Shown here one piece after another: positions 1 through 57,366 of a stretch of 57,366 bases of DNA. Made by a program: the position numbers and the translations under genes. The notes beneath the pieces were generated by a model. The model was not told the origin of the DNA and made no database searches. It saw nothing but the letters and a program-made list of their open reading frames with translations. Position 1 is the first letter of the stretch; the number at the start of each line of letters is the position of its first letter. The stretch comes from Coniferiporia sulphurascens (taxonomy: Eukaryota > Basidiomycota > Agaricomycetes > Hymenochaetales > Hymenochaetaceae), in contig NBBA01000030.1 in assembly GCA_002794785.1 (NCBI GenBank), positions 1 to 57,366 of the forward strand. The letters are read 5' to 3'.

Positions 1-229
1 ATTAGGAAAAAATAATAAAAATTCACTTGCTTTCACTGGGCTTGAACCCAGGACTTGGCCCTCCCACCGCAGCATCTGGGGGTGAAAGCCACAAAACATA
101 AGATAAAATAAAATGAAATAGAGAAGTGTAGCATTATTCGTGCCATACACAATACCACTGGAACCTAGGGAACCTAGAGAACAAGACTTAATATCATCAT
201 GGTATCTGTGCCAATCCCAGTGGTGGATG
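1..229. other. Non-coding left edge, possible tRNA-derived relic
   Basis: No coding region is visible. On the minus strand near positions 30-45 lies GGTTCAAGCCC, which fits the tRNA/SINE B-box consensus, but the matching A box is poor. The block may be a worn tRNA-derived SINE. Nothing else is recognisable. Confidence 0.25.
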
Positions 230-322
230 CATAAGGTTCGGAAACCTGAAAGCACCTGACTCTAAGCGAGCCTCCATACAGTTCGGAAACTGCTCAACCA
301 CTGAGCCATTCAGGCCATGAAA
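230..322 (-). repeat. tRNA-derived SINE-like fragment
   Basis: Read on the minus strand, the segment begins GGCCTGAATGGCTCAGTGG, a good RNA polymerase III A-box (TGGCTCAGTGG). Two short near-palindromes follow (CAGTTTCCGAACTG and AGGTTTCCGAACCT). The + strand motif AGCACCTGAC at about 251 also occurs in the SINE-like element near 37.96 kb, hinting at a related family. No tail or target duplication was found, so this is tentative. Confidence 0.3.
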
Positions 323-432
323 TTTCTTCAAAATTCATTCCCTATGACTACCTTACTGACCCAATTTCCATTTACAGTATGCTTTCTAATTAACATTACA
401 GGCTTTAGGTTATAGACTCAAATGAAGTCAAT

Positions 433-1585
433 CGCCCGCAGGAGATCAACCAGCTCATGGACACGCTCAAGAGCGCCAGCACTATCCTCCTCACTCTCTC
501 CAAAGCAGTACTACAAATTGTGTACATGCATGGTTTCCCACTGTTCCGTCTCCCAATGCCGCAGCACTGACACGCGTCCTCCGCAGACATGGCCGTGTTT
601 GACGCCCTCCGACACCTCACTAATTACCTCTATGACGCACACACCAGGGAAAGCACCATCTCGCAGACCTCTACAAGCTCGTTCAATATGCAGGCAACAT
701 CGTCCCGCATCTGTACCTTATGATCACTGTCGGCGCCGTCTACATGTCTATCCCTGACGTGTCCGTCAAGGAGATCATGAAGGACATGATGCAGACGTCG
801 CGTGGCGTACAGCACCCTACCCGTGGTCTCTTCCTCTGCCACTACCTCAGCGGACAGACCCGGGATAACCTCCCTGTAGGCAACGACGAGGGGTACGTGT
901 CCTACCCCTGCTCTGCTCCCTGACCTCATTTCCACCGTAACAGCCCGGTCGGAAACCTGCAGGACTCGAACACATTCGAACTCACCAACTTCATCGAGAT
1001 GAACAAGCTCTGGGTGCGGTTGCAGCACCAAGGACTCTCGCGTGACCACGAGAAGCGCGAGATGGAGCGACGTGAGCTGTGTATCCTCATCGGTACCAAC
1101 CTCGTACGGCTCAGCGCGCTTGACAGCGTCGACCTCGGAATGTATCAGCGTACAATCCTCCCAAGCATCCTCGAGCAGGTCGTCAACTGCAAAGACATCA
1201 TCACCCAAGAGTACCTCATGGAAGTCGTCATCCAAGTCTTCACTGATGAGTTCCATCTCTACTCTCTCGGTCCCTTCCTCTCTGCCACTGCTCAGCTCCA
1301 GCAGTCCGTCAACATCAAGCAGATTGTCATCACGCTCATTGACAGGCTCGCCATGTACGCCGAACAGATCATAGGCTTCGAAAGCGAGAACATCAAAGAA
1401 TTCTCAGACAGGTCAGCTACATGCCCTTCAATTGACTGTCACCACTCACTCACACACCCACTCAGCCCGGACCTGCACACAATGCAAACAACAAACAACC
1501 TCGCCTTGCTCCTCGGGGCCTCGTTGCTCCCATCAGCTCCTACCAAACCATGCACAGGCTGAAGCTGCTGTTGCATGCGTACAGA
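433..1585 (+). pseudogene. VPS35: VPS35 (retromer subunit) remnant, internally deleted and frameshifted
   Basis: VPS35 is the cargo-binding core of the retromer, which returns membrane proteins from endosomes to the Golgi. The recognisable protein starts at QEINQLMDTLKSAS and continues through SPKQYYKL, the hallmark [10 protein letters not shown]...[33 protein letters not shown] and [20 protein letters not shown]. Introns 522-586, 893-943 and 1412-1465 have GT-AG ends and restore the expected protein at each join, so this is a genomic copy and not a processed one. It is broken: frame changes near 490, 650 and 1510, no first exon, and the segment after DRLAMYA (about 1360) jumps straight to [14 protein letters not shown], omitting roughly 130 residues found in fungal VPS35. 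After [13 protein letters not shown] it runs into the SNF5-like gene at about 1565-1590. The large C-terminal half is missing. Sequencing error could explain single indels but not the deletion or truncation. Confidence 0.8.
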
Positions 1586-4444
1586 GAAAGGAGAAGTTTA
1601 ATCTTGAGTACCTGCGCATGTCTGGTGTGCAGGATGTGGCGGGTGCGAGGAAACGCAGGAAACGCCACAAGGACTTGAAGATTCCTGGCCGGTTGAAGCC
1701 CGCAGATGCAAATCGCCCAGAACAGCTCGTGTCGATTCGTTTAGAGTTTGAAGTCGAGCATCACAAGTACCACAACATGTTCGTATGGAACTTGAATGGT
1801 GAGAGGGATTTTTTTCTGAGTTTCTTTTATTCACGTTGTCTAACCTGTTGATGTGTTAGATCCTATTGTCACCGCAGAAGCGTTTGCGCAGCTAGTTATT
1901 GATGACTACAGACTGTCCTCGAGCTATCATTCAACAAACACGAAAGCTATCCAGGAGCAGCTGAGCAACTACAAGGCTCACACTGCAACTTTTGCAGACC
2001 CCTCGACAGGTAACCCAGAAGGTGCACTGACGTGTAGCAGATTTCAGGACGCCGAAGCAACGTGGTGGAAAACCTGGAGACGACGCTTACGCAAGGGTAA
2101 TGGATTTGTCCACACACACACGCTATTTCAAAGTGTGCAGGAGCCGCCAGAACGTGCAAAGAAGCGCCGCAAGAGCAACCCAGAAGCGAGCGTCATCGTG
2201 GAAAAGGCTCCTGTCGACGAAGACTCATCGATGGACATCGGGATGTTCAAAGTGAATGAGGACATGATGCATGAGGAGATGCGGATAGTTATCAAGGTGG
2301 GTCAACTTTATTATGTGTTGCGCTCCGTAACTACGCAATGCTTACTAGTTGATATTATCAGCTCGATATAACTGTGGGCGAGATGAAGTTAGATGATCAA
2401 TTTGAGTGGGATATTGAAAATGAAGATTCGTCGCCAGAACAATTTGTGGAGGTTTATAGCAGTGATCTTGGCCTCGCTGGAGAATTTAAGTGAGTGGCAC
2501 AGCACTGATCGCTGACGGCATAACATCCTAATTGATTTTACAGAACGACCATCGCACACTCAATACGGGAGCAAGTCAATGCCTACCAGAAGTCGCTCTT
2601 CTTGGTCGGACACCCATCTGACGGCTCGGCGGTGCAAGATGACGATTTGCACATGTCCTTCTTGCTATCGATCGCTCCTGTGTCTCGGTCTGTCGATCAA
2701 ACGCAGTTGTTCCAGCTGATCATCAATTATCTGAGCGATGGAAAACTCGACAGGCTTGATAAAGAACGTGAAAAGGAAGCTAATAAACGACGGAAACGTA
2801 ATACATGTGGATGTTGCGGAATTGCTTTACCTGATCATGAGCCACTCAAGGTGCATCGTACTCCGGCCATTGGGTTCCCCAAGATCGATCCGTCTATGCT
2901 TGCTCTTGCTGCAGCCGCACCGGCTGCACCGACGTCGCGTTGGGCGGCTGCGGCAGTGGCGTCTCTCACTATCGCGAATATGGTCGCTTCAGAGAACGGC
3001 ACGGCGATAATCCAGCCTGTTTCGAGCATGCCGGCGGCACCTGCAGTTCCGTTGTCAGAGATCCCGAAGGCGAAAGGCTCTTTCAAGGCACCAAAGTACC
3101 CTTTGTCCGTGTTGACTGCTCACGCAAATGTCACCACACCGATGCCATCGACTGTGGTGGATGTGGCAACATACGAGCCCCCGTTGGAGGGCGATCTTCC
3201 GTTACCAGTGTCACTAACGTCGTCTACAGCTGCGCTGGATTCAAAAGCGGCGAAGGTTGTCTCGGCCCGTCGGCAGAGAGAGCTCGAGAAAGAAACCAAA
3301 GAGCGTGAGTGTGCAGATGGGCAGCACACGAACATAATCGATGGTGTCTGGCATTGTTCCAACTGTGGCTGTCCCGACAGTATCGCTATCGGTAGACGAA
3401 AGGGTCCGCTGGGTGACAGGTCGCAGTGCGGCACCCATGGTACGGATTATATATTTCCCTTGTGGTTGACGAAATTCTGATGATGATTTCTTAGGCAAAT
3501 TTTGGCATCGCCATCGTCGTCCACGTCCGGTGGAGTATAGTACTGATGTGGAATATCATACCAACCTCAAGATGGAGGCCAAGCGCGCTAAAGCCAGCGC
3601 GAAAAAGCGGGGTGGCGCTGCAGCAATGTGTGCGCTCAATTTACAGCAGGATGCAGCTCCGGCCCCTGTCTCCCCTACAGACGGCACATCTTCGCCGGCT
3701 GTGCCGAAGCATGAGGTGTGGGTTGAGATCAAGGCAGCGAAGAAGACACGGCCACCATCACCGGCATCGGAGGCATTTGAGCTTCTTGAATGTCCACTGT
3801 CGCCGGCCTCTAGCGTCAGTTCAGGTGCATCAGAGCGTCCACTTGCACAGGCGGTGCTGCAAGGTAGTGGTGCCAGTGGAAGCAGACCTGTGTCTTCTGC
3901 TACTACCCCGGCCAGGGCGGCAGCTGAGTTACCAGTGCAGGCAGAGGCCTCGGCATCAGCGCCAACACCCAGAGAGTCGGCACAGTCCGAACCCCCGTCG
4001 GCGTCCATAGCGTCCGCTACTCCTGCACCTGAAGCAACGCCCGTCCAGGAAACACTACCTCCCCACTTTAGTGAGTATATATATAATTATATCACGCATT
4101 GTATGGTGTTCTCACGGAACCGCAGCGGCCCCAGTGGCATAAAGGTGTAATTGCTGAAATGCAATCCCGCTATCCCGAAGATCGCTTTGATATAATCCTG
4201 CGCAGGGCGGCCAACGGCTTCCCATCAGAGTGGCGTGTGAGGTGCCTTGATTGTCCTGGAAAGGTGTGTTTATCTTCACCTGCTGCCGGTTGCTGTGAAT
4301 GGCATGTTGACTGTTTAGCAATCGGCGTTGGCACAGGTATATACTCCAGGTCCTGGCGAGTCGCTCATAAACTTCGAGGTGCACCTTAAAAATCGCCAGC
4401 ATCGTGCAAAGGTGCAAATGCGATTACAAGGTGCGCCCCCGTGA
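1575..4444 (+). CDS. SNF5: SNF5/SMARCB1-family remodeller subunit with GATA zinc finger (5'-truncated)
   Basis: Core subunit of SWI/SNF-type (or RSC, as Sfh1) nucleosome remodellers. The first SNF5 repeat begins near 1730 (PEQLVSIRLEFEVEHHKYH, then DPIVTAEAFAQLVIDDY). The second is ITVGEMKLDDQFEWDIENED...SDLGLAGEFKTTIAHSIREQ, followed by LFLVGHPSDGSAVQDDDL. A basic/alanine-rich linker leads to a GATA-type finger (CSNCGC...RKGPLGDRSQCGTH, then GKFWHRHRRPRPVEY). A Ser/Pro/Ala-rich region and a last domain CLDCPGKVYTPGPGESLINF with two His follow. Introns supported by protein continuity: 1799-1859, 2297-2361, 2490-2543, 3440-3494 and 4264-4336. The intron from 4071 (acceptor near 4126) also looks real, but the next exon needs one extra C in a C-run at about 4130 to stay in frame. 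The fourth finger ligand is His instead of Cys. The N-terminal region is absent because VPS35 sequence abuts it. Stop at 4442-4444. It may be a truncated duplicate. Confidence 0.72.
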
Positions 4445-4971
4445 TGGATATCAGACACGCAAGTCCTTTTCAACTACCATCACTCAAATTCGCGTCGTCT
4501 CTACTCTAACTACATGCACGACAAGCCCCTCTGCTTTCTCTCCTTAAGTCCATGTGTTTCTGCTGTGCTGTCCTGGCTGCTATGTCCGTTCCGTTTCGTA
4601 CTTTTATCTTTCTATCTCAAACTGTCTCCTCGTCTTGAAGTACGCCTCCCGTCTCTTTATCTCCGTCCTCCCACTTTTACTACATGCGCTTAGATTCTGT
4701 TGTGTAATTACTTATCTCGTTGGAATAGTGTACTGCTTTTCCTTAACTTGAATGGTATGGAAATAACGGGCAAGATGAGATATTATTACTGAAGCAAAAA
4801 GAGGTGGGGTACCGTCGGTCAGCTTGTACATCACAGTCGAGTGCACCTTTTGGCATAGCCTTGAAAGGAGGGTGTGATGAATTCGGCTTCTACTCCAATG
4901 CTTTGAGGATTTGGGACTGAAAAAATAGTTCAAATAATCTGAAATACTCAAAATACTCAAACATAGCCATA
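4445..4971. other. Gene-free stretch downstream of SNF5
   Basis: Pyrimidine-rich, low-complexity sequence that probably includes the SNF5 3' UTR (about 4445-4750), then AT-rich spacer. The short open frames here resemble nothing I recognise. This is the last stretch before the transposon block. Confidence 0.5.
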
Positions 4972-5104
4972 ATACTTATCAGAAGGTAATATAGTGCTAT
5001 ATATGCTATATTATCTCAAAAGCTACAAAATAGTCCTATTTAATGCTATATAGTGCTATATAGTTATCCTGCCACACTATATAGCATTTGGGCTTTTGCT
5101 GATG
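4972..5104. repeat. AT-rich palindromic repeat related to the hairpin MITE
   Basis: The stretch repeats the motif TATAGTGCTATATA and ends TTTTGCTGATG at 5104, directly against LINE sequence. The reverse complement of this end, CATCAGCAAAA, matches the left terminus of the hairpin MITE at 37530, and both share ACTATATAGCACTATATAG in the interior. The left boundary is not clean, so it is probably a diverged or damaged relative. It marks the border between host genes and the LINE block. Confidence 0.45.
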
Positions 5105-5727
5105 CTGGAGGGGGGTGGTTGCCGTCATGATGGTGGTTAGGAGGGTCTTGCAGTGGGGTGACCACCATGGGACTTCCGTTTTTGACGGCTTGGAGAGGTG
5201 GGTGAATGGCTGGAGGGCAGCAACCATGGAGTTGATGACTGCCTTTGCTTTGATGTCCAGGGTGTGGGTGTTGAGCCCCGAGAGATGGAAGGCTTCTTCG
5301 AGTAGAGGGAAGGCAATGTCGGTCCATTCCTCCTTGTCGGCTGGAAGTAGCCAGCATGTCTTTAGGACAGGAGGAGGGGGCCGAAACGGCAGTGACCAAT
5401 GCAGGATGGTGTGGTTGGACAATGGTGAAGGGTTGGAGGTAGCCAAGTCTAAGATAGAGTTGGGGTTGACTGCGGGTGGGGCCCAGATCATGTCAATGGG
5501 GCACCGACAACAGTTGCTGCCAGGCTGTGAGTCAGAGTCAGGAATATGGGCAGGTGCCAGGCCATGCCCATGGAAAAAGTCGTCAAGGGGTTGTGCCCCC
5601 AAGTCATCTCGCCATGTGGCTGAGAGTTCGGACCACGTATAGTGGCGACGGTTAAAGTCGCCGGCCACAAGTAGAGTGGTGGCTAGCACTGAGGGGAGTG
5701 AAAATAAAAATGACTCACCTGGGTACT
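5105..5727 (-). mobile_element. LINE fragment LA: endonuclease region of ORF2
   Basis: Minus-strand ORF2 piece covering the central and C-terminal APE-like endonuclease and the linker. It shows VAGDFNRRHYTWSEL, DFFHGHGLAPAHIPDSDS, CPIDMIWAPPAVNP and the SNHTILHWSLP end motif. In exo-endo-phosphatase nucleases the GDFN, D and H residues are catalytic; here the final motif reads SNHTILH where other copies have SDHTILH, so a key Asp is lost. The right edge at GGGTAC is cut by the tail of LB. Confidence 0.8.
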
Positions 5728-5973
5728 TTTTTTTTTTTTTTTTTAAATTATTCCTGCAGTATTACATAATTACAAGCTGCCCCCCTGAAGGGGGGGCCCT
5801 AACTACATAACAACAGAGGCGCCTGTCATTGCACAGTGCACAAAACTGGGCAGGGGCCCTGCTCCCCAAAGGGTGCCGAAGTGTGGAGGGCCCCTATTAG
5901 TACAAGAAAGGTGAAGAGGGAGGAATACATATCACTACATTGATAACAAGCGGGCGAGGGCAGGCAAAAGAGG

Positions 5974-6533
5974 TGTTACAATTTTCCTTTACTTTTCTCT
6001 TACTGCGCTGACTCACTTCCTCTTTGTCATCATCAGTCAGTGCAACTCCCCCATTTCTCTGCCTTACTCATCCTTATTTGCCTTGCCCCATAAGATGCCA
6101 TGATGACGCCTTCTTGCACCATCATGATGTGCTTTGCTTACTGATCACCGTACTTGTATTACCAAGGCATTCCTTGAGTTTCCATGACCTTCCATAGGCT
6201 GGTAAACACACCTAACCAAGTTGCTACAGTAGCAAACACATAGAGTAGCATATAAGCATGTAACTTCAGTAGCACAAGCCCTAAGCTTGTGCTCTTTGTT
6301 CATACAAGCCCATTATCTGCTACCACCAGTCTACTGTGCACCACTTGGCCATTAGTCGCTTCGTCGTAACCCGACCCCGCTAAGAAGCATCTCACATCCA
6401 CATCGCCGATCAGGAAGCCCCATCGACGATCACCTTCGACTTACGACATCTAGGAAGCCCCGTTGCCGTAACCATCAGTCCCGACGATCAGGAAGCCCCG
6501 ACGTTGATCACCGCATAACCATTGAGCTTAACA
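5974..6533 (+). mobile_element. Solo LTR 1, no matching target duplication
   Basis: The element starts TGTTACAATTTTCC and ends TTGAGCTTAACA, with 5'-TG...CA-3' ends and a TATAAGC box mid-element. It is ~560 bp and nearly identical to five other copies here. Its flanks (AAGAGG left, CCATC right) do not match, and the LINE positions on the two sides are not contiguous. This suggests it formed by recombination between two LTRs. Strand follows the TATA-like box and is uncertain. Confidence 0.85.
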
Positions 6534-7015
6534 CCATCAGCAAATTGGACAGAAAGAAGAGGTCTGATGCGACAGGCAGGTGGGTGCGGAGGCGGTGCAC
6601 AGCCCAGCCAGGAGTGGTGGCGAGAGAGAATATTTCCGCATCCATTGCAGTGGCACAGGTGGGGGAGGCTAGGCGGCAGGACCGGAGTCTGGTGAGGCCG
6701 TGCATAGCGGGGCCTAGAGCTGATGGAAGCCATCTGACATGAAATAGAAGCTATGTCAGTAGTCAGGCGCTTGACTGCATCTGTCAGTGCCCTCATTTCT
6801 GGGGTCACGGGGGCGGTGCCAGGGGTCCCGGTGGTGGCCGGGGCCCTTTGGGGGGGTGAGCTGGTGCAAAGGGTTCTGGGAGGGCGATTTCCACCCCCTC
6901 CCTTGTGAAGTTGTAGGCCATCACCATGTTGCGGTAGATGATGAGTTGGGGGTCTTTCCTTTCTTGTGCGATGTTGGCCAGCATTGTCTGGATGTTCCAC
7001 AGGAGATCGCCTATG

Positions 7016-8261
7016 CCTTCTTGTCCTCTTACCACCACCATCTCAGTTCTGCAACTGGGGTCAGCTGGGGGAAAGTCGCAGCTACCTGACCTTGTCTGGA
7101 CTCTCTGGGACTGGGCATCATACGAGAGAAGGTTCCGACTCACCCTGGTGCGCTGGGGTTGGTTGTCGGTCGCCGTAATGCGGTGGGGAATGGGCGCGGA
7201 GCTCGCCGGTGGTCTTGGCAACCCATCGAAAACGTTGCTACTGGTCGGATTCTCAGTGAGCTTGCATCCTTCTGGCGTCTGCGCTGTCCTCTCGGGGTGG
7301 CATGCTCGTTGGGCCTGCATTGTATGTGGGCTCGGCGGGGGGGACACAATGTTAACGTCCTCACAGGGGGGGGGGAAACCCCCTGCCTCACAGTGGGTGA
7401 CTTCAGTCGAGAGATCTCGGTTCGGGGCAACTCGGATCGCACCTTCGGGTGCTGAGCAATGCCCCTCTGGGTACCTTGGGGCCTGCATTGTCCCTGGCAT
7501 GACAAATCAAAAACTGCCCCCCCAAATTCCCAAAAGGGTCTCTGATGACGGCACTTCATGCTAAAAGGAGATAGGGGGCTCATAACACATGGCATGGTGG
7601 TAAGAACCACCCGATGCTGAAAAGCGACAGGGCACCATGGGCCTCTTGGGTGGGTTGGACCCTCTTGAGGTGGTTAGTATCCCTTACTCCCTGGGACGGC
7701 TTTGCCACCGGGGTCAGGTATGCGAGATGGAGATCCTGGTATGATCGTGGATCCAGAAGCAGGGGCTGGGGGTTGACTGGGCACTTGTCCCATGACCTCG
7801 GTTCCTGAGTATTTCGGCTGTAATGGCTGTTTCTGAAGCATGTGCCAGGGCACGGGAAAGGGCCATCATGGAGTGTGTGTCGGATCATCGGTGCACTGAA
7901 GTGATGTGTCTCGGGCTGTAGCGCTGTGGGAGAGTTGCCTGCAGTGGCTCCAGAGGACTAAATCCTCCGTTGGTCCATGTGGGGGTAATTCCCACTGTGG
8001 GCTTAAGTTGATTCCCTTAAACGAAGTGGCGCTTCACATCACCAAGCGGGTATGGGGAGGCATGAGTCCAGGCGGCTGGGGGTGGTGGGGTAGTGCCTAC
8101 AGCGCCATGACCCTCACACTACACCCTTGGTGTGTTGGGTAGCTCTAATCCTACCTTTAGGCCTGTGCAGCATGAAGGACAGTGGGAGGGGTTTGGTTGC
8201 CCCATATCCTGAGGAAGGTGCATGCATATGTTGAGCCCTGCAAAGGCGCTCTTAATTTTGG
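7016..8261 (+). mobile_element. X module of chimera X1 (WEIRD-like 5' partner)
   Basis: A 1.25 kb module that begins CCTTCTTGTCCTCTTACC and ends GCGCTCTTAATTTTGG. The same module recurs at 32055-34172 (interrupted) and, diverged, at 42313-40996 on the minus strand. There is no RT, transposase or terminal inverted repeat, and open frames are short. A G-run/AAA/C-run hairpin sits near 7365-7385. It is joined at 8262 to LINE 3' UTR. The target duplication GGAGATCGCCTATG (7002-7015 and 8407-8420) encloses X plus the LINE tail, so the two moved together. A 78-codon open frame at 7906-8142 recurs in the other copies; whether it is translated is unknown. Confidence 0.8.
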
Positions 8262-8406
8262 TCAGCACCCTCCTGGGAGCAGGGCCCCTGCCCAGTTTTG
8301 TGCGATGCGCAATGATGGGCACCTCCATTGTTATGTAGTTAGGGCCCCCCCCAAAGGGGGGGGCAGCTTGTAATTATGTAATACTGCAGGAATAAGAAAA
8401 AAAAAA
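8262..8406 (+). mobile_element. LINE 3' UTR end of chimera X1
   Basis: Only the last ~145 bp of the LINE (the end of the first hairpin, the C-run/G-run hairpin and ATACTGCAGGAATAA plus an A tail). It begins exactly at the X 3' end and stops at the second copy of the 14 bp target duplication. Confidence 0.85.
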
Positions 8407-9081
8407 GGAGATCGCCTATGAACTGTGCTGCCTTTATGTCGATTTCGGTGACAGTGGCATCCATGGTTGCTTTGTCAAAGTTGTCCAGGGTGCAGGAGAG
8501 GGTGTGCATGAAACCCGCAGTATGGGGTTCATGCTGTTGTTGGGCGGGGGGTCCTCTCGGGGTGAGAGGCGACATGGCGGCAGAGGAGCGCTTCCGCCCG
8601 AGGCTTGCACCTCCCACCTGTTGCAGGGGGGTATGGGGGTCAACCGCCATTTCTGGGGCCGTTTCACTGAATTTGTTGGAGCTGTGGATCGACCCTACCG
8701 AGGCTGCTGGGGAGCCGGCTCGGGATGCCTGCCTTGACTCCATGCACGGTTGAGTGGTGAAGTCGTATGCTGACACCAGTTGGGAGTCGCCAATGGCTGG
8801 GGAGGGGGCAAGGACGTCTGGTGAGGATGTTGGGGCCTGGAGCGGGTTGTTGGTGGGGGTGGAGGGGGCCGTTCCATAACGGGTGGTGGCGGTGGCTCCC
8901 ACGGCCACCCAGTTGGCAGCGGCTCTGGCAGCCCAATCGGCAGCATCGCTGGCTGAGGAGGGATGTGGGGGGGGGTTGTCGAGTATGATGTAGAGCATTC
9001 CAGTAGTCACTAGGGTTTGACATGGGGGAGTTTTAGCTGCCCGCACTAGTTGATGGTGGTGGTTACTGGTCAAGAAGGATG

Positions 9082-9857
9082 AATCTGTAGGAGGTGCGGG
9101 TGGTGTCATAGACTGAATGGCCTTGGCGCCCTCCATATTGGTTAGGTAGCAGCCAGTCCCTCATGCTAGTGAGGAACTGGAGCCGGTTAGCAATAATCTT
9201 TTCGAGAAGTTTCCCTAGGATCTCCTCGAGGGTGATGGGCTGGTAGCTGGAGCTGGTTAGTGATAATCTTTTCAAGGAGTTTCCCTAGGGTCTCCTCAAG
9301 GGTGATGGGCCAGTATGAACATGACGAGAAGGGGTCCTTCTTGTTAGGCTTCCGGAGCATGACCACTTTTGCCACCCACCAGCACTTGGGGTGATGCCCC
9401 ATGCACAGACAGTTGTTGAAAAGTGATAAAATCTCATCGGGGTAGGCTTCCACCACCCATTTCAGGGGGCAGTAGTCTATTCCCGAGAGGCCCGGAGCTG
9501 ACAAGTTGGAGGTATTGGACAGTGCCCCCGTAAGCTCGGTAAGGAGAATCGGTGGGGCAGCTGGTTGGGGAGGGGGAGGTGGGTTTGGTTCTGCCAGCAG
9601 GGGGGGGAGGGGGCATGAAGAAAGTTTCACGGAAAAGCTCACCCTTCTCGTTGGACGACTGGGTGAAGGTGCCATCTCGTTGCTTGAGGGATGGGATGGG
9701 GGTGGGTCAGGTGCCGAGGCCACGTTTGGCCCAGTTCCAGATGTTGGAGGTGTCCGCTTTGGTGGCCTGGTCGGCATAGAACTGCCGCTTGGCTGTGCTG
9801 ACACATGCTGGAGGGGGGTGGTGGCTGTCGAAATGGCAGCCAGCAGGGTCTTGCAGG
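9082..9857 (-). mobile_element. LINE fragment LC: reverse-transcriptase N-terminal region
   Basis: Minus-strand ORF2 from the endonuclease-RT linker to the early RT. It includes FNNCLCMGHHPKCW, VVMLRKPNKKDPFS and ITLEETLGKLLEKII. A 70 bp unit (9181-9250) is repeated in tandem at 9251-9320, duplicating the ITLEE(T/I)LGKLLEKI segment with several substitutions. The left edge abuts the 5' end of LB; the right edge is cut by the tail of LD. Confidence 0.75.
9181..9320 (-). repeat. 70 bp tandem duplication inside RT segment
   Basis: Two adjacent 70 bp units starting AGCYGGTTAG at 9181 and 9251. They match over nearly the full length (shared TTTCCCTAGG and TGATGGGC). Other LINE copies have a single unit, so this is a local duplication private to LC. 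Confidence 0.8.
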
Positions 9858-10687
9858 TTTTAAATTTTTTTAAATTTTTTTAAATTATTCCTGCAGTATT
9901 ACATAATTACAAGCTGCCCCCCCAAAGGGGGGGCCCTAACTACATAACAACAGAGGTGCCCATCATCACACATCGCACAAAACTGGGTGGGGGCTCTGCT
10001 CCCCGAGGGGTGCTGAAGTGTGAAGAGTCCCTATTTAGTAGACAAGAAACCAGAGAGGGAGGGATACATATCACTACGAATCAAACAAGTGGGTGAGGGC
10101 AGGTTAAAGTAGGAAGCTTAGAAGTGGAAAGGGAGGGCAAGAGCGCTGGCCGAGATGTATCAAGGGGAATCCGAAAGGTGGGTGCTAATCAGAGGGAAAA
10201 GGGGGGAGCGTACCTGAGAGCTCCAAAAGGGTGGGGTCCGAGTCCCGAGTTCGAGGTCCAAGCATATGACACATGTATTCCTGTAGGAGGTCCAGGTCCA
10301 TATTCTTGTTGGTTGGGTGTCCATCTAGGTCCATCGCAGTGAAAGACAGCCAGATGGTGCCCGTGGCATGGTCAGAAAGGCAGTTTAGGTGCCCCATTAG
10401 CTTCAGCCAATGGTGCAGAACTGGGAGGTGGTTTTCATCGGCCCACTCTGAGTGGTGGACTGGGAGGGGGTCTCAAGGTGGCCATACACATCGTATCCAT
10501 GGGTGGAAAGTGCTACAGCTGCCAAGGATGTGGGCAGTCAACTGTGCAGGCCATGGGGGGTGGTTGTGCCACCTGCAGTGTGAAATCAAGCCATGCCTGC
10601 ACCGGTAGGCTGAGTCGAAACTCATCCAGTAACCCCTGTAGGGACCAGCACGGCAGAGGACTTGTGCGACTGCAGAGAGCTCGTTGC
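9858..10687 (-). mobile_element. LINE fragment LD: C-terminus of ORF2 and 3' UTR
   Basis: Minus strand, tail at 9858 (repeated TTTAAA motifs on +), then the 3' UTR with both hairpins, then the end of ORF2 (HMLGPRTRDSDPTLLELSG, the Cys/His module). It is interrupted at GTTGC by solo LTR2. Beyond the LTR the sequence changes at once to the X module on the opposite strand. Confidence 0.8.
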
Positions 10688-11246
10688 TGTTACAATTTTC
10701 CTTTACTTTTCCTTACTGCGCTGACTCACTTCCTCTTTGTCATCATCAGTCAGCACAACTCCCCCATTTCTCTGCCTTACTCATCCTTATTCACCTTGCG
10801 CCATAAGACGCCATGATGATGCCTTATTGCACCATCATGACATGCTTTGCTTACTGATCACTGTACTTGTATTACCAAGGACTTCCTTGAGTTTCCATGA
10901 CCTTCCATAGGCTGGTAAACATACCTAACCAAGTCACTACAGTAGCAAACACATAGAGTAGCATATAAGCATGTAACTTCAGTAGCACAAGCCCTAAGCT
11001 TGTGCTCTTTGTTCATACAAGCCCATTATCTGCTACCACCAGTCTACTGTGTGCCACTTGGCCATTAGTCACTTCGTCATAACCCGACCCCGCTAAGAAG
11101 CATTTCGTGTCCACATCGCTGATCAGGAAGCCTCATCGACGATCACCTTCGACTCATGACATCTAGGAAGCCCCGTTGCTGTAACCATCAGTCCTGACGA
11201 TCAGGAAGCCCCGATGTCGATCACCGTGTAATCGTTGAGCTTAACA
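10688..11246 (+). mobile_element. Solo LTR 2 with 5 bp duplication GTTGC
   Basis: TGTTACAATTTTCC to TTGAGCTTAACA, 559 bp. GTTGC immediately precedes the element (10683-10687) and follows it (11247-11251), so this is an intact solo LTR insertion. No internal retrotransposon genes remain. Confidence 0.92.
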
Positions 11247-11251
11247 GTTGC

Positions 11252-11620
11252 CATCCTTCTTGTCCTCTTACCACCACCATCTTGGTTTTGCAACTGGGGT
11301 CAGCAGGGGGAAGTCGCAGCTACCTGACCTTGTCTGGACTCTCTGGGACTGGGCATCATACTAGAGAAGGTTCCGACTCACCCTGGTGTGCTGGGGTTGG
11401 TTGTTGGTTGCTGTAATGCGGTGGGGAACAGGCATGGAGCTTGCTGGCGGTCTTGGCAACCTGTCGAAAATGTTGCTACTGGTCGGATTCTCAGTGAGCT
11501 TGCATCCTTCTGGCATCTGCACTGCTCTCTTGGGGTGGCGCACTCATTGGGCCTGCATTGTATGTGGGCTCGGCAGGGGGGGACACGATGTTAACGTCCT
11601 CACAGGGGGGGGGGGGGGGG
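11252..11620 (+). mobile_element. 5' fragment of X module
   Basis: First ~370 bp of X (CATCCTTCTTGTCCTC onward), closely matching 7016-7370 and 32055-32410. It ends in a run of at least 14 G where intact X has a G-run/AAA/C-run hairpin. About 14 bp resembling minus-strand LINE sequence (GAGGCGCCTTTGA) follow before the LE 5' end. Confidence 0.8.
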
Positions 11621-12824
11621 TGAGGCGCCTTTGACATCCTTCTTGACCAGTAACCACCACCATCAACTAGTGCAGGCAGCTAAAACTCCCCCATGTCAAA
11701 CCCCAGTGACTACCGGAATGCTCTACATCATACTCGACAACCCCTCCCACCTCCCTCTTCGGCCAGCGACGCAGCCGATCACGCAGCCAGGGCCACCGCC
11801 ACCGCCACCACCCCCCACTGAGAACCCCTCACCAGCTTCCTGCCATTGACCTCCTCCCCGGACATCCTGGCACCCTCCACGGCCATTGGAAACTCCCAAC
11901 TGGTGTCGGCCTACGACTTCACCGCCCAGGTGCATGCAGAATCTAGGCAAGCATCCCGAGCTGGCTCCCCAGCCTCCTTGATAGGGTTGATCCACGGCTC
12001 CAACAAATTCGGCGAAATGGCCCCAGAAATGGCGGTCAACCCCCATACCCCCCCGCAACAGGTGGGAGGCACAAGCCTCGGGCGGAAGCGCTCCTCTGCC
12101 ACCATGTTGCCTCTCACCCTGAGAGGACCCCCAGCCCAAGCACAGCACAAATCCCATACCTCGGGGTTCATGTACTCCCTATCACACACCCTGGAAGACT
12201 TTGACAAGGAAACAGCAGATGCCTCCATCACCAACATCGACATCAAGGCAGCACAGTTTGTTGGTGATCTCCTCTGGAACATTCAAACAATGCTGTCCAA
12301 AAGTGCGCAAGAAAGGAAAGACCCCCAACTCATCATCTACCGCAATGCAGTAATGGCCTACAACTTTGCAAGGGAGGGGATGGTAATCATCCTCCCAGAA
12401 CCCTTTGCCCCAGCTCCTCCCCCCCAAAGGGCCCTGGCCACCACCAGGACCCTGAGCACCACCCCTGTGACCCCAGAAATGAGGGTGCTGACTGACACAG
12501 TCAAGTGCCTGACTACTGACATGGCTTCTATTTCACAGCAGATGGCTTCCATCAGCTCTAGGCCTGCCCCCTGACAACAACAGCAACAACAACAGCAACC
12601 CGCCCCCCAGGCTGCCATCCAGGCCGCCCCCACCTCCTATGCACAAGTGGCAGCAGCAGCTGCCCCCCAACAACCACCAACCCCTCTCCAGTGGCCCCAG
12701 CCGCAGGAGCGGTCATCAACCCTGTGCAGAAGAAGAAGAAGCACTGGCGGAAGGTGCCCCCTCCCCCCACTATGTACGCCAAGGACCCAACCTTGGTCCT
12801 CACCCCTACCATCAGCATATGGGC

Positions 12825-13603
12825 TGAGAGTCCCTACGGGGGTTACTGGCTGAGCTTCAACTCAGCCTACCGTCGCAGGCATGGCCTGATCTCGCATTGC
12901 AGGTGGCACAACCACCCCCCCTGGCCTGCACAGTCGACTGCCCACATCCTCGGTGGCTGCAGTACCTTCCACCCATGGATACAACGTGTGTGGCCACCTC
13001 AGGACCCTCTCCCAGTCCACCACTCAGAGTGGGCTGACAAAAACCGCCTCCCAGTTTTGCGCTGCTGGCTAAAGCTGACAGGGCAACTTAACCACCTCTC
13101 TGACCATGCCGCAGGCGCCATCCGGCCGTCTTTTGCCACAATGGACCTCGACAGCCACCCAACAGACGAGGATATGGACTTGGACCTCCTACAGGATTAC
13201 ATGCGTCATATGCTTAGGACCCCGAACTCGGGACTCAGACCCAGCCCTTTTGGAGCTCTCAGGTACGCTTCCCCCCTTTTCTCTCGAATAGTGACTGCCT
13301 TTTGAATTCCCTGAATATGTCTTGGCCGGCGCTCTCACCCTCCCTTTCCATTTCTAAGCTTCTTACTTTAACCTGCCCTTACCTGCATGGTTTGTTCATA
13401 GCAATATGTATCCCTCCTTCTTGCGATTTCTCTTACTAAATAGGGGCTCTTCACACTTCGGCACCCCTTGGGGAGCAGAGCCCCCACCCAGTTTTGTGCG
13501 ATGCACAATGACGGGCACCTCTGTTGTTATGTAGTTAGGGCCCCCCCTTTGGGGGGGCAGCTTGTAATTATGTAATACTGTAGGAATAATAATAATAATA
13601 AAA
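12825..13603 (+). mobile_element. LINE copy LF: 5'-truncated, nested in LE ORF1
   Basis: Holds the last ~140 codons of ORF2 (GGYWLSFNSAYRRRHGLISH, then the Cys/His module HCRWHNHPPWPAQSTAHILG), the 3' UTR and an AATAATAATA tail. It is bounded by the 8 bp duplication ATATGGGC (12817-12824 and 13604-13611). Removing it restores LE ORF1 between the polyproline/lysine region and the NQKSAMALTKMSCEF segment. Confidence 0.92.
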
Positions 13604-15743
13604 ATATGGGCCAAGAACCAGAAGTCAGCAATGGCTCTGACAAAAATGTCCTGTGAGTTCTTCACCTCCCTCCCCACTGCAGACCAAGTTCTGGTACTGT
13701 CCTCTTCATATAACGTGAAGGGGAACATTGTAACCACATTTGCGACATGCCCATCCTCGGCTAACCCGACCATGGAAATGATCATTGATCATCACTCCAT
13801 GGCCTATGCTTCCCATGTGCACACAGAGTGCATCGCAGTGGGGATTAACGTCCCAACTGCCTTCTCACTTACCCCCTCCAGAGTCCGCCCCCAGTCCACC
13901 CTCCACATCTCTATGGTGCCATGCAAAGACTTCTTATTCAGCCAGAATGGACACACCATCACCAAGAAGGCCCTCATGGCCGAAATCCAGCACAACCCGG
14001 CACTCCGCAACCTGGACTTTGTAGTCACCCCCCACTTCGCTGCCACTGAGGACCACCTGCCGACTCTCGACAGGTGCCCCATGGTATTCTCCTTCATCGA
14101 CCCCAATGGCTCCATTCACGAATGCCTCCTCAAGAGGCCCCGAGTCTGGATGTTCGGATCCGCACTCTGGCTATCAGTCCCACCCATCTGCCCCACTCTC
14201 ACACAATGTGAGCGGTGCCAGGGCCTCGGGCATGGAACCAAAGGCTGCCGAGCCCAACCTTGCTGCGCTGACTGTGCGGGTGCCCACTTGACCCGCAGTC
14301 ATCGCAAATTGTGCGCCCACTGCGCAACAGACACAGTTCCCAAAGGCGAAACATGCCCACACCCCCACCTCTGCAACAACTGCAAGGGCGACCACCCCGC
14401 CACCCTACCAGCCTGCCCTAAGAAGAGGTGTTACCGCCAAATCGAAGAGGCCCTCACCACCGACCCCAATGATGACCAGATGGAGGAAATATGATAGAGA
14501 TACTCTCTATCCTGCAATGGAATGCTGCCTGCTCACTAGCAGCGATACATTCCCTAATCCCTGTCCTTACAACTGACCCTTCCCCCCTGCACCTAATTCT
14601 CATTCAGGAACCACCCTGGTATCAAATAGGTCTGCAACCCTTGCTCACCGACTCGACCAGTACTCTGGTCCTCAACGTCCCAACCATTCCAGGCTATGTG
14701 CTGGTCCTACCACCAGAGGTTCGTCCTTGGGTAGTCATGTACATATCCAAGGCCCTCCCCCCTACCTCCTGGTCGATCCTTGGAGTTGCATCCCATGGCA
14801 CCGACATACTGATGGTGGAGATATGATCCCGACTCACCCTCTGGGTGTGCAACTACTACAGCATGCACCCCCTGGATCGAGAGAACACCTCCCCCCAGTA
14901 CCCAGGTGAGTCATTTCTGTTCTCACTCCCCTCAGCACTAGCCACCACTCTACTCGTGGCGGGCGACTTCAACTGTTGCCACCACACATGGTCCAAACTC
15001 TCAGCCACATGGCAAGATGACTTGGGGGCGCAACCCCTCAATGACTTTTTCCATGGGCACGGCCTGGTGCCTGCCCACCTACCTGACTCTGACTCACAGC
15101 CCAATGGCAATCGCCAATGGTGTCCCATAGACATGATCTGGGCCCCACCCGCAGTCAACCCCGACCCTATTTTAGATTTGGCCACCTCCGACCCCTCCCT
15201 GCTGTCTGACCACACCATCCTGCGATGGTCAATGCCATTCCGGCCCCCCCCTCCTGTCCTAAAGACATGCCAGCTACTCCCAGCTGACAAGGAGGAATGG
15301 ACTGACATCGCCTTCCCTCTACTTGAAGAAGCGTTCCGCCTCCCAGGGCTCGACACCCACACCCTGGACATCAAAGCTAAGGTGGTCATCGACTCCATGG
15401 TTGCCACCCTACAGCCATTCACCCGCCTCTCTAAGCCATCAAAAATGGAAGTCCCATGGTGGTCACCCCACTGCAAGACCCTCCTATCCGCCATTATGAC
15501 GGCCACCACCCCCCTCCAGCATTCCTCAGTGCGACAAGCCTTCAAAAGGGGCGTCAGGACGGCCAAATGGCAGTTCTACGCTGACCAGGCAGCAGAAGCG
15601 GATGCCTCCAACATATGGAACTGGGCCAAGCGTGGCCTTGGCAACCGACCTACTCCTATCCCCTCGCTCAAGCAGTGAGACAGCTCCTTCACCCAGATGG
15701 ATGATGAGAAAGGTGAGCTCTTCTGTGAAACCTTCTTCATGCC

Positions 15744-16277
15744 TGTTAAGCTCAACGGTTATGTGGTGATCGATGTCAGGGCTGATGTCAGGGCTGGTAG
15801 TACGGCAACGGGGCTTCCTAGATGTCATAAGTCGAAGGTGATCATCGGCAGGGCTTCCTGATTGATGATGTGGATGTGGTAGGCTTCTTAGCAGAGTCGG
15901 GTTACGATGAAGCGGCTGGTGACCAGTAGGCACACAGTAGACTGGTGAGGAGCAGATAATGGGCTTGTATGAACAAAGAGCACAAGCTTAGGGCTTGTGC
16001 TACCGACTTTACAGGCTTATATGCTACTCTATGCGTTTACTACTGTAGCTGCTTGTATGCAGTCATTTACATGGCATGGAAGGTCATGGAAACACAAGGA
16101 ATGCGATCAGTAAGCAAAGCACATCATGATGGTGCAATAAGGCATCATCATGGCGTCTTATGGCATGATATGAATAAGGATGAGTAATAGAGAGGAATGG
16201 GGGAGTTGCGCTGGCTGGTGATGACGAAGAGGGAATGAGTCAGCGCAATAGGGAAAGCGTAAAGGAAATTTGTAACA
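15744..16277 (-). mobile_element. Solo LTR 3 with 5 bp duplication ATGCC
   Basis: Opposite orientation to LTR2: TGTTAAGCTCAACGG at the left, TTTGTAACA at the right, 534 bp. ATGCC flanks both sides (15739-15743 and 16278-16282). It splits the LE ORF2 linker at FFMPPPP, which reads through when the LTR is removed. Confidence 0.92.
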
Positions 16278-16770
16278 ATGCCCCCCCCACCCCAGGTAGT
16301 GAATGACACCCCGCTACCACCAACTCAACCAGCTGCCCCACCTATACTCCTATCAGAGCTTACAGGGGCACTGGCCGACACATCCAACTTGTCGGCTCCA
16401 GGCCTCTTGGGAATAGGCTATTGCCCCCTGAAATGGGTGGTTGACACCTACCCTGACGAGATACTCATGCTTTTCAATGACTGCCTACGCGTAGGGCACC
16501 ACCCCAAGTGCTGGCAGGTGGCAAAAGTAGTGATGCTCAGGAAGCCTAACAAGAAGGATCCATTCTCACCAAGATCATACTGGCCCATCACCCTCAAGGA
16601 GACCTTAGGTAAACTCCTTGAAAAGATAATGGCTAACTGGCTCCAGTTCCCCACTAACACGAGGGGCTGGCTGCCACCTAACCAATATGGGGGGTGCCAA
16701 GGCCATTCGGTCTACGACGCTGCCCAACACCTCCTACAGATTGTGGAGTGCACTCACTCGGAGGGCCTCG

Positions 16771-17028
16771 TATTAAATAAATATAACGAACGATATAAAT
16801 ATAGTACGTGGTCATATGAACAACCATCTTACTAAGTGAATGATAACGCAACGATAACGCCATACGATATAGGAGCTAGATAGTTATAGTAGTACTAGCT
16901 CACGGAACGTGTATATAAGGGGAGCTGGTCTCGCCCTAGAAATACATCAGTTTACACTGATAACCCACCTTTGCCTCAACCTCACCACTGCACCTCATCG
17001 TCTACCACAACATGCGTAGATTTTAAGA
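16771..17028 (+). mobile_element. Putative Copia-like solo LTR, 258 bp, duplication CCTCG
   Basis: AT-rich insertion in the LE RT domain, flanked by CCTCG (16766-16770 and 17029-17033). It contains GTATATAAGG (a TATA-like box) about 60 bp before a CATCAGTTTACACTGATAAC palindrome, and CTACCACAACA near its right end. The layout recalls basidiomycete Copia LTRs (from memory of the family). The termini are not perfect TG...CA, so classification is tentative; the insertion itself is clear. Confidence 0.65.
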
Positions 17029-17451
17029 CCTCGTTTGTTCGGTCCTAGTGGTCGACATTCAGGGCTTCTTCGACTCGGTGCACCCCCAACTCCTCCACTG
17101 ACAACTGTTGGACCTCGGTTGCGCACCAGACATGGCCGACTGGTGCCTGTCCTTCATGACGGACCGGCAGGTCACCGTTGCCTTCGACTGCACCACCCTC
17201 CCCACTGCCCCTAAACCCGACTTCGGCACCCCCCAAGGATTGCCAGTCTCCCCCATCTTGTCAACAATTTTCACGGGGGTGGTCCTCCGGCGCTTTCACC
17301 AAGCCGGCACCACCGCCCTGGCATATGTTGATGACCACTTACTAATTTGCGTAGGTCCCTCAGTGGCATCCAACTGCCGTGCACTCGTCAATTCATCCTT
17401 CTTGACCAGTAACCACCACCATTGACTAGTGCGGGCAGCTAAAACTCCCCC

Positions 17452-19765
17452 ATGTCGAACTCAGGCAATTACAGGAACACACTCCGTTGAACAAATCGAA
17501 CCAACCCCCCACCCGCCCCATCGGCCAATGCCGATCCAGACCGGGTCGCCAGGATGGCCGCCAACTGGGCCTCCGCTGGCACCGCCACTGCCGCTAGGCA
17601 CGGAACAGCTGCCCCCACCACCCCCCAACAAGAACCTCCGACTGGCTTCCTGCCATTGACATCCTCCCTGGACGTCCTGGCACCCTCCCCAGCCATTGGT
17701 GACTCTCAATTGGTGTCTGCCTACGACTTCACCACCCAGGTGCACATGGAGTCGAGACACACATCCCGAGCTGGCTCCCCAGCTGCCTCGGTAGGGTCGA
17801 TCCATGGCACCAACAACTTCGGTGAGCCGGCCCCAGAAATGGCGGTCGACCCCCACACCCCCCCGCAACAGGTAGGAGGTGCAAGCCTCGGGCGGAAATG
17901 CTCCGCCGCTGCCATGTCACCTCTCACTCCGAGAGGACCACCAGCCCAGCAGCACGAACAACACACCTCTGGGTTCATGCACTCCCTCTCCCATGCCCTG
18001 GACGACTTTGACAAAGAGACAGTGGATGCCAACACCAAGACAATAGACATAAAGGCAGCACAGTTTGTGGGCGATCCCCTCTGGAATGTTCAACAGACTC
18101 TGTCCAGGATTGCTCAAGAAAGGAACGACCCCCAACACATCATCTACCGCAATGCAGTTATGGCCTACAACTTTGCAAGGGAGGGGATGGTAATCGTCCT
18201 CCTGGAACCCTTCGCCCCAGCTCCTCCCCCCCAGAAGGCCCCGGCCACCACCAGGACCCCTGGCACCGCCCCTGTGACCCCAGAAATGAGGGCGCTGACT
18301 GATGCAGTCAAACACCTGACCACTGACATAGCTTCTATCTCACATCAGATGGCCTCCATCAGCTCTAGGCCCGCCCAACAACAACAACAACAACAACAGC
18401 AACAACAGCAACCCGCCCCCCAGGCGACCATCACAGCCGCCCCCACCTCCTATGCACAAGTGGCAGCAGCAGCAGCCCCCCCGACAACCGCCAACCCTAC
18501 CCCAGTGGCCCCAGCCGCTGGAGTGGTCATCAACCCGGTGCAGAAGAAGAAGAAGCGCACACGCAAGGTGCCCCCACCACCCACAATGTACGCCAAGGAC
18601 CCGACCTTGGTCCTCACCCCTACCATCGGCATTCATGCCGAAAACCAGAAATCTGCGATGGCCCTCACCAAAGTGTCATGTGAGTTCTTTGCCTCCCTCC
18701 CCACCGCAGACCGCATCCCGGTCCTTTCCTCTTCCTTCAATGTGAAAGGAAACATTGTGACCACATTTGCGGCACAACCATCCTCGGCTAACCCGACCAC
18801 GGAGATGATAATTGATCATCACTCCATGGCGTATGCCACCCATATGCACACAGAGTGCATTGCAGTGGGAATCACCATCCCGTCTGCCTTCTCCCTAACC
18901 CCCTCCAGAGTCCGCCCTAGGTCCGCACTATGCATCTCCATGGTGCCATGCAAGGACTTCTTGTTCGGCCAAAACGGACACACCATCTCTGACAAGGCCC
19001 TCCTGGCCGAAGTCCGGCACAACCCGGCACTCCTCAACCTCGACTTCGTAGTCACCCCCCACTTCACCGCACTCTACAGTGGAAAGCGGGGTAAGGGGGG
19101 AATGTGTAGGGTAGGGGGGGCACCCAATGGGTGGGGTAGTGCCTACAGTGCCACGACCCCCACTCGGAATGTCTCCCTGGCACGGCACGCCCTTCCCAAT
19201 CCAGCGCGCCATAGAGGACAGCATGTCGGGTATAAGTCCTACCGGTCAGGCATCTATGTCACGAGGAAGGTGCACACATAGTGGGGTCCCACAAGGGCGC
19301 CCTTTAATTCTGGCCACCAAAGACCACCTGCCATCACTGGACAGGTGCCCTGTGGCATTCTCATTTGTTGACCCCGATGGCTCCATCTGCGAGTGCCTCC
19401 TCAAGAGGCCGTGTGTATGGATGTTCGGCTCTGCCCTCCAGCTTTCGGTCCCACCTATTCGCCCCACTCTCACTCAATGTGAGCATTGCCAGGGCCTCGG
19501 ACATGGGACCAAGAGCTGCCGAGCTCAACCATGCTGCACTGACTGCGCGGGTGCCCATTTGACCCGCAACCACCGCAAATTGTGCACCCACTGCGCCACA
19601 GATGCGATACCTGAGGGCGACACATGTCCCCACCCTCGCCAATGCAGCAACTGCAAAGGCGACCACCCCGCCACCCTGCCGACGTGCCCAAAGAAGAGGC
19701 GCTACCGCCAAATCATAGAGGCCCTCGATGCCAACCCCAACAATGAACAGATGGAGGAAATATGA
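17452..19765 (+). pseudogene. LINE ORF1 (Gag-like, CCHC) of LG
   Basis: ORF1 proteins of such LINEs bind the element RNA and form the ribonucleoprotein. The start ATG is 17452 (MSNSGNYRN), 58 nt from the element 5' end; a stop follows after about 12 codons, then the frame is open from 17554. Features in order: a Pro/Thr/Ser-rich N-terminus; an alpha-helical middle (ALDDFDKETVDANT, AAQFVGDPLWNVQQTL, FAREGMVIVL); a poly-Gln run from a CAA/CAG microsatellite (18379-18411); a KKKKR basic patch; a conserved central domain (FASLPTADRIPVLSSSFNVK); the C-terminal knuckles CEHCQGLGHGTKSC, CTDCAGAHLTRNHRKLC and CSNCKGDHPATLPTC. A 243 bp X insertion splits the central domain from the knuckles. The stop TGA (19763-19765) overlaps the ORF2 ATG. 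Confidence 0.85.
19071..19313 (+). mobile_element. X-module 3' fragment inside LG ORF1, no LINE tail
   Basis: The last ~243 bp of X (GCACTCTACAGTGGAAAGC to CCCTTTAATTCTGG), matching 41228-40996 on the minus strand. It lies between codons of ORF1 (...VVTPHFTA and ATKDHLPSLDRC) that are adjacent in other copies, so nothing was lost at the site. The overlap at the edges is at most 2 bp (GC/CC), and there is no A-rich tail or LINE 3' end, unlike the other X insertions. Confidence 0.8.
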
Positions 19766-22700
19766 TAGAGACACTCTCTATCTTACAGTGGAACGCTGCC
19801 CGCTCACTAGCGGTGATACATTCCCTTATTCCTGTCCTTACAACTGACCCCTCCCCCCGCACCTGATTCTCATACAGGAACCGCCCTGGTACCAAATAGG
19901 GCTGCAACCATCACTCACCAACCCGACTGGTACCCCGGTCCTCAATGTCCCAACCATCCCGGGATACATACCTGTCCTACCACCAGAGATTCGCCCTCGG
20001 GTGGTCACATACATATCCAGGGCCCTCCCTCCATCCTCATGGTCAATCCTCGGAGCCGCCTCACACGGCACAGATGTACTGACGGTTGAGATCTGATCCC
20101 AACTCACCCTCTGGGTGTGCAACTATTACGGTATGCACCCCCCGGACCGCGAGAATGCCCCCCCCAGTACCCAGGTGAGTCCTTTTTATTCTCACTCCCC
20201 TCAGTGCTAGCCACCACTCTACTTGTGGCCAGCAACTTCAACTGTCGCCACCATACATGGTCCAAATTCTCCGTCCCACGTCGAGATGACTTGGGGGCGC
20301 AACCCCTCGACAATTTCTTCCGTGGGCATGGCCTGGCACCTGCCCATCTCCCTGACTCTGACTCATGGCCCAACGGTAATTGTCGTCAGTGTCCCATTGA
20401 CATGATCTGGGCCCCACCCGTGGTCAACCCTGACTCTATTCTAGATTTGGCTACCTCTGACCCCTCCCCTCTGTCGGACCACGCAATCTTACAGTGGTCA
20501 CTGCCATTTCGGCCCCCCCCTCCAGTCGTAAAGACACGCCGGCTGCTCCCAGCCGACAAGGAAGAATGGACCAACATAGCCTTCCCTCTCCTAGAATCAG
20601 CCTTCCGTCTACCAGGGCTTGACACCCACGCCCTGAACATTAAGGCTAAGGCGGTCATCGACACTATGGTCGCTGCCCTACAGCCATTCACCCGCCTATC
20701 GAAACCATCGAAAATGGAAGTCCCATGGTGGTCACCCCACTGCAAGACCCTCCTTTCTGCCATCCAGATGGCCACCACCCCCCTCCAGCGATCATCAGCC
20801 TGACGCGCCTTCAAAAGGGGAGTCAGGACTGCCAAACGACAGTTCTATGCTGACCAGGCAGCAGAAGCGGATGCCTCCAACATCTGGAACTGGGCCAAAC
20901 ACAGCCTCAGGAACTGACCAACCCCCATCCCCTCGCTCAAAAAGCGAGAAGGATCCTTTACACAGATGGACGATGAGAAATGTGAGCTATTCTGCAAAAC
21001 TTTCTTCATGCCCCCCCCACCCCAGGCAGCAGCCACCATGCCACCACTACCACCCCAACCAGCTGCCCCACCTATACTCCTCACAGAGCTAACTGGGGCA
21101 CTGGCTGACACCTCCAACTTGTTGGCGCCAGGCCTCTCAGGGATAGGCTACCGCCCCCTTAAATGGGTGGTGGATGCTTACCCCGATGAGATTCTCTCAC
21201 TTTTCAATGACTGCCTCCACTTAGGGCACCACCCCAAGTGTTGGCGGGCAGCAAAAGTAGTGATGCTTCAGAAGCCTAACAAGAAGGACCCGTTCTCACT
21301 GCGTTCATACCGGCCCATCACCCTTGAGGAGACCTTAGGGAAACTCCTCGAAAAGATTATTGCTAACCGGCTCCAGTTCCTCACGAACATGCGGGACTGG
21401 TTGCCACCAAACCAATATGGGGGGCGCCAAGGCCATTCGGTCTACGACGCCACCCAACACCTTTTACAGATTGTGGAGTGGGCCCACTCGGAAGGCCTCG
21501 TCTGTTCGATCCTTGCAGTCGACATACAGGGCTTCTTCGACTCAGTTCACCCCCAACTCCTCCACTGGCAACTGCTGGACCTCGGTTGTGCACCCGACAT
21601 GGCCAACTGGTGTCTGTCCTTCATGACAGACCAGCAGGTTGCTGTCTCTTTCGATGGCACCACCCTCCCAACTGCCCCCAAACCCGACTTCGGCACCCCC
21701 CAAGGCTCGCTGGTATCCCCCATTCTGTCAACGATATTTGCAGGTGTAGTCCTCTGGCGCTTCCACCAAGCCGGCACTACTGCCATAGCATATGTCGATG
21801 ACCATTTACTAATCTGTGTAGGACCCTCAGTGGCATCCAACTGCCGCGCCCTCGCCTGCGCCTACCATCAACTCGACACCCTCTTTGGCACCATCGGCCT
21901 CAACATCGAAGCCGCCAAGACGGAGTGCCTCCATTTCCACCCCCCTTGACGACACATCGGCTACCAAGTCTGGGACACTGCCGGGGTTCAGGTCGACCCT
22001 AACACCCTAATCCGCCCATCAATCCCACTGCGTTGGTTGGGAATATGGTGGGATCCGGGCCTCTCCTTCAAGCCTCATATAGAGTGCATGCACTCCAAGG
22101 GGCTCTCCACTCTCGCTGCCCTCCGCATTCTAGGCAACATCCAACGCGGGATCTCGGCCCTCCTCCTCCGCAGCCTTTACACCTCCTGCATATGCTCTGT
22201 CCTGTCATGGGGAGCACCAGTCTGGTATCATGGCAGCCACCAAAAAACCATGGTAAACCGCCTACAGGCAGTGCAAAACACAGCATGCTGCTGGATTCTA
22301 GGCGTCTTCAAGGGCGCCTCCCCCCACTCCACTAACTTTCTTTGCTCCATTCCCCCTCTTTCTTTCTATTTTGAATATATAAAGACTACCCATTCCCTAT
22401 GCCTCTGGCACACCCCTCACTCTATTGGCTGTAAATTATTTAAAAACATAGCTAACAGACCTTTTTCCCTTTCTCTGCAGGTCCAAGCCCCTCGGGTTCA
22501 ACAAGTCCCTGCATACATGCATCCCCCTTGGACGGACCCACTGGCCTTCACACAAGGCAGAGTCCGCTTCACCACTCCCGTCACCCCAGTTAGTGCCGAC
22601 ATGTGAAAGTCGTTCATAACAGCCGCACACCAACTCGGTTCCACCCCCCATGTCCAGGTATTCACAGACGGCTCCCGCATTGACAATAAGTCGGGATCGG

Positions 22701-24321
22701 CCATCTGCGCTATGCTAGGCCACACCTGACTCCAGTCACGTCGACTGGAATCCCCCACCTGTGCCACAGCAATGGATGCCGAGGAATTCTCCCTCGCCAC
22801 GGCTCCAGGCTGGGTAGCACACCACCTCCCTGTGCAACTGCATGTCGCATCGGATGTCTTCTTTCTCTCTGATTCACTGACTGCCCTCCACCTTTTCCGC
22901 ACATGGGCCGCCACCCCTGGTGCCCACCTCCTACACATCTGGAAAGCCAGAGTGGAGACCCTGCTGGATTTGTTCCCCCAGCTCACCATTCACTTCGTGT
23001 GGTGCCCCGGACACTCGGACATCCCTGGTAATGAATGGGCTGACACGGAAGTGAAACTGGCAACCGAGCTCCCCCCATCCGACTTAAAGCCATCCACCTC
23101 CGCCCTAAAAGAAGCCGCTGTCCATATGCTCATGGACTGATGGACCCTCTCACTTGCCCAACCCCTCGCCTCCACTGCCGACAAATACCTGGCAGTACAT
23201 GGCACCCCATCCCACCGACCTCAGAAGCTGCTCATGCACTCAGTCGACCACCCACGAAGTGAGCTATCTGCAGTGGCGCAGGTTCTCTGTCGCGCTGGTC
23301 CCTATGGGGGTTACTGGCTGAGCTTTGACTCAGCCTACTGGCAATGTCATGGCCTGATCTCCCACTGCAGATGGCACAACCACCCCCCATGGCCTGCCCA
23401 GTCAACCGCTCACATTCTCGGCGGCTGCAGTACCTTCCACCCATGGATACGATGGGTTTGGTCACCACGAGACCCTCTCCCAGTCCACCACTCAGAGTGG
23501 GCTGACGAAAACCGCCTCCCGGTTTTGTGCCAATGGCTAAAGCTAACAGGGCACCTAAACCGCCTCTCTGACTGCGCTGCAGGCGCCATTCGGCTGGCAT
23601 TTGCCGCAATGGACCTGGATGGACACCCCACCAACGAGGATATGGACCTGGACCTCCTAAGGGACTACATGCATCATATGCTCAGACACCGAACTTGTTA
23701 AGCTCAACGGTTACGTGGTGATCGACATCGGGGCTTCCTGATCGTCGGAACTGATGGTATGGCAATGGGGCTTCCTAGATGTCGTAAGTCGAGGGTGATC
23801 GTCGATGGGGCTTCCTGATCGGCGATGTGGACACGGTAGGCTTCTATAGCGAGTCGGGTTACGACAAAGTGACTAATGGCCAAGTGGCACACAGTAGACT
23901 GGTGGTAGCAGATAATGGGCTTGTATGAACAAAGAGCACAAGCTTAGGGCTTGTGCTACTGAAGTTACATGCTTATATGCTACTCTATGTGTTTGCTACT
24001 GTAGTGACTTGGTTAGGTATGTTTACCAGCCTATGGAAGGTCATGGAAACTCAAGGAAGTCCTTGGTAATACAAGTACAGTGATCAGTAAGCAAAGCACA
24101 TCATGATGGTGCAATAAGGCGTCATCATGGCGTCTTATGGCGCAAGGCGAATAAGGATGAGTAAGGTAGAGAAATGGGGGAGTTGTGCTGACTGATGATG
24201 ACGAAGGTGAAGTGAGTCAGCGCAGTAAGGGAAAGTAAGGGAAAATTGTAACAGAACTCAGGACTCGGACCCGGCCCTCTTGGAGCTCTCAGATATGCTC
24301 CCCCCATTCCCAAATTATTAA
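19762..24321 (+). pseudogene. LINE ORF2 (endonuclease-RT-RNase H) of LG
   Basis: ORF2 starts MIETLSILQWNAARS at 19762. The endonuclease includes LILIQEPPWYQIGLQP, VASNFNCRHHTWS (the D of GDFN is N here), CPIDMIWAPP and SDHAILQWSLPF. The RT has SYRPITLEETLGKLLEKI, motif A LAVDIQGFFDSVHP, motif B GTPQGSLVSPILS, motif C AYVDDHLLICVG and LRWLGIWWDPG. The RNase H has VFTDGSRIDNKSGSAIC, DAEEFSLATAPGW, FFLSDSLTALHLF and CPGHSDIPGNEWADTE. The C-terminus carries CRWHNHPPWPAQSTAHILGGC. It is inactivated by several stops, among them TGA at 21947, 22604 and 23138 where sister copies read CGA, and by frame changes. Solo LTR4 interrupts the last ~25 codons; the stop is 24319-24321. Confidence 0.87.
23696..24253 (-). 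mobile_element. Solo LTR 4 with 5 bp duplication GAACT
   Basis: TGTTAAGCTCAACGG to AAAATTGTAACA, 558 bp. GAACT lies directly before (23691-23695) and after (24254-24258). It falls in the terminal part of LG ORF2, whose reading resumes after the LTR. Confidence 0.93.
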
Positions 24322-24480
24322 CACCCATCTTTTGGACTCCTACGGATACATCTCGGCCGGCGCTCTCGCCATCCCCTTCTCAATTCTAAGCTTCCTACTT
24401 TGCTTGCCCTCACCTGCTTGGATAGTTCGTAGCGATATGTACTCCTCCTTCTACTTCCAGTTTCTTTCCCTAACCCAATA

Positions 24481-24596
24481 GGGGCTCTTCACACTTCGGC
24501 ACCCTTTCAGGAGCAGAGCCCCCACCCAGTTTTGTGCGATGCGCAATGACGGGGACCTCCGTTGTTACGTAGTTAGGGCCCCCCCTTCGGGGGGGC
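24481..24596 (+). other. LINE 3' UTR hairpins (example in LG)
   Basis: Hairpin 1: GGGGCTCT (24481-24488) pairs with AGAGCCCC (24515-24522). Hairpin 2: GCCCCCCC, TTC, GGGGGGGC (24578-24596). Both recur in every 3' end in the window, followed by GTAATTATGTAATACTGCAGGAATAAT and the tail. In many LINEs the RT recognises 3' structures to start target-primed synthesis, so that role is likely here (inference). Confidence 0.75.
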
Positions 24597-26890
24597 AGTT
24601 TGTAATTATGTAATACTGCAGGAATAATTTAAAAAAAAAAAAAAAACTGCCATGCACTTGCCCATGCCTACCAACAACTCGACACCCTCTTTGGCAACAT
24701 CGGTCTCAACATCGAAGCCGCCAAGACAGAGTGCCTCCACTTTCAGCCCCCTCAGTGACATACTGGCTATGACGGCTGGGACACCGCTGGGGTACAGGTC
24801 GACCCTAACACCCTGATCTGCCCCTCTATCCCACTGTGATGGCTGGGGATATGGTGGGACCTGGGCCTCTCCTTCAAGCCTCATGTAGAGTGCATGTGCT
24901 CCAAGGGGCTCTCCACTCTCGCCGCACTATGCATCTTGGGGAACACCCAATGCAGCATATCGGCCCTACTCCTTTGCCGCCTTTACACCTCCTGTGTTCG
25001 CTCTGTGCTGTCATGGGGAGCGCCAGTATGGTACCATGGCCACTGCCAAAAAACCCTGGTAAACCGCCTCCAGGCCATGCAAAACATGGCGTGCTGCTGG
25101 ATATTGGGTGTCTTCAAAGGCGCCTCCCCCCATTCCACCAATTTCCTTTGCTCTGTTCCTCCTCTTTCTTTTTACTTCGAGTATATAAAGATGACCCATT
25201 CTCTGTGCCTATGGTGCACCCCTCACTCTATTGGCCACAAACTATTTAAAAACATAGCTAACAGACCTTTCTCCCTTTCTCTGCAGGTCCGAGCCCCCTG
25301 GGTTCAACAGGTCCCTGCATACACGCATCCCCCATGGATGGACCCTTTGGCCTTTACAAACAGCCAAGTCCACTTCACCACCCCCATCACCCCAGTCAGC
25401 ATGGACACTCGCAAACAATTCGTGAGCACCGCTCAGGCCCTAGGCTTAACCCCCCACATCCAAGTATTCACGGATGGCTCGTGCATCGACAACAGGTCGG
25501 GCTCGGCCATCTGCGCAATGCTAGGTCCCACCTGCCTCCGTTCATGACAACTGGAGTCCCCCACCTGTGCCACCACCACAGATGCCGAGGAGTTCTCCCT
25601 CACAACAGCCCCCGGCTGGGTAGCATGCCGCCTCCTGGCACAGCTGTGTGTTGCATCAGATATCTTCTTCCTATCTGATTCGCTGACTGCACTGCACCTC
25701 TTCCAAACATGGGCCGCCATGCCTGGCACCCACCTCCTCCACATCTGGAAAGCGGGTGTGGAGACTCTGCTGGACTCGTACCCCCAGATCACTGTTCACT
25801 TTGTATGGTGCCCTGGTCACTCAGACATCCCTGGGAATGAATGGGCTGACATGGAAGCGAAACTGGCAACAGAGCTCCCCCCATCCGACCTCAAGCCTTC
25901 CACCTCCGCACTAAAAGAGGTCGCCATCTGCACCCTCATGGAGTGATGGACATTCTCGCTAGCCCACCCCCTCACCTCAACTGCCAACAAGTACTTGGCA
26001 GTACATGGCCTCCCCTCACGCCGACCTTGAAAGCTGCTCATGCATTCAGTCGACCACCCATGCAGTGAGCTATCTGCAGTCACTCAGGTCCTCTGCCATG
26101 CTGGTCCCTACGGGGGTTACTGGCTGAGCTTCGACTCAGCCTACCGTCACAGGCATGGCCTGATCTCGCATTGCAGGTGGCACAACCACCCCCCATGGCC
26201 CGCACAGTCAACCGCCCACATCCTCGGCGGCTGCAGTACCTTCCACCTGTGGATATGACGTGTGTGGCCACCTCAGTACCCTCTCCCAGTCCACCACTCA
26301 GAGTGGGCTGATGAAAACCGCCTCCCAGTTTTGTGCCGCTGGCTAAAGCTGACAGGGCAACTTAACCACCTCTCTGACCACGCTGCAGGCGCCATCCAGC
26401 TGTCTTTTGCCGCAATGGACCTCGACGGACACCCAACAGACAAGGATATGGACTTGGACCTCCTATGGGATTACATGCATCGTATGCTTGGACCTCGAAC
26501 TCGGGACTCGGACCCCGCCCTTTTGGAGCTCTCAGGTACGCTCCCCCCTTTTCCCTCTGATTAGTGCCCGCCTTTCAGATTCCCCTTGATACATCTCGGC
26601 CGGCACTCTCGCCCTCCCTTTCTACTTCTAAGCTTCCTACTTTAACCTGCCCTCACCTGCTTGGTTGGTTGGTAGCAATATGTATCCCTCCCTCTCTGGT
26701 TTCTTGTCTACTAAATAGGGACTCTTCACACTTCAGCACCCCTCGGGGAGCAGAGCTCCTGCCCAGTTTTGTGCGATGCGCGATGACAGGCGCCTCTGTG
26801 GTTATGTAGTTAGGGCCCCCCCTTTGGGGGGGCAGCTTGTAATTATGTAATACTGCAGGAATAATAATTAAAATTAAAAATTAAAAAAAA

Positions 26891-27370
26891 AAGAAATGAA
26901 TGGTGAGCTGGGGGTACGAGTCCAGCAGAGTCTCCACACCCGCTTTCCAGATGTGGAGGAGGTGGGTGCCTGGGGCAGCGGCCCAAGTGTGGAAAAGGTG
27001 GAGGGCAGTCAGGGAATCAGACAAAAAGAAGATGTCTGATGTGATGCGCAGTTGCACTGGGAGGCGGCATGCTACCCAGCCTGGGGCCATAGCAAGGGAG
27101 AATTCCTTGGCGTCCATGGCTGTGGCACAGGTGGGGGACTCTAGTCGGCGAGACCGGAGTCGGGTGTGGCCGAGCATGGCACAGATGGCCGAGCCCGACT
27201 TATTGTCAATGTGGGAGCTGTCTGTGGGTACCTGGACGTGGGGGGTGGAGCCTAGTTGGCGCATGGCTGTTACGAATGACTTCCTTGTGTCAGTGCTAAC
27301 CGGGGTGGTGGGGGTGGTGAAGTGTACTCAGCCCTGAGTAAAGGCCAGAGGGTCTGTCCATGGGGGATGC
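26891..27370 (-). mobile_element. LINE fragment LH: RNase H
   Basis: Minus-strand RNase H region: VPTDSSHIDNKSGSAICAM (where others have FTDGS, so motif 1 is altered), DAKEFSLAMAPGW and FFLSDSLTALHLF. It is cut on the left by the LE tail and on the right by an abrupt switch to plus-strand LI. No target duplication was found. Confidence 0.75.
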
Positions 27371-28610
27371 AACTGCCAGCAACTGTCCAACACCTACCAC
27401 CAACTCAACGCCCACTTCGGCACTATCAGGCTCAACATCGAAGCCACCAAAACAGAGTGCCTACACTTCCACCCACCCCAACAATGATTGGCGGCCTACA
27501 CCGACTGGGACACCGCCAGGATTTGGGTCGCCCCCACCATGCTCATCCGACCCTCTATTGCGCTCCGCTGGCTGGGAATATGGTGGGACCCCACCCTTAC
27601 CTTCAAGGCCCATGTGGAACAAATATGTTCCAAGGGCCTCTCCACGCTAGTCGCCCTCCGCATTCTTGGCAACACCGAGCACAGAATCTCGGCCCTTCTC
27701 TGTCGACTGTATACCGCCTGCATCCGCTCGGTCCTCACATGGGGCACGCCGGTATGGTACCACGGCAGACGCCAAAAAACCTTAGTAAGCCGCCTGCAGG
27801 CAGTGCAAAACACAGCATGCAGATGGATTCTCGGCATCTACAAAGGCGCCTCCCCCTTCTCCACAAATTTTCTTTGTTCCCTTCCCCCTCTTTCTTACTA
27901 TTTTGAATATGCTAAGACTCTCCATTCTCTGTGCCTCTGGTGCACCCTGCACTCCGTCAGTAGAAAATGATACTATAAAACTGTAACTAACCGTCCCCTT
28001 TCCACTTCTCTGCAGGTCCGGGCCCCCCAGGTTCAACCAGTCCCTGCATACACTCATCCCCCATGGACAGATCCTCTGGCATTTATGACCGGAAGAGTAT
28101 CGTTTGCCACACCTATCACTCCAGTTAGCGAGGACACCTGCAAGGAATTTGTAGCTGCCGCACACGCCCTGAGCACCCTCCCCCACCTCCAGGTCTTCAC
28201 TGATGGCTCGCGCATGGGCTCGAAGTCTGGATCAGCCGTCTGTGCCATGTCGGGCCTCACCTGCCTCAAATCTCGCTGGCTGGCCTCTCCAACCTGCACA
28301 ACAGCCATGGATGTGGAGATTTTCTCTCTCACCTCTGCTCCAAGCTGGGCTGCACACCAACTATGGGAGCTCCTGCCTGTCGCATCCGACATCTTCTTTC
28401 TGTTGGATTCGCTGATGGCACTCCACCTTATCTGCACATGGGCGCCAGTCCCAGGCGCACACCTCCTCCACCAATGGAAGGCAGGGGTCCAGACTCTATT
28501 GGACTCATACCCAGATCTTTCCGTCCACTTCGTATGGTGCCCGGGTCACTCCGACATCCCTGGAAATGAATGGGCAGACCGTGAGGCGAAGTTCGCAATG
28601 AATCTACCCC

Positions 28611-29333
28611 TGTCTATTGAGACTGGATTTTACTGTCATTAGATAGCCCATGGTCTCTTATATTATTCCCCCATTTTTCTTTATTTTTGCATCCATGTAA
28701 GCCTAGGGGCTCACCACAATCACCCGATGCATACCCGACATGGCCGCTCTGCCCCGCTTGACAGAGCCGATGCGCGGGAACACTGCTTGACACTGCCACA
28801 TCCCGACAGGCGGCATCTATCAGCCGATGTGCAGGAAGCCACTCCAACCCGACAGGCAGTACCGACATGCATGTTGTACTTGGCACGTGACCAGTCGGAC
28901 TCATCGGCTTGGCGTGGGAAGGATCGGAATTGGTGCGGACTGTACAGAACCATCATTACATAATGTTCATGCTATTCCTGTCTGCTTTCCATACCTTTGT
29001 TGCCTCAGTCTATCTGACAGCAACAAAGGTGAGTAGTATTAGCTTGGAATGTATGTAGTCTATCTGACAGCAACAAAGACACCTTTGTCCTTTCTGTCTT
29101 AGGCTGAACTTCAGTGTTGCCAACTTCTGGTTGGCTTCCAATCCACTGATTGACACTGTAGACTTAGTTGTTTTGTGCCGAAGCTTTGCTTTCCATATTA
29201 GTCATGATCTGCATTATGTAATCGTAGCTAGAAAGCGGCAGCCCAGTGGTGGTGTCCCCTATCTTGTACACTCACCACTGGACTCAGTGTGATTGCCTCT
29301 GGCAAGTTAGTTTTCATCTCACTGTGCTTGACA
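28611..29333. mobile_element. Unclassified 723 bp insertion with TG...CA ends
   Basis: Non-LINE sequence splitting LI between NLP and PSPLTPSTSALKEA, which are adjacent in sister copies. It begins TGTCTATTGAG and ends GTGCTTGACA, like an LTR, but no 5 bp duplication is evident. A 22 bp motif, AGTCTATCTGACAGCAACAAAG, occurs twice (29007-29028 and 29057-29078), 50 bp apart. There are no terminal inverted repeats and no recognisable protein. A diverged solo LTR is the best guess. Confidence 0.55.
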
Positions 29334-29816
29334 CCATCCCCCCTCACACCCTCTACCTCTGCACTGAAAGAGGCCGCCATCAACACACTCATGGAGTGAT
29401 GGTCCCTCTCACTTGCCCGCCCACTGGCCTCGACAGCCGAGAAATACCTGGCTGTCAACGGTATCCCCTCACACCATCCCCTCAAGCTCATCATGCAGTC
29501 AGTCGACCACCCTCACCGGGAGCTCTCTGCAGTTGCCCAGGTTCTCTGTCATGCTGGTCCCTATGGGGGCTACTGGCTGAGCTTCGACTCAGCCTACTGG
29601 CACAGACACAGCCTGATCTTGCACTGCAGATGGCACAACCATCCCCCCTGGCCGGCCCAGTCAACCACTCACATATTGGGTGGGTGTTGTACATTCTGAC
29701 CATGGATCCACAAGGTCTGGCCCCCCCAAGACCCACTTCTGACTCACCACACCGAGTGGGCTGACGAAAACCGCCTCCAGGTTCTGTGCTGCTGGCTGAA
29801 GCTGACGGGGCACCTC

Positions 29817-30377
29817 TGTTACAATTTTCCTTTACTTTCCCCTTATTGCGCTGACTCATTCCCTATTCATCATCACCAGTCAGCACAACTCCCCCATTTC
29901 TCTTCCTTACTCATCCTTATTCACCTTACACCATAAGACGCCATGATGTCACCATATTGCACCATCATGACGTGCTTTGCTTACTGATACCTTCACCTGT
30001 ATTACCAAGACCTTCCTTGGGTTTCCATGACCTTCCATAGCCATGTAAACGACCTTATACACGACCCTACAGTAGCAAACACATAGAGTAGCATATAAGC
30101 ATGTAATGTAGATCGCACAAGCCCTAAGCTTGTGCTCTTTGTTCATACAAGCCCATTATATGCACCTCAGTGCCCTCTGTGTGCTCTACCTCATCATCTG
30201 GCACTTCATTGTAACCCAACTCCTCTAAGAAGATTACCACGTCCACATCATCGATCAGGAAGTCCCACTGACGATCATCTTCAATTACAGCATCTAGGAA
30301 GCCCTGTTGCCGTAACCATCAGCCTCGATGATCAGGAAGCCCCAACGTCGACCACCACATAACCATTGAGCTTAACA
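29817..30377 (+). mobile_element. Solo LTR 5 with 5 bp duplication ACCTC
   Basis: TGTTACAATTTTCC to TTGAGCTTAACA, 561 bp. ACCTC flanks both sides (29812-29816 and 30378-30382). Somewhat diverged from the other copies. It interrupts the C-terminal part of LI ORF2. Confidence 0.92.
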
Positions 30378-30898
30378 ACCTCAACCACCTCTCTGAATGC
30401 ACCTCCACCACCATTCGGCTAGCATTTGCTGCAATGGAGCTTGAGGGACACCTGACTGACAAAGATATGGACCTGGACCTCCTATGGGACTACATGAGTT
30501 GTACGCTTGGACCCCGTTCCCAGGACCCGGACCTGGCTCTCTTGGAGCTTTCAGGTGCACTTCCTCCCTTTTCCTCTGTCTAGTGCCTGCCCTTTGGACT
30601 CCCCCTTGTATGTCCCAGCCAGCGCTCTCGCCCTCCCTTGCCTATTCTAAGCTACCCCCTTTGCCTGATATCGTCTGTTTGGCTTGGCTGTAGTGACACG
30701 TATTCCTCCCTCTTTCCTGGTCTCTTGTACTAATAGGGGCCCTTCCCACCTTGGCACCCTTTGGGGAGCAGGGCCCCTGCCCAGTTTCATGTGTTGTGCG
30801 ATGATGGGCGCCTCCGTTGTTATGTAGTTAGGGCCCCCCCTTCGGGGAGGCAGCTTGTAAGTATGTAATACTGCAGGAATAACAAAAAAAAAAAAAAA

Positions 30899-31190
30899 AA
30901 ATGATACCACACTGGAGCGCCCCATGCTAGGATGGAGCGGACACAGCTTGTGTATAGACACTGGAGGAGAAGGGCTGAAACTCCACGTTCAGTGTTGCCT
31001 AAGATGTGGAGGGTGGCGAGGGTGGAGAGTCCCTTGGAGCACATTCGCTCAACGTGGGGCTTAAAGGTCAGGCCTGGGTCCCACCAAATCCCAAGCCACC
31101 GGAGTGGGTGGGAGGGTCGGATGAGGGTGTTGGGGTTGATTTGAATCCCAGCGGTGTCCCAGCCATCATAGCCGACTCTGCACCGAGGTG
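30899..31190 (-). mobile_element. LINE fragment LJ: RT thumb
   Basis: Minus-strand 290 bp corresponding to LRWLGIWWDPGLTFKPHVERMCSKGLSTLATLHILGN and LAWGAPVWYH of ORF2. It abuts the LI tail on the left and minus-strand ORF1 (LK) on the right. A junction fragment of unclear origin. Confidence 0.75.
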
Positions 31191-31753
31191 GGCTGTGCTT
31201 GGGCTGGGGGTCCTCTCGGGGTGAGAGGCGACATGGCGGCAGAGGGGCGCTTCCGCCTGAGGCTTGCGCCTCCCACCTGTTGCGGGGGGTATGGGGGTCG
31301 ACCACCATTTCTGGGGCCATTTCGCCGAATTTGTTGGAGCCATGGATCAACCCTACCAAGGAGGCTGGGGAGCCAGCTCAGGATGCTTGCCTAGATTCTG
31401 CACATGCCTGGGCGGTGAAGTCGTAGGCCGACACCAGTTGGGAGTTGCCGATGGCCATGGAGGGTGCCAGGATGTCTGGGGAGGAGGTCAATGGCAGGAA
31501 GCCGGTGAGGGGTTCTCGGTGGGGGGTGGTAGGGGCGGCCGCTCCCTGAACGAGGGCGGCAGCATTAGTGCCAGTGGCTGCCCAGTTGGCGGCTGCCCTG
31601 GCTGCCCAATCGGCTGTGTCGCTGGCCAAAGAGGGAGGTGGGAGGGGTTGTTGAGTACAATGTAGAGCATTCCAGTAGTCACTAGGGTTCGACATGGGGG
31701 AGTTTTAGCTGCCCACACTAGTTGATGGTGGTGATTACTGGTCAAGAAGGATG
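31191..31753 (-). mobile_element. LINE copy LK, 5' part (5' UTR and ORF1 start)
   Basis: Reads on the minus strand from the LINE 5' terminus at 31753 through MSNPSDYWNALHCTQQ and IGNSQLVSAYDFTAQ to ORF1 position GCCCAAGCACAGC. The next ORF1 bases in the family begin at 36067 on the plus strand with the same 13 nt, so the two pieces flank an old insertion that was later inverted on one side. Confidence 0.75.
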
Positions 31754-32054
31754 GTCCTCACCCCAACTGTTGGCATTTGTGCCGAAAATCAGAAATCCGT
31801 GATGGCCCTGACAAAGACATCCCATGAGTTTTTCGCCTCCCTCCCCACCGCAGACCAAGTCCCAGTCCTTTCCTCTGCATTAAATGTGAAGGGCAATATC
31901 ATGACCACATTTGCGGCACGCCCATCCTCGGCTAACCCGACCATGGAAATGATCATTGATCATCACTCTGCAGCCTATGCCACCCATATGTGCACAGAGT
32001 GCATCACGGCAGGGATTACTATCCCCACTGCCTTCTCCCTAACCCCTTCCAGAG

Positions 32055-34691
32055 CATCCCTTCTTGTCCTCTTACCACCACCATCTCGGTTTTGCGACTG
32101 GGGTCGGCTGGAGGAAGTCGCAGCTACCCGACCTTGTCTGGACTCTCTGGGACTGGGCATTGTATGAGAGAAGGTTCTGACTCACCCTGGTGTGCTGGGG
32201 TTGGTTGTTGGTCACTGTAATGCAGTGGGAAACAGGCATGGAGCTCGCCAGCGGTCTTGGCAACCCATCGAAAACGTTGCTACTGGTTGGATTCTTGATG
32301 AGCTTGCATCCTTCTGGCGTCTGCGCTGTCCTCTTGGGGTGGTGTGCTCATTGGGCCTGCATTGTATGTGGGCTCGGCAGGGGGGGGACACGACGTTAAT
32401 GTCCTCACAGGGGGGGGGGAAACCCCCTGCCTCGCAGCAGGCGACTTTGGTCAGGAGATCTCGGTTTGGGGCAACTCGGATCGCACCCTTGGGTGCTGAG
32501 CAATGCCCACCTGGGTACCTCGGGGCCCGCATTGTCCCTGGCATGACAAATCAAAAACTGCCCCCCCAAATTCCCAAAAGGGTCTCTGATGATGGCACTT
32601 CGTGCTAAAAGGAGATAGGGGGCTCATAACACATGGCATGGCGGTAAGAACCACCTGATGCCGAAAGGCGACAGGGCACCATGGGCCGGAAGCTGCTCAC
32701 ACAGTCGGTCGACCACCCATGCCACAAACTCTCTGCAGTTGCCCAGGTCCTCTGCTGTGCTGGTCCCTATGGGGGATACTGGTTGAGCTTTGACTCAGCC
32801 TACCAGCACCGGCATGGCTTGATCTCGCACTGCAGGTGGCACAACCACCCCCCCTGGCCAGCCCAGTCGACCGCCCATGTCTTAGGTGGGTGTCATACAT
32901 TCTGACCCTGGATCCGCAAGGTCTGGCCCCCCCATGACCCCCTCCCGACCCACCACACTGAGTGGGCCGACGAAAACCGTCTCCAGGTTCTGCGCCACTG
33001 GTTGAAGCTGATGGGACACCTGAATCGCCTCTCTGACTGTACCTCCGCCACCATCCGCCTGGCCTTTGCCATGATGGAACTGGAGGGACACCTGACTGAC
33101 AAAGATATGGACTTGGACCTCCTTAGGGAATATATGAGTTGTATGCTTGGACCCTGAACCCTGGACCCGGACCCGGCTCTCTTGGAGCTTTCAGGTGCGC
33201 TTCCTCCCTTTTCCTCTGTCTAGTGTCTGCCTTTCGGACTCCCCACCATATGTCTCGGCCGGTGCTCTCGCCCTCCCTTTCCTATTCTAAACTACTTCCT
33301 TTGCCTGCCTTTGCCTGCTTGGTAGAGTCGTAGTGATATGTATTCCTCCCTCCTTCCTTCTCTTTACTAATAGGGGCCCTCCACACCTTGGCACCCTTCG
33401 GGGAGCAAGGCCCCGCCCAGTTTTGTGCATTGCATGATGACAGGCGCCTCCGTTGTTATGTAGTTAGGGCCCCCCCTTTGGGGGGGCAGCTTGTAATTAT
33501 GTAATACTGCAGGAATAATAAAATAAAATAAAAATAAAAAGGGCACCATAGGCCTCTTGGGTGGGTTGGACCCTCTTGAGGTGGTTAGTATCCCTTACTC
33601 CCTGGGATGGCTTTGCCACCAGGGTCGGGTATGTGAGACGGAGATCCTGGTATGATCACGGATCCAGAAGCAGGGGCTGGGGGTTGACTGGGTGCTTGTC
33701 CCATGACCTCAGTTCCTGAGTATTCCGGCTGTAATGGCTGTTTCTGAAGCACATGCCAGGGCACAGGAAAGGGCCATCATGGAGTGTGTGTCGGATCATC
33801 GGCGCGCTGAAGTGGTGTGTCTCGGGCCGTAGCGCTGTGGGAGAGTTGCCTGCAGTGGCTCCAGAGGACTAAATCCTCTGTCAGTCCACATGGGGGTAAT
33901 TCCCACTGTGGGCTTAAGTTGATTCCCTTAAACGAAGTGGCGCTTCACATCACCAAGTGGGTATGGGGAGGCGTGAGTCCAGGCGGCTGGGGGTGGTGGG
34001 GTAGTGCCTACAGTGCTGCGACCCTCACACTACACCCTTGGTGCGTCGGGTAGCTCTAATCCTACCTTTAGGCCTGTGCGGCATGAAGGACAGCAGGAGG
34101 GGTCTGGTCACCCCATATCCCGAGGAAGGTGCACGTGTATGTTGAGCCCTGCAAGGGCGCTCTTAATTTTGGCCTCTCAGACCGTACCGCGGGCACCATC
34201 CGGCTGTCCTTTGCCACGATGGACCTAGATGGCCACCCAACTGACGAAGACATGGACCTGGACCTCCTACAGGAATACATGCATCATATGCTCGGACCCT
34301 GAACCCAGGACTCGGACCCAGCCCTTTTGGAGCTAGCAGGTATGCTCCCCCCATTTCCTCCGGATTTGCGCCCACCTTTCGGATTCCCACAAGATATGTC
34401 TCGGCTGGCACTCTCGCCTCCCCTTTCTCACTTCTAAGCTTCTTACTTTGCCTGCCCTCACCCGCTTGGTTTTTTTGTAGCGATATGTATCCCTCCTTCT
34501 CGTGTCTTCCTTATGCAATAGGGGCTCTTCACACATTGGCACCCTTTGGGGAGCAGAGCCCCCACCCAGTTTTGTGTGATGCGCAATGATGGGCACCTCT
34601 GTTGTTATGTAGTTAGGGCCCCCCCTTTGGGGGGGCAGCTTGTAATTATGTAATACTGCAGGAATAATAAAATAAAATAAAAAATAAAAAA
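32055..34691 (+). mobile_element. Chimera X2: X module fused to LINE 3' end
   Basis: X occupies 32055-32687 and 33541-34172 (split by LM). It begins CATCCCTTCTTGTCC and ends TTAATTTTGG, and is fused at 34173 to LINE from the ORF2 C-terminus (LSDRTAGTIRLSFATMDLD) through the 3' UTR to a tail at 34691. The 13 bp duplication ACCCCTTCCAGAG (32042-32054 and 34692-34704) encloses the whole unit, proving one insertion event. The LINE share is ~520 bp against ~145 bp in X1. Confidence 0.87.
32688..33540 (+). mobile_element. LINE copy LM: 5'-truncated, nested in X of chimera X2
   Basis: Carries the end of ORF2 (SVDHPCHKLSAVAQVL, GPYGGYWLSFDSAY, HCRWHNHPPWPAQSTAH), the 3' UTR and an AAATAAAATAAAAATAAAAA-like tail. 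It is flanked by the 14 bp duplication GGGCACCATRGGCC (32674-32687 and 33541-33554, one G/A difference). Confidence 0.9.
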
Positions 34692-36066
34692 ACCCCTTCC
34701 AGAGTCCACCCCTGGTCCACCCTCTGCATCTCTATGGTGCCCTGCAAGGACTTCCTCTTTGGCCAGAATGGACACATCATCACCGAGAAGGCCCTCATGG
34801 CTGAAATCTGGCACAACCCAGCACTCCACAACCTCAACTTTGTAGTCACCCCACACTTCGCCGCCACTGAGGATCACCTGCCAACACTCAACAGGTGCCC
34901 AGTGGTCTTCTCCTTTGTCAACCCCAATGGCTTCATCTGCGAGCATCTCCTCAAGAGGCCCCGCATCTGGATGTTCGGATCCACCCTCCGTCTCTCGGTC
35001 CCACCTGTATGCCCCACCCTCACCCAGTGTGAGTGGTGCCAAGGCCTCAGACACGGAACCAAGGGCTGCCGAGCCCAACTTTGCTGCGCTGATTGCGCAG
35101 GTGCCCATCTGACCCGCAATCACCGCAAATCGTGTGCCCACTGCACCACTGACGCAGTGCCTGAAGGCGACACATGCCCCCACCCCTGCCTCTGCATCAA
35201 TTGCAAGGGCGACCACCCCTCCACCCTGCCGGCATGCCCTAAGAAGAGGCGTTACCACCAAATTGAAGAGGCCCTCGCCACCGACCCCACTGACGACCAG
35301 ATGGAGGAAATATGATAGAGACACTCTCTATCATGCAGTGGAATGCCACCCGCTCACTAGGCACAACCACCCACCATGGCCAGTGCAGATGACTGCCCAC
35401 ATACTAGGTGGGTGCACCACATTCCGACCCTAGATTCGGCGCATGTGGCCAGCCAAAACCCCCCTCCCAGTCCATCACTCAGAATGGGCTGAGGAGAACC
35501 TTATTCCGGTTCTGCGCCACTGGCTTAGGCTAACAGGGCACTTGAACTGCCTTTCGGACAGAACCGCAGGTACCATCCGCCTGGCCTTTGCTGCAATGGA
35601 ACTAGACAGCCACCCTACTGATGAGGACATGGACTTGGACCTCCTGCGGGACTACATGTGTTGTATGCTCAGACCTCATACCCAGGACTCGGACCCAGCT
35701 CTCTTGGAGCTCTCAGGTATGCTCCCACCCTTTCTCTCTGATCTGTGACCGCCCTTCGGACTCCTAATCATATGTCTCGGCTGGTGCTCTCACCTCCCCT
35801 TTCTCCATTCTAAGCTACCTCTTTTGCCTGCCCTCGCCCGCTTGTTATTGACGTAGTGATATGTATTCCTCCCTCATTACTTTTCTTATACTAATAGGGG
35901 CCCTCCACACTTTGGCACCCTTTGGGGAGCAGGGCCCCCACCCAGTTTTGTGCGCTGTGCGATGACAGGTGCCTCTGTTGTTATGTAGTTAGGGCCTCCC
36001 CTTTGGGGGGGCAGCTTGTAATTATGTAATACTGCAGGAATAATTTTTTTTTTAAAAAAAAAAAAA

Positions 36067-36207
36067 GCCCAAGCACAGCACAAACCCCACACCTCGGGGT
36101 TCATGTACTCCCTATCACGCGCCCTGGAAGACTTCGACAAGGAAACAGCAGACACCTCCGTCACCGACATCGACATCAGGGCAGCACAGTTTGTTGGTGA
36201 TCTCCTC
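36067..36207 (+). mobile_element. LINE copy LK, continuation of ORF1
   Basis: Plus-strand ORF1 segment AQAQHKPHTSGFMYSLSRALEDFDKETADTSVTDIDIRAAQFVGDLL. Its first 13 nt, GCCCAAGCACAGC, repeat the edge of the inverted 5' part at 31191-31203. Cut on the right by the LN tail. Confidence 0.75.
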
Positions 36208-37794
36208 TTTTTTTATTATTATTATTCCTGCAGTATTACATAATTACAAGCTGCCCCCCAAAGGGGAGGCCCTAACTACATAACAACAGAGGCACCTGTC
36301 ATCGCACAGCGCACAAAACTGGGTGGGGGCCCTGCTCCCCAAAGGGTGCCAAAGTGTGGAGGGCCCCTATTAGTACATGGTCTCGAGAAAGAGGGAGGAA
36401 TACATATCACTATGATGATGCCAAATGGACGAGCACAGGCAAAGGAGGTAGCTTAGAATGGAGAAAGGGAGGGTGGGAGCACTGGCTGAGACATACAATT
36501 AGGAGTCCGAAAGGCAGTCACAGGTCAGAGAGAAAGGGTGGGAGCATACCTGAGAGCTCCAAGAGAGCTGGGTTCGAGTCCTGGGTATGAGGTCCGAGCA
36601 TATGGTGCATGTAGTCCCAAAGGAGGTCTAGGTCCATGTTCTCATCAGTGGGGTGGCCATCTAGTTCCATTGCAGCAAAAGCCAGGTGGATGGTACCTGC
36701 GGTTCTGTCAGAGAGGTGGTTTAAGTGCCCTGTCAGCCTAAGCCAGCAGCGCAGGACCAGGATATGGTTCTCCTCAGCCCATTCTGAGTGGTGAACTGGG
36801 AGGGGGATCTTGGCTGGCCAAACATGCCAGATTCAGGGTCGGAATGTAGTGCACCCTCCTAATATATGGGCGGTCGTTTGTGCTGGCCATGGGGGGTGGT
36901 TGTGCCATCTGCAGTGGGAGATCAGGCCATGCCTGTGCCGGTAGGTTGAGTCAAAGCTCAGCCAGTAGCCCCCATAGGGACTGGCACGGCAGAGGACTTG
37001 CACGACTGCAGACAGGTGGTGGTGAGGGTGGTCTGCGGAGTGGGTGAGCAATTTCTGTGGGTGGTGTGAGGGGATGCCGTGCACTACCAGGTATTTGTTG
37101 GCAGTGGAGGCTAGGGGGCGGGCCAGTGATAGTGTCCACCTTTCGACCATGGTCTTGGTGGACACCTCCTTGAGGGCGGAGATGGAGGGCACAAGTTGCG
37201 AGGGGGGGAGCTCCATGGCCAGTTTCGCTTCTTCGTCAGCCCATTCATTCCTGGGGACATCCGAATGACCCGGACACCATACAAAGTGGATGGTGAGGCC
37301 TGGGTGCGAGTCCAGTAGCGTCTCGACCCCCGCCTTCCAGAGGTGGAGGAGATGGGTGCTGGGGATGGCGGCCCAGCTGCAGAAAAGGTTGAGTGCTGTC
37401 AGCGAATTGGACAGAAAGAACAAGTCCGATGCGACAGGCAGGTGGGTGAGGAGGCGGTGCATGGCCCAGCCCGGGGCAGTAGCGAGTGAGAAGATTTCCA
37501 TGTCCATGGCTGTGGCCCAGGTGGGGGAGCATCAGCAAAAAACCATTAACCTATATTTTGCTATTTTTTACTATTTTTTACTATTTTTCACTATATAGCA
37601 CTATATAGTGAAAAATAGCAGAAAATAGCAAAAAATAGGTTAATGGTTTTTCCTGATGAGGCAAGCCGGCGAGCCCGTAAATTGGTGAGGCCGTGCATTG
37701 TGCAGATGGCGGATCCCGAGGCGGTTCCGATGCGAGAGCCATCAGTGAAGACCTGGAGGTGGGGGGTGGTGCTGAGGTCTAGGGCTGCTTGTAT
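36208..37794 (-). mobile_element. LINE copy LN: 3' part with RNase H, hit by a MITE
   Basis: Minus strand with tail at 36208 (TTTTTTTATTATTATTATT on +), both 3' UTR hairpins, the C-terminal module and RNase H (DMEIFSLATAPGWAMHRL, FFLSNSLTALNLF, FVWCPGHSDVPRNEWADEE). The frame 36833-37507 is open for 224 codons, so this is one of the better kept RNase H regions. The hairpin MITE (37530-37658) sits in it. The right edge at 37794 meets a SINE-like element. Confidence 0.82.
37530..37658. mobile_element. Hairpin MITE, 129 bp, CATCAG termini
   Basis: An almost complete inverted repeat. The left arm CATCAGCAAAAAACCATTAA pairs with the right arm ending TTAATGGTTTTTCCTGATG, and the centre is CACTATATAGCACTATATAGTG. 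It interrupts LN after GTGGGGGAG; LINE sequence resumes with AGGCAAGCC, giving a 2 bp AG duplication. It carries no coding sequence and must use a transposase encoded elsewhere. The superfamily is not assignable from these ends alone. Confidence 0.85.
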
Positions 37795-38098
37795 GGGGGG
37801 TGGGATGACCTAGCGGAAAAAAACGGCTGCACTGACAGCGGTTGATCGTGCAGGCATTCAGGCTTGGGGTTCAATTCCCCATTGTACCCTACGGGGTCTT
37901 CCAAGGTGGCACCTGGATTGCAAACTAGCCTTTCCAGATTGGCAGGTGTGAAGCACACTAGAAGCACCTGACCCCTATGAGTAAGGCCTCATTTGACAAA
38001 GCCTAGACTGTCCATGTGCTGGCAGAGCATGGAACCCAGGCTGGTTGGTCTGGGAGGTCGTACTTCCCCCCTGTTCACAGGGTGGGAAGTTTTTCTCT
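37795..38098 (+). repeat. tRNA-derived SINE-like element
   Basis: Near its start TGACCTAGCGG resembles an A box, and GGTTCAATTCC (about 37869) is a perfect B box, at tRNA-like spacing. A ~200 bp tRNA-unrelated body follows, ending GGGTGGGAAGTTTTTCTCTCT. The motif AGCACCTGAC (about 37964) is shared with the fragment near 250. It lies between minus-strand LN and plus-strand LO. No duplication was found, so borders are approximate. Confidence 0.6.
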
Positions 38099-39027
38099 CT
38101 AGCCTGTCCCCTAGCCTCAACCACCGACAAATACTTAGTGGTACACGGCCTCCCCTCACGAAGACCCAGGAAGCTGCTCATGCACTCAGTCGACCACCCC
38201 TGAAGCAAACTATCAGCAGTCACTCAGGTCCTCTGTCATGCCAGTCCCTACGGGGGTTACTGGCTGAGCTTTGCCTCAGCCTACTGGTGCAGACATGGCC
38301 TGATCTCGTACTGCAGGTGGCACAACCACCCCCCCTGGCCTGTGCAGTCGACCGCCCACATCCTTGGCGGCTGCAGCACCTTCCACTTGTGGATACGACG
38401 TGTATGGCCACCTCGGGACCCTCTCCCAGTCCACCACTCAGAGTGGGCTGATGAAAACCGACTCCCGGTTCTGCACCGTTGGCTGAGGCTGATGGGGCAC
38501 CTCAACTGCCTTTCCAACCAGGCCACAGGCGCTATCAGGCTAGCATTTGCCACGATGGACCTAGACGGCCACCCCACCGACAAGGATATGGACTTGGACC
38601 TCCTAAGGGAATACATGCATCATATGCTCGGACCCTGAACCCAGGACTTGGACCCAGCCCTGTTGGAGCTCTCAGGTACACTTCCTCCCTTCCCGCTCGA
38701 ATAACGACTGCCTTTCGAATTCCCTTGAATACGTCTCGGCCGGCACTCTCACCCTCCCTTTCCACTTCTAAGCTTCTTACTTTAACCTGCCCTCAACAGC
38801 TTGGTTTGTTCATAGTGATATGTATTCCTCCTTCTCCCTCTTTTCCTTCTAAATAGGGGCTCTTCACACTTCATCACCCCTCAGGGAGCAGCGCCCCCGC
38901 CCAGTTTTGTGTGATGTGTGATGACAGGCGCCTCTGTTGTTATGTAGTTAGGGCCCCCCCTTCAGGGGGGCAGCTTGTAATTAGGTAACACTGCAGGAAT
39001 AATAATTAAAATTAAAAATTAAAAAAA
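38099..39027 (+). mobile_element. LINE copy LO: ORF2 C-terminus and 3' UTR
   Basis: Plus strand: SVDHP, GPYGGYWLSFASAY, the Cys/His module (YCRWHNHPPWPVQSTAHILG), MDLDLLREYMHHMLGP, then the 3' UTR with both hairpins and an ATTAAAAATTAAAAAAA tail. TGA codons replace CGA here too. The left border with the SINE-like element is approximate. Confidence 0.8.
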
Positions 39028-39740
39028 GTCCGCTCTGTCTTAGCATGGGGCACTCCAGTCTGGTATCATGGCCGCCACCAAAAAACCCTGGTAAACTGCC
39101 TCCAGTCTGTGCAAAACATGGCCTGTCAGTGGATACTGGGCGTCTATAAAGGCGCCTCCCCTTTCTCAACAAATTTCCTATGCTCAGTCCCTCCCCTTTC
39201 TTTTCACTTTGAATATTTAAAAACATCCCATTCTCTGCACCTCTGGCAAACCCCCCACTCTATTGGCCGCAAGCGTTTTCATAATGTAACTAATAGACCT
39301 TTTTCCCTTTCTCTGCAGGTCCGAGTCCCCTGGGTACAACCAGTCCCTGCATACACACATCCCCCATGGACGGATCCACTGGCCTTTATGGGTGGATGGG
39401 TCACCTTCACCCTCCCCTCCCTCCCGGTCACAGGTGACACACACGATGAGTTTGTACAAGCTGCCCTAGACCCCAGCACCACCCCCCACCTCCAGGTCTT
39501 CACCAATGGCTCGCACATTGGGACCGCCTCGGGATCCGCCATCCGTGCCATGTGCGGCCTCACCAAATTACGGTCTCGCCAACTTGCCTCCCCCACCTGT
39601 GCTACAGCCACGGACACGGAGATCTTCTCTCTCGCCACCGCTCCCAGATGGGCCACACACCGCCTCCGCACCCACCTGCCTGTCGCATCGGACATTTTCT
39701 TTCTGTCCAATTCACTGATGGCACTCAACCTTTTCCACAG

Positions 39741-42313
39741 TTTTTATTTTTTTATTATTTTTTAAATTATTCCTGCAGTATTACATAATTAACAGCTGCC
39801 CCCCCAAAGGGGGGGCCCTAACTACATAACAACAGAGGCGCCCATCATTGCGCATCGCACAAAACTGGGTGGAGGCTCTGCTCCCAAATGGGTGCCAAAG
39901 TGTGGAGAGCCCCTATTGAGTGAGACAAAAGAACAGTAGAAGGAGGAATACATATCGCTACGAACTAACCAAGCAGACGAGGGCAGGTAAAGTAGGAAGC
40001 TTAGAATTGAGAAAGGGATGGCGAGAGCACCGGCTGAGATGTATTCAGAGGAATTTGAAAGGCAGGCTTCAAATGGAAAGAAAAGGGGGAGTCGTACCTG
40101 ATAGCTCCAAGAGGGCCGGGTCCGAGTCCTGGGTTCTGGGTCCGAGCATACAACGCATGTATTCCTGTAGGAGGTCCAGGTCCATGTCTTCATTGGTAGG
40201 GTGTCCGTCTAGATCCATCGCGGCAAATGAGAGCCTGATGGCGCCTGCGGCATGGTCAGAGAGGCGGTTTAGGTGCCCTGTTAGTGTTACAATTTTCCTT
40301 TACTTTTCCCTTACTGCGCTGACTCATTTCCTCTTCATCATCATCAGTCAGCGCAACTCCCCCATTTCTCTGCCTTACTCATCCTTATTCGCCTTACACC
40401 ATAAGACGCCATGATGACGCCTTATTACACCATCATGACGTGCTTTGCTTACTGACCACCATACTTGTATTACCAAGGCTTTCCTTGAGTTTCCATGACC
40501 TTCCATAGTCTGGTAAACACACCTAACCAAGTTGCTACAGTAGCAAACACATAGAGTAGCATATAAGCATGTAACTTCAGTAGCACAAGCCCTAAGCTTG
40601 TGCTCTTTGTTCATACAAGCCCATTATCTGCTACCACCAGTCTACTGTGCGCCGTTGTGCCCTCAGTCACTTCATCATAACCCGATTCACTCCAAGAAGC
40701 CTACCGCATCCACATCGCCGATCAGGAAGCCCCATCGCCGATCACCTTCGACTTACGACATCTAGGAAGCCCCGTTGCCGTACCATCAGTCCCGACGATC
40801 AGGAAGCCCCGACGTCGATCACCGTGTAACCGTTGAGCTTAACAGTTAGCTTAAGCCAGCGGCACAAAACCGGGAGGCGGTGTTTGTCAGCCCACTCAGA
40901 GTGGTGGACTGGGAGAGGGTCCCGAGGTGGCCATACACGTCATATCCACAAGTGGAAGGTGCTGCAGCCGCCAAGGATGTGGGCGGTCAACTGTACCAGA
41001 ATTAAAGGGCGCCCTTGCAGGACCCCACTACACATGCACCTTCCTCATGACATAGATGCCTGACCAGTAGGACTTATACCCAACACGCTGTCCTCTACGG
41101 TGCGCTGGATTGGGAAGGGCATGCCATGCCAGGGAGACATTCCGAGTGGGGGTCGCAGCGCCGTAGGCACTACCCCACCCATTGGGTGCCCCCCCTACCC
41201 TACACATTCCCCCCCTTACCCTGCTTTCCATTGTAGAGTGCTGCTCATTTCTGGGAATCAACTTAAGCACGCAATAGGACTTACTCCTATGTGCACCCAC
41301 ACCAGATTTAGTGCTCTGGAGCCAGTGGAGGGAACTATCCCCCACCGCTACAGCTCACTCCATAATGGAGGGGTTTCCTAGGCCCCCCTGGAGTTTCCTG
41401 TTCCCCAGCACACACTTCAGAGCCCCGAAGGGGAATACTCAGGCACAAGGCCCACTTCTGGATCCGCAATGTACCGAAGTTGACGTGTTGCCCTCGCTTG
41501 GACCCCAGCGCTTGTTACAGCCGCCAGGGAGTCCGCTCAGACTAACCACCTCTCGAGGGGTACCAGCGTCCTTCCCACTTCGATGGGAGAGGGCCAGCTA
41601 CCAGGGACTTCCCGTGATTGCTAGGTGAGCCCCAGCATTATCCCCCCAAGAGGCCCATGGTGGCCTGTCGCTTTCACGTCGGCTGGTTCTTACCACAACA
41701 CCATGTGTTAAGAAGCCCCTATCTCCTTATATCAACTAGTGATGTCATCAGAGACCCTTTCAGGATCTGGGGCGGCAGTTTTTATGGTTTGTCATGCCAG
41801 AGACAATGCGGCCCCAGGATTTTAAGTCCCGACCCGAAGGTCAGATCCAAGTCTCCCCGAACCCGAGGTCTCCCGACCAAAGCCGACTACTGAAGGGCAG
41901 AGGGTTACCCCCCCGCATGGGTGTGGGGATGTTAACATTGTGTCCCCCCCCAACTGGCAGGCATGTGCCCCTTGCGCTGCCGAGAGGCAGACCAGCGAGC
42001 ACGCCATCCTCGAGAAGGTCAGCGCAGACATGAGAGAGGATCATCCTCACCGAGTCTCCCCCCCCAAGAGGACGTTAACGACGGGTCCTCGTGCCAGCCG
42101 GCGAACGCAAGCGCCCGTCTCCTGCCATCCAATGACGCCACTACAGCGCCTCGGCGACCGGCCAGCTGCCCTCCCTATAAGGGTGGGCAGTCGGAGAGCC
42201 TTCTCTCATGTAGCCCCAGTAGTATACCAGAGCGAGACACGGGTTGCTGCGACTGATCAGAGATGACCCCAGAGCAAAGGTGAGATGGTGGTGGTAAGAG
42301 GACAAGAAGGATG
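39741..42313 (-). mobile_element. Chimera X3 (minus): X module fused to LINE 3' end
   Basis: On the minus strand X runs from 42313 (CATCCTTCTTGTCCTC) to 40996 (TTTAATTCTGG), 1318 bp. It is fused to LINE ORF2 C-terminus (40995-40845), then solo LTR6, then the rest of ORF2 and 3' UTR to the tail at 39741. The 13 bp duplication ACCTTTTCCACAG (39728-39740 and 42314-42326) encloses the unit. This X is diverged from X1/X2 but collinear (shared GCTTAAGTTGATTCCC and GGGTGGGGTAGTGCCTAC), so at least two X subfamilies exist. The minus frame 41345-41028 resembles the 78-codon frame of X1. Confidence 0.86.
40285..40844 (+). mobile_element. Solo LTR 6 with 5 bp duplication GTTAG
   Basis: TGTTACAATTTTCC to TTGAGCTTAACA, 560 bp. 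GTTAG flanks both sides (40280-40284 and 40845-40849). It sits in the LINE portion of chimera X3, so it arrived after that chimera formed. Confidence 0.93.
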
Positions 42314-43499
42314 ACCTTTTCCACAGTTGGGCTGCCGTTCCTGGCGCCCACCTCCTCCACCTCTGGAAGGCGGGGGTCGAGACGCTACTGGACTCGCACC
42401 CAGGCCTCACCATTCACTTTGTGTGGTGTCCAGGTCATTCAGACATTCCCGGGAACGAATGGGCTGACGAAGAAGCGAAACTGGCCATGGAGCTCCCCCC
42501 CTTGCAACTTGTGCCCTCCATCTCCGCCCTCAAGGAGGTGGCCACCAAGACCATGGTCGAAAGGTGGACACTATCACTGGCCCACCCTCTAGCCTCCACC
42601 ACCAACAAATACCTGGTAGTGCACGGCATCCCCTCACGCCACCCACGGAAATTGCTCACCCACTCCACGGACCACCCCCGCCACCACCTGTCTGCAGTCG
42701 CACAAGTCCTCTGCCACACTGGTCCCTACGGGGGCTACTGGCTGAGCTTCGACTCAACCTACCAGCACAGGCATGGCCTGATCTCCCACTGCAGATGGCA
42801 CAACCACCCCCCATGGCCAGCACAAACGACTGCCCATATATTAGGAGGGTGCACTACATTCCGACCCTGGATCTGGCATGTTTGGCCAGCCAAGATCCCC
42901 CTCCCAGTTCACCACTCAGAATGGGCTGAGGAGAACCATATCCTGGTCCTGCGCTGCTGGCTTAGGCTGACAAGGCACTTAAACCGCCTCTCTGACAGAA
43001 CCGCAGGTACCATCCACCTGGCTTTTGCCGCAATGGAACTAGATGGCCACCCCACTGATGAGAACATGGACCTAGACCTCCTTTGGGACTACATGCACCA
43101 TATGCTCGGACCTCATACCCAGGACTCGGACCCGGCTCTTTTGGAGCTTTCAGGTGCACTTCCACCCTTTCTCTCTGATTTGTGACCGCCTTTCAGACTC
43201 CTAATTGTATGTCTCGGCCAGTGCTCCCACCCTCCCTTTCTCCATTTTAAGCTACCTCCTTTGCCTGCCCTCACCCACTTGGTATTGCCATAGTGATATG
43301 TATTCCTCCCTCTTCTTGTGACATGTACTAATAGGGGCCCTTCGCACTTCGGCACCCTTTGGGGAGCAGGGCCCCCGCCCAGTTTTGTGTGCTGTGCAAT
43401 GACGGGTGCCTCTATTGTTATGTAGTTAGGGCCCCCCTTTGGGGGGGCAGCTTGTAATTATGTAATACTGCAGGAATAATAATAATAAATTTAAAAAAA

Positions 43500-45765
43500 G
43501 GTGTACCAGTGGGGTCGATGAGGGAGGGTTGGAGACCAATTTGGTACCAGGGTGGCTCCTGGATTAAAATAACGGTGGGTGGGGATGGGTCAGTGGTTAG
43601 GATCGGAATGAGGGAATGGACTGTGGCTAGGGAGCAGGTGGCATTCCACTGGAGAATAGAGATGTCTCTATTCATGAGTCCTCCATTGTCTTGTCTTCGG
43701 GTCCTTCAATGGCGGCCTCAATCTGGCAGTATCGCTGTTTCTTGGGGCACTGAGGGTAGGTGGTGGGATGGTTGCCCTTGCAGTTTGTGCAGTAGCGGGG
43801 GTGAGGGCAGTGGTCGCCCTCAAAGGCTTCGGTGGCACAGTGTGTGCACAACTTACAGTGATTGTGTGAGAGGTGGCCTCCTCCACAGTCAGCGCAACAG
43901 GGCTGGATGTGGCATCCTTTTGTTCCATGTCCTAGGCCCTGGCAGCACTCACATTGGGTGAGGCTGGGGCAGAAGGGGGGGACCGAGAGGGAGAGAGAGA
44001 TGCTGAACATCCATACTTGTGGGCACTTGAGGAGCTGCACTCAGATGGATCCATTGGGGTTGGAGAAGGAGAAAGCCATGGGGCACCTGTCGAGGGTCGG
44101 CAGGTGGTCGTTGGTGGCGGCGAAGTGGGGGTCGACAATGAAGTCGGGGTTGTGGAGGGCCAGGTTGTGCCGGACTTCGGCCATGAGGGCCTTCGCGGTG
44201 ATGGTGTGGCCATTCTGGCCGAAGAGGTAGTCCTTGCATGGCACCATGGAGATGTGGAGTGCAGACCAGGGGCGGACATGGATGGGGTTGAAGGAGAACG
44301 TCTTGGGGATCTTATTGACCTCCAGGGACAGGCTCTTTTCTTGCATGTGGGCTGTGAAGGCTGTGGAGTGCCGATCAATGATCGTATCTGTGGCCAGGGT
44401 GGTGGAGGAGGGGCGCTTGGCGAACGAGGTCATGAGGTTCCCCTTTACATTGAAGGAGGACACTAGCACCGTGACCTGGTCAGCAGTGGGGAGGGAGGAA
44501 AAGAACTCATGGGCTGTGGTGGTGAGGTGCATGGCTGGAAGCTGGACCTCAGTCTTTATCACAATCGTCGGAAGGAGGACCAGGGTCAGGTCCTTGGCAT
44601 ACATCAGGGGTGGGGGTGGTACCTGGTGCTGCTTTTTCTTTTTCTTGTGGGTCACCATCGTGAAGACAGTGCCCAGAGCAGGTGCAGCGGGGTTGGGGTT
44701 GGAGGTGGTAGGTGGGGCCGGGGTAGCTGCTGCCTGAGCATAGGAAGTTGGCACTGCATTGATGGCGGCCTGGGCTGTGGTGGTGGTGGGGGCCTGGGCC
44801 TTCTGGGCCTGTGGGGCATGGGGCGCAGGCCGGTTGACCAGTGTGGAGACTTGCCTGGAGATGGTGGCGACTTCTGTGGATAGCTGTTTGACAATGTTAG
44901 TCAGCACAGCCACGTCGGGTGACATGTTGGTGGTTCCAGGGGTCCTGTTCGGGGCAGAGGGTTGTGTGGCAGTGGTCAGGGTCCTTTGTTGGGGGCGAGC
45001 TGGGGCAAAGGGCACTGGCAGGGAGGCTTCTGCCCCCTCCCTTGCAAAGTTGTAGGCCATCTCCAGGTTATGGGAGACGATGTGTTGGGGGTCCTCCTCA
45101 TCCCTAAAAACGCCGGCAATGGTCTGTTGGACATTCCAGAGGAGGTCGCCAACAAACTGAGCAGCTGCTCTGTCGGTTTCTGCAGAGCTGGAGCAGTGGG
45201 TCTTCCGGTCAAAGTCCTCTAGCACTCAGGAGAGGGAGTACATGAAGCCTGATGTGTGTGGCTTGAACTGGTCTTGAGGGCGGGGTCGGGGGTATGCGGA
45301 GAAAGGTTCTCAGCCAACCTCTTGTTGGTGAGCGGCAGCAAGGGGGTGTGCAGGTTTTCAAGGATGTCTTCCATCTCGCCAAACTCATTGGAGCTGGCGG
45401 GGGGGTTAGAACCAGCAGAGGGGGGGCAGCTGATGTGCTCAAATGTACGAGTGAACTCGGTGTTCAAGACTCCGATGATGGGGGACGGTGTGAGACAGAG
45501 AGCATCTGGAGACGACGCCGGGAGGCCTGGGTCAATTTGGGCGGGGGTGGGGGTCGTGCCGTGCATAGCAGCGGTGATGTTGCCGGCGGCCACCCAGTTG
45601 GCAGCGGCCCTGGCAGCCCTGTCGGCATCGGCCCTGGCCAATGATGGAGGTGGGAGGGGTGGTCAAGTCGAATGTAGAGCATTCCTGTATCCACTGGGGT
45701 TCAACATGGGGGAGTTTTAGCTGCCCGCACTAGTCGATGGTGGTGGTTACTGGTCAAGAAGGATG
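43500..45765 (-). mobile_element. LINE copy LQ: 5' end, ORF1 and ORF2 start
   Basis: Minus strand from the 5' terminus (CATCCTTCTTGACC, 45765) through ORF1 to the first ~55 codons of ORF2 (MNRDISILQWNATCS, LILIQEPPWYQIGLQPS). It is cut at 43500 by the LP tail. The 5' terminus abuts LR sequence reading GACATACAGGG, the RT motif A region. Confidence 0.83.
43672..45707 (-). pseudogene. LINE ORF1 of LQ, nearly intact
   Basis: Start ATG at 45707 (MLNPSGYRNA). One frame change lies near 45.22 kb, then the frame is open to 43672 except for a single TGA at about 44041, which replaces the codon other copies keep before the CLLKRP segment. Regions: a Pro/Ala-rich N-terminus, a helical segment (AAQFVGDLLWNVQQTIAGV), a KKKKKQ basic patch, the central domain (FFSSLPTADQVTVLVSSFNVK), and the knuckles CECCQGLGHGTKGC, CADCGGGHLSHNHCKLC and CTNCKGNHPTTYPQC. 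It lacks the poly-Gln run of LG, so that repeat is variable. Its stop overlaps the ORF2 ATG (43672-43675). A diverged subfamily together with LT. Confidence 0.83.
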
Positions 45766-48700
45766 CCCTGTATGTCAACTGCTAGGATCGAGCACACAAG
45801 GTTCTTCGCATGGGCATTCTCCACTATCTGTAGGAGGTGTTGGGCGGCGTTGTAGACTGAGTGTCCTTGGTGCCCCCCATACTGGTTAGGTGGCAGCCAG
45901 TCCGGCTTGTTAGTGAGGAACTGGAGCCGGTTAGCTATGATCTTTTCGAGGAGTTTCCCTAAGGTCTCCTTGAGGGTAATGGGTCGGTATGAATGTGGCG
46001 AAAAAGGGTCCTTCTTGTTAGGCTTCCAGAGCATAACAACTTTTGCCGCCCGCCAGTGTTTGGGGTGGTGTCCCATGCACAGGCAGTCATTTTTTTATTT
46101 TATTTTTATTTTTAAATTATTCCTGCAGTATTACATAATTACAAGCTGCTCCCCCAAAGGGGGGGCCCTAACTACATAACAACGGAGGCACCCGTCATTG
46201 CGCATCACACAAAACTGGGCAGGGGCTCTGCTCCCCGAGGGGTGCCAAAGTGTGAAGAGCCCCTATTTAGTAAAAAGGAACATGAGAGAGAGGAATACAT
46301 ATTGCTACAAATAAACCACATGGGTGAGAGCAGGTTAAAGTAAGAAGCTTAGAAATGGAAAGGGAGGGTGAGAGCACTGGCTGAGACGTATCTTGTAGGA
46401 GTCCAAAAGGCAGGCTTTTACTCAAGCGGGAAGGGAGGAAGCATACCTGATAGCTCCAAAAGGGCTGGGTCCGAGTCCTTGGTTCGAGGTCCGAGCATAC
46501 GACGCATGTAATCCCATAGGAGGTCCAAGTCCATATCCTCGTCGGTTGGGTGTCCATCGAGGTCCATCGCAGCAAAAGATAGCCAGATGGTGCCCGCGGT
46601 GCGGTCAGAGAGGCAGTTTAGATGCCCTGTCAGCTTTAGCCAGTGGCGCAAAACTGGGAGGCAGTTTTTGTCAGCCCACTCTGAGTGGTGGACTGGGAGA
46701 GGGTCCCAAGGTGGCCACATGTGCTGTATCCATGGGTGGAAGGTACTGCAGCCACCAAGGATGTGGGCAGTTGACTGCGCAGGCCAGGGGGGATGGTTGT
46801 GCCACCTGAAATGTGATATCAGGCCATGCCTGCGACAGTAGGCTGAGTCAAAGCTCAGCCAGTAGCCCCCATAGGGACCGGCATGGCAGATGGCTTGTGT
46901 GACTGCAGATAGCTCGTTGCATGGGTGGTCGACCGAATGCATGAGCAGCTTTTGAGGTCATCATGAGGGGAGGCCATGAACTGCCAGGTACTTGTTGGCA
47001 GTTGAGGCAAGGGGGCGGGCTAGCGAGAAAGTCCATCGCTCCATGAGGGTGTGGACAGCGACCTCTTTAAGTGTGGAGGTGGAAGGTTTGAGGTCGGATG
47101 GGGGGAGCTCTGTTGCCAGTTTCGCTTCTGTGTCAGCCCATTCATTACTGGGGATGTCCAAGTGTCTGGGGCACCATACAAAATGAACAGTGAGCTGGGG
47201 GTATGAGTCCAGCAGAGTCTCCACACCTGCTTTCCATATGTGGAGGAGGTGGGCGCCAGGGGCAGTGGCCCAGGTGTGGAAAAGGTGGAGAGCAGTCAGC
47301 AAATTGGACAAAAAGAAGATGTCCGATGCAACATGCAGTTGCGCAGGGAGGCAGTGTGCTACCCAGCCCGGGGCTGTGGTGAGGGAGAATTCCTCAGTGT
47401 CCATGGCTGTGGCACAGGTGGGGGACTCCAGTCGTCAGGACCAGAGTTGTGTGTGGCCAAGCATTGTGCAGATGGCTGAGCCTGACTTATTGTCAATGCA
47501 GGAGCCGTTGGTGAACACTTGGACATGGGGGGTGAAGCCTAGTTGATGCGTGGCTGTTACAAACGATTTTCGCATGTCGGTGCTAACCAGGGTGGCAGGA
47601 GTGGTGAAACGAACATGGCCCTGCATGAAGGCCAGAGGATCTGTCCATGGGGGATGCGTGTATGCAGGGACCTGTTGAACCTGGGGGGCTCGGACCTGCA
47701 AAGAAAGGGAGAAGGGTCTATTAGCTATGTTTTGTTTAAAAAGTTTACGTCCAATAGAGTGAGGGGTGTGCCAGAGACGCAGGGAATGGGTTGTCTTTAT
47801 ATATTCGAAATAGAAAGAGAGAGGGGGAACAGAGCAAAGAAAATTAGTGGAATGGGGGGAGGCACCTTTGAAGACACCCAAGATCCAGTGGCAGGCCGTG
47901 TTTTGCACAGCCTGGAGGCAGTTTACCAGGGTTTTTTGGCGGCGGCCATGGTACCAGACTGGCGCCCCCCATGACAGCATGGAGTGGATGCAGGAGGTAT
48001 AGAGGCAGTGGAGGAGGAGGGCTGATATGCCGTGTTGTGTGTTGCCCAGAATGCAGAGTGCAGTGAGGGTGGAGAGCCCCTTGGAGCGCATGCGCTCAAC
48101 ATGGGGTTTGAAGGAGAGGCCTGGGTCTCACCATATCCCTAACCACCAGAGGGGGATTGAGGGGTGGATCAGTGTGTCAGGGTTGACCTGGACGCCGGCA
48201 GTGTCTCAGCCATCATAGCCAGTGCATTGCCAAGGGGAGTGGAAGTGGAGACACTCTGTCTTGGCCGCAGGCAGTCATTGAAAAGCATTAGGATCTCGTC
48301 AGGGTAGGCTTCCACCACCCATTTCAGGGGGCAGTAGCCTATTCCTGAGAGGCCTGGAGCCGACAGGTTGGAGGTGTCGGACAGTGCCCCCGTGAGCTCG
48401 GTGAGGAGTATCAGCGGGGCAGCTGGTTGTGGTGGCAGTGGGGGGTTTTGGTCCACTTGCCAGGGGGGGGGAGGCATGAAGAAGGTTTCTTGGAATAACT
48501 CACCTTTCTCCTCGTCTGACTGGGTGAAGGTGCCGTCCTGCCACTTAAGGGATGGGATAGGTGTGGGGCGGGTGCCGAGGCCATGTTTCGCCCAGGTCCA
48601 GATATTGGAGATGTCCGCTTCGGCTGCCTGGGTGGCATAGAACTGCTGCTTGGCTGTGCGCACTCTGTGTTTGAAAGCGCATCGCACTGCTGCACATTGT

Positions 48701-48794
48701 AGGGGGGTGGGAGCTGTCGAAATGGCGGTCAGCAGGTTTTTGCATGCTGGTGTCCACCATGGGACCTCCGTTTTCGATGGCTTCGAGAGGCAGG
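45766..48794 (-). mobile_element. LINE fragment LR: RT and endonuclease linker, split by LS
   Basis: Pieces 45766-46091 and 48269-48794 are contiguous in the family when LS is removed. They encode CAFKHRVRTAKQQFYATQ, ELTGALSDTSNLSAPGLSG, FNDCLR, VVMLWKPNKKDPFS and ITLKETLGKLLEKII up to LAVDIQG. The left edge meets the 5' end of LQ; the right edge (GAGGCAGG) is cut by the LT tail. Confidence 0.83.
46092..48268 (-). mobile_element. LINE copy LS: 5'-truncated (thumb to tail), nested in LR
   Basis: Minus strand, 2.18 kb, tail at 46092. It holds the RT thumb (MRSKGLSTLTALCILGN, LSWGAPVWYHGRRQKTLVN), RNase H (VFTNGSCIDNKSGSAICTM, DTEEFSLTTAPGW, FFLSNLLTALHLF), the C-terminal module and 3' UTR. It is flanked by the duplication AGGCAGTCATT (46081-46091 and 48269-48279). 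Classical target-primed insertion with 5' truncation. Confidence 0.9.
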
Positions 48795-49112
48795 TTTTTT
48801 TATTTTATTTTATTTTATTATTCCTGCAGTATTACATAATTACAAGCTGCCCCCCGAAGGGGGGGCCCTAACTACATAACAATGGAGGTGCCCATCATCG
48901 CGCAATGCATGAAACTAGGTGGGGGCCCTGCTCTCCGAAGGGTGCCAAGGTGTGAAGGGCCCCTATTAGTACAGAGCCAGAAGAAGAGGGAGGAATACAT
49001 ATCACTACGACAATACCAAACAGACTAGGGCAGGCAAAGGAGGTAGCTTAGAATGGGGAAAGGGAGGGTGAGAGCACCAGCCGAGACATACAATTTGGAG
49101 TTTGAAGGGCAG

Positions 49113-52100
49113 TCACAAATCAGAGAGAGAAGGTGGAAGCGCACCTGAAAGCTCCAAAAGAGCCGGGTCTGAGTCCTGGGTATGGGGTCCGAGCATACGC
49201 TGCATGTAGTCCCTAAGGAGGTCCAGGTCCATATCCTCGTTGGTGGGGTGGCTGTCTAGTTCCATCGCAGCGAAGGCCAAGCAGATGGCACCCGAGGTCC
49301 TGTTGGATAGGTGGTTCAGATGCCCCATCAGCCTAAGCCAGCGGCGCAGAACTGGGATAAGGTTTTCCTCTGCCCATTCTAAGTGATGGGCTAGGAGGGG
49401 GGTTTTGGCTGGCCAGATGCGCCGAATCCAGGGTCGGAAGGTATTGCACCCACCGAGAATGTGGGCAGTCATCTGCGCAGGCCATGGTGGATGGTTGTGC
49501 CACCTGCAGTGGGAAATCAGGCCGTGCCTATGCCAGTAGGTTGAGTTGAAGCTCAGCCAGTAGCCCCTGTAGGGACTGGTGCGGCAGAGGACTTGTGCCA
49601 CTGCAGAGAGGTGATGGCGGGGGTGGTCTGCAGAGTGCGTGAGGAGCTTCTGCAGGCGACAAGAGGGGATGCTGTGTACTGCCAAATATTTGTTGGCGGT
49701 GGAGGCGAGGGGGCAGGCTAGGGACAGTGTCCATCATTCGACAAGCATCTTGGTGGCCACCTCTTTTAGTGCGGATATGGAGGGTGCAAGTTGCGAGGGG
49801 GGGAGCTCCATGGCGAGTTTCGCTTTGTCATCAGCCCATTCATTCCTGGGGACATCCGAATGACCTGGACACCATACAAAATGGATGGTGAGACCTGGAT
49901 GTGAGTCCAGAAGCATCTCGACCCCAGCCTTCCAAAGGTGAAGGAGGTGGGCGCCTGGTATGGTGGCCCAGCTGTGGAAAAGGTTGAGTGTTGTCAGCGA
50001 GTTGGACAGGAAGAATAAGTCCGATGCGATAGGCAGGTGGGTGCAGAGGCGGTGTGTGGCCCAGCCTGGAGCGGTGGTGAGAGAGAAAATTTCTGCATCC
50101 GTGGCCATGGCGCAGGTGGGGGAGGCAAGTCAGCGGGACTGTATTTTGGTGAGGCCGCACATAGCACAGATGGCAGATCCCAAGGCGGTTCCAATGTGGG
50201 AGCCATTGGTGAAGACCTGGAGGTGTGGGGTGGTGCTGAGGTCTAGGGTGGCTTTTATGAACTCGTTGCATGTGTCACTTGTGACCAGGAGGGAGGGGAG
50301 GGTGAAGTTGACCCACCCCCCTGTAGAGGCCAGAGGATCCGTCCAGGGGGGATGCGTGTATGCAGGGACCGGTTGTACCTGGGGGACTTGGACCTGCAGA
50401 GAAAGGGAAAAAGGTCTATTAGTTACATTTCGAAAGCACTTGTGGCCAATAGAGTGAGGGGTGTGCCATAGGCGCAGGGAGTGGGTCGTTTTTAAATACT
50501 CAAAGTAAAAAGAGAGGGGAGGGACTGAGCATAGGAAATTAGTGGAGAATGGGGAGGCACCCTTGTAGATGCCTAGGATCCACCAGCAGGCCGTGTTTTG
50601 CACAGCCTGGAGTCGGTTGATCAGGGTTTTTTGGCGGTGGCCATGGTACCAGACAGGGGCGCCCCATGCTAAGACAGAGCAGATGCAGCTGGTGTATAAT
50701 CGCCAGAGGAGGAGGGCCAATACTCTGTGTTCGGTGTTGCCTAGGATGTGGAGGGCGGCAAGGGTGGAGAGTCCCTTGGAGCACATTCGCTCGACATGGG
50801 GCTTAAAGGTTAGGCCTGGGTCCCACCAGATCCCGAGCCACCGCAGTGGACGGGAGGGTCGGATGAGGGTGTTAGGGTCGATTTGTATCCCGGCGGTGTC
50901 CCAGCCATGATAGCCGACTCTGCGCCGAGGTGGGTGGAAGTGGAGTGCCTCTGTTTTGGTGGCCTTGATGTTGAGGCCGATGTCACCAAAGAGGCTGTCG
51001 AGTTGGTGATATGCATCTGCCAGGTGGCAGCAGTTGGATGCTACTGAGGGGCCAACACATATTAGTAGATGGTCATCAATGTATGCCAGCACCGTGGTGC
51101 CAGCTTGGTGGAAGCACCAGAGGACCATGCCCATGAAAATTGTTGATAGGATGGGGGAGACGGGCAATCCTTGAGGGGTGCCGAAGTCGGGTTTCGGGGC
51201 AGTTGGGAGGGTGGTGCCATCGAAGGCAACTGTGACCTGCCTATCCATCATGAAAGAGAGACACCAATCCACCATGTTGGGCAGGCACTGGAGCTCCAAC
51301 AGTTGCCGGTGAAGGAGGTGGGGGTGTACTGAGTCAAAGAAGCCCTGAATGTCAACTGCTAGGACCGAACACACCAGGCCCTTCATGTGGGCATTCTCCG
51401 CTATCTGTAGAAGGTGTTGGGCAGCGTCATAGACTGAGTGTCCTTGACGCCCCTCATACTGGTTAGGTGGCAGCCAGTCCCACTTGTTGGCGAGGAACTG
51501 GAGCTGGTTAGCTATGATCTTTTCGAGGAGTTTCCCTAAGGTCTCCTTGAGGGTGATGGGCCGGTATGAGCATGGCGAGAAGGGGTCCTTCTCATTTGGC
51601 TTCCTGAGCATTACAACTTTTGCCACCCACCAGCACTCAGGGTGGTGCCCCAAGCACAGACAGTTGTTGAAGAGTGTAAGTATCTCATCGGGGTAGGCAT
51701 CGACCACCCATTTCAGGGGGCGATAGCCTATTCCCAAGAGGCCCAGAGCTGACAAATTGGAGGTATCGGTCAGTGTCCCTGTAAGCTTGGCGAGGAGGAT
51801 CAGCAGGGCAGCTGATTGGGGGGGTGGTGGTGGGTTTTGGATCACTGGGATGGGGGGGGAGGCATGAAGAAAGTTTCACAGAATAGCTCACCTTTCTCAT
51901 TGTCTGACTGGGTGAAGGTGCCATCTCGTTGTTTGAGGGACGGGATGGGTGTGGGGCAGTTGCCGAGGCCCCTTTTGGCCCAGGTCCAGATGTTGGAGGC
52001 ATCCGCTTCGGCCGCCTGATCGGCATAGAACTGCCGCTTGGCCGTGCGCACTCCTCGTTTGAAGGCGCAGCGCATGGATGCTCATTGGAGGGGGGTGGTA

Positions 52101-53112
52101 GCTGTCGAGATGGCAGTCAGCAGGGTTTTGCATGTTGATGTCCACCATGGGACCTCTGTTTTTGACAGTTTTGAGAGGCAGGTAAATGGCTTGAGGGCCA
52201 CCACCATGGCTGACACCACAGCGTCGGCCTTGTTGTCCAGGGTGAGGGTGTCATTGGCCAGGAGGGCGAAGGCAAGGTCTAGTAGAGGGAAGGCAATGTC
52301 GGTCCACTCCTCCTTGTCGGCTAGTAGAAGCTGGCGGGTCTTGAGGACCGGAGGTGGGAGCCAAAAGGGAATTGACCAGTGCAGAATAGTGTGGTCTGAC
52401 AGTGGGGAGAGGTTGGAGGTGGCCAAGTCCAGGATGGCATCAGGGTTGATGGAGGGGGGGGCCCAAATCATGTCTATGGGGCACCTCAGGTGGTTGCCAT
52501 CAGGCCTGGAGTCAGAGTCAGGTAAATGGGCAGGTGCTAGGCCATGCCCACGGAAAAAGTCGTTGAGGGGTTGTGCCCTCAATTCCTCTGGCCATGAGGT
52601 GGGGTGTTCGGACCATGTGGGGTGACGATGGTTGAAGTCGCCCACCACAAGGAGGGTGGTGGCTAGTGCCGAGGGGAGCGAAAAGAGGAATAACTCACCT
52701 GGGTACTGCAGGGGGGCCCTGGCTCGGTCTGGGGGGGACATGCCATAGTAGTTGCACACCTGGACTGTGAGGGGGGATCGGATTTCCACAGTGAGGATGT
52801 CGGTGCCATGAGAGGCGGTTCCAAGTACTGACCATGAAGTTGGGGGGAGAGAGCGTGCCACATAGGTGACTACCCGGGGCCAGGAGTCGGGGGTAGGACC
52901 GGTGTGTAGCCTGGGATGTTGGGGACGTTGAGCACTGGTATACCAGTGGGGTTGGTGAGGGATGGTTGCAAGCCGATTTGGTACCAGGGAGGTTCCTGGA
53001 TAAGAATTAGGTGTGGTGGGGAAGGGGTGTCAGTAAGGAGCGGGATCAGGGAATTTATCGCCACTAGTGAGTGGGCGGTGTTCCACTGCATGACAGAGAT
53101 GTCTCCAATCAT
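49113..53112 (-). pseudogene. LINE ORF2 of LT (endonuclease-RT-RNase H)
   Basis: About 1,330 codons from MIGDISVMQWNTAHS (53112) to LSGALPPSLSDL (49113). Order: APE-like endonuclease (LILIQEPPWYQIGLQPS, VVGDFNHRHPTWSEH, CPIDMIWAPP, SDHTILHWSIPF); RT with motif A LAVDIQGFFDSVHP, motif B GTPQGLPVSPILS and motif C AYIDDHLLICVG; RNase H (VFTNGSHIGTALGSAIC, DAEIFSLTTAPGW, CPGHSDVPRNEWADDK); terminal module CRWHNHPPWPAQMTAHILGGC. The RT to RNase H N-terminus (51845-50130) is a 571-codon unbroken frame, the longest in the LINE. Defects: frame changes near 52.87 and 51.84 kb, and TGA stops near 50.13 and 49.74 kb at positions that are CGA elsewhere. The overall order endonuclease-RT-RNase H with CCHC ORF1 is typical of Tad1/I-type LINEs. 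Confidence 0.87.
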
Positions 53113-55132
53113 GATTCCTCCATTTGTTCGAAGGTGGGTTCGTCCTCAATGGCCTCCAGGATTTGGTGGTATCGCTTCTTCTTGGGGCAGGACAGGAGGG
53201 TGGTGGGGTGGTCACCTTTGCAGTTGGTGCAGTGGCGAGGGTGAGGACATGGGTCGGCTTCTGCCACAGTGTTAGTGGCGCAGTGGACGCAGTTCTTGCA
53301 GTGGTTGTGGGTAAGGTGATTACCCCCACAGTTGGCGCAGCAGGCTTGGGTGTGGCACCCCTTGGTCCCATGTCCGAGGCCTTGGCAGTGCTCACATTGG
53401 GTGAGGCTGGGGTGAATGGGAGGGACGGAGAGGTGGAGGGAGGATCTGAAGAGCCAGACCCATGGGCGCTTAAGGAGGCGCTTGCGAATAGACCTGTCAG
53501 GGTTGATGAAGGAGAAGGCAACCGGGCACTTACTCAGGGAGGGTAGGTGTTTGGGGGTTGCAGCGAAGTGGGGGGTGATGATGAAATCCAGGGGGCGGAG
53601 TGTCGGGTTGTTGGTGACTTCCACCAGGAGGACGGCTTTGGAGATGGTGTGTTTGTTCTGGCCGAAGTGGTAGTCCTTGCAGGGAACCATTGAAATCCAC
53701 AGGGAGGACCTAGGCTGAATGTGGGAGGGGGTCAGTTGGAATGCCTCAGGGGCCTCAGCCCCTTTGGTAGTGCACCTGTTGTGCATGTGGTGCAAGAACG
53801 CTTCCATGTGCCGGTCGATGATCGTGGCTATGGAAGGGTTAGCCGAGTGGGGTCGCTGCATGAACGTGGTCACAAGGTTTCCCTTCACGTTAAATGAAGC
53901 GGAAAGGACCGTGACTTGGTCTGCAGTGGGGAGGGAGGCAAAGAAATCACATGCTATTTTTGTGAGAACCATGGCGGGTTTTTGGAGGTGTGCCGAGAGG
54001 CCGGTGACCAGTGAAAGGACCAGTGTTGGGTCCTTGGCGTACATTGTGGGGGGTGGGGGCACCTGCCGCATGTGCTTCTTCTTCTTTTTCTGCACCGGGT
54101 TGATGACCGCCCCTGCGGCAGGTGCCACTGGGGTGGGGTTGGTGGATGTTGGGGTGGCTGCTGCTGCTGCCACCTGTGTGTAGGAGGTGGGGGCGGCTTG
54201 AATTGTAGCCTGGGGGGTGGGCTGTAGCTGTTGCTGCTGCTGTTGATGGGGGCAGGCCTAGAGCTGAGAGAGGACATCTGCCTGGAAATAGAAGCCACAT
54301 CAGTAGTCAGACGCTTGACCGCATCAGTCAGTGCCTTCATCTTTGGGGTCATGGGGGCGGTGCCAGGGGTCCGGGCGGTAACCGGGGGCCTTTCCTGGGG
54401 GCGAGCTGGCTGGAAGGGGTATGGGAGGTCGAAACCTCCCTCCCCCATGTGCTGGTAGGCAATGATCGCATCGAACATTGCCCGTGTTGGGTGGAGATTG
54501 TCCTTCCTGGCCCTGTGAAGGGCATCGAGTGCCTTGAGCGAGATGTAGGCCGTCTGCCCCAGGAGTTGCGCTGCTGCTTGTTCATGGCTTTTGCCGGGAG
54601 CAGTGTTGGCCATAGCTTCGAAGTAGCCGGAGCACAGGTCAGTGATGGTGTCCAGGAATCCATCCAGTGGGCTGCATGCCATGCTTGGGCGGGGGCGAGG
54701 GGTCTGTGGCGACAGGACCATTGCGTCCCGCTTTTGTGAGGCAGCTGGTGAGGGTGTCCGGTATGGGGGGTCTGAGTTCGGGAGGTAATCTTCTTTGTTT
54801 CCAGCATCATACTTGTGTGGCTCGACAATGTTGGAGGCAGCAGACTGGGGACAGCTGCTAAACTGTTCAAACATGGCTGTGAAGGCCGCGTTCGAGACAC
54901 CAGTAGCGGGGGAGGGGGCGAGGTGGAGGGTGTCTGGCGACGATTCCGGGGCGGGGGTCTGGGCGCTGGGCTGGGCATAGGGTATGGGGGTCGTTTTGCA
55001 TTGAGCAGTGATGAGAGCTTCGGCGGCTAGGTTGGCGGCTGTCTCGGCAGCCCTTGCAGTGGCTAGGCTCACCAATGAGGACAAGGGGACAGTAGGTCTT
55101 GTGTGATGAAGGGCACCACGATAATCTGACAT
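53109..55132 (-). pseudogene. LINE ORF1 of LT
   Basis: Start ATG 55132 (MSDYRGALHHTR), 59 nt inside the element. The frame is open to about 54.0 kb, then a frame change leads to the rest (54173-53109). The middle differs strongly from LG (YFEAMANTAPGKSHEQAAAQLLGQTAYISLKAL) while the C-terminal half is conserved: basic KKKKKHMRQ, FASLPTADQVTVLSASFNVK, then the knuckles CEHCQGLGHGTKGC, CANCGGNHLTHNHCKNC and CTNCKGDHPTTLLSC. The stop overlaps the ORF2 start (53109-53112). The divergent N-terminal half marks LT as a separate subfamily. Confidence 0.84.
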
Positions 55133-55191
55133 GGGGGAGTTTTAGCTGCCTGCACTAGTGAGATGATGGTGGTTACTGGTCAAGAAGGATG

Positions 55192-55662
55192 AGGTGGGCA
55201 CCTGGCATGGTGGCCCATGTGTGGAAGAGGTGCAGTGCAGTCAGTGAATCAGATAGGAAGAAGATATCTGATGCGACACGCAGCTGTGCCGGGAGGCGGT
55301 GTGCTACCCAGCCAGGGGCTGTTGTGAGGGAGAACTCCTTGGCATCCATAGCCGTGGCACAGGTGGGGGATTCCAGTCGGCGTGACCGGAGATGGGTGGG
55401 GCCTAGCATTGTGCAGATGGCCGAGCCCGACCTGTTGTCGATGTGCAAGCCATCTGTGAATACTTGGACGTGGGGGTGGAGCCTAGGGCCCGTGCAGCTC
55501 TCATGAACTGTTTGCAAGTGTCCGTGCTGACCGGGGTGATGGGGGTGGTGAAGTGGACTTGGCCGTTAGTAAAGGCCAGGGGGTCCATCCATGGGGGATG
55601 CATGTATGCAGGGACCTGTTGAACCCAAGGGGCTCAGACCTGCAGAGAAAGGGAGAAGGGTC
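55192..55662 (-). mobile_element. LINE fragment LU: RNase H
   Basis: Minus strand: VFTDGLHIDNRSGSAICTM, DAKEFSLTTAPGW and FFLSDSLTALHLF, preceded by the linker AYMHPPWMDPLAFTNGQ. Trimmed on both sides, by the LT 5' end and the LV tail. Confidence 0.78.
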
Positions 55663-55926
55663 TTTTTTTTATTTTATTTTATTTTATTTTATTTTATTAT
55701 TCCTGCAGTATTACATAATTACAAGCTGCCCCCCCAGAGGGGGGGCCCTAACTACATAACAACAGAGGCACCTGTCATCGCACACCACACGAAACTGGGT
55801 GGGGGCCCTTGTGTGTAGGGCCCCTATTAGTGAAGGAAAAGAGGAAAGAGGGAGGAATACATTTCGCTACAGCACAGCCAAACGGACGAGAGCAGGCAAA
55901 TGGGGTAGTTTAGAAAAGGAAAGGGG
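55663..55926 (-). mobile_element. LINE fragment LV: 3' UTR only
   Basis: Tail of TTTTA repeats at 55663-55700 (on +), the CTGCAG end motif and the C-run/G-run hairpin. Part of hairpin 1 is missing (CCCTTGTGTGTAGGGCC at about 55806). It stops abruptly at 55926 where LINE sequence continues on the opposite strand, a pattern compatible with twin-primed 5' inversion. Confidence 0.8.
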
Positions 55927-57366
55927 GCTTTTCCAAGAGACTTTCTTTATGCCCCCCCACCCCAGGCAGCGAACGACGTCCCGCTACCCCCCAACACAAC
56001 CAGCTGCCCCGCCCATACTCTTATCGGAGCTTACAGGGGCACTGGCCGACACCTCCAACTTGTCGGCTCCGGGCCTCTCGGGAATAGGTTATCGCCCCCT
56101 GAAATGAGTGGTCGATGCCTACCCCGACGAGATACTCATGCTTTTCAATGACTGCCTACGCTTGGGGCACCACCATGAGTGCTGGTGGGCAGCAAAAGTG
56201 GTGATGCTCAGGAAGCCCAACAAGAAGGACCCCTTCTCGCTGCATTCATATCAGCCCATCATCCTTGAGGAGACCCTCAGGAAACTCCTGGAAAAAATAA
56301 TAGCTAACCGGCTCCAGTTCCTCGCCAACACGAGGGGCAGGCTGCCACCCAACCAATATGGGGGGTGCCAAGGCCATTCGGTCTACAACGCTGCCCAGCA
56401 CCTTCTACAGATTGCTGAATGCGCTCACTTGGAGGGCCTCATCTGCTCGGTCCTAGCGGTCGACATTCAGGGTTTCTTCGACTCAGTGCACCCCCAACTC
56501 CTCCACCGACAACTGTTGGACCTTGGTTGTGTGCCAGACATGGCCGACTGGTGCCTGTCCTTCATGATGGACCGGCAGGTCGCCATCACCTTCGATGGCA
56601 CCACCCTCCCTACTGCCCCTAAACCGACTTCGGCACCCCCCAAGGATTGCCAGTCTCTCCCATCCTGTCAACAATATTCGTGGGGGTGGTCCTCTGGCAC
56701 TTTCACCAAGCCGGCACCACTGCCCTGGCATATGTTGATGACCACTTACTTATTTGTGTAGGTCCCTCAGTGGCATCCAACTGCTGTGCTCTCACCCATG
56801 CCTACCACCAACTCGACACCCTCTTCAGCACATTGGTCTCAACATTGAAGCTGCCAAGATGGAGTGCCTCCACTTTCACCCTCCTCAGCAACACACCGGC
56901 TATGATGGCTGGGACACCGCCGGAGTTCAAGTCAACCCCAACACCCTGATCCGCCCCTCTATCCCACTGCAATGGCTAGGGATATGGTGGGACCCGGGCC
57001 TCTCCTTCAAACCTCATGTCGAGCACATGCGCTCCAAGGGGCTCTCCACCCTCGCTGCCCTACACATCTTGGGTAACACCCAATGTGGAATATCGGCCCT
57101 CCTACTCCACCGCCTTTACACCTCCTGCATCTGCTCCATCCTGTCTTGGGAGTGCCAGTGTGGTACCATGGCCGCCGACAAAAAACCCTGGTAAACCGCC
57201 TCCAGGCCATGCAAAACATGGCCTGCTGCTGGATCTTGGGTGTCTTTAAAGGCGCCTCCCCCATTCCACCAATTTCCTTTGCTCTGTTCCCCTCTTTCTT
57301 TCTATCTTGAATATGTAAAGACAACCCATTCTCTGCGCCTATGGCGCACCCCTCACTCTATTGGCT
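55927..57366 (+). mobile_element. LINE copy LW: RT domain, runs off the window
   Basis: Plus-strand ORF2 from FFMPPHPRQ through ELTGALADTSNLSAPGLSG, VVMLRKPNKKDPFS, motif A LAVDIQGFFDSVHP, motif B region (frameshifted by one missing C near 56625), motif C AYVDDHLLICVG, LQWLGIWWDPGLSFKPHVE and the start of the thumb to 57366. ATGAGTGG at 56105 replaces the Trp codon in KWVVDAYPDE with a stop. Continues beyond the window. Confidence 0.85.

Follow-up and report, generated by a model that had tools for sequence, protein, structure and literature searches.

A noncoding module fused to LINE 3' segments at variable junctions in Coniferiporia sulphurascens, a system resembling the MINE chimeras of Magnaporthe

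SINEs, which are noncoding elements moved by LINE enzymes, borrow the 3' end of a LINE. Among the trypanosomatids, the pairs ingi/RIME and L1Tc/NARTc share a 5' end, and the short elements of trypanosomes also carry the 3' end of their LINE. The shared 5' sequence of trypanosomatid LINEs and noncoding elements, Pr77, is described as a promoter by experiment (PMC4748587, in the accessible part of the paper). A different type of composite is found in the U6 snRNA-L1 chimeras of mammals, which consist of a small RNA and a 5'-truncated LINE and are ascribed to template switching (PMC4476161, accessible sections). Among the closest described systems is MINE of Magnaporthe, in which a module termed WEIRD is fused to a 5'-truncated MGL LINE and for which a template jump was proposed; the accessible text of that report also describes Mg-SINE and cites tests of template switching by human L1 (PMC2104539). 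Within the open-licence literature, as far as its text was accessible, we noticed no fungal LINE chimera system other than that of Magnaporthe, which is no proof of absence. In the literature searched, MINE has so far been described from one species, and its partner RNA has stayed unexplained.

The current study concerns a second such system, encountered in contig C30 of the C. sulphurascens genome (39.35 Mb in 31 contigs), whose entire 57,366 nucleotides constitute the window analyzed here. At 7016-8261 (+), the window contains a noncoding module, termed X1, which has copies genome-wide with constant ends and no kept reading frame. X1 begins with a leader of 29 nt, CCTTCTTGTCCTCTTACCACCACCATCTC (7016-7044, +), identical at 28 of 29 bases to the 5' leader of a LINE and of one group of a further retroposon, Y, and it terminates with TTAATTYTGG (8252-8261, +), the constant end found in its genomic copies. 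Joined directly to X1 are 144 bp of LINE 3' end with an A-rich tail (8262-8405, +), starting near position 6241 of a 6450-base reference stretch; compared with 39 other scored LINE 3' ends, 8262-8402 is 89-93% identical. Both parts lie within one target duplication. As the preliminary description had claimed, GGAGATCGCCTATG occurs in exact copies at 7002-7015 and 8407-8420, with no third occurrence on the + strand of the window. These 14 bp are certain, whereas the duplication would measure 15 bp (7001-7015 and 8406-8420, +, an exact match) if the adjacent A is counted, and that A may belong to the tail. The 5' end of X1 was only partly as expected: the constant leader is present, but X1 is without the CAT that precedes CCTTCTTG in most copies.

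Our preferred reading, to which we assign a probability of about 0.8, is that X is a noncoding RNA copied as a passenger of LINE reverse transcription by means of a template jump, and that this applies to every copy whose 3' end was read. The constant X ends, the variable LINE junctions, the same orientation of both parts, the single duplication around each of ten units, and a junction motif are all seen in the sequence, and the first two together with the duplications support the jump from LINE RNA to X RNA that had been proposed initially. The switch would take place during reverse transcription and would presuppose a free X RNA with the 3' end seen in the copies, while a chimeric RNA formed before reverse transcription would give identical DNA.

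Two further units in the window, X2 and X3, both proved real, and the LINE is joined at a different point in each of the three. X2 (32055-34172, +) is followed by its LINE 3' part (34173-34690, +), and the unit is bounded by AACCCCTTCCAGAG at 32041-32054 and 34691-34704 (+). It is split by a later nested insertion at 32688-33539, a plain 5'-truncated LINE with its own 15-bp duplication (32673-32687 and 33540-33554, one mismatch). X3 (40996-42313, -), with its LINE 3' part at 39743-40995 (-) and its target duplication AACTGTGGAAAAGGT at 39728-39742 and 42314-42328 (-), belongs to an old X lineage that has kept the leader and the 3' end while the body diverged; its identity to X1 is 70% over one 695-base alignment and lower in parts of the full alignment. 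The window also carries an X fragment corresponding to X positions 1-360 (11255-11614, +), and about 20 bp beyond it come a LINE's 5' leader and the start of its ORF1. A LINE copy with a full-length 5' end (48795-55191, -), which served as the coordinate reference for the junctions, starts at 55191 with a diverged form of the leader, followed by about 28 further nt and the ATG of ORF1; its reading frames are interrupted, and no target duplication was found around it. Elsewhere in the window, 2536-3480 (+) holds a Snf5-like reading frame, with four solved relatives named Snf5, the end of which we take to be probably a GATA-type finger. The chaperonin genes of this genome are split into several pieces. 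Both features, the Snf5-like frame above all, hint at a fungal genome, and no light-harvesting protein turned up when one was sought.

When the genome was searched with X1, 289 candidates were returned, of which 40 including X1 itself were scored and fetched together with roughly 2 kb of flank to either side; apart from X1, the main matches show 83-91% identity. All copies share a constant 5' end (CCTTCTTGTCCTCTTACCACCACCATCTC, with CAT or CATC ahead of CCTTCTTG in most copies) and likewise a constant 3' end, for which the genome holds 50 exact copies of GYGCTCTTAATTYTGG and, in a longer form at up to 3 mismatches, 87 copies, with none in the control for either. Many copies with constant ends had been anticipated, and they are evidently there. 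Against 927 LINE 3' ends at up to 3 mismatches of a separate pattern, X ends are roughly 9% as numerous. From the leader interior to the 3' end, X measures 1220-1259 bases in 30 copies and 1308 in X3; nine of the 39 copies were left out of both this count and the tree, eight because no leader was found in the stretch and J6 for its length. The tree of these 30 copies and X3 contains several lineages. Of the 87 ends, 17 are variant forms with GCCCTTAAT or ACCCTTAAT, which we read as additional old lineages, two copies of this kind (X3 and J13) having been followed into LINE sequence. X has both old and young lineages, with the ends kept in all. Small 5' losses occur as well, not only in X1 with its missing CAT: one unit (L023:3243, -), which has its own 15-bp duplication, is missing the first 23 nt of X and starts with the CATCTC that lies within the leader.

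The preliminary description had expected each X+LINE copy to possess its own duplication. This holds for ten distinct units (L011, L014, L015, L020, L023, L042, L054, and X1, X2 and X3 of the window), in which repeats of 13-15 bp lie directly outside X and directly after the A-rich LINE tail, with scores of 11-15 and one mismatch each in L011, L020 and L042; a weak case of 10 bp is seen in L055. For the other leader copies no duplication was found, in part as the sequence retrieved reached only some 1.4-3 kb beyond X, or because of nesting or an interruption of the LINE. The scan from the leader covered 44 copies, 41 of them X-like, and yielded an accepted duplication for nine distinct units, while with reversed flanks 41 copies gave no match and three gave scores of 9-10. 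Forward matches lying inside X or LINE (L037, L047, L049, L050 and L053, scores 9-15) were not counted, the one with a score of 15 being LINE flank against LINE. Scanned from the LINE tail, 21 of 73 tails have a candidate duplication, as opposed to 2 of 73, both weak, in the reversed control. Eight of the 21 candidates are on X units, and about six of the 13 others are credible plain truncated LINEs without X.

The leader is common to X, the LINE and Y over 29-34 nt. Its pattern occurs 376 times in the genome at up to 3 mismatches, all classes taken together, and never in the reversed control. Five LINE 5' ends (L037, L038, L039, L053 and L057) read (CATC)CCTTCTTGACCTCTTACCACYACCATCTC, then about 28 nt, then ATGGCAGATCGG of ORF1. 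X had been described as a non-LINE module, yet it is not entirely foreign to the LINE, since 28 of its first 29 nt match the LINE leader. Each family has its own fixed variant, namely GTCC in X, GACC in the LINE and one Y group, and GATC in the other Y group, which makes a trans-spliced leader placed on all elements less likely. Y is a 985-bp noncoding, dispersed, solo retroposon, located mostly away from LINE zones among the places listed. Over its first 34 nt it matches the leader found in four LINE copies without a difference, and it terminates with an GGCCCCTTCGGGGGCC hairpin of its own and a (CAT)n tail. Its copies fall into the two leader groups (GACC.. and GATC..). Two were read uninterrupted (L077:1-1701 and L078:1-1701), one with a nested insertion (L076:60-2200), and 18 loci (L058-L075) over their first few hundred bases, three of these 18 being the starts of L076-L078. 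Target duplications accompany all three long copies, of 14 bp in L078 (by script), and, by eye, of 13 bp in L076 and 15 bp with one mismatch in L077. The insertion inside the Y copy L076 (604-1817, about 1.2 kb) has the ends TGTTACAATT..AATTGTAACA, and a repeat resembling it, with the pieces TGTTAAGCTCAA.GGTTAC.., is present in L059, L057 and L051. The bodies of X and Y differ, save that a second match, weak but collinear and no longer than 36 bp (E 0.004-1.6), hints at a common ancestry without proving it. Since X shares its leader with both the LINE and Y, it can be placed within the retroposon community of this LINE. Furthermore, as Y has inserted at sites unrelated to each other and retains a complete 5' end there, we infer that the leader is a putative internal promoter, much as Pr77 is in trypanosomatids.

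What kind of RNA X might be is a separate matter. No reading frame is kept across nine X copies, and since their longest open stretches do not lie in a common frame, we reject a protein-coding X. Searches for a known RNA family or ribozyme gave two chance-level matches far below gathering scores at X1 and none in the whole window. Pairing was tested in six X regions, and in four of them the canonical pairs outnumber those of all 300 shuffles (in one example, 0.984 vs a shuffle maximum of 0.949), whereas pairs changed on both sides exceed the shuffles in one region (8 vs 7) and at most equal the maximum in the others. This test of covariation uses related sequences and is thus supportive only, and a separate column-shuffle scan is a crude null; within those terms, the pairing suggests that X is a structured RNA.

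The absence of a frame in those nine copies and the pairing in four of six regions would equally suit an ordinary host noncoding RNA gene, now missing or unrecognized, whose transcript served as an accidental acceptor of the jump, and the authors of the MINE study argue along these lines for WEIRD in the accessible part of their paper (PMC2104539). We nevertheless consider such a gene unlikely. First, the start of X is almost the LINE's own leader. In addition, the 87 X ends sit together on the large contigs, grouped in one stretch per contig with none alone on an arm, although small contigs cannot be judged in this respect. On C1 (4.98 Mb), for instance, they occupy 1.39-1.49 Mb, and on C2 (3.02 Mb) 1.53-1.68 Mb, while the widest stretch, on C12, spans about 0.46 Mb; on C1-C3 the X-end stretches coincide with those of the LINE ends, among the LINE ends listed. 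This grouping speaks against a single host gene elsewhere and for a renewal of X from chimeric copies, though a source copy could still be hidden in an assembly gap or among the small contigs. Lastly, X comprises several lineages, all with their ends kept, and in one of them the alignable part is no more than about 70% alike; this pattern suggests that the sources have changed over time and that X is not a single gene under constraint. As an aside, the crowding of LINE 3' ends and X ends, above all on C1-C3, is what LINE-built centromeres would be expected to show.

The junctions between X and the LINE were read in 41 sequences, namely the window, L057 as a LINE locus and 39 X loci, with L009 omitted as it is the window itself. 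Among these, 39 X 3' ends passed the pattern; it did not pick up the X3 end, for which reading by eye was needed, and that of L051, interrupted by an insertion, was dropped (X is likewise interrupted before its 3' end in L028, L049 and L056). All 39 run on into LINE sequence in the same orientation, and no X without LINE was found among them, roughly half of the 87 counted ends having been read on. The reference LINE aligns within 37 bases of the junction in 37 of the 39, and only from base 146 in J23 and base 311 in J28; these two match stretches in other loci from base 2 and were taken for LINE. L020 (C16) and L021 (C28) carry an identical X insertion with identical flanks, reflecting either a segmental duplication or an assembly overlap, and since they represent one duplicated insertion, the number of distinct junctions is 38. 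The 38 are located at approximately 33 positions, which on the LINE of 6.4 kb range between about 0.1 and 6.24 kb, each accurate to a few bases (J23 and J28 less so). X is therefore fused to LINE segments of differing length, as originally claimed. Position 5592 was used three times and 4576, 5279 and 5878 twice each, while 5468 appears twice only through L020/L021.

Examined in the nearest uninterrupted LINE copies, the LINE context of the 38 junctions follows the pattern CCG|CC, the bar marking the junction, with C at -3 in 26, C at -2 in 29, G at -1 in 24, C at +1 in 30 and C at +2 in 22. G at -1 and C at +1 occur together in 20 of 38. In 5000 random placements nearby, the corresponding means were 8.8 for the G, 13.4 for the C and 2.8 for both, with maxima of 19, 23 and 10; C makes up 36.5% of the reference LINE. 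It is evident that the jumps favor LINE sites of the form CCG|CC. A C likewise follows 38 of the 50 exact X ends genome-wide; 31 of these 50 were already among the 39 read, and the C follows 14 of the 19 that were not. Because X ends in GG, the G at -1 is a possible overlap of one nucleotide, and if the X RNA ended in GGC, the overlap would become GC. In J1, J10 and J13 the LINE follows GG without a C, so a terminal C would not always be present. The preference for G at -1 and C at +1 could also signify pausing rather than pairing with X. Among plain LINE truncations, both bases are found in one and the C at +1 in two, but with n=6 these are too few for the motif to be called a feature of jumps alone.

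A constant X 3' end combined with a LINE-side preference for CCG|CC would also fit an endonuclease plus a ligase, that is, a scenario in which X RNA and a 5'-cleaved LINE RNA are joined as RNA, by ligation or trans-splicing, and then reverse transcribed as a single template. We regard this as improbable for several reasons. The LINE bases preceding the junctions are mostly CG or CA and rarely AG, and template switching by LINE enzymes has other support, at least in the accessible portions of PMC2104539 and PMC4476161. Nor is there a sign of a recurrent joined RNA. Four chimera pairs sharing a LINE position could be compared (J5/J8, J5/J27, J8/J27 and J22/J30; J14/J33 and J36/J38 share positions as well but fall outside this comparison), and in none of the four is the partner the nearest relative of X: identity is 0.887-0.915 within pairs, against 0.921-0.942 between the first-named copy and its best other relative (0.936, 0.921 and 0.942, with a small margin for J8, 0.915 vs 0.921). 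As site-sharing X copies are less alike than they are to other copies, they seem to stem from separate jumps at one site. We also reject an X exon spliced to LINE acceptors, since AG is rare before the junctions and the context is not that of a splice acceptor. Finally, the reuse of some LINE positions might be attributed to one self-copying X+LINE element, or X might be the 5' region of a longer LINE, and the preliminary description had itself named both ideas as objections. The fused element is contradicted by the approximately 33 positions among 38 distinct junctions and by the pair identities just given, and X as a LINE 5' region is not supported, six LINE 5' ends being without X (the five noted above and that of the window LINE); together they are left a negligible chance.

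Returning to the template jump, its course can be pictured as follows. The LINE endonuclease would nick the target, and the enzyme would begin to copy the LINE RNA at its 3' tail. The reverse transcriptase would leave this RNA at a point that varies, with a preference for CCG|CC, continue on an X RNA from its 3' end (..TTAATTYTGG, with C as a possible further base) and copy X to its 5' end. Integration would then close with a target duplication of 13-15 bp, and with the leader presumably acting as internal promoter, the new X copy could be transcribed again. In the 39 copies read, X ends in TTAATTYTGG against the LINE, and neither a tail nor a LINE-like 3' end belongs to X itself. As its start is nearly the short start sequence of the LINE, X has the look of a LINE parasite more than that of a passenger taken along by accident. 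A more specific version of this idea, which we put forward tentatively, is that X may be a noncoding retroposon lineage which has lost any 3' end for starting reverse transcription and multiplies only as a jump acceptor, with the LINE-type leader as its promoter. Each chimeric copy could then give new X RNA, its 3' end would be re-formed at TTYTGG, and the jump would be guided by a GC pairing of 1-2 nt between LINE cDNA and X RNA.

When X+LINE is set beside MINE, as described in the accessible text of PMC2104539, the parallels are extensive. Both consist of a full-length noncoding module of about 1.1-1.25 kb at the 5' side, followed in the same orientation by a 5'-truncated LINE whose length varies, inside duplications of 10-20 bp there and 13-15 bp here (ten units); in both, a few LINE positions are reused and a junction motif is present. 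No solo module is described for MINE, and none was seen among the 39 X ends read here. The likeness to MINE noted at the outset therefore extends to architecture and proposed mechanism, but not to the junction motif, which is GCC|A/U in Magnaporthe and CCG|CC here. Further differences are the 33 bipartite chimeras of MINE as opposed to the 87 X ends counted here, the leader that X shares with its LINE at 28 of 29 bases and that is also found on another retroposon, with none reported for WEIRD in that text, and the microhomology, which according to the same text was not seen there. X+LINE works like MINE, yet owing to the different motif, the greater number of copies, and a shared leader and microhomology unreported for MINE in that text, we do not file it as a member, judged by the published description of MINE. 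The U6 snRNA-L1 chimeras are similar in that an RNA is joined to a 5'-truncated LINE inside one duplication (PMC4476161, accessible sections), but their acceptor is a known host snRNA, whereas X is a module of 1.25 kb with nearly the leader of the LINE. The parallel with Pr77, judged from the accessible part of PMC4748587, is that autonomous and noncoding elements have a conserved short 5' end in common, here the leader; its sequence is another one, its length is 29-34 nt rather than 77, and its promoter function is putative. Unlike the short elements of trypanosomes, X is without a LINE 3' end, and X1 gave no ribozyme match. Like SINEs, X would be a noncoding element moved by LINE enzymes, but in the 39 copies read it acquires the LINE 3' end and tail by fusion only.

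Three points are new here, namely the preference of the jumps for CCG|CC, the shared 5' leader, and the old and young X lineages with kept ends. A second system with another partner, more copies and a clear motif makes the LINE template jump measurable in natural DNA, and the shared leader offers a testable reason why one RNA should be chosen repeatedly. It also suggests a route for parasitizing a LINE that is unlike the 3'-end mimicry of SINEs.
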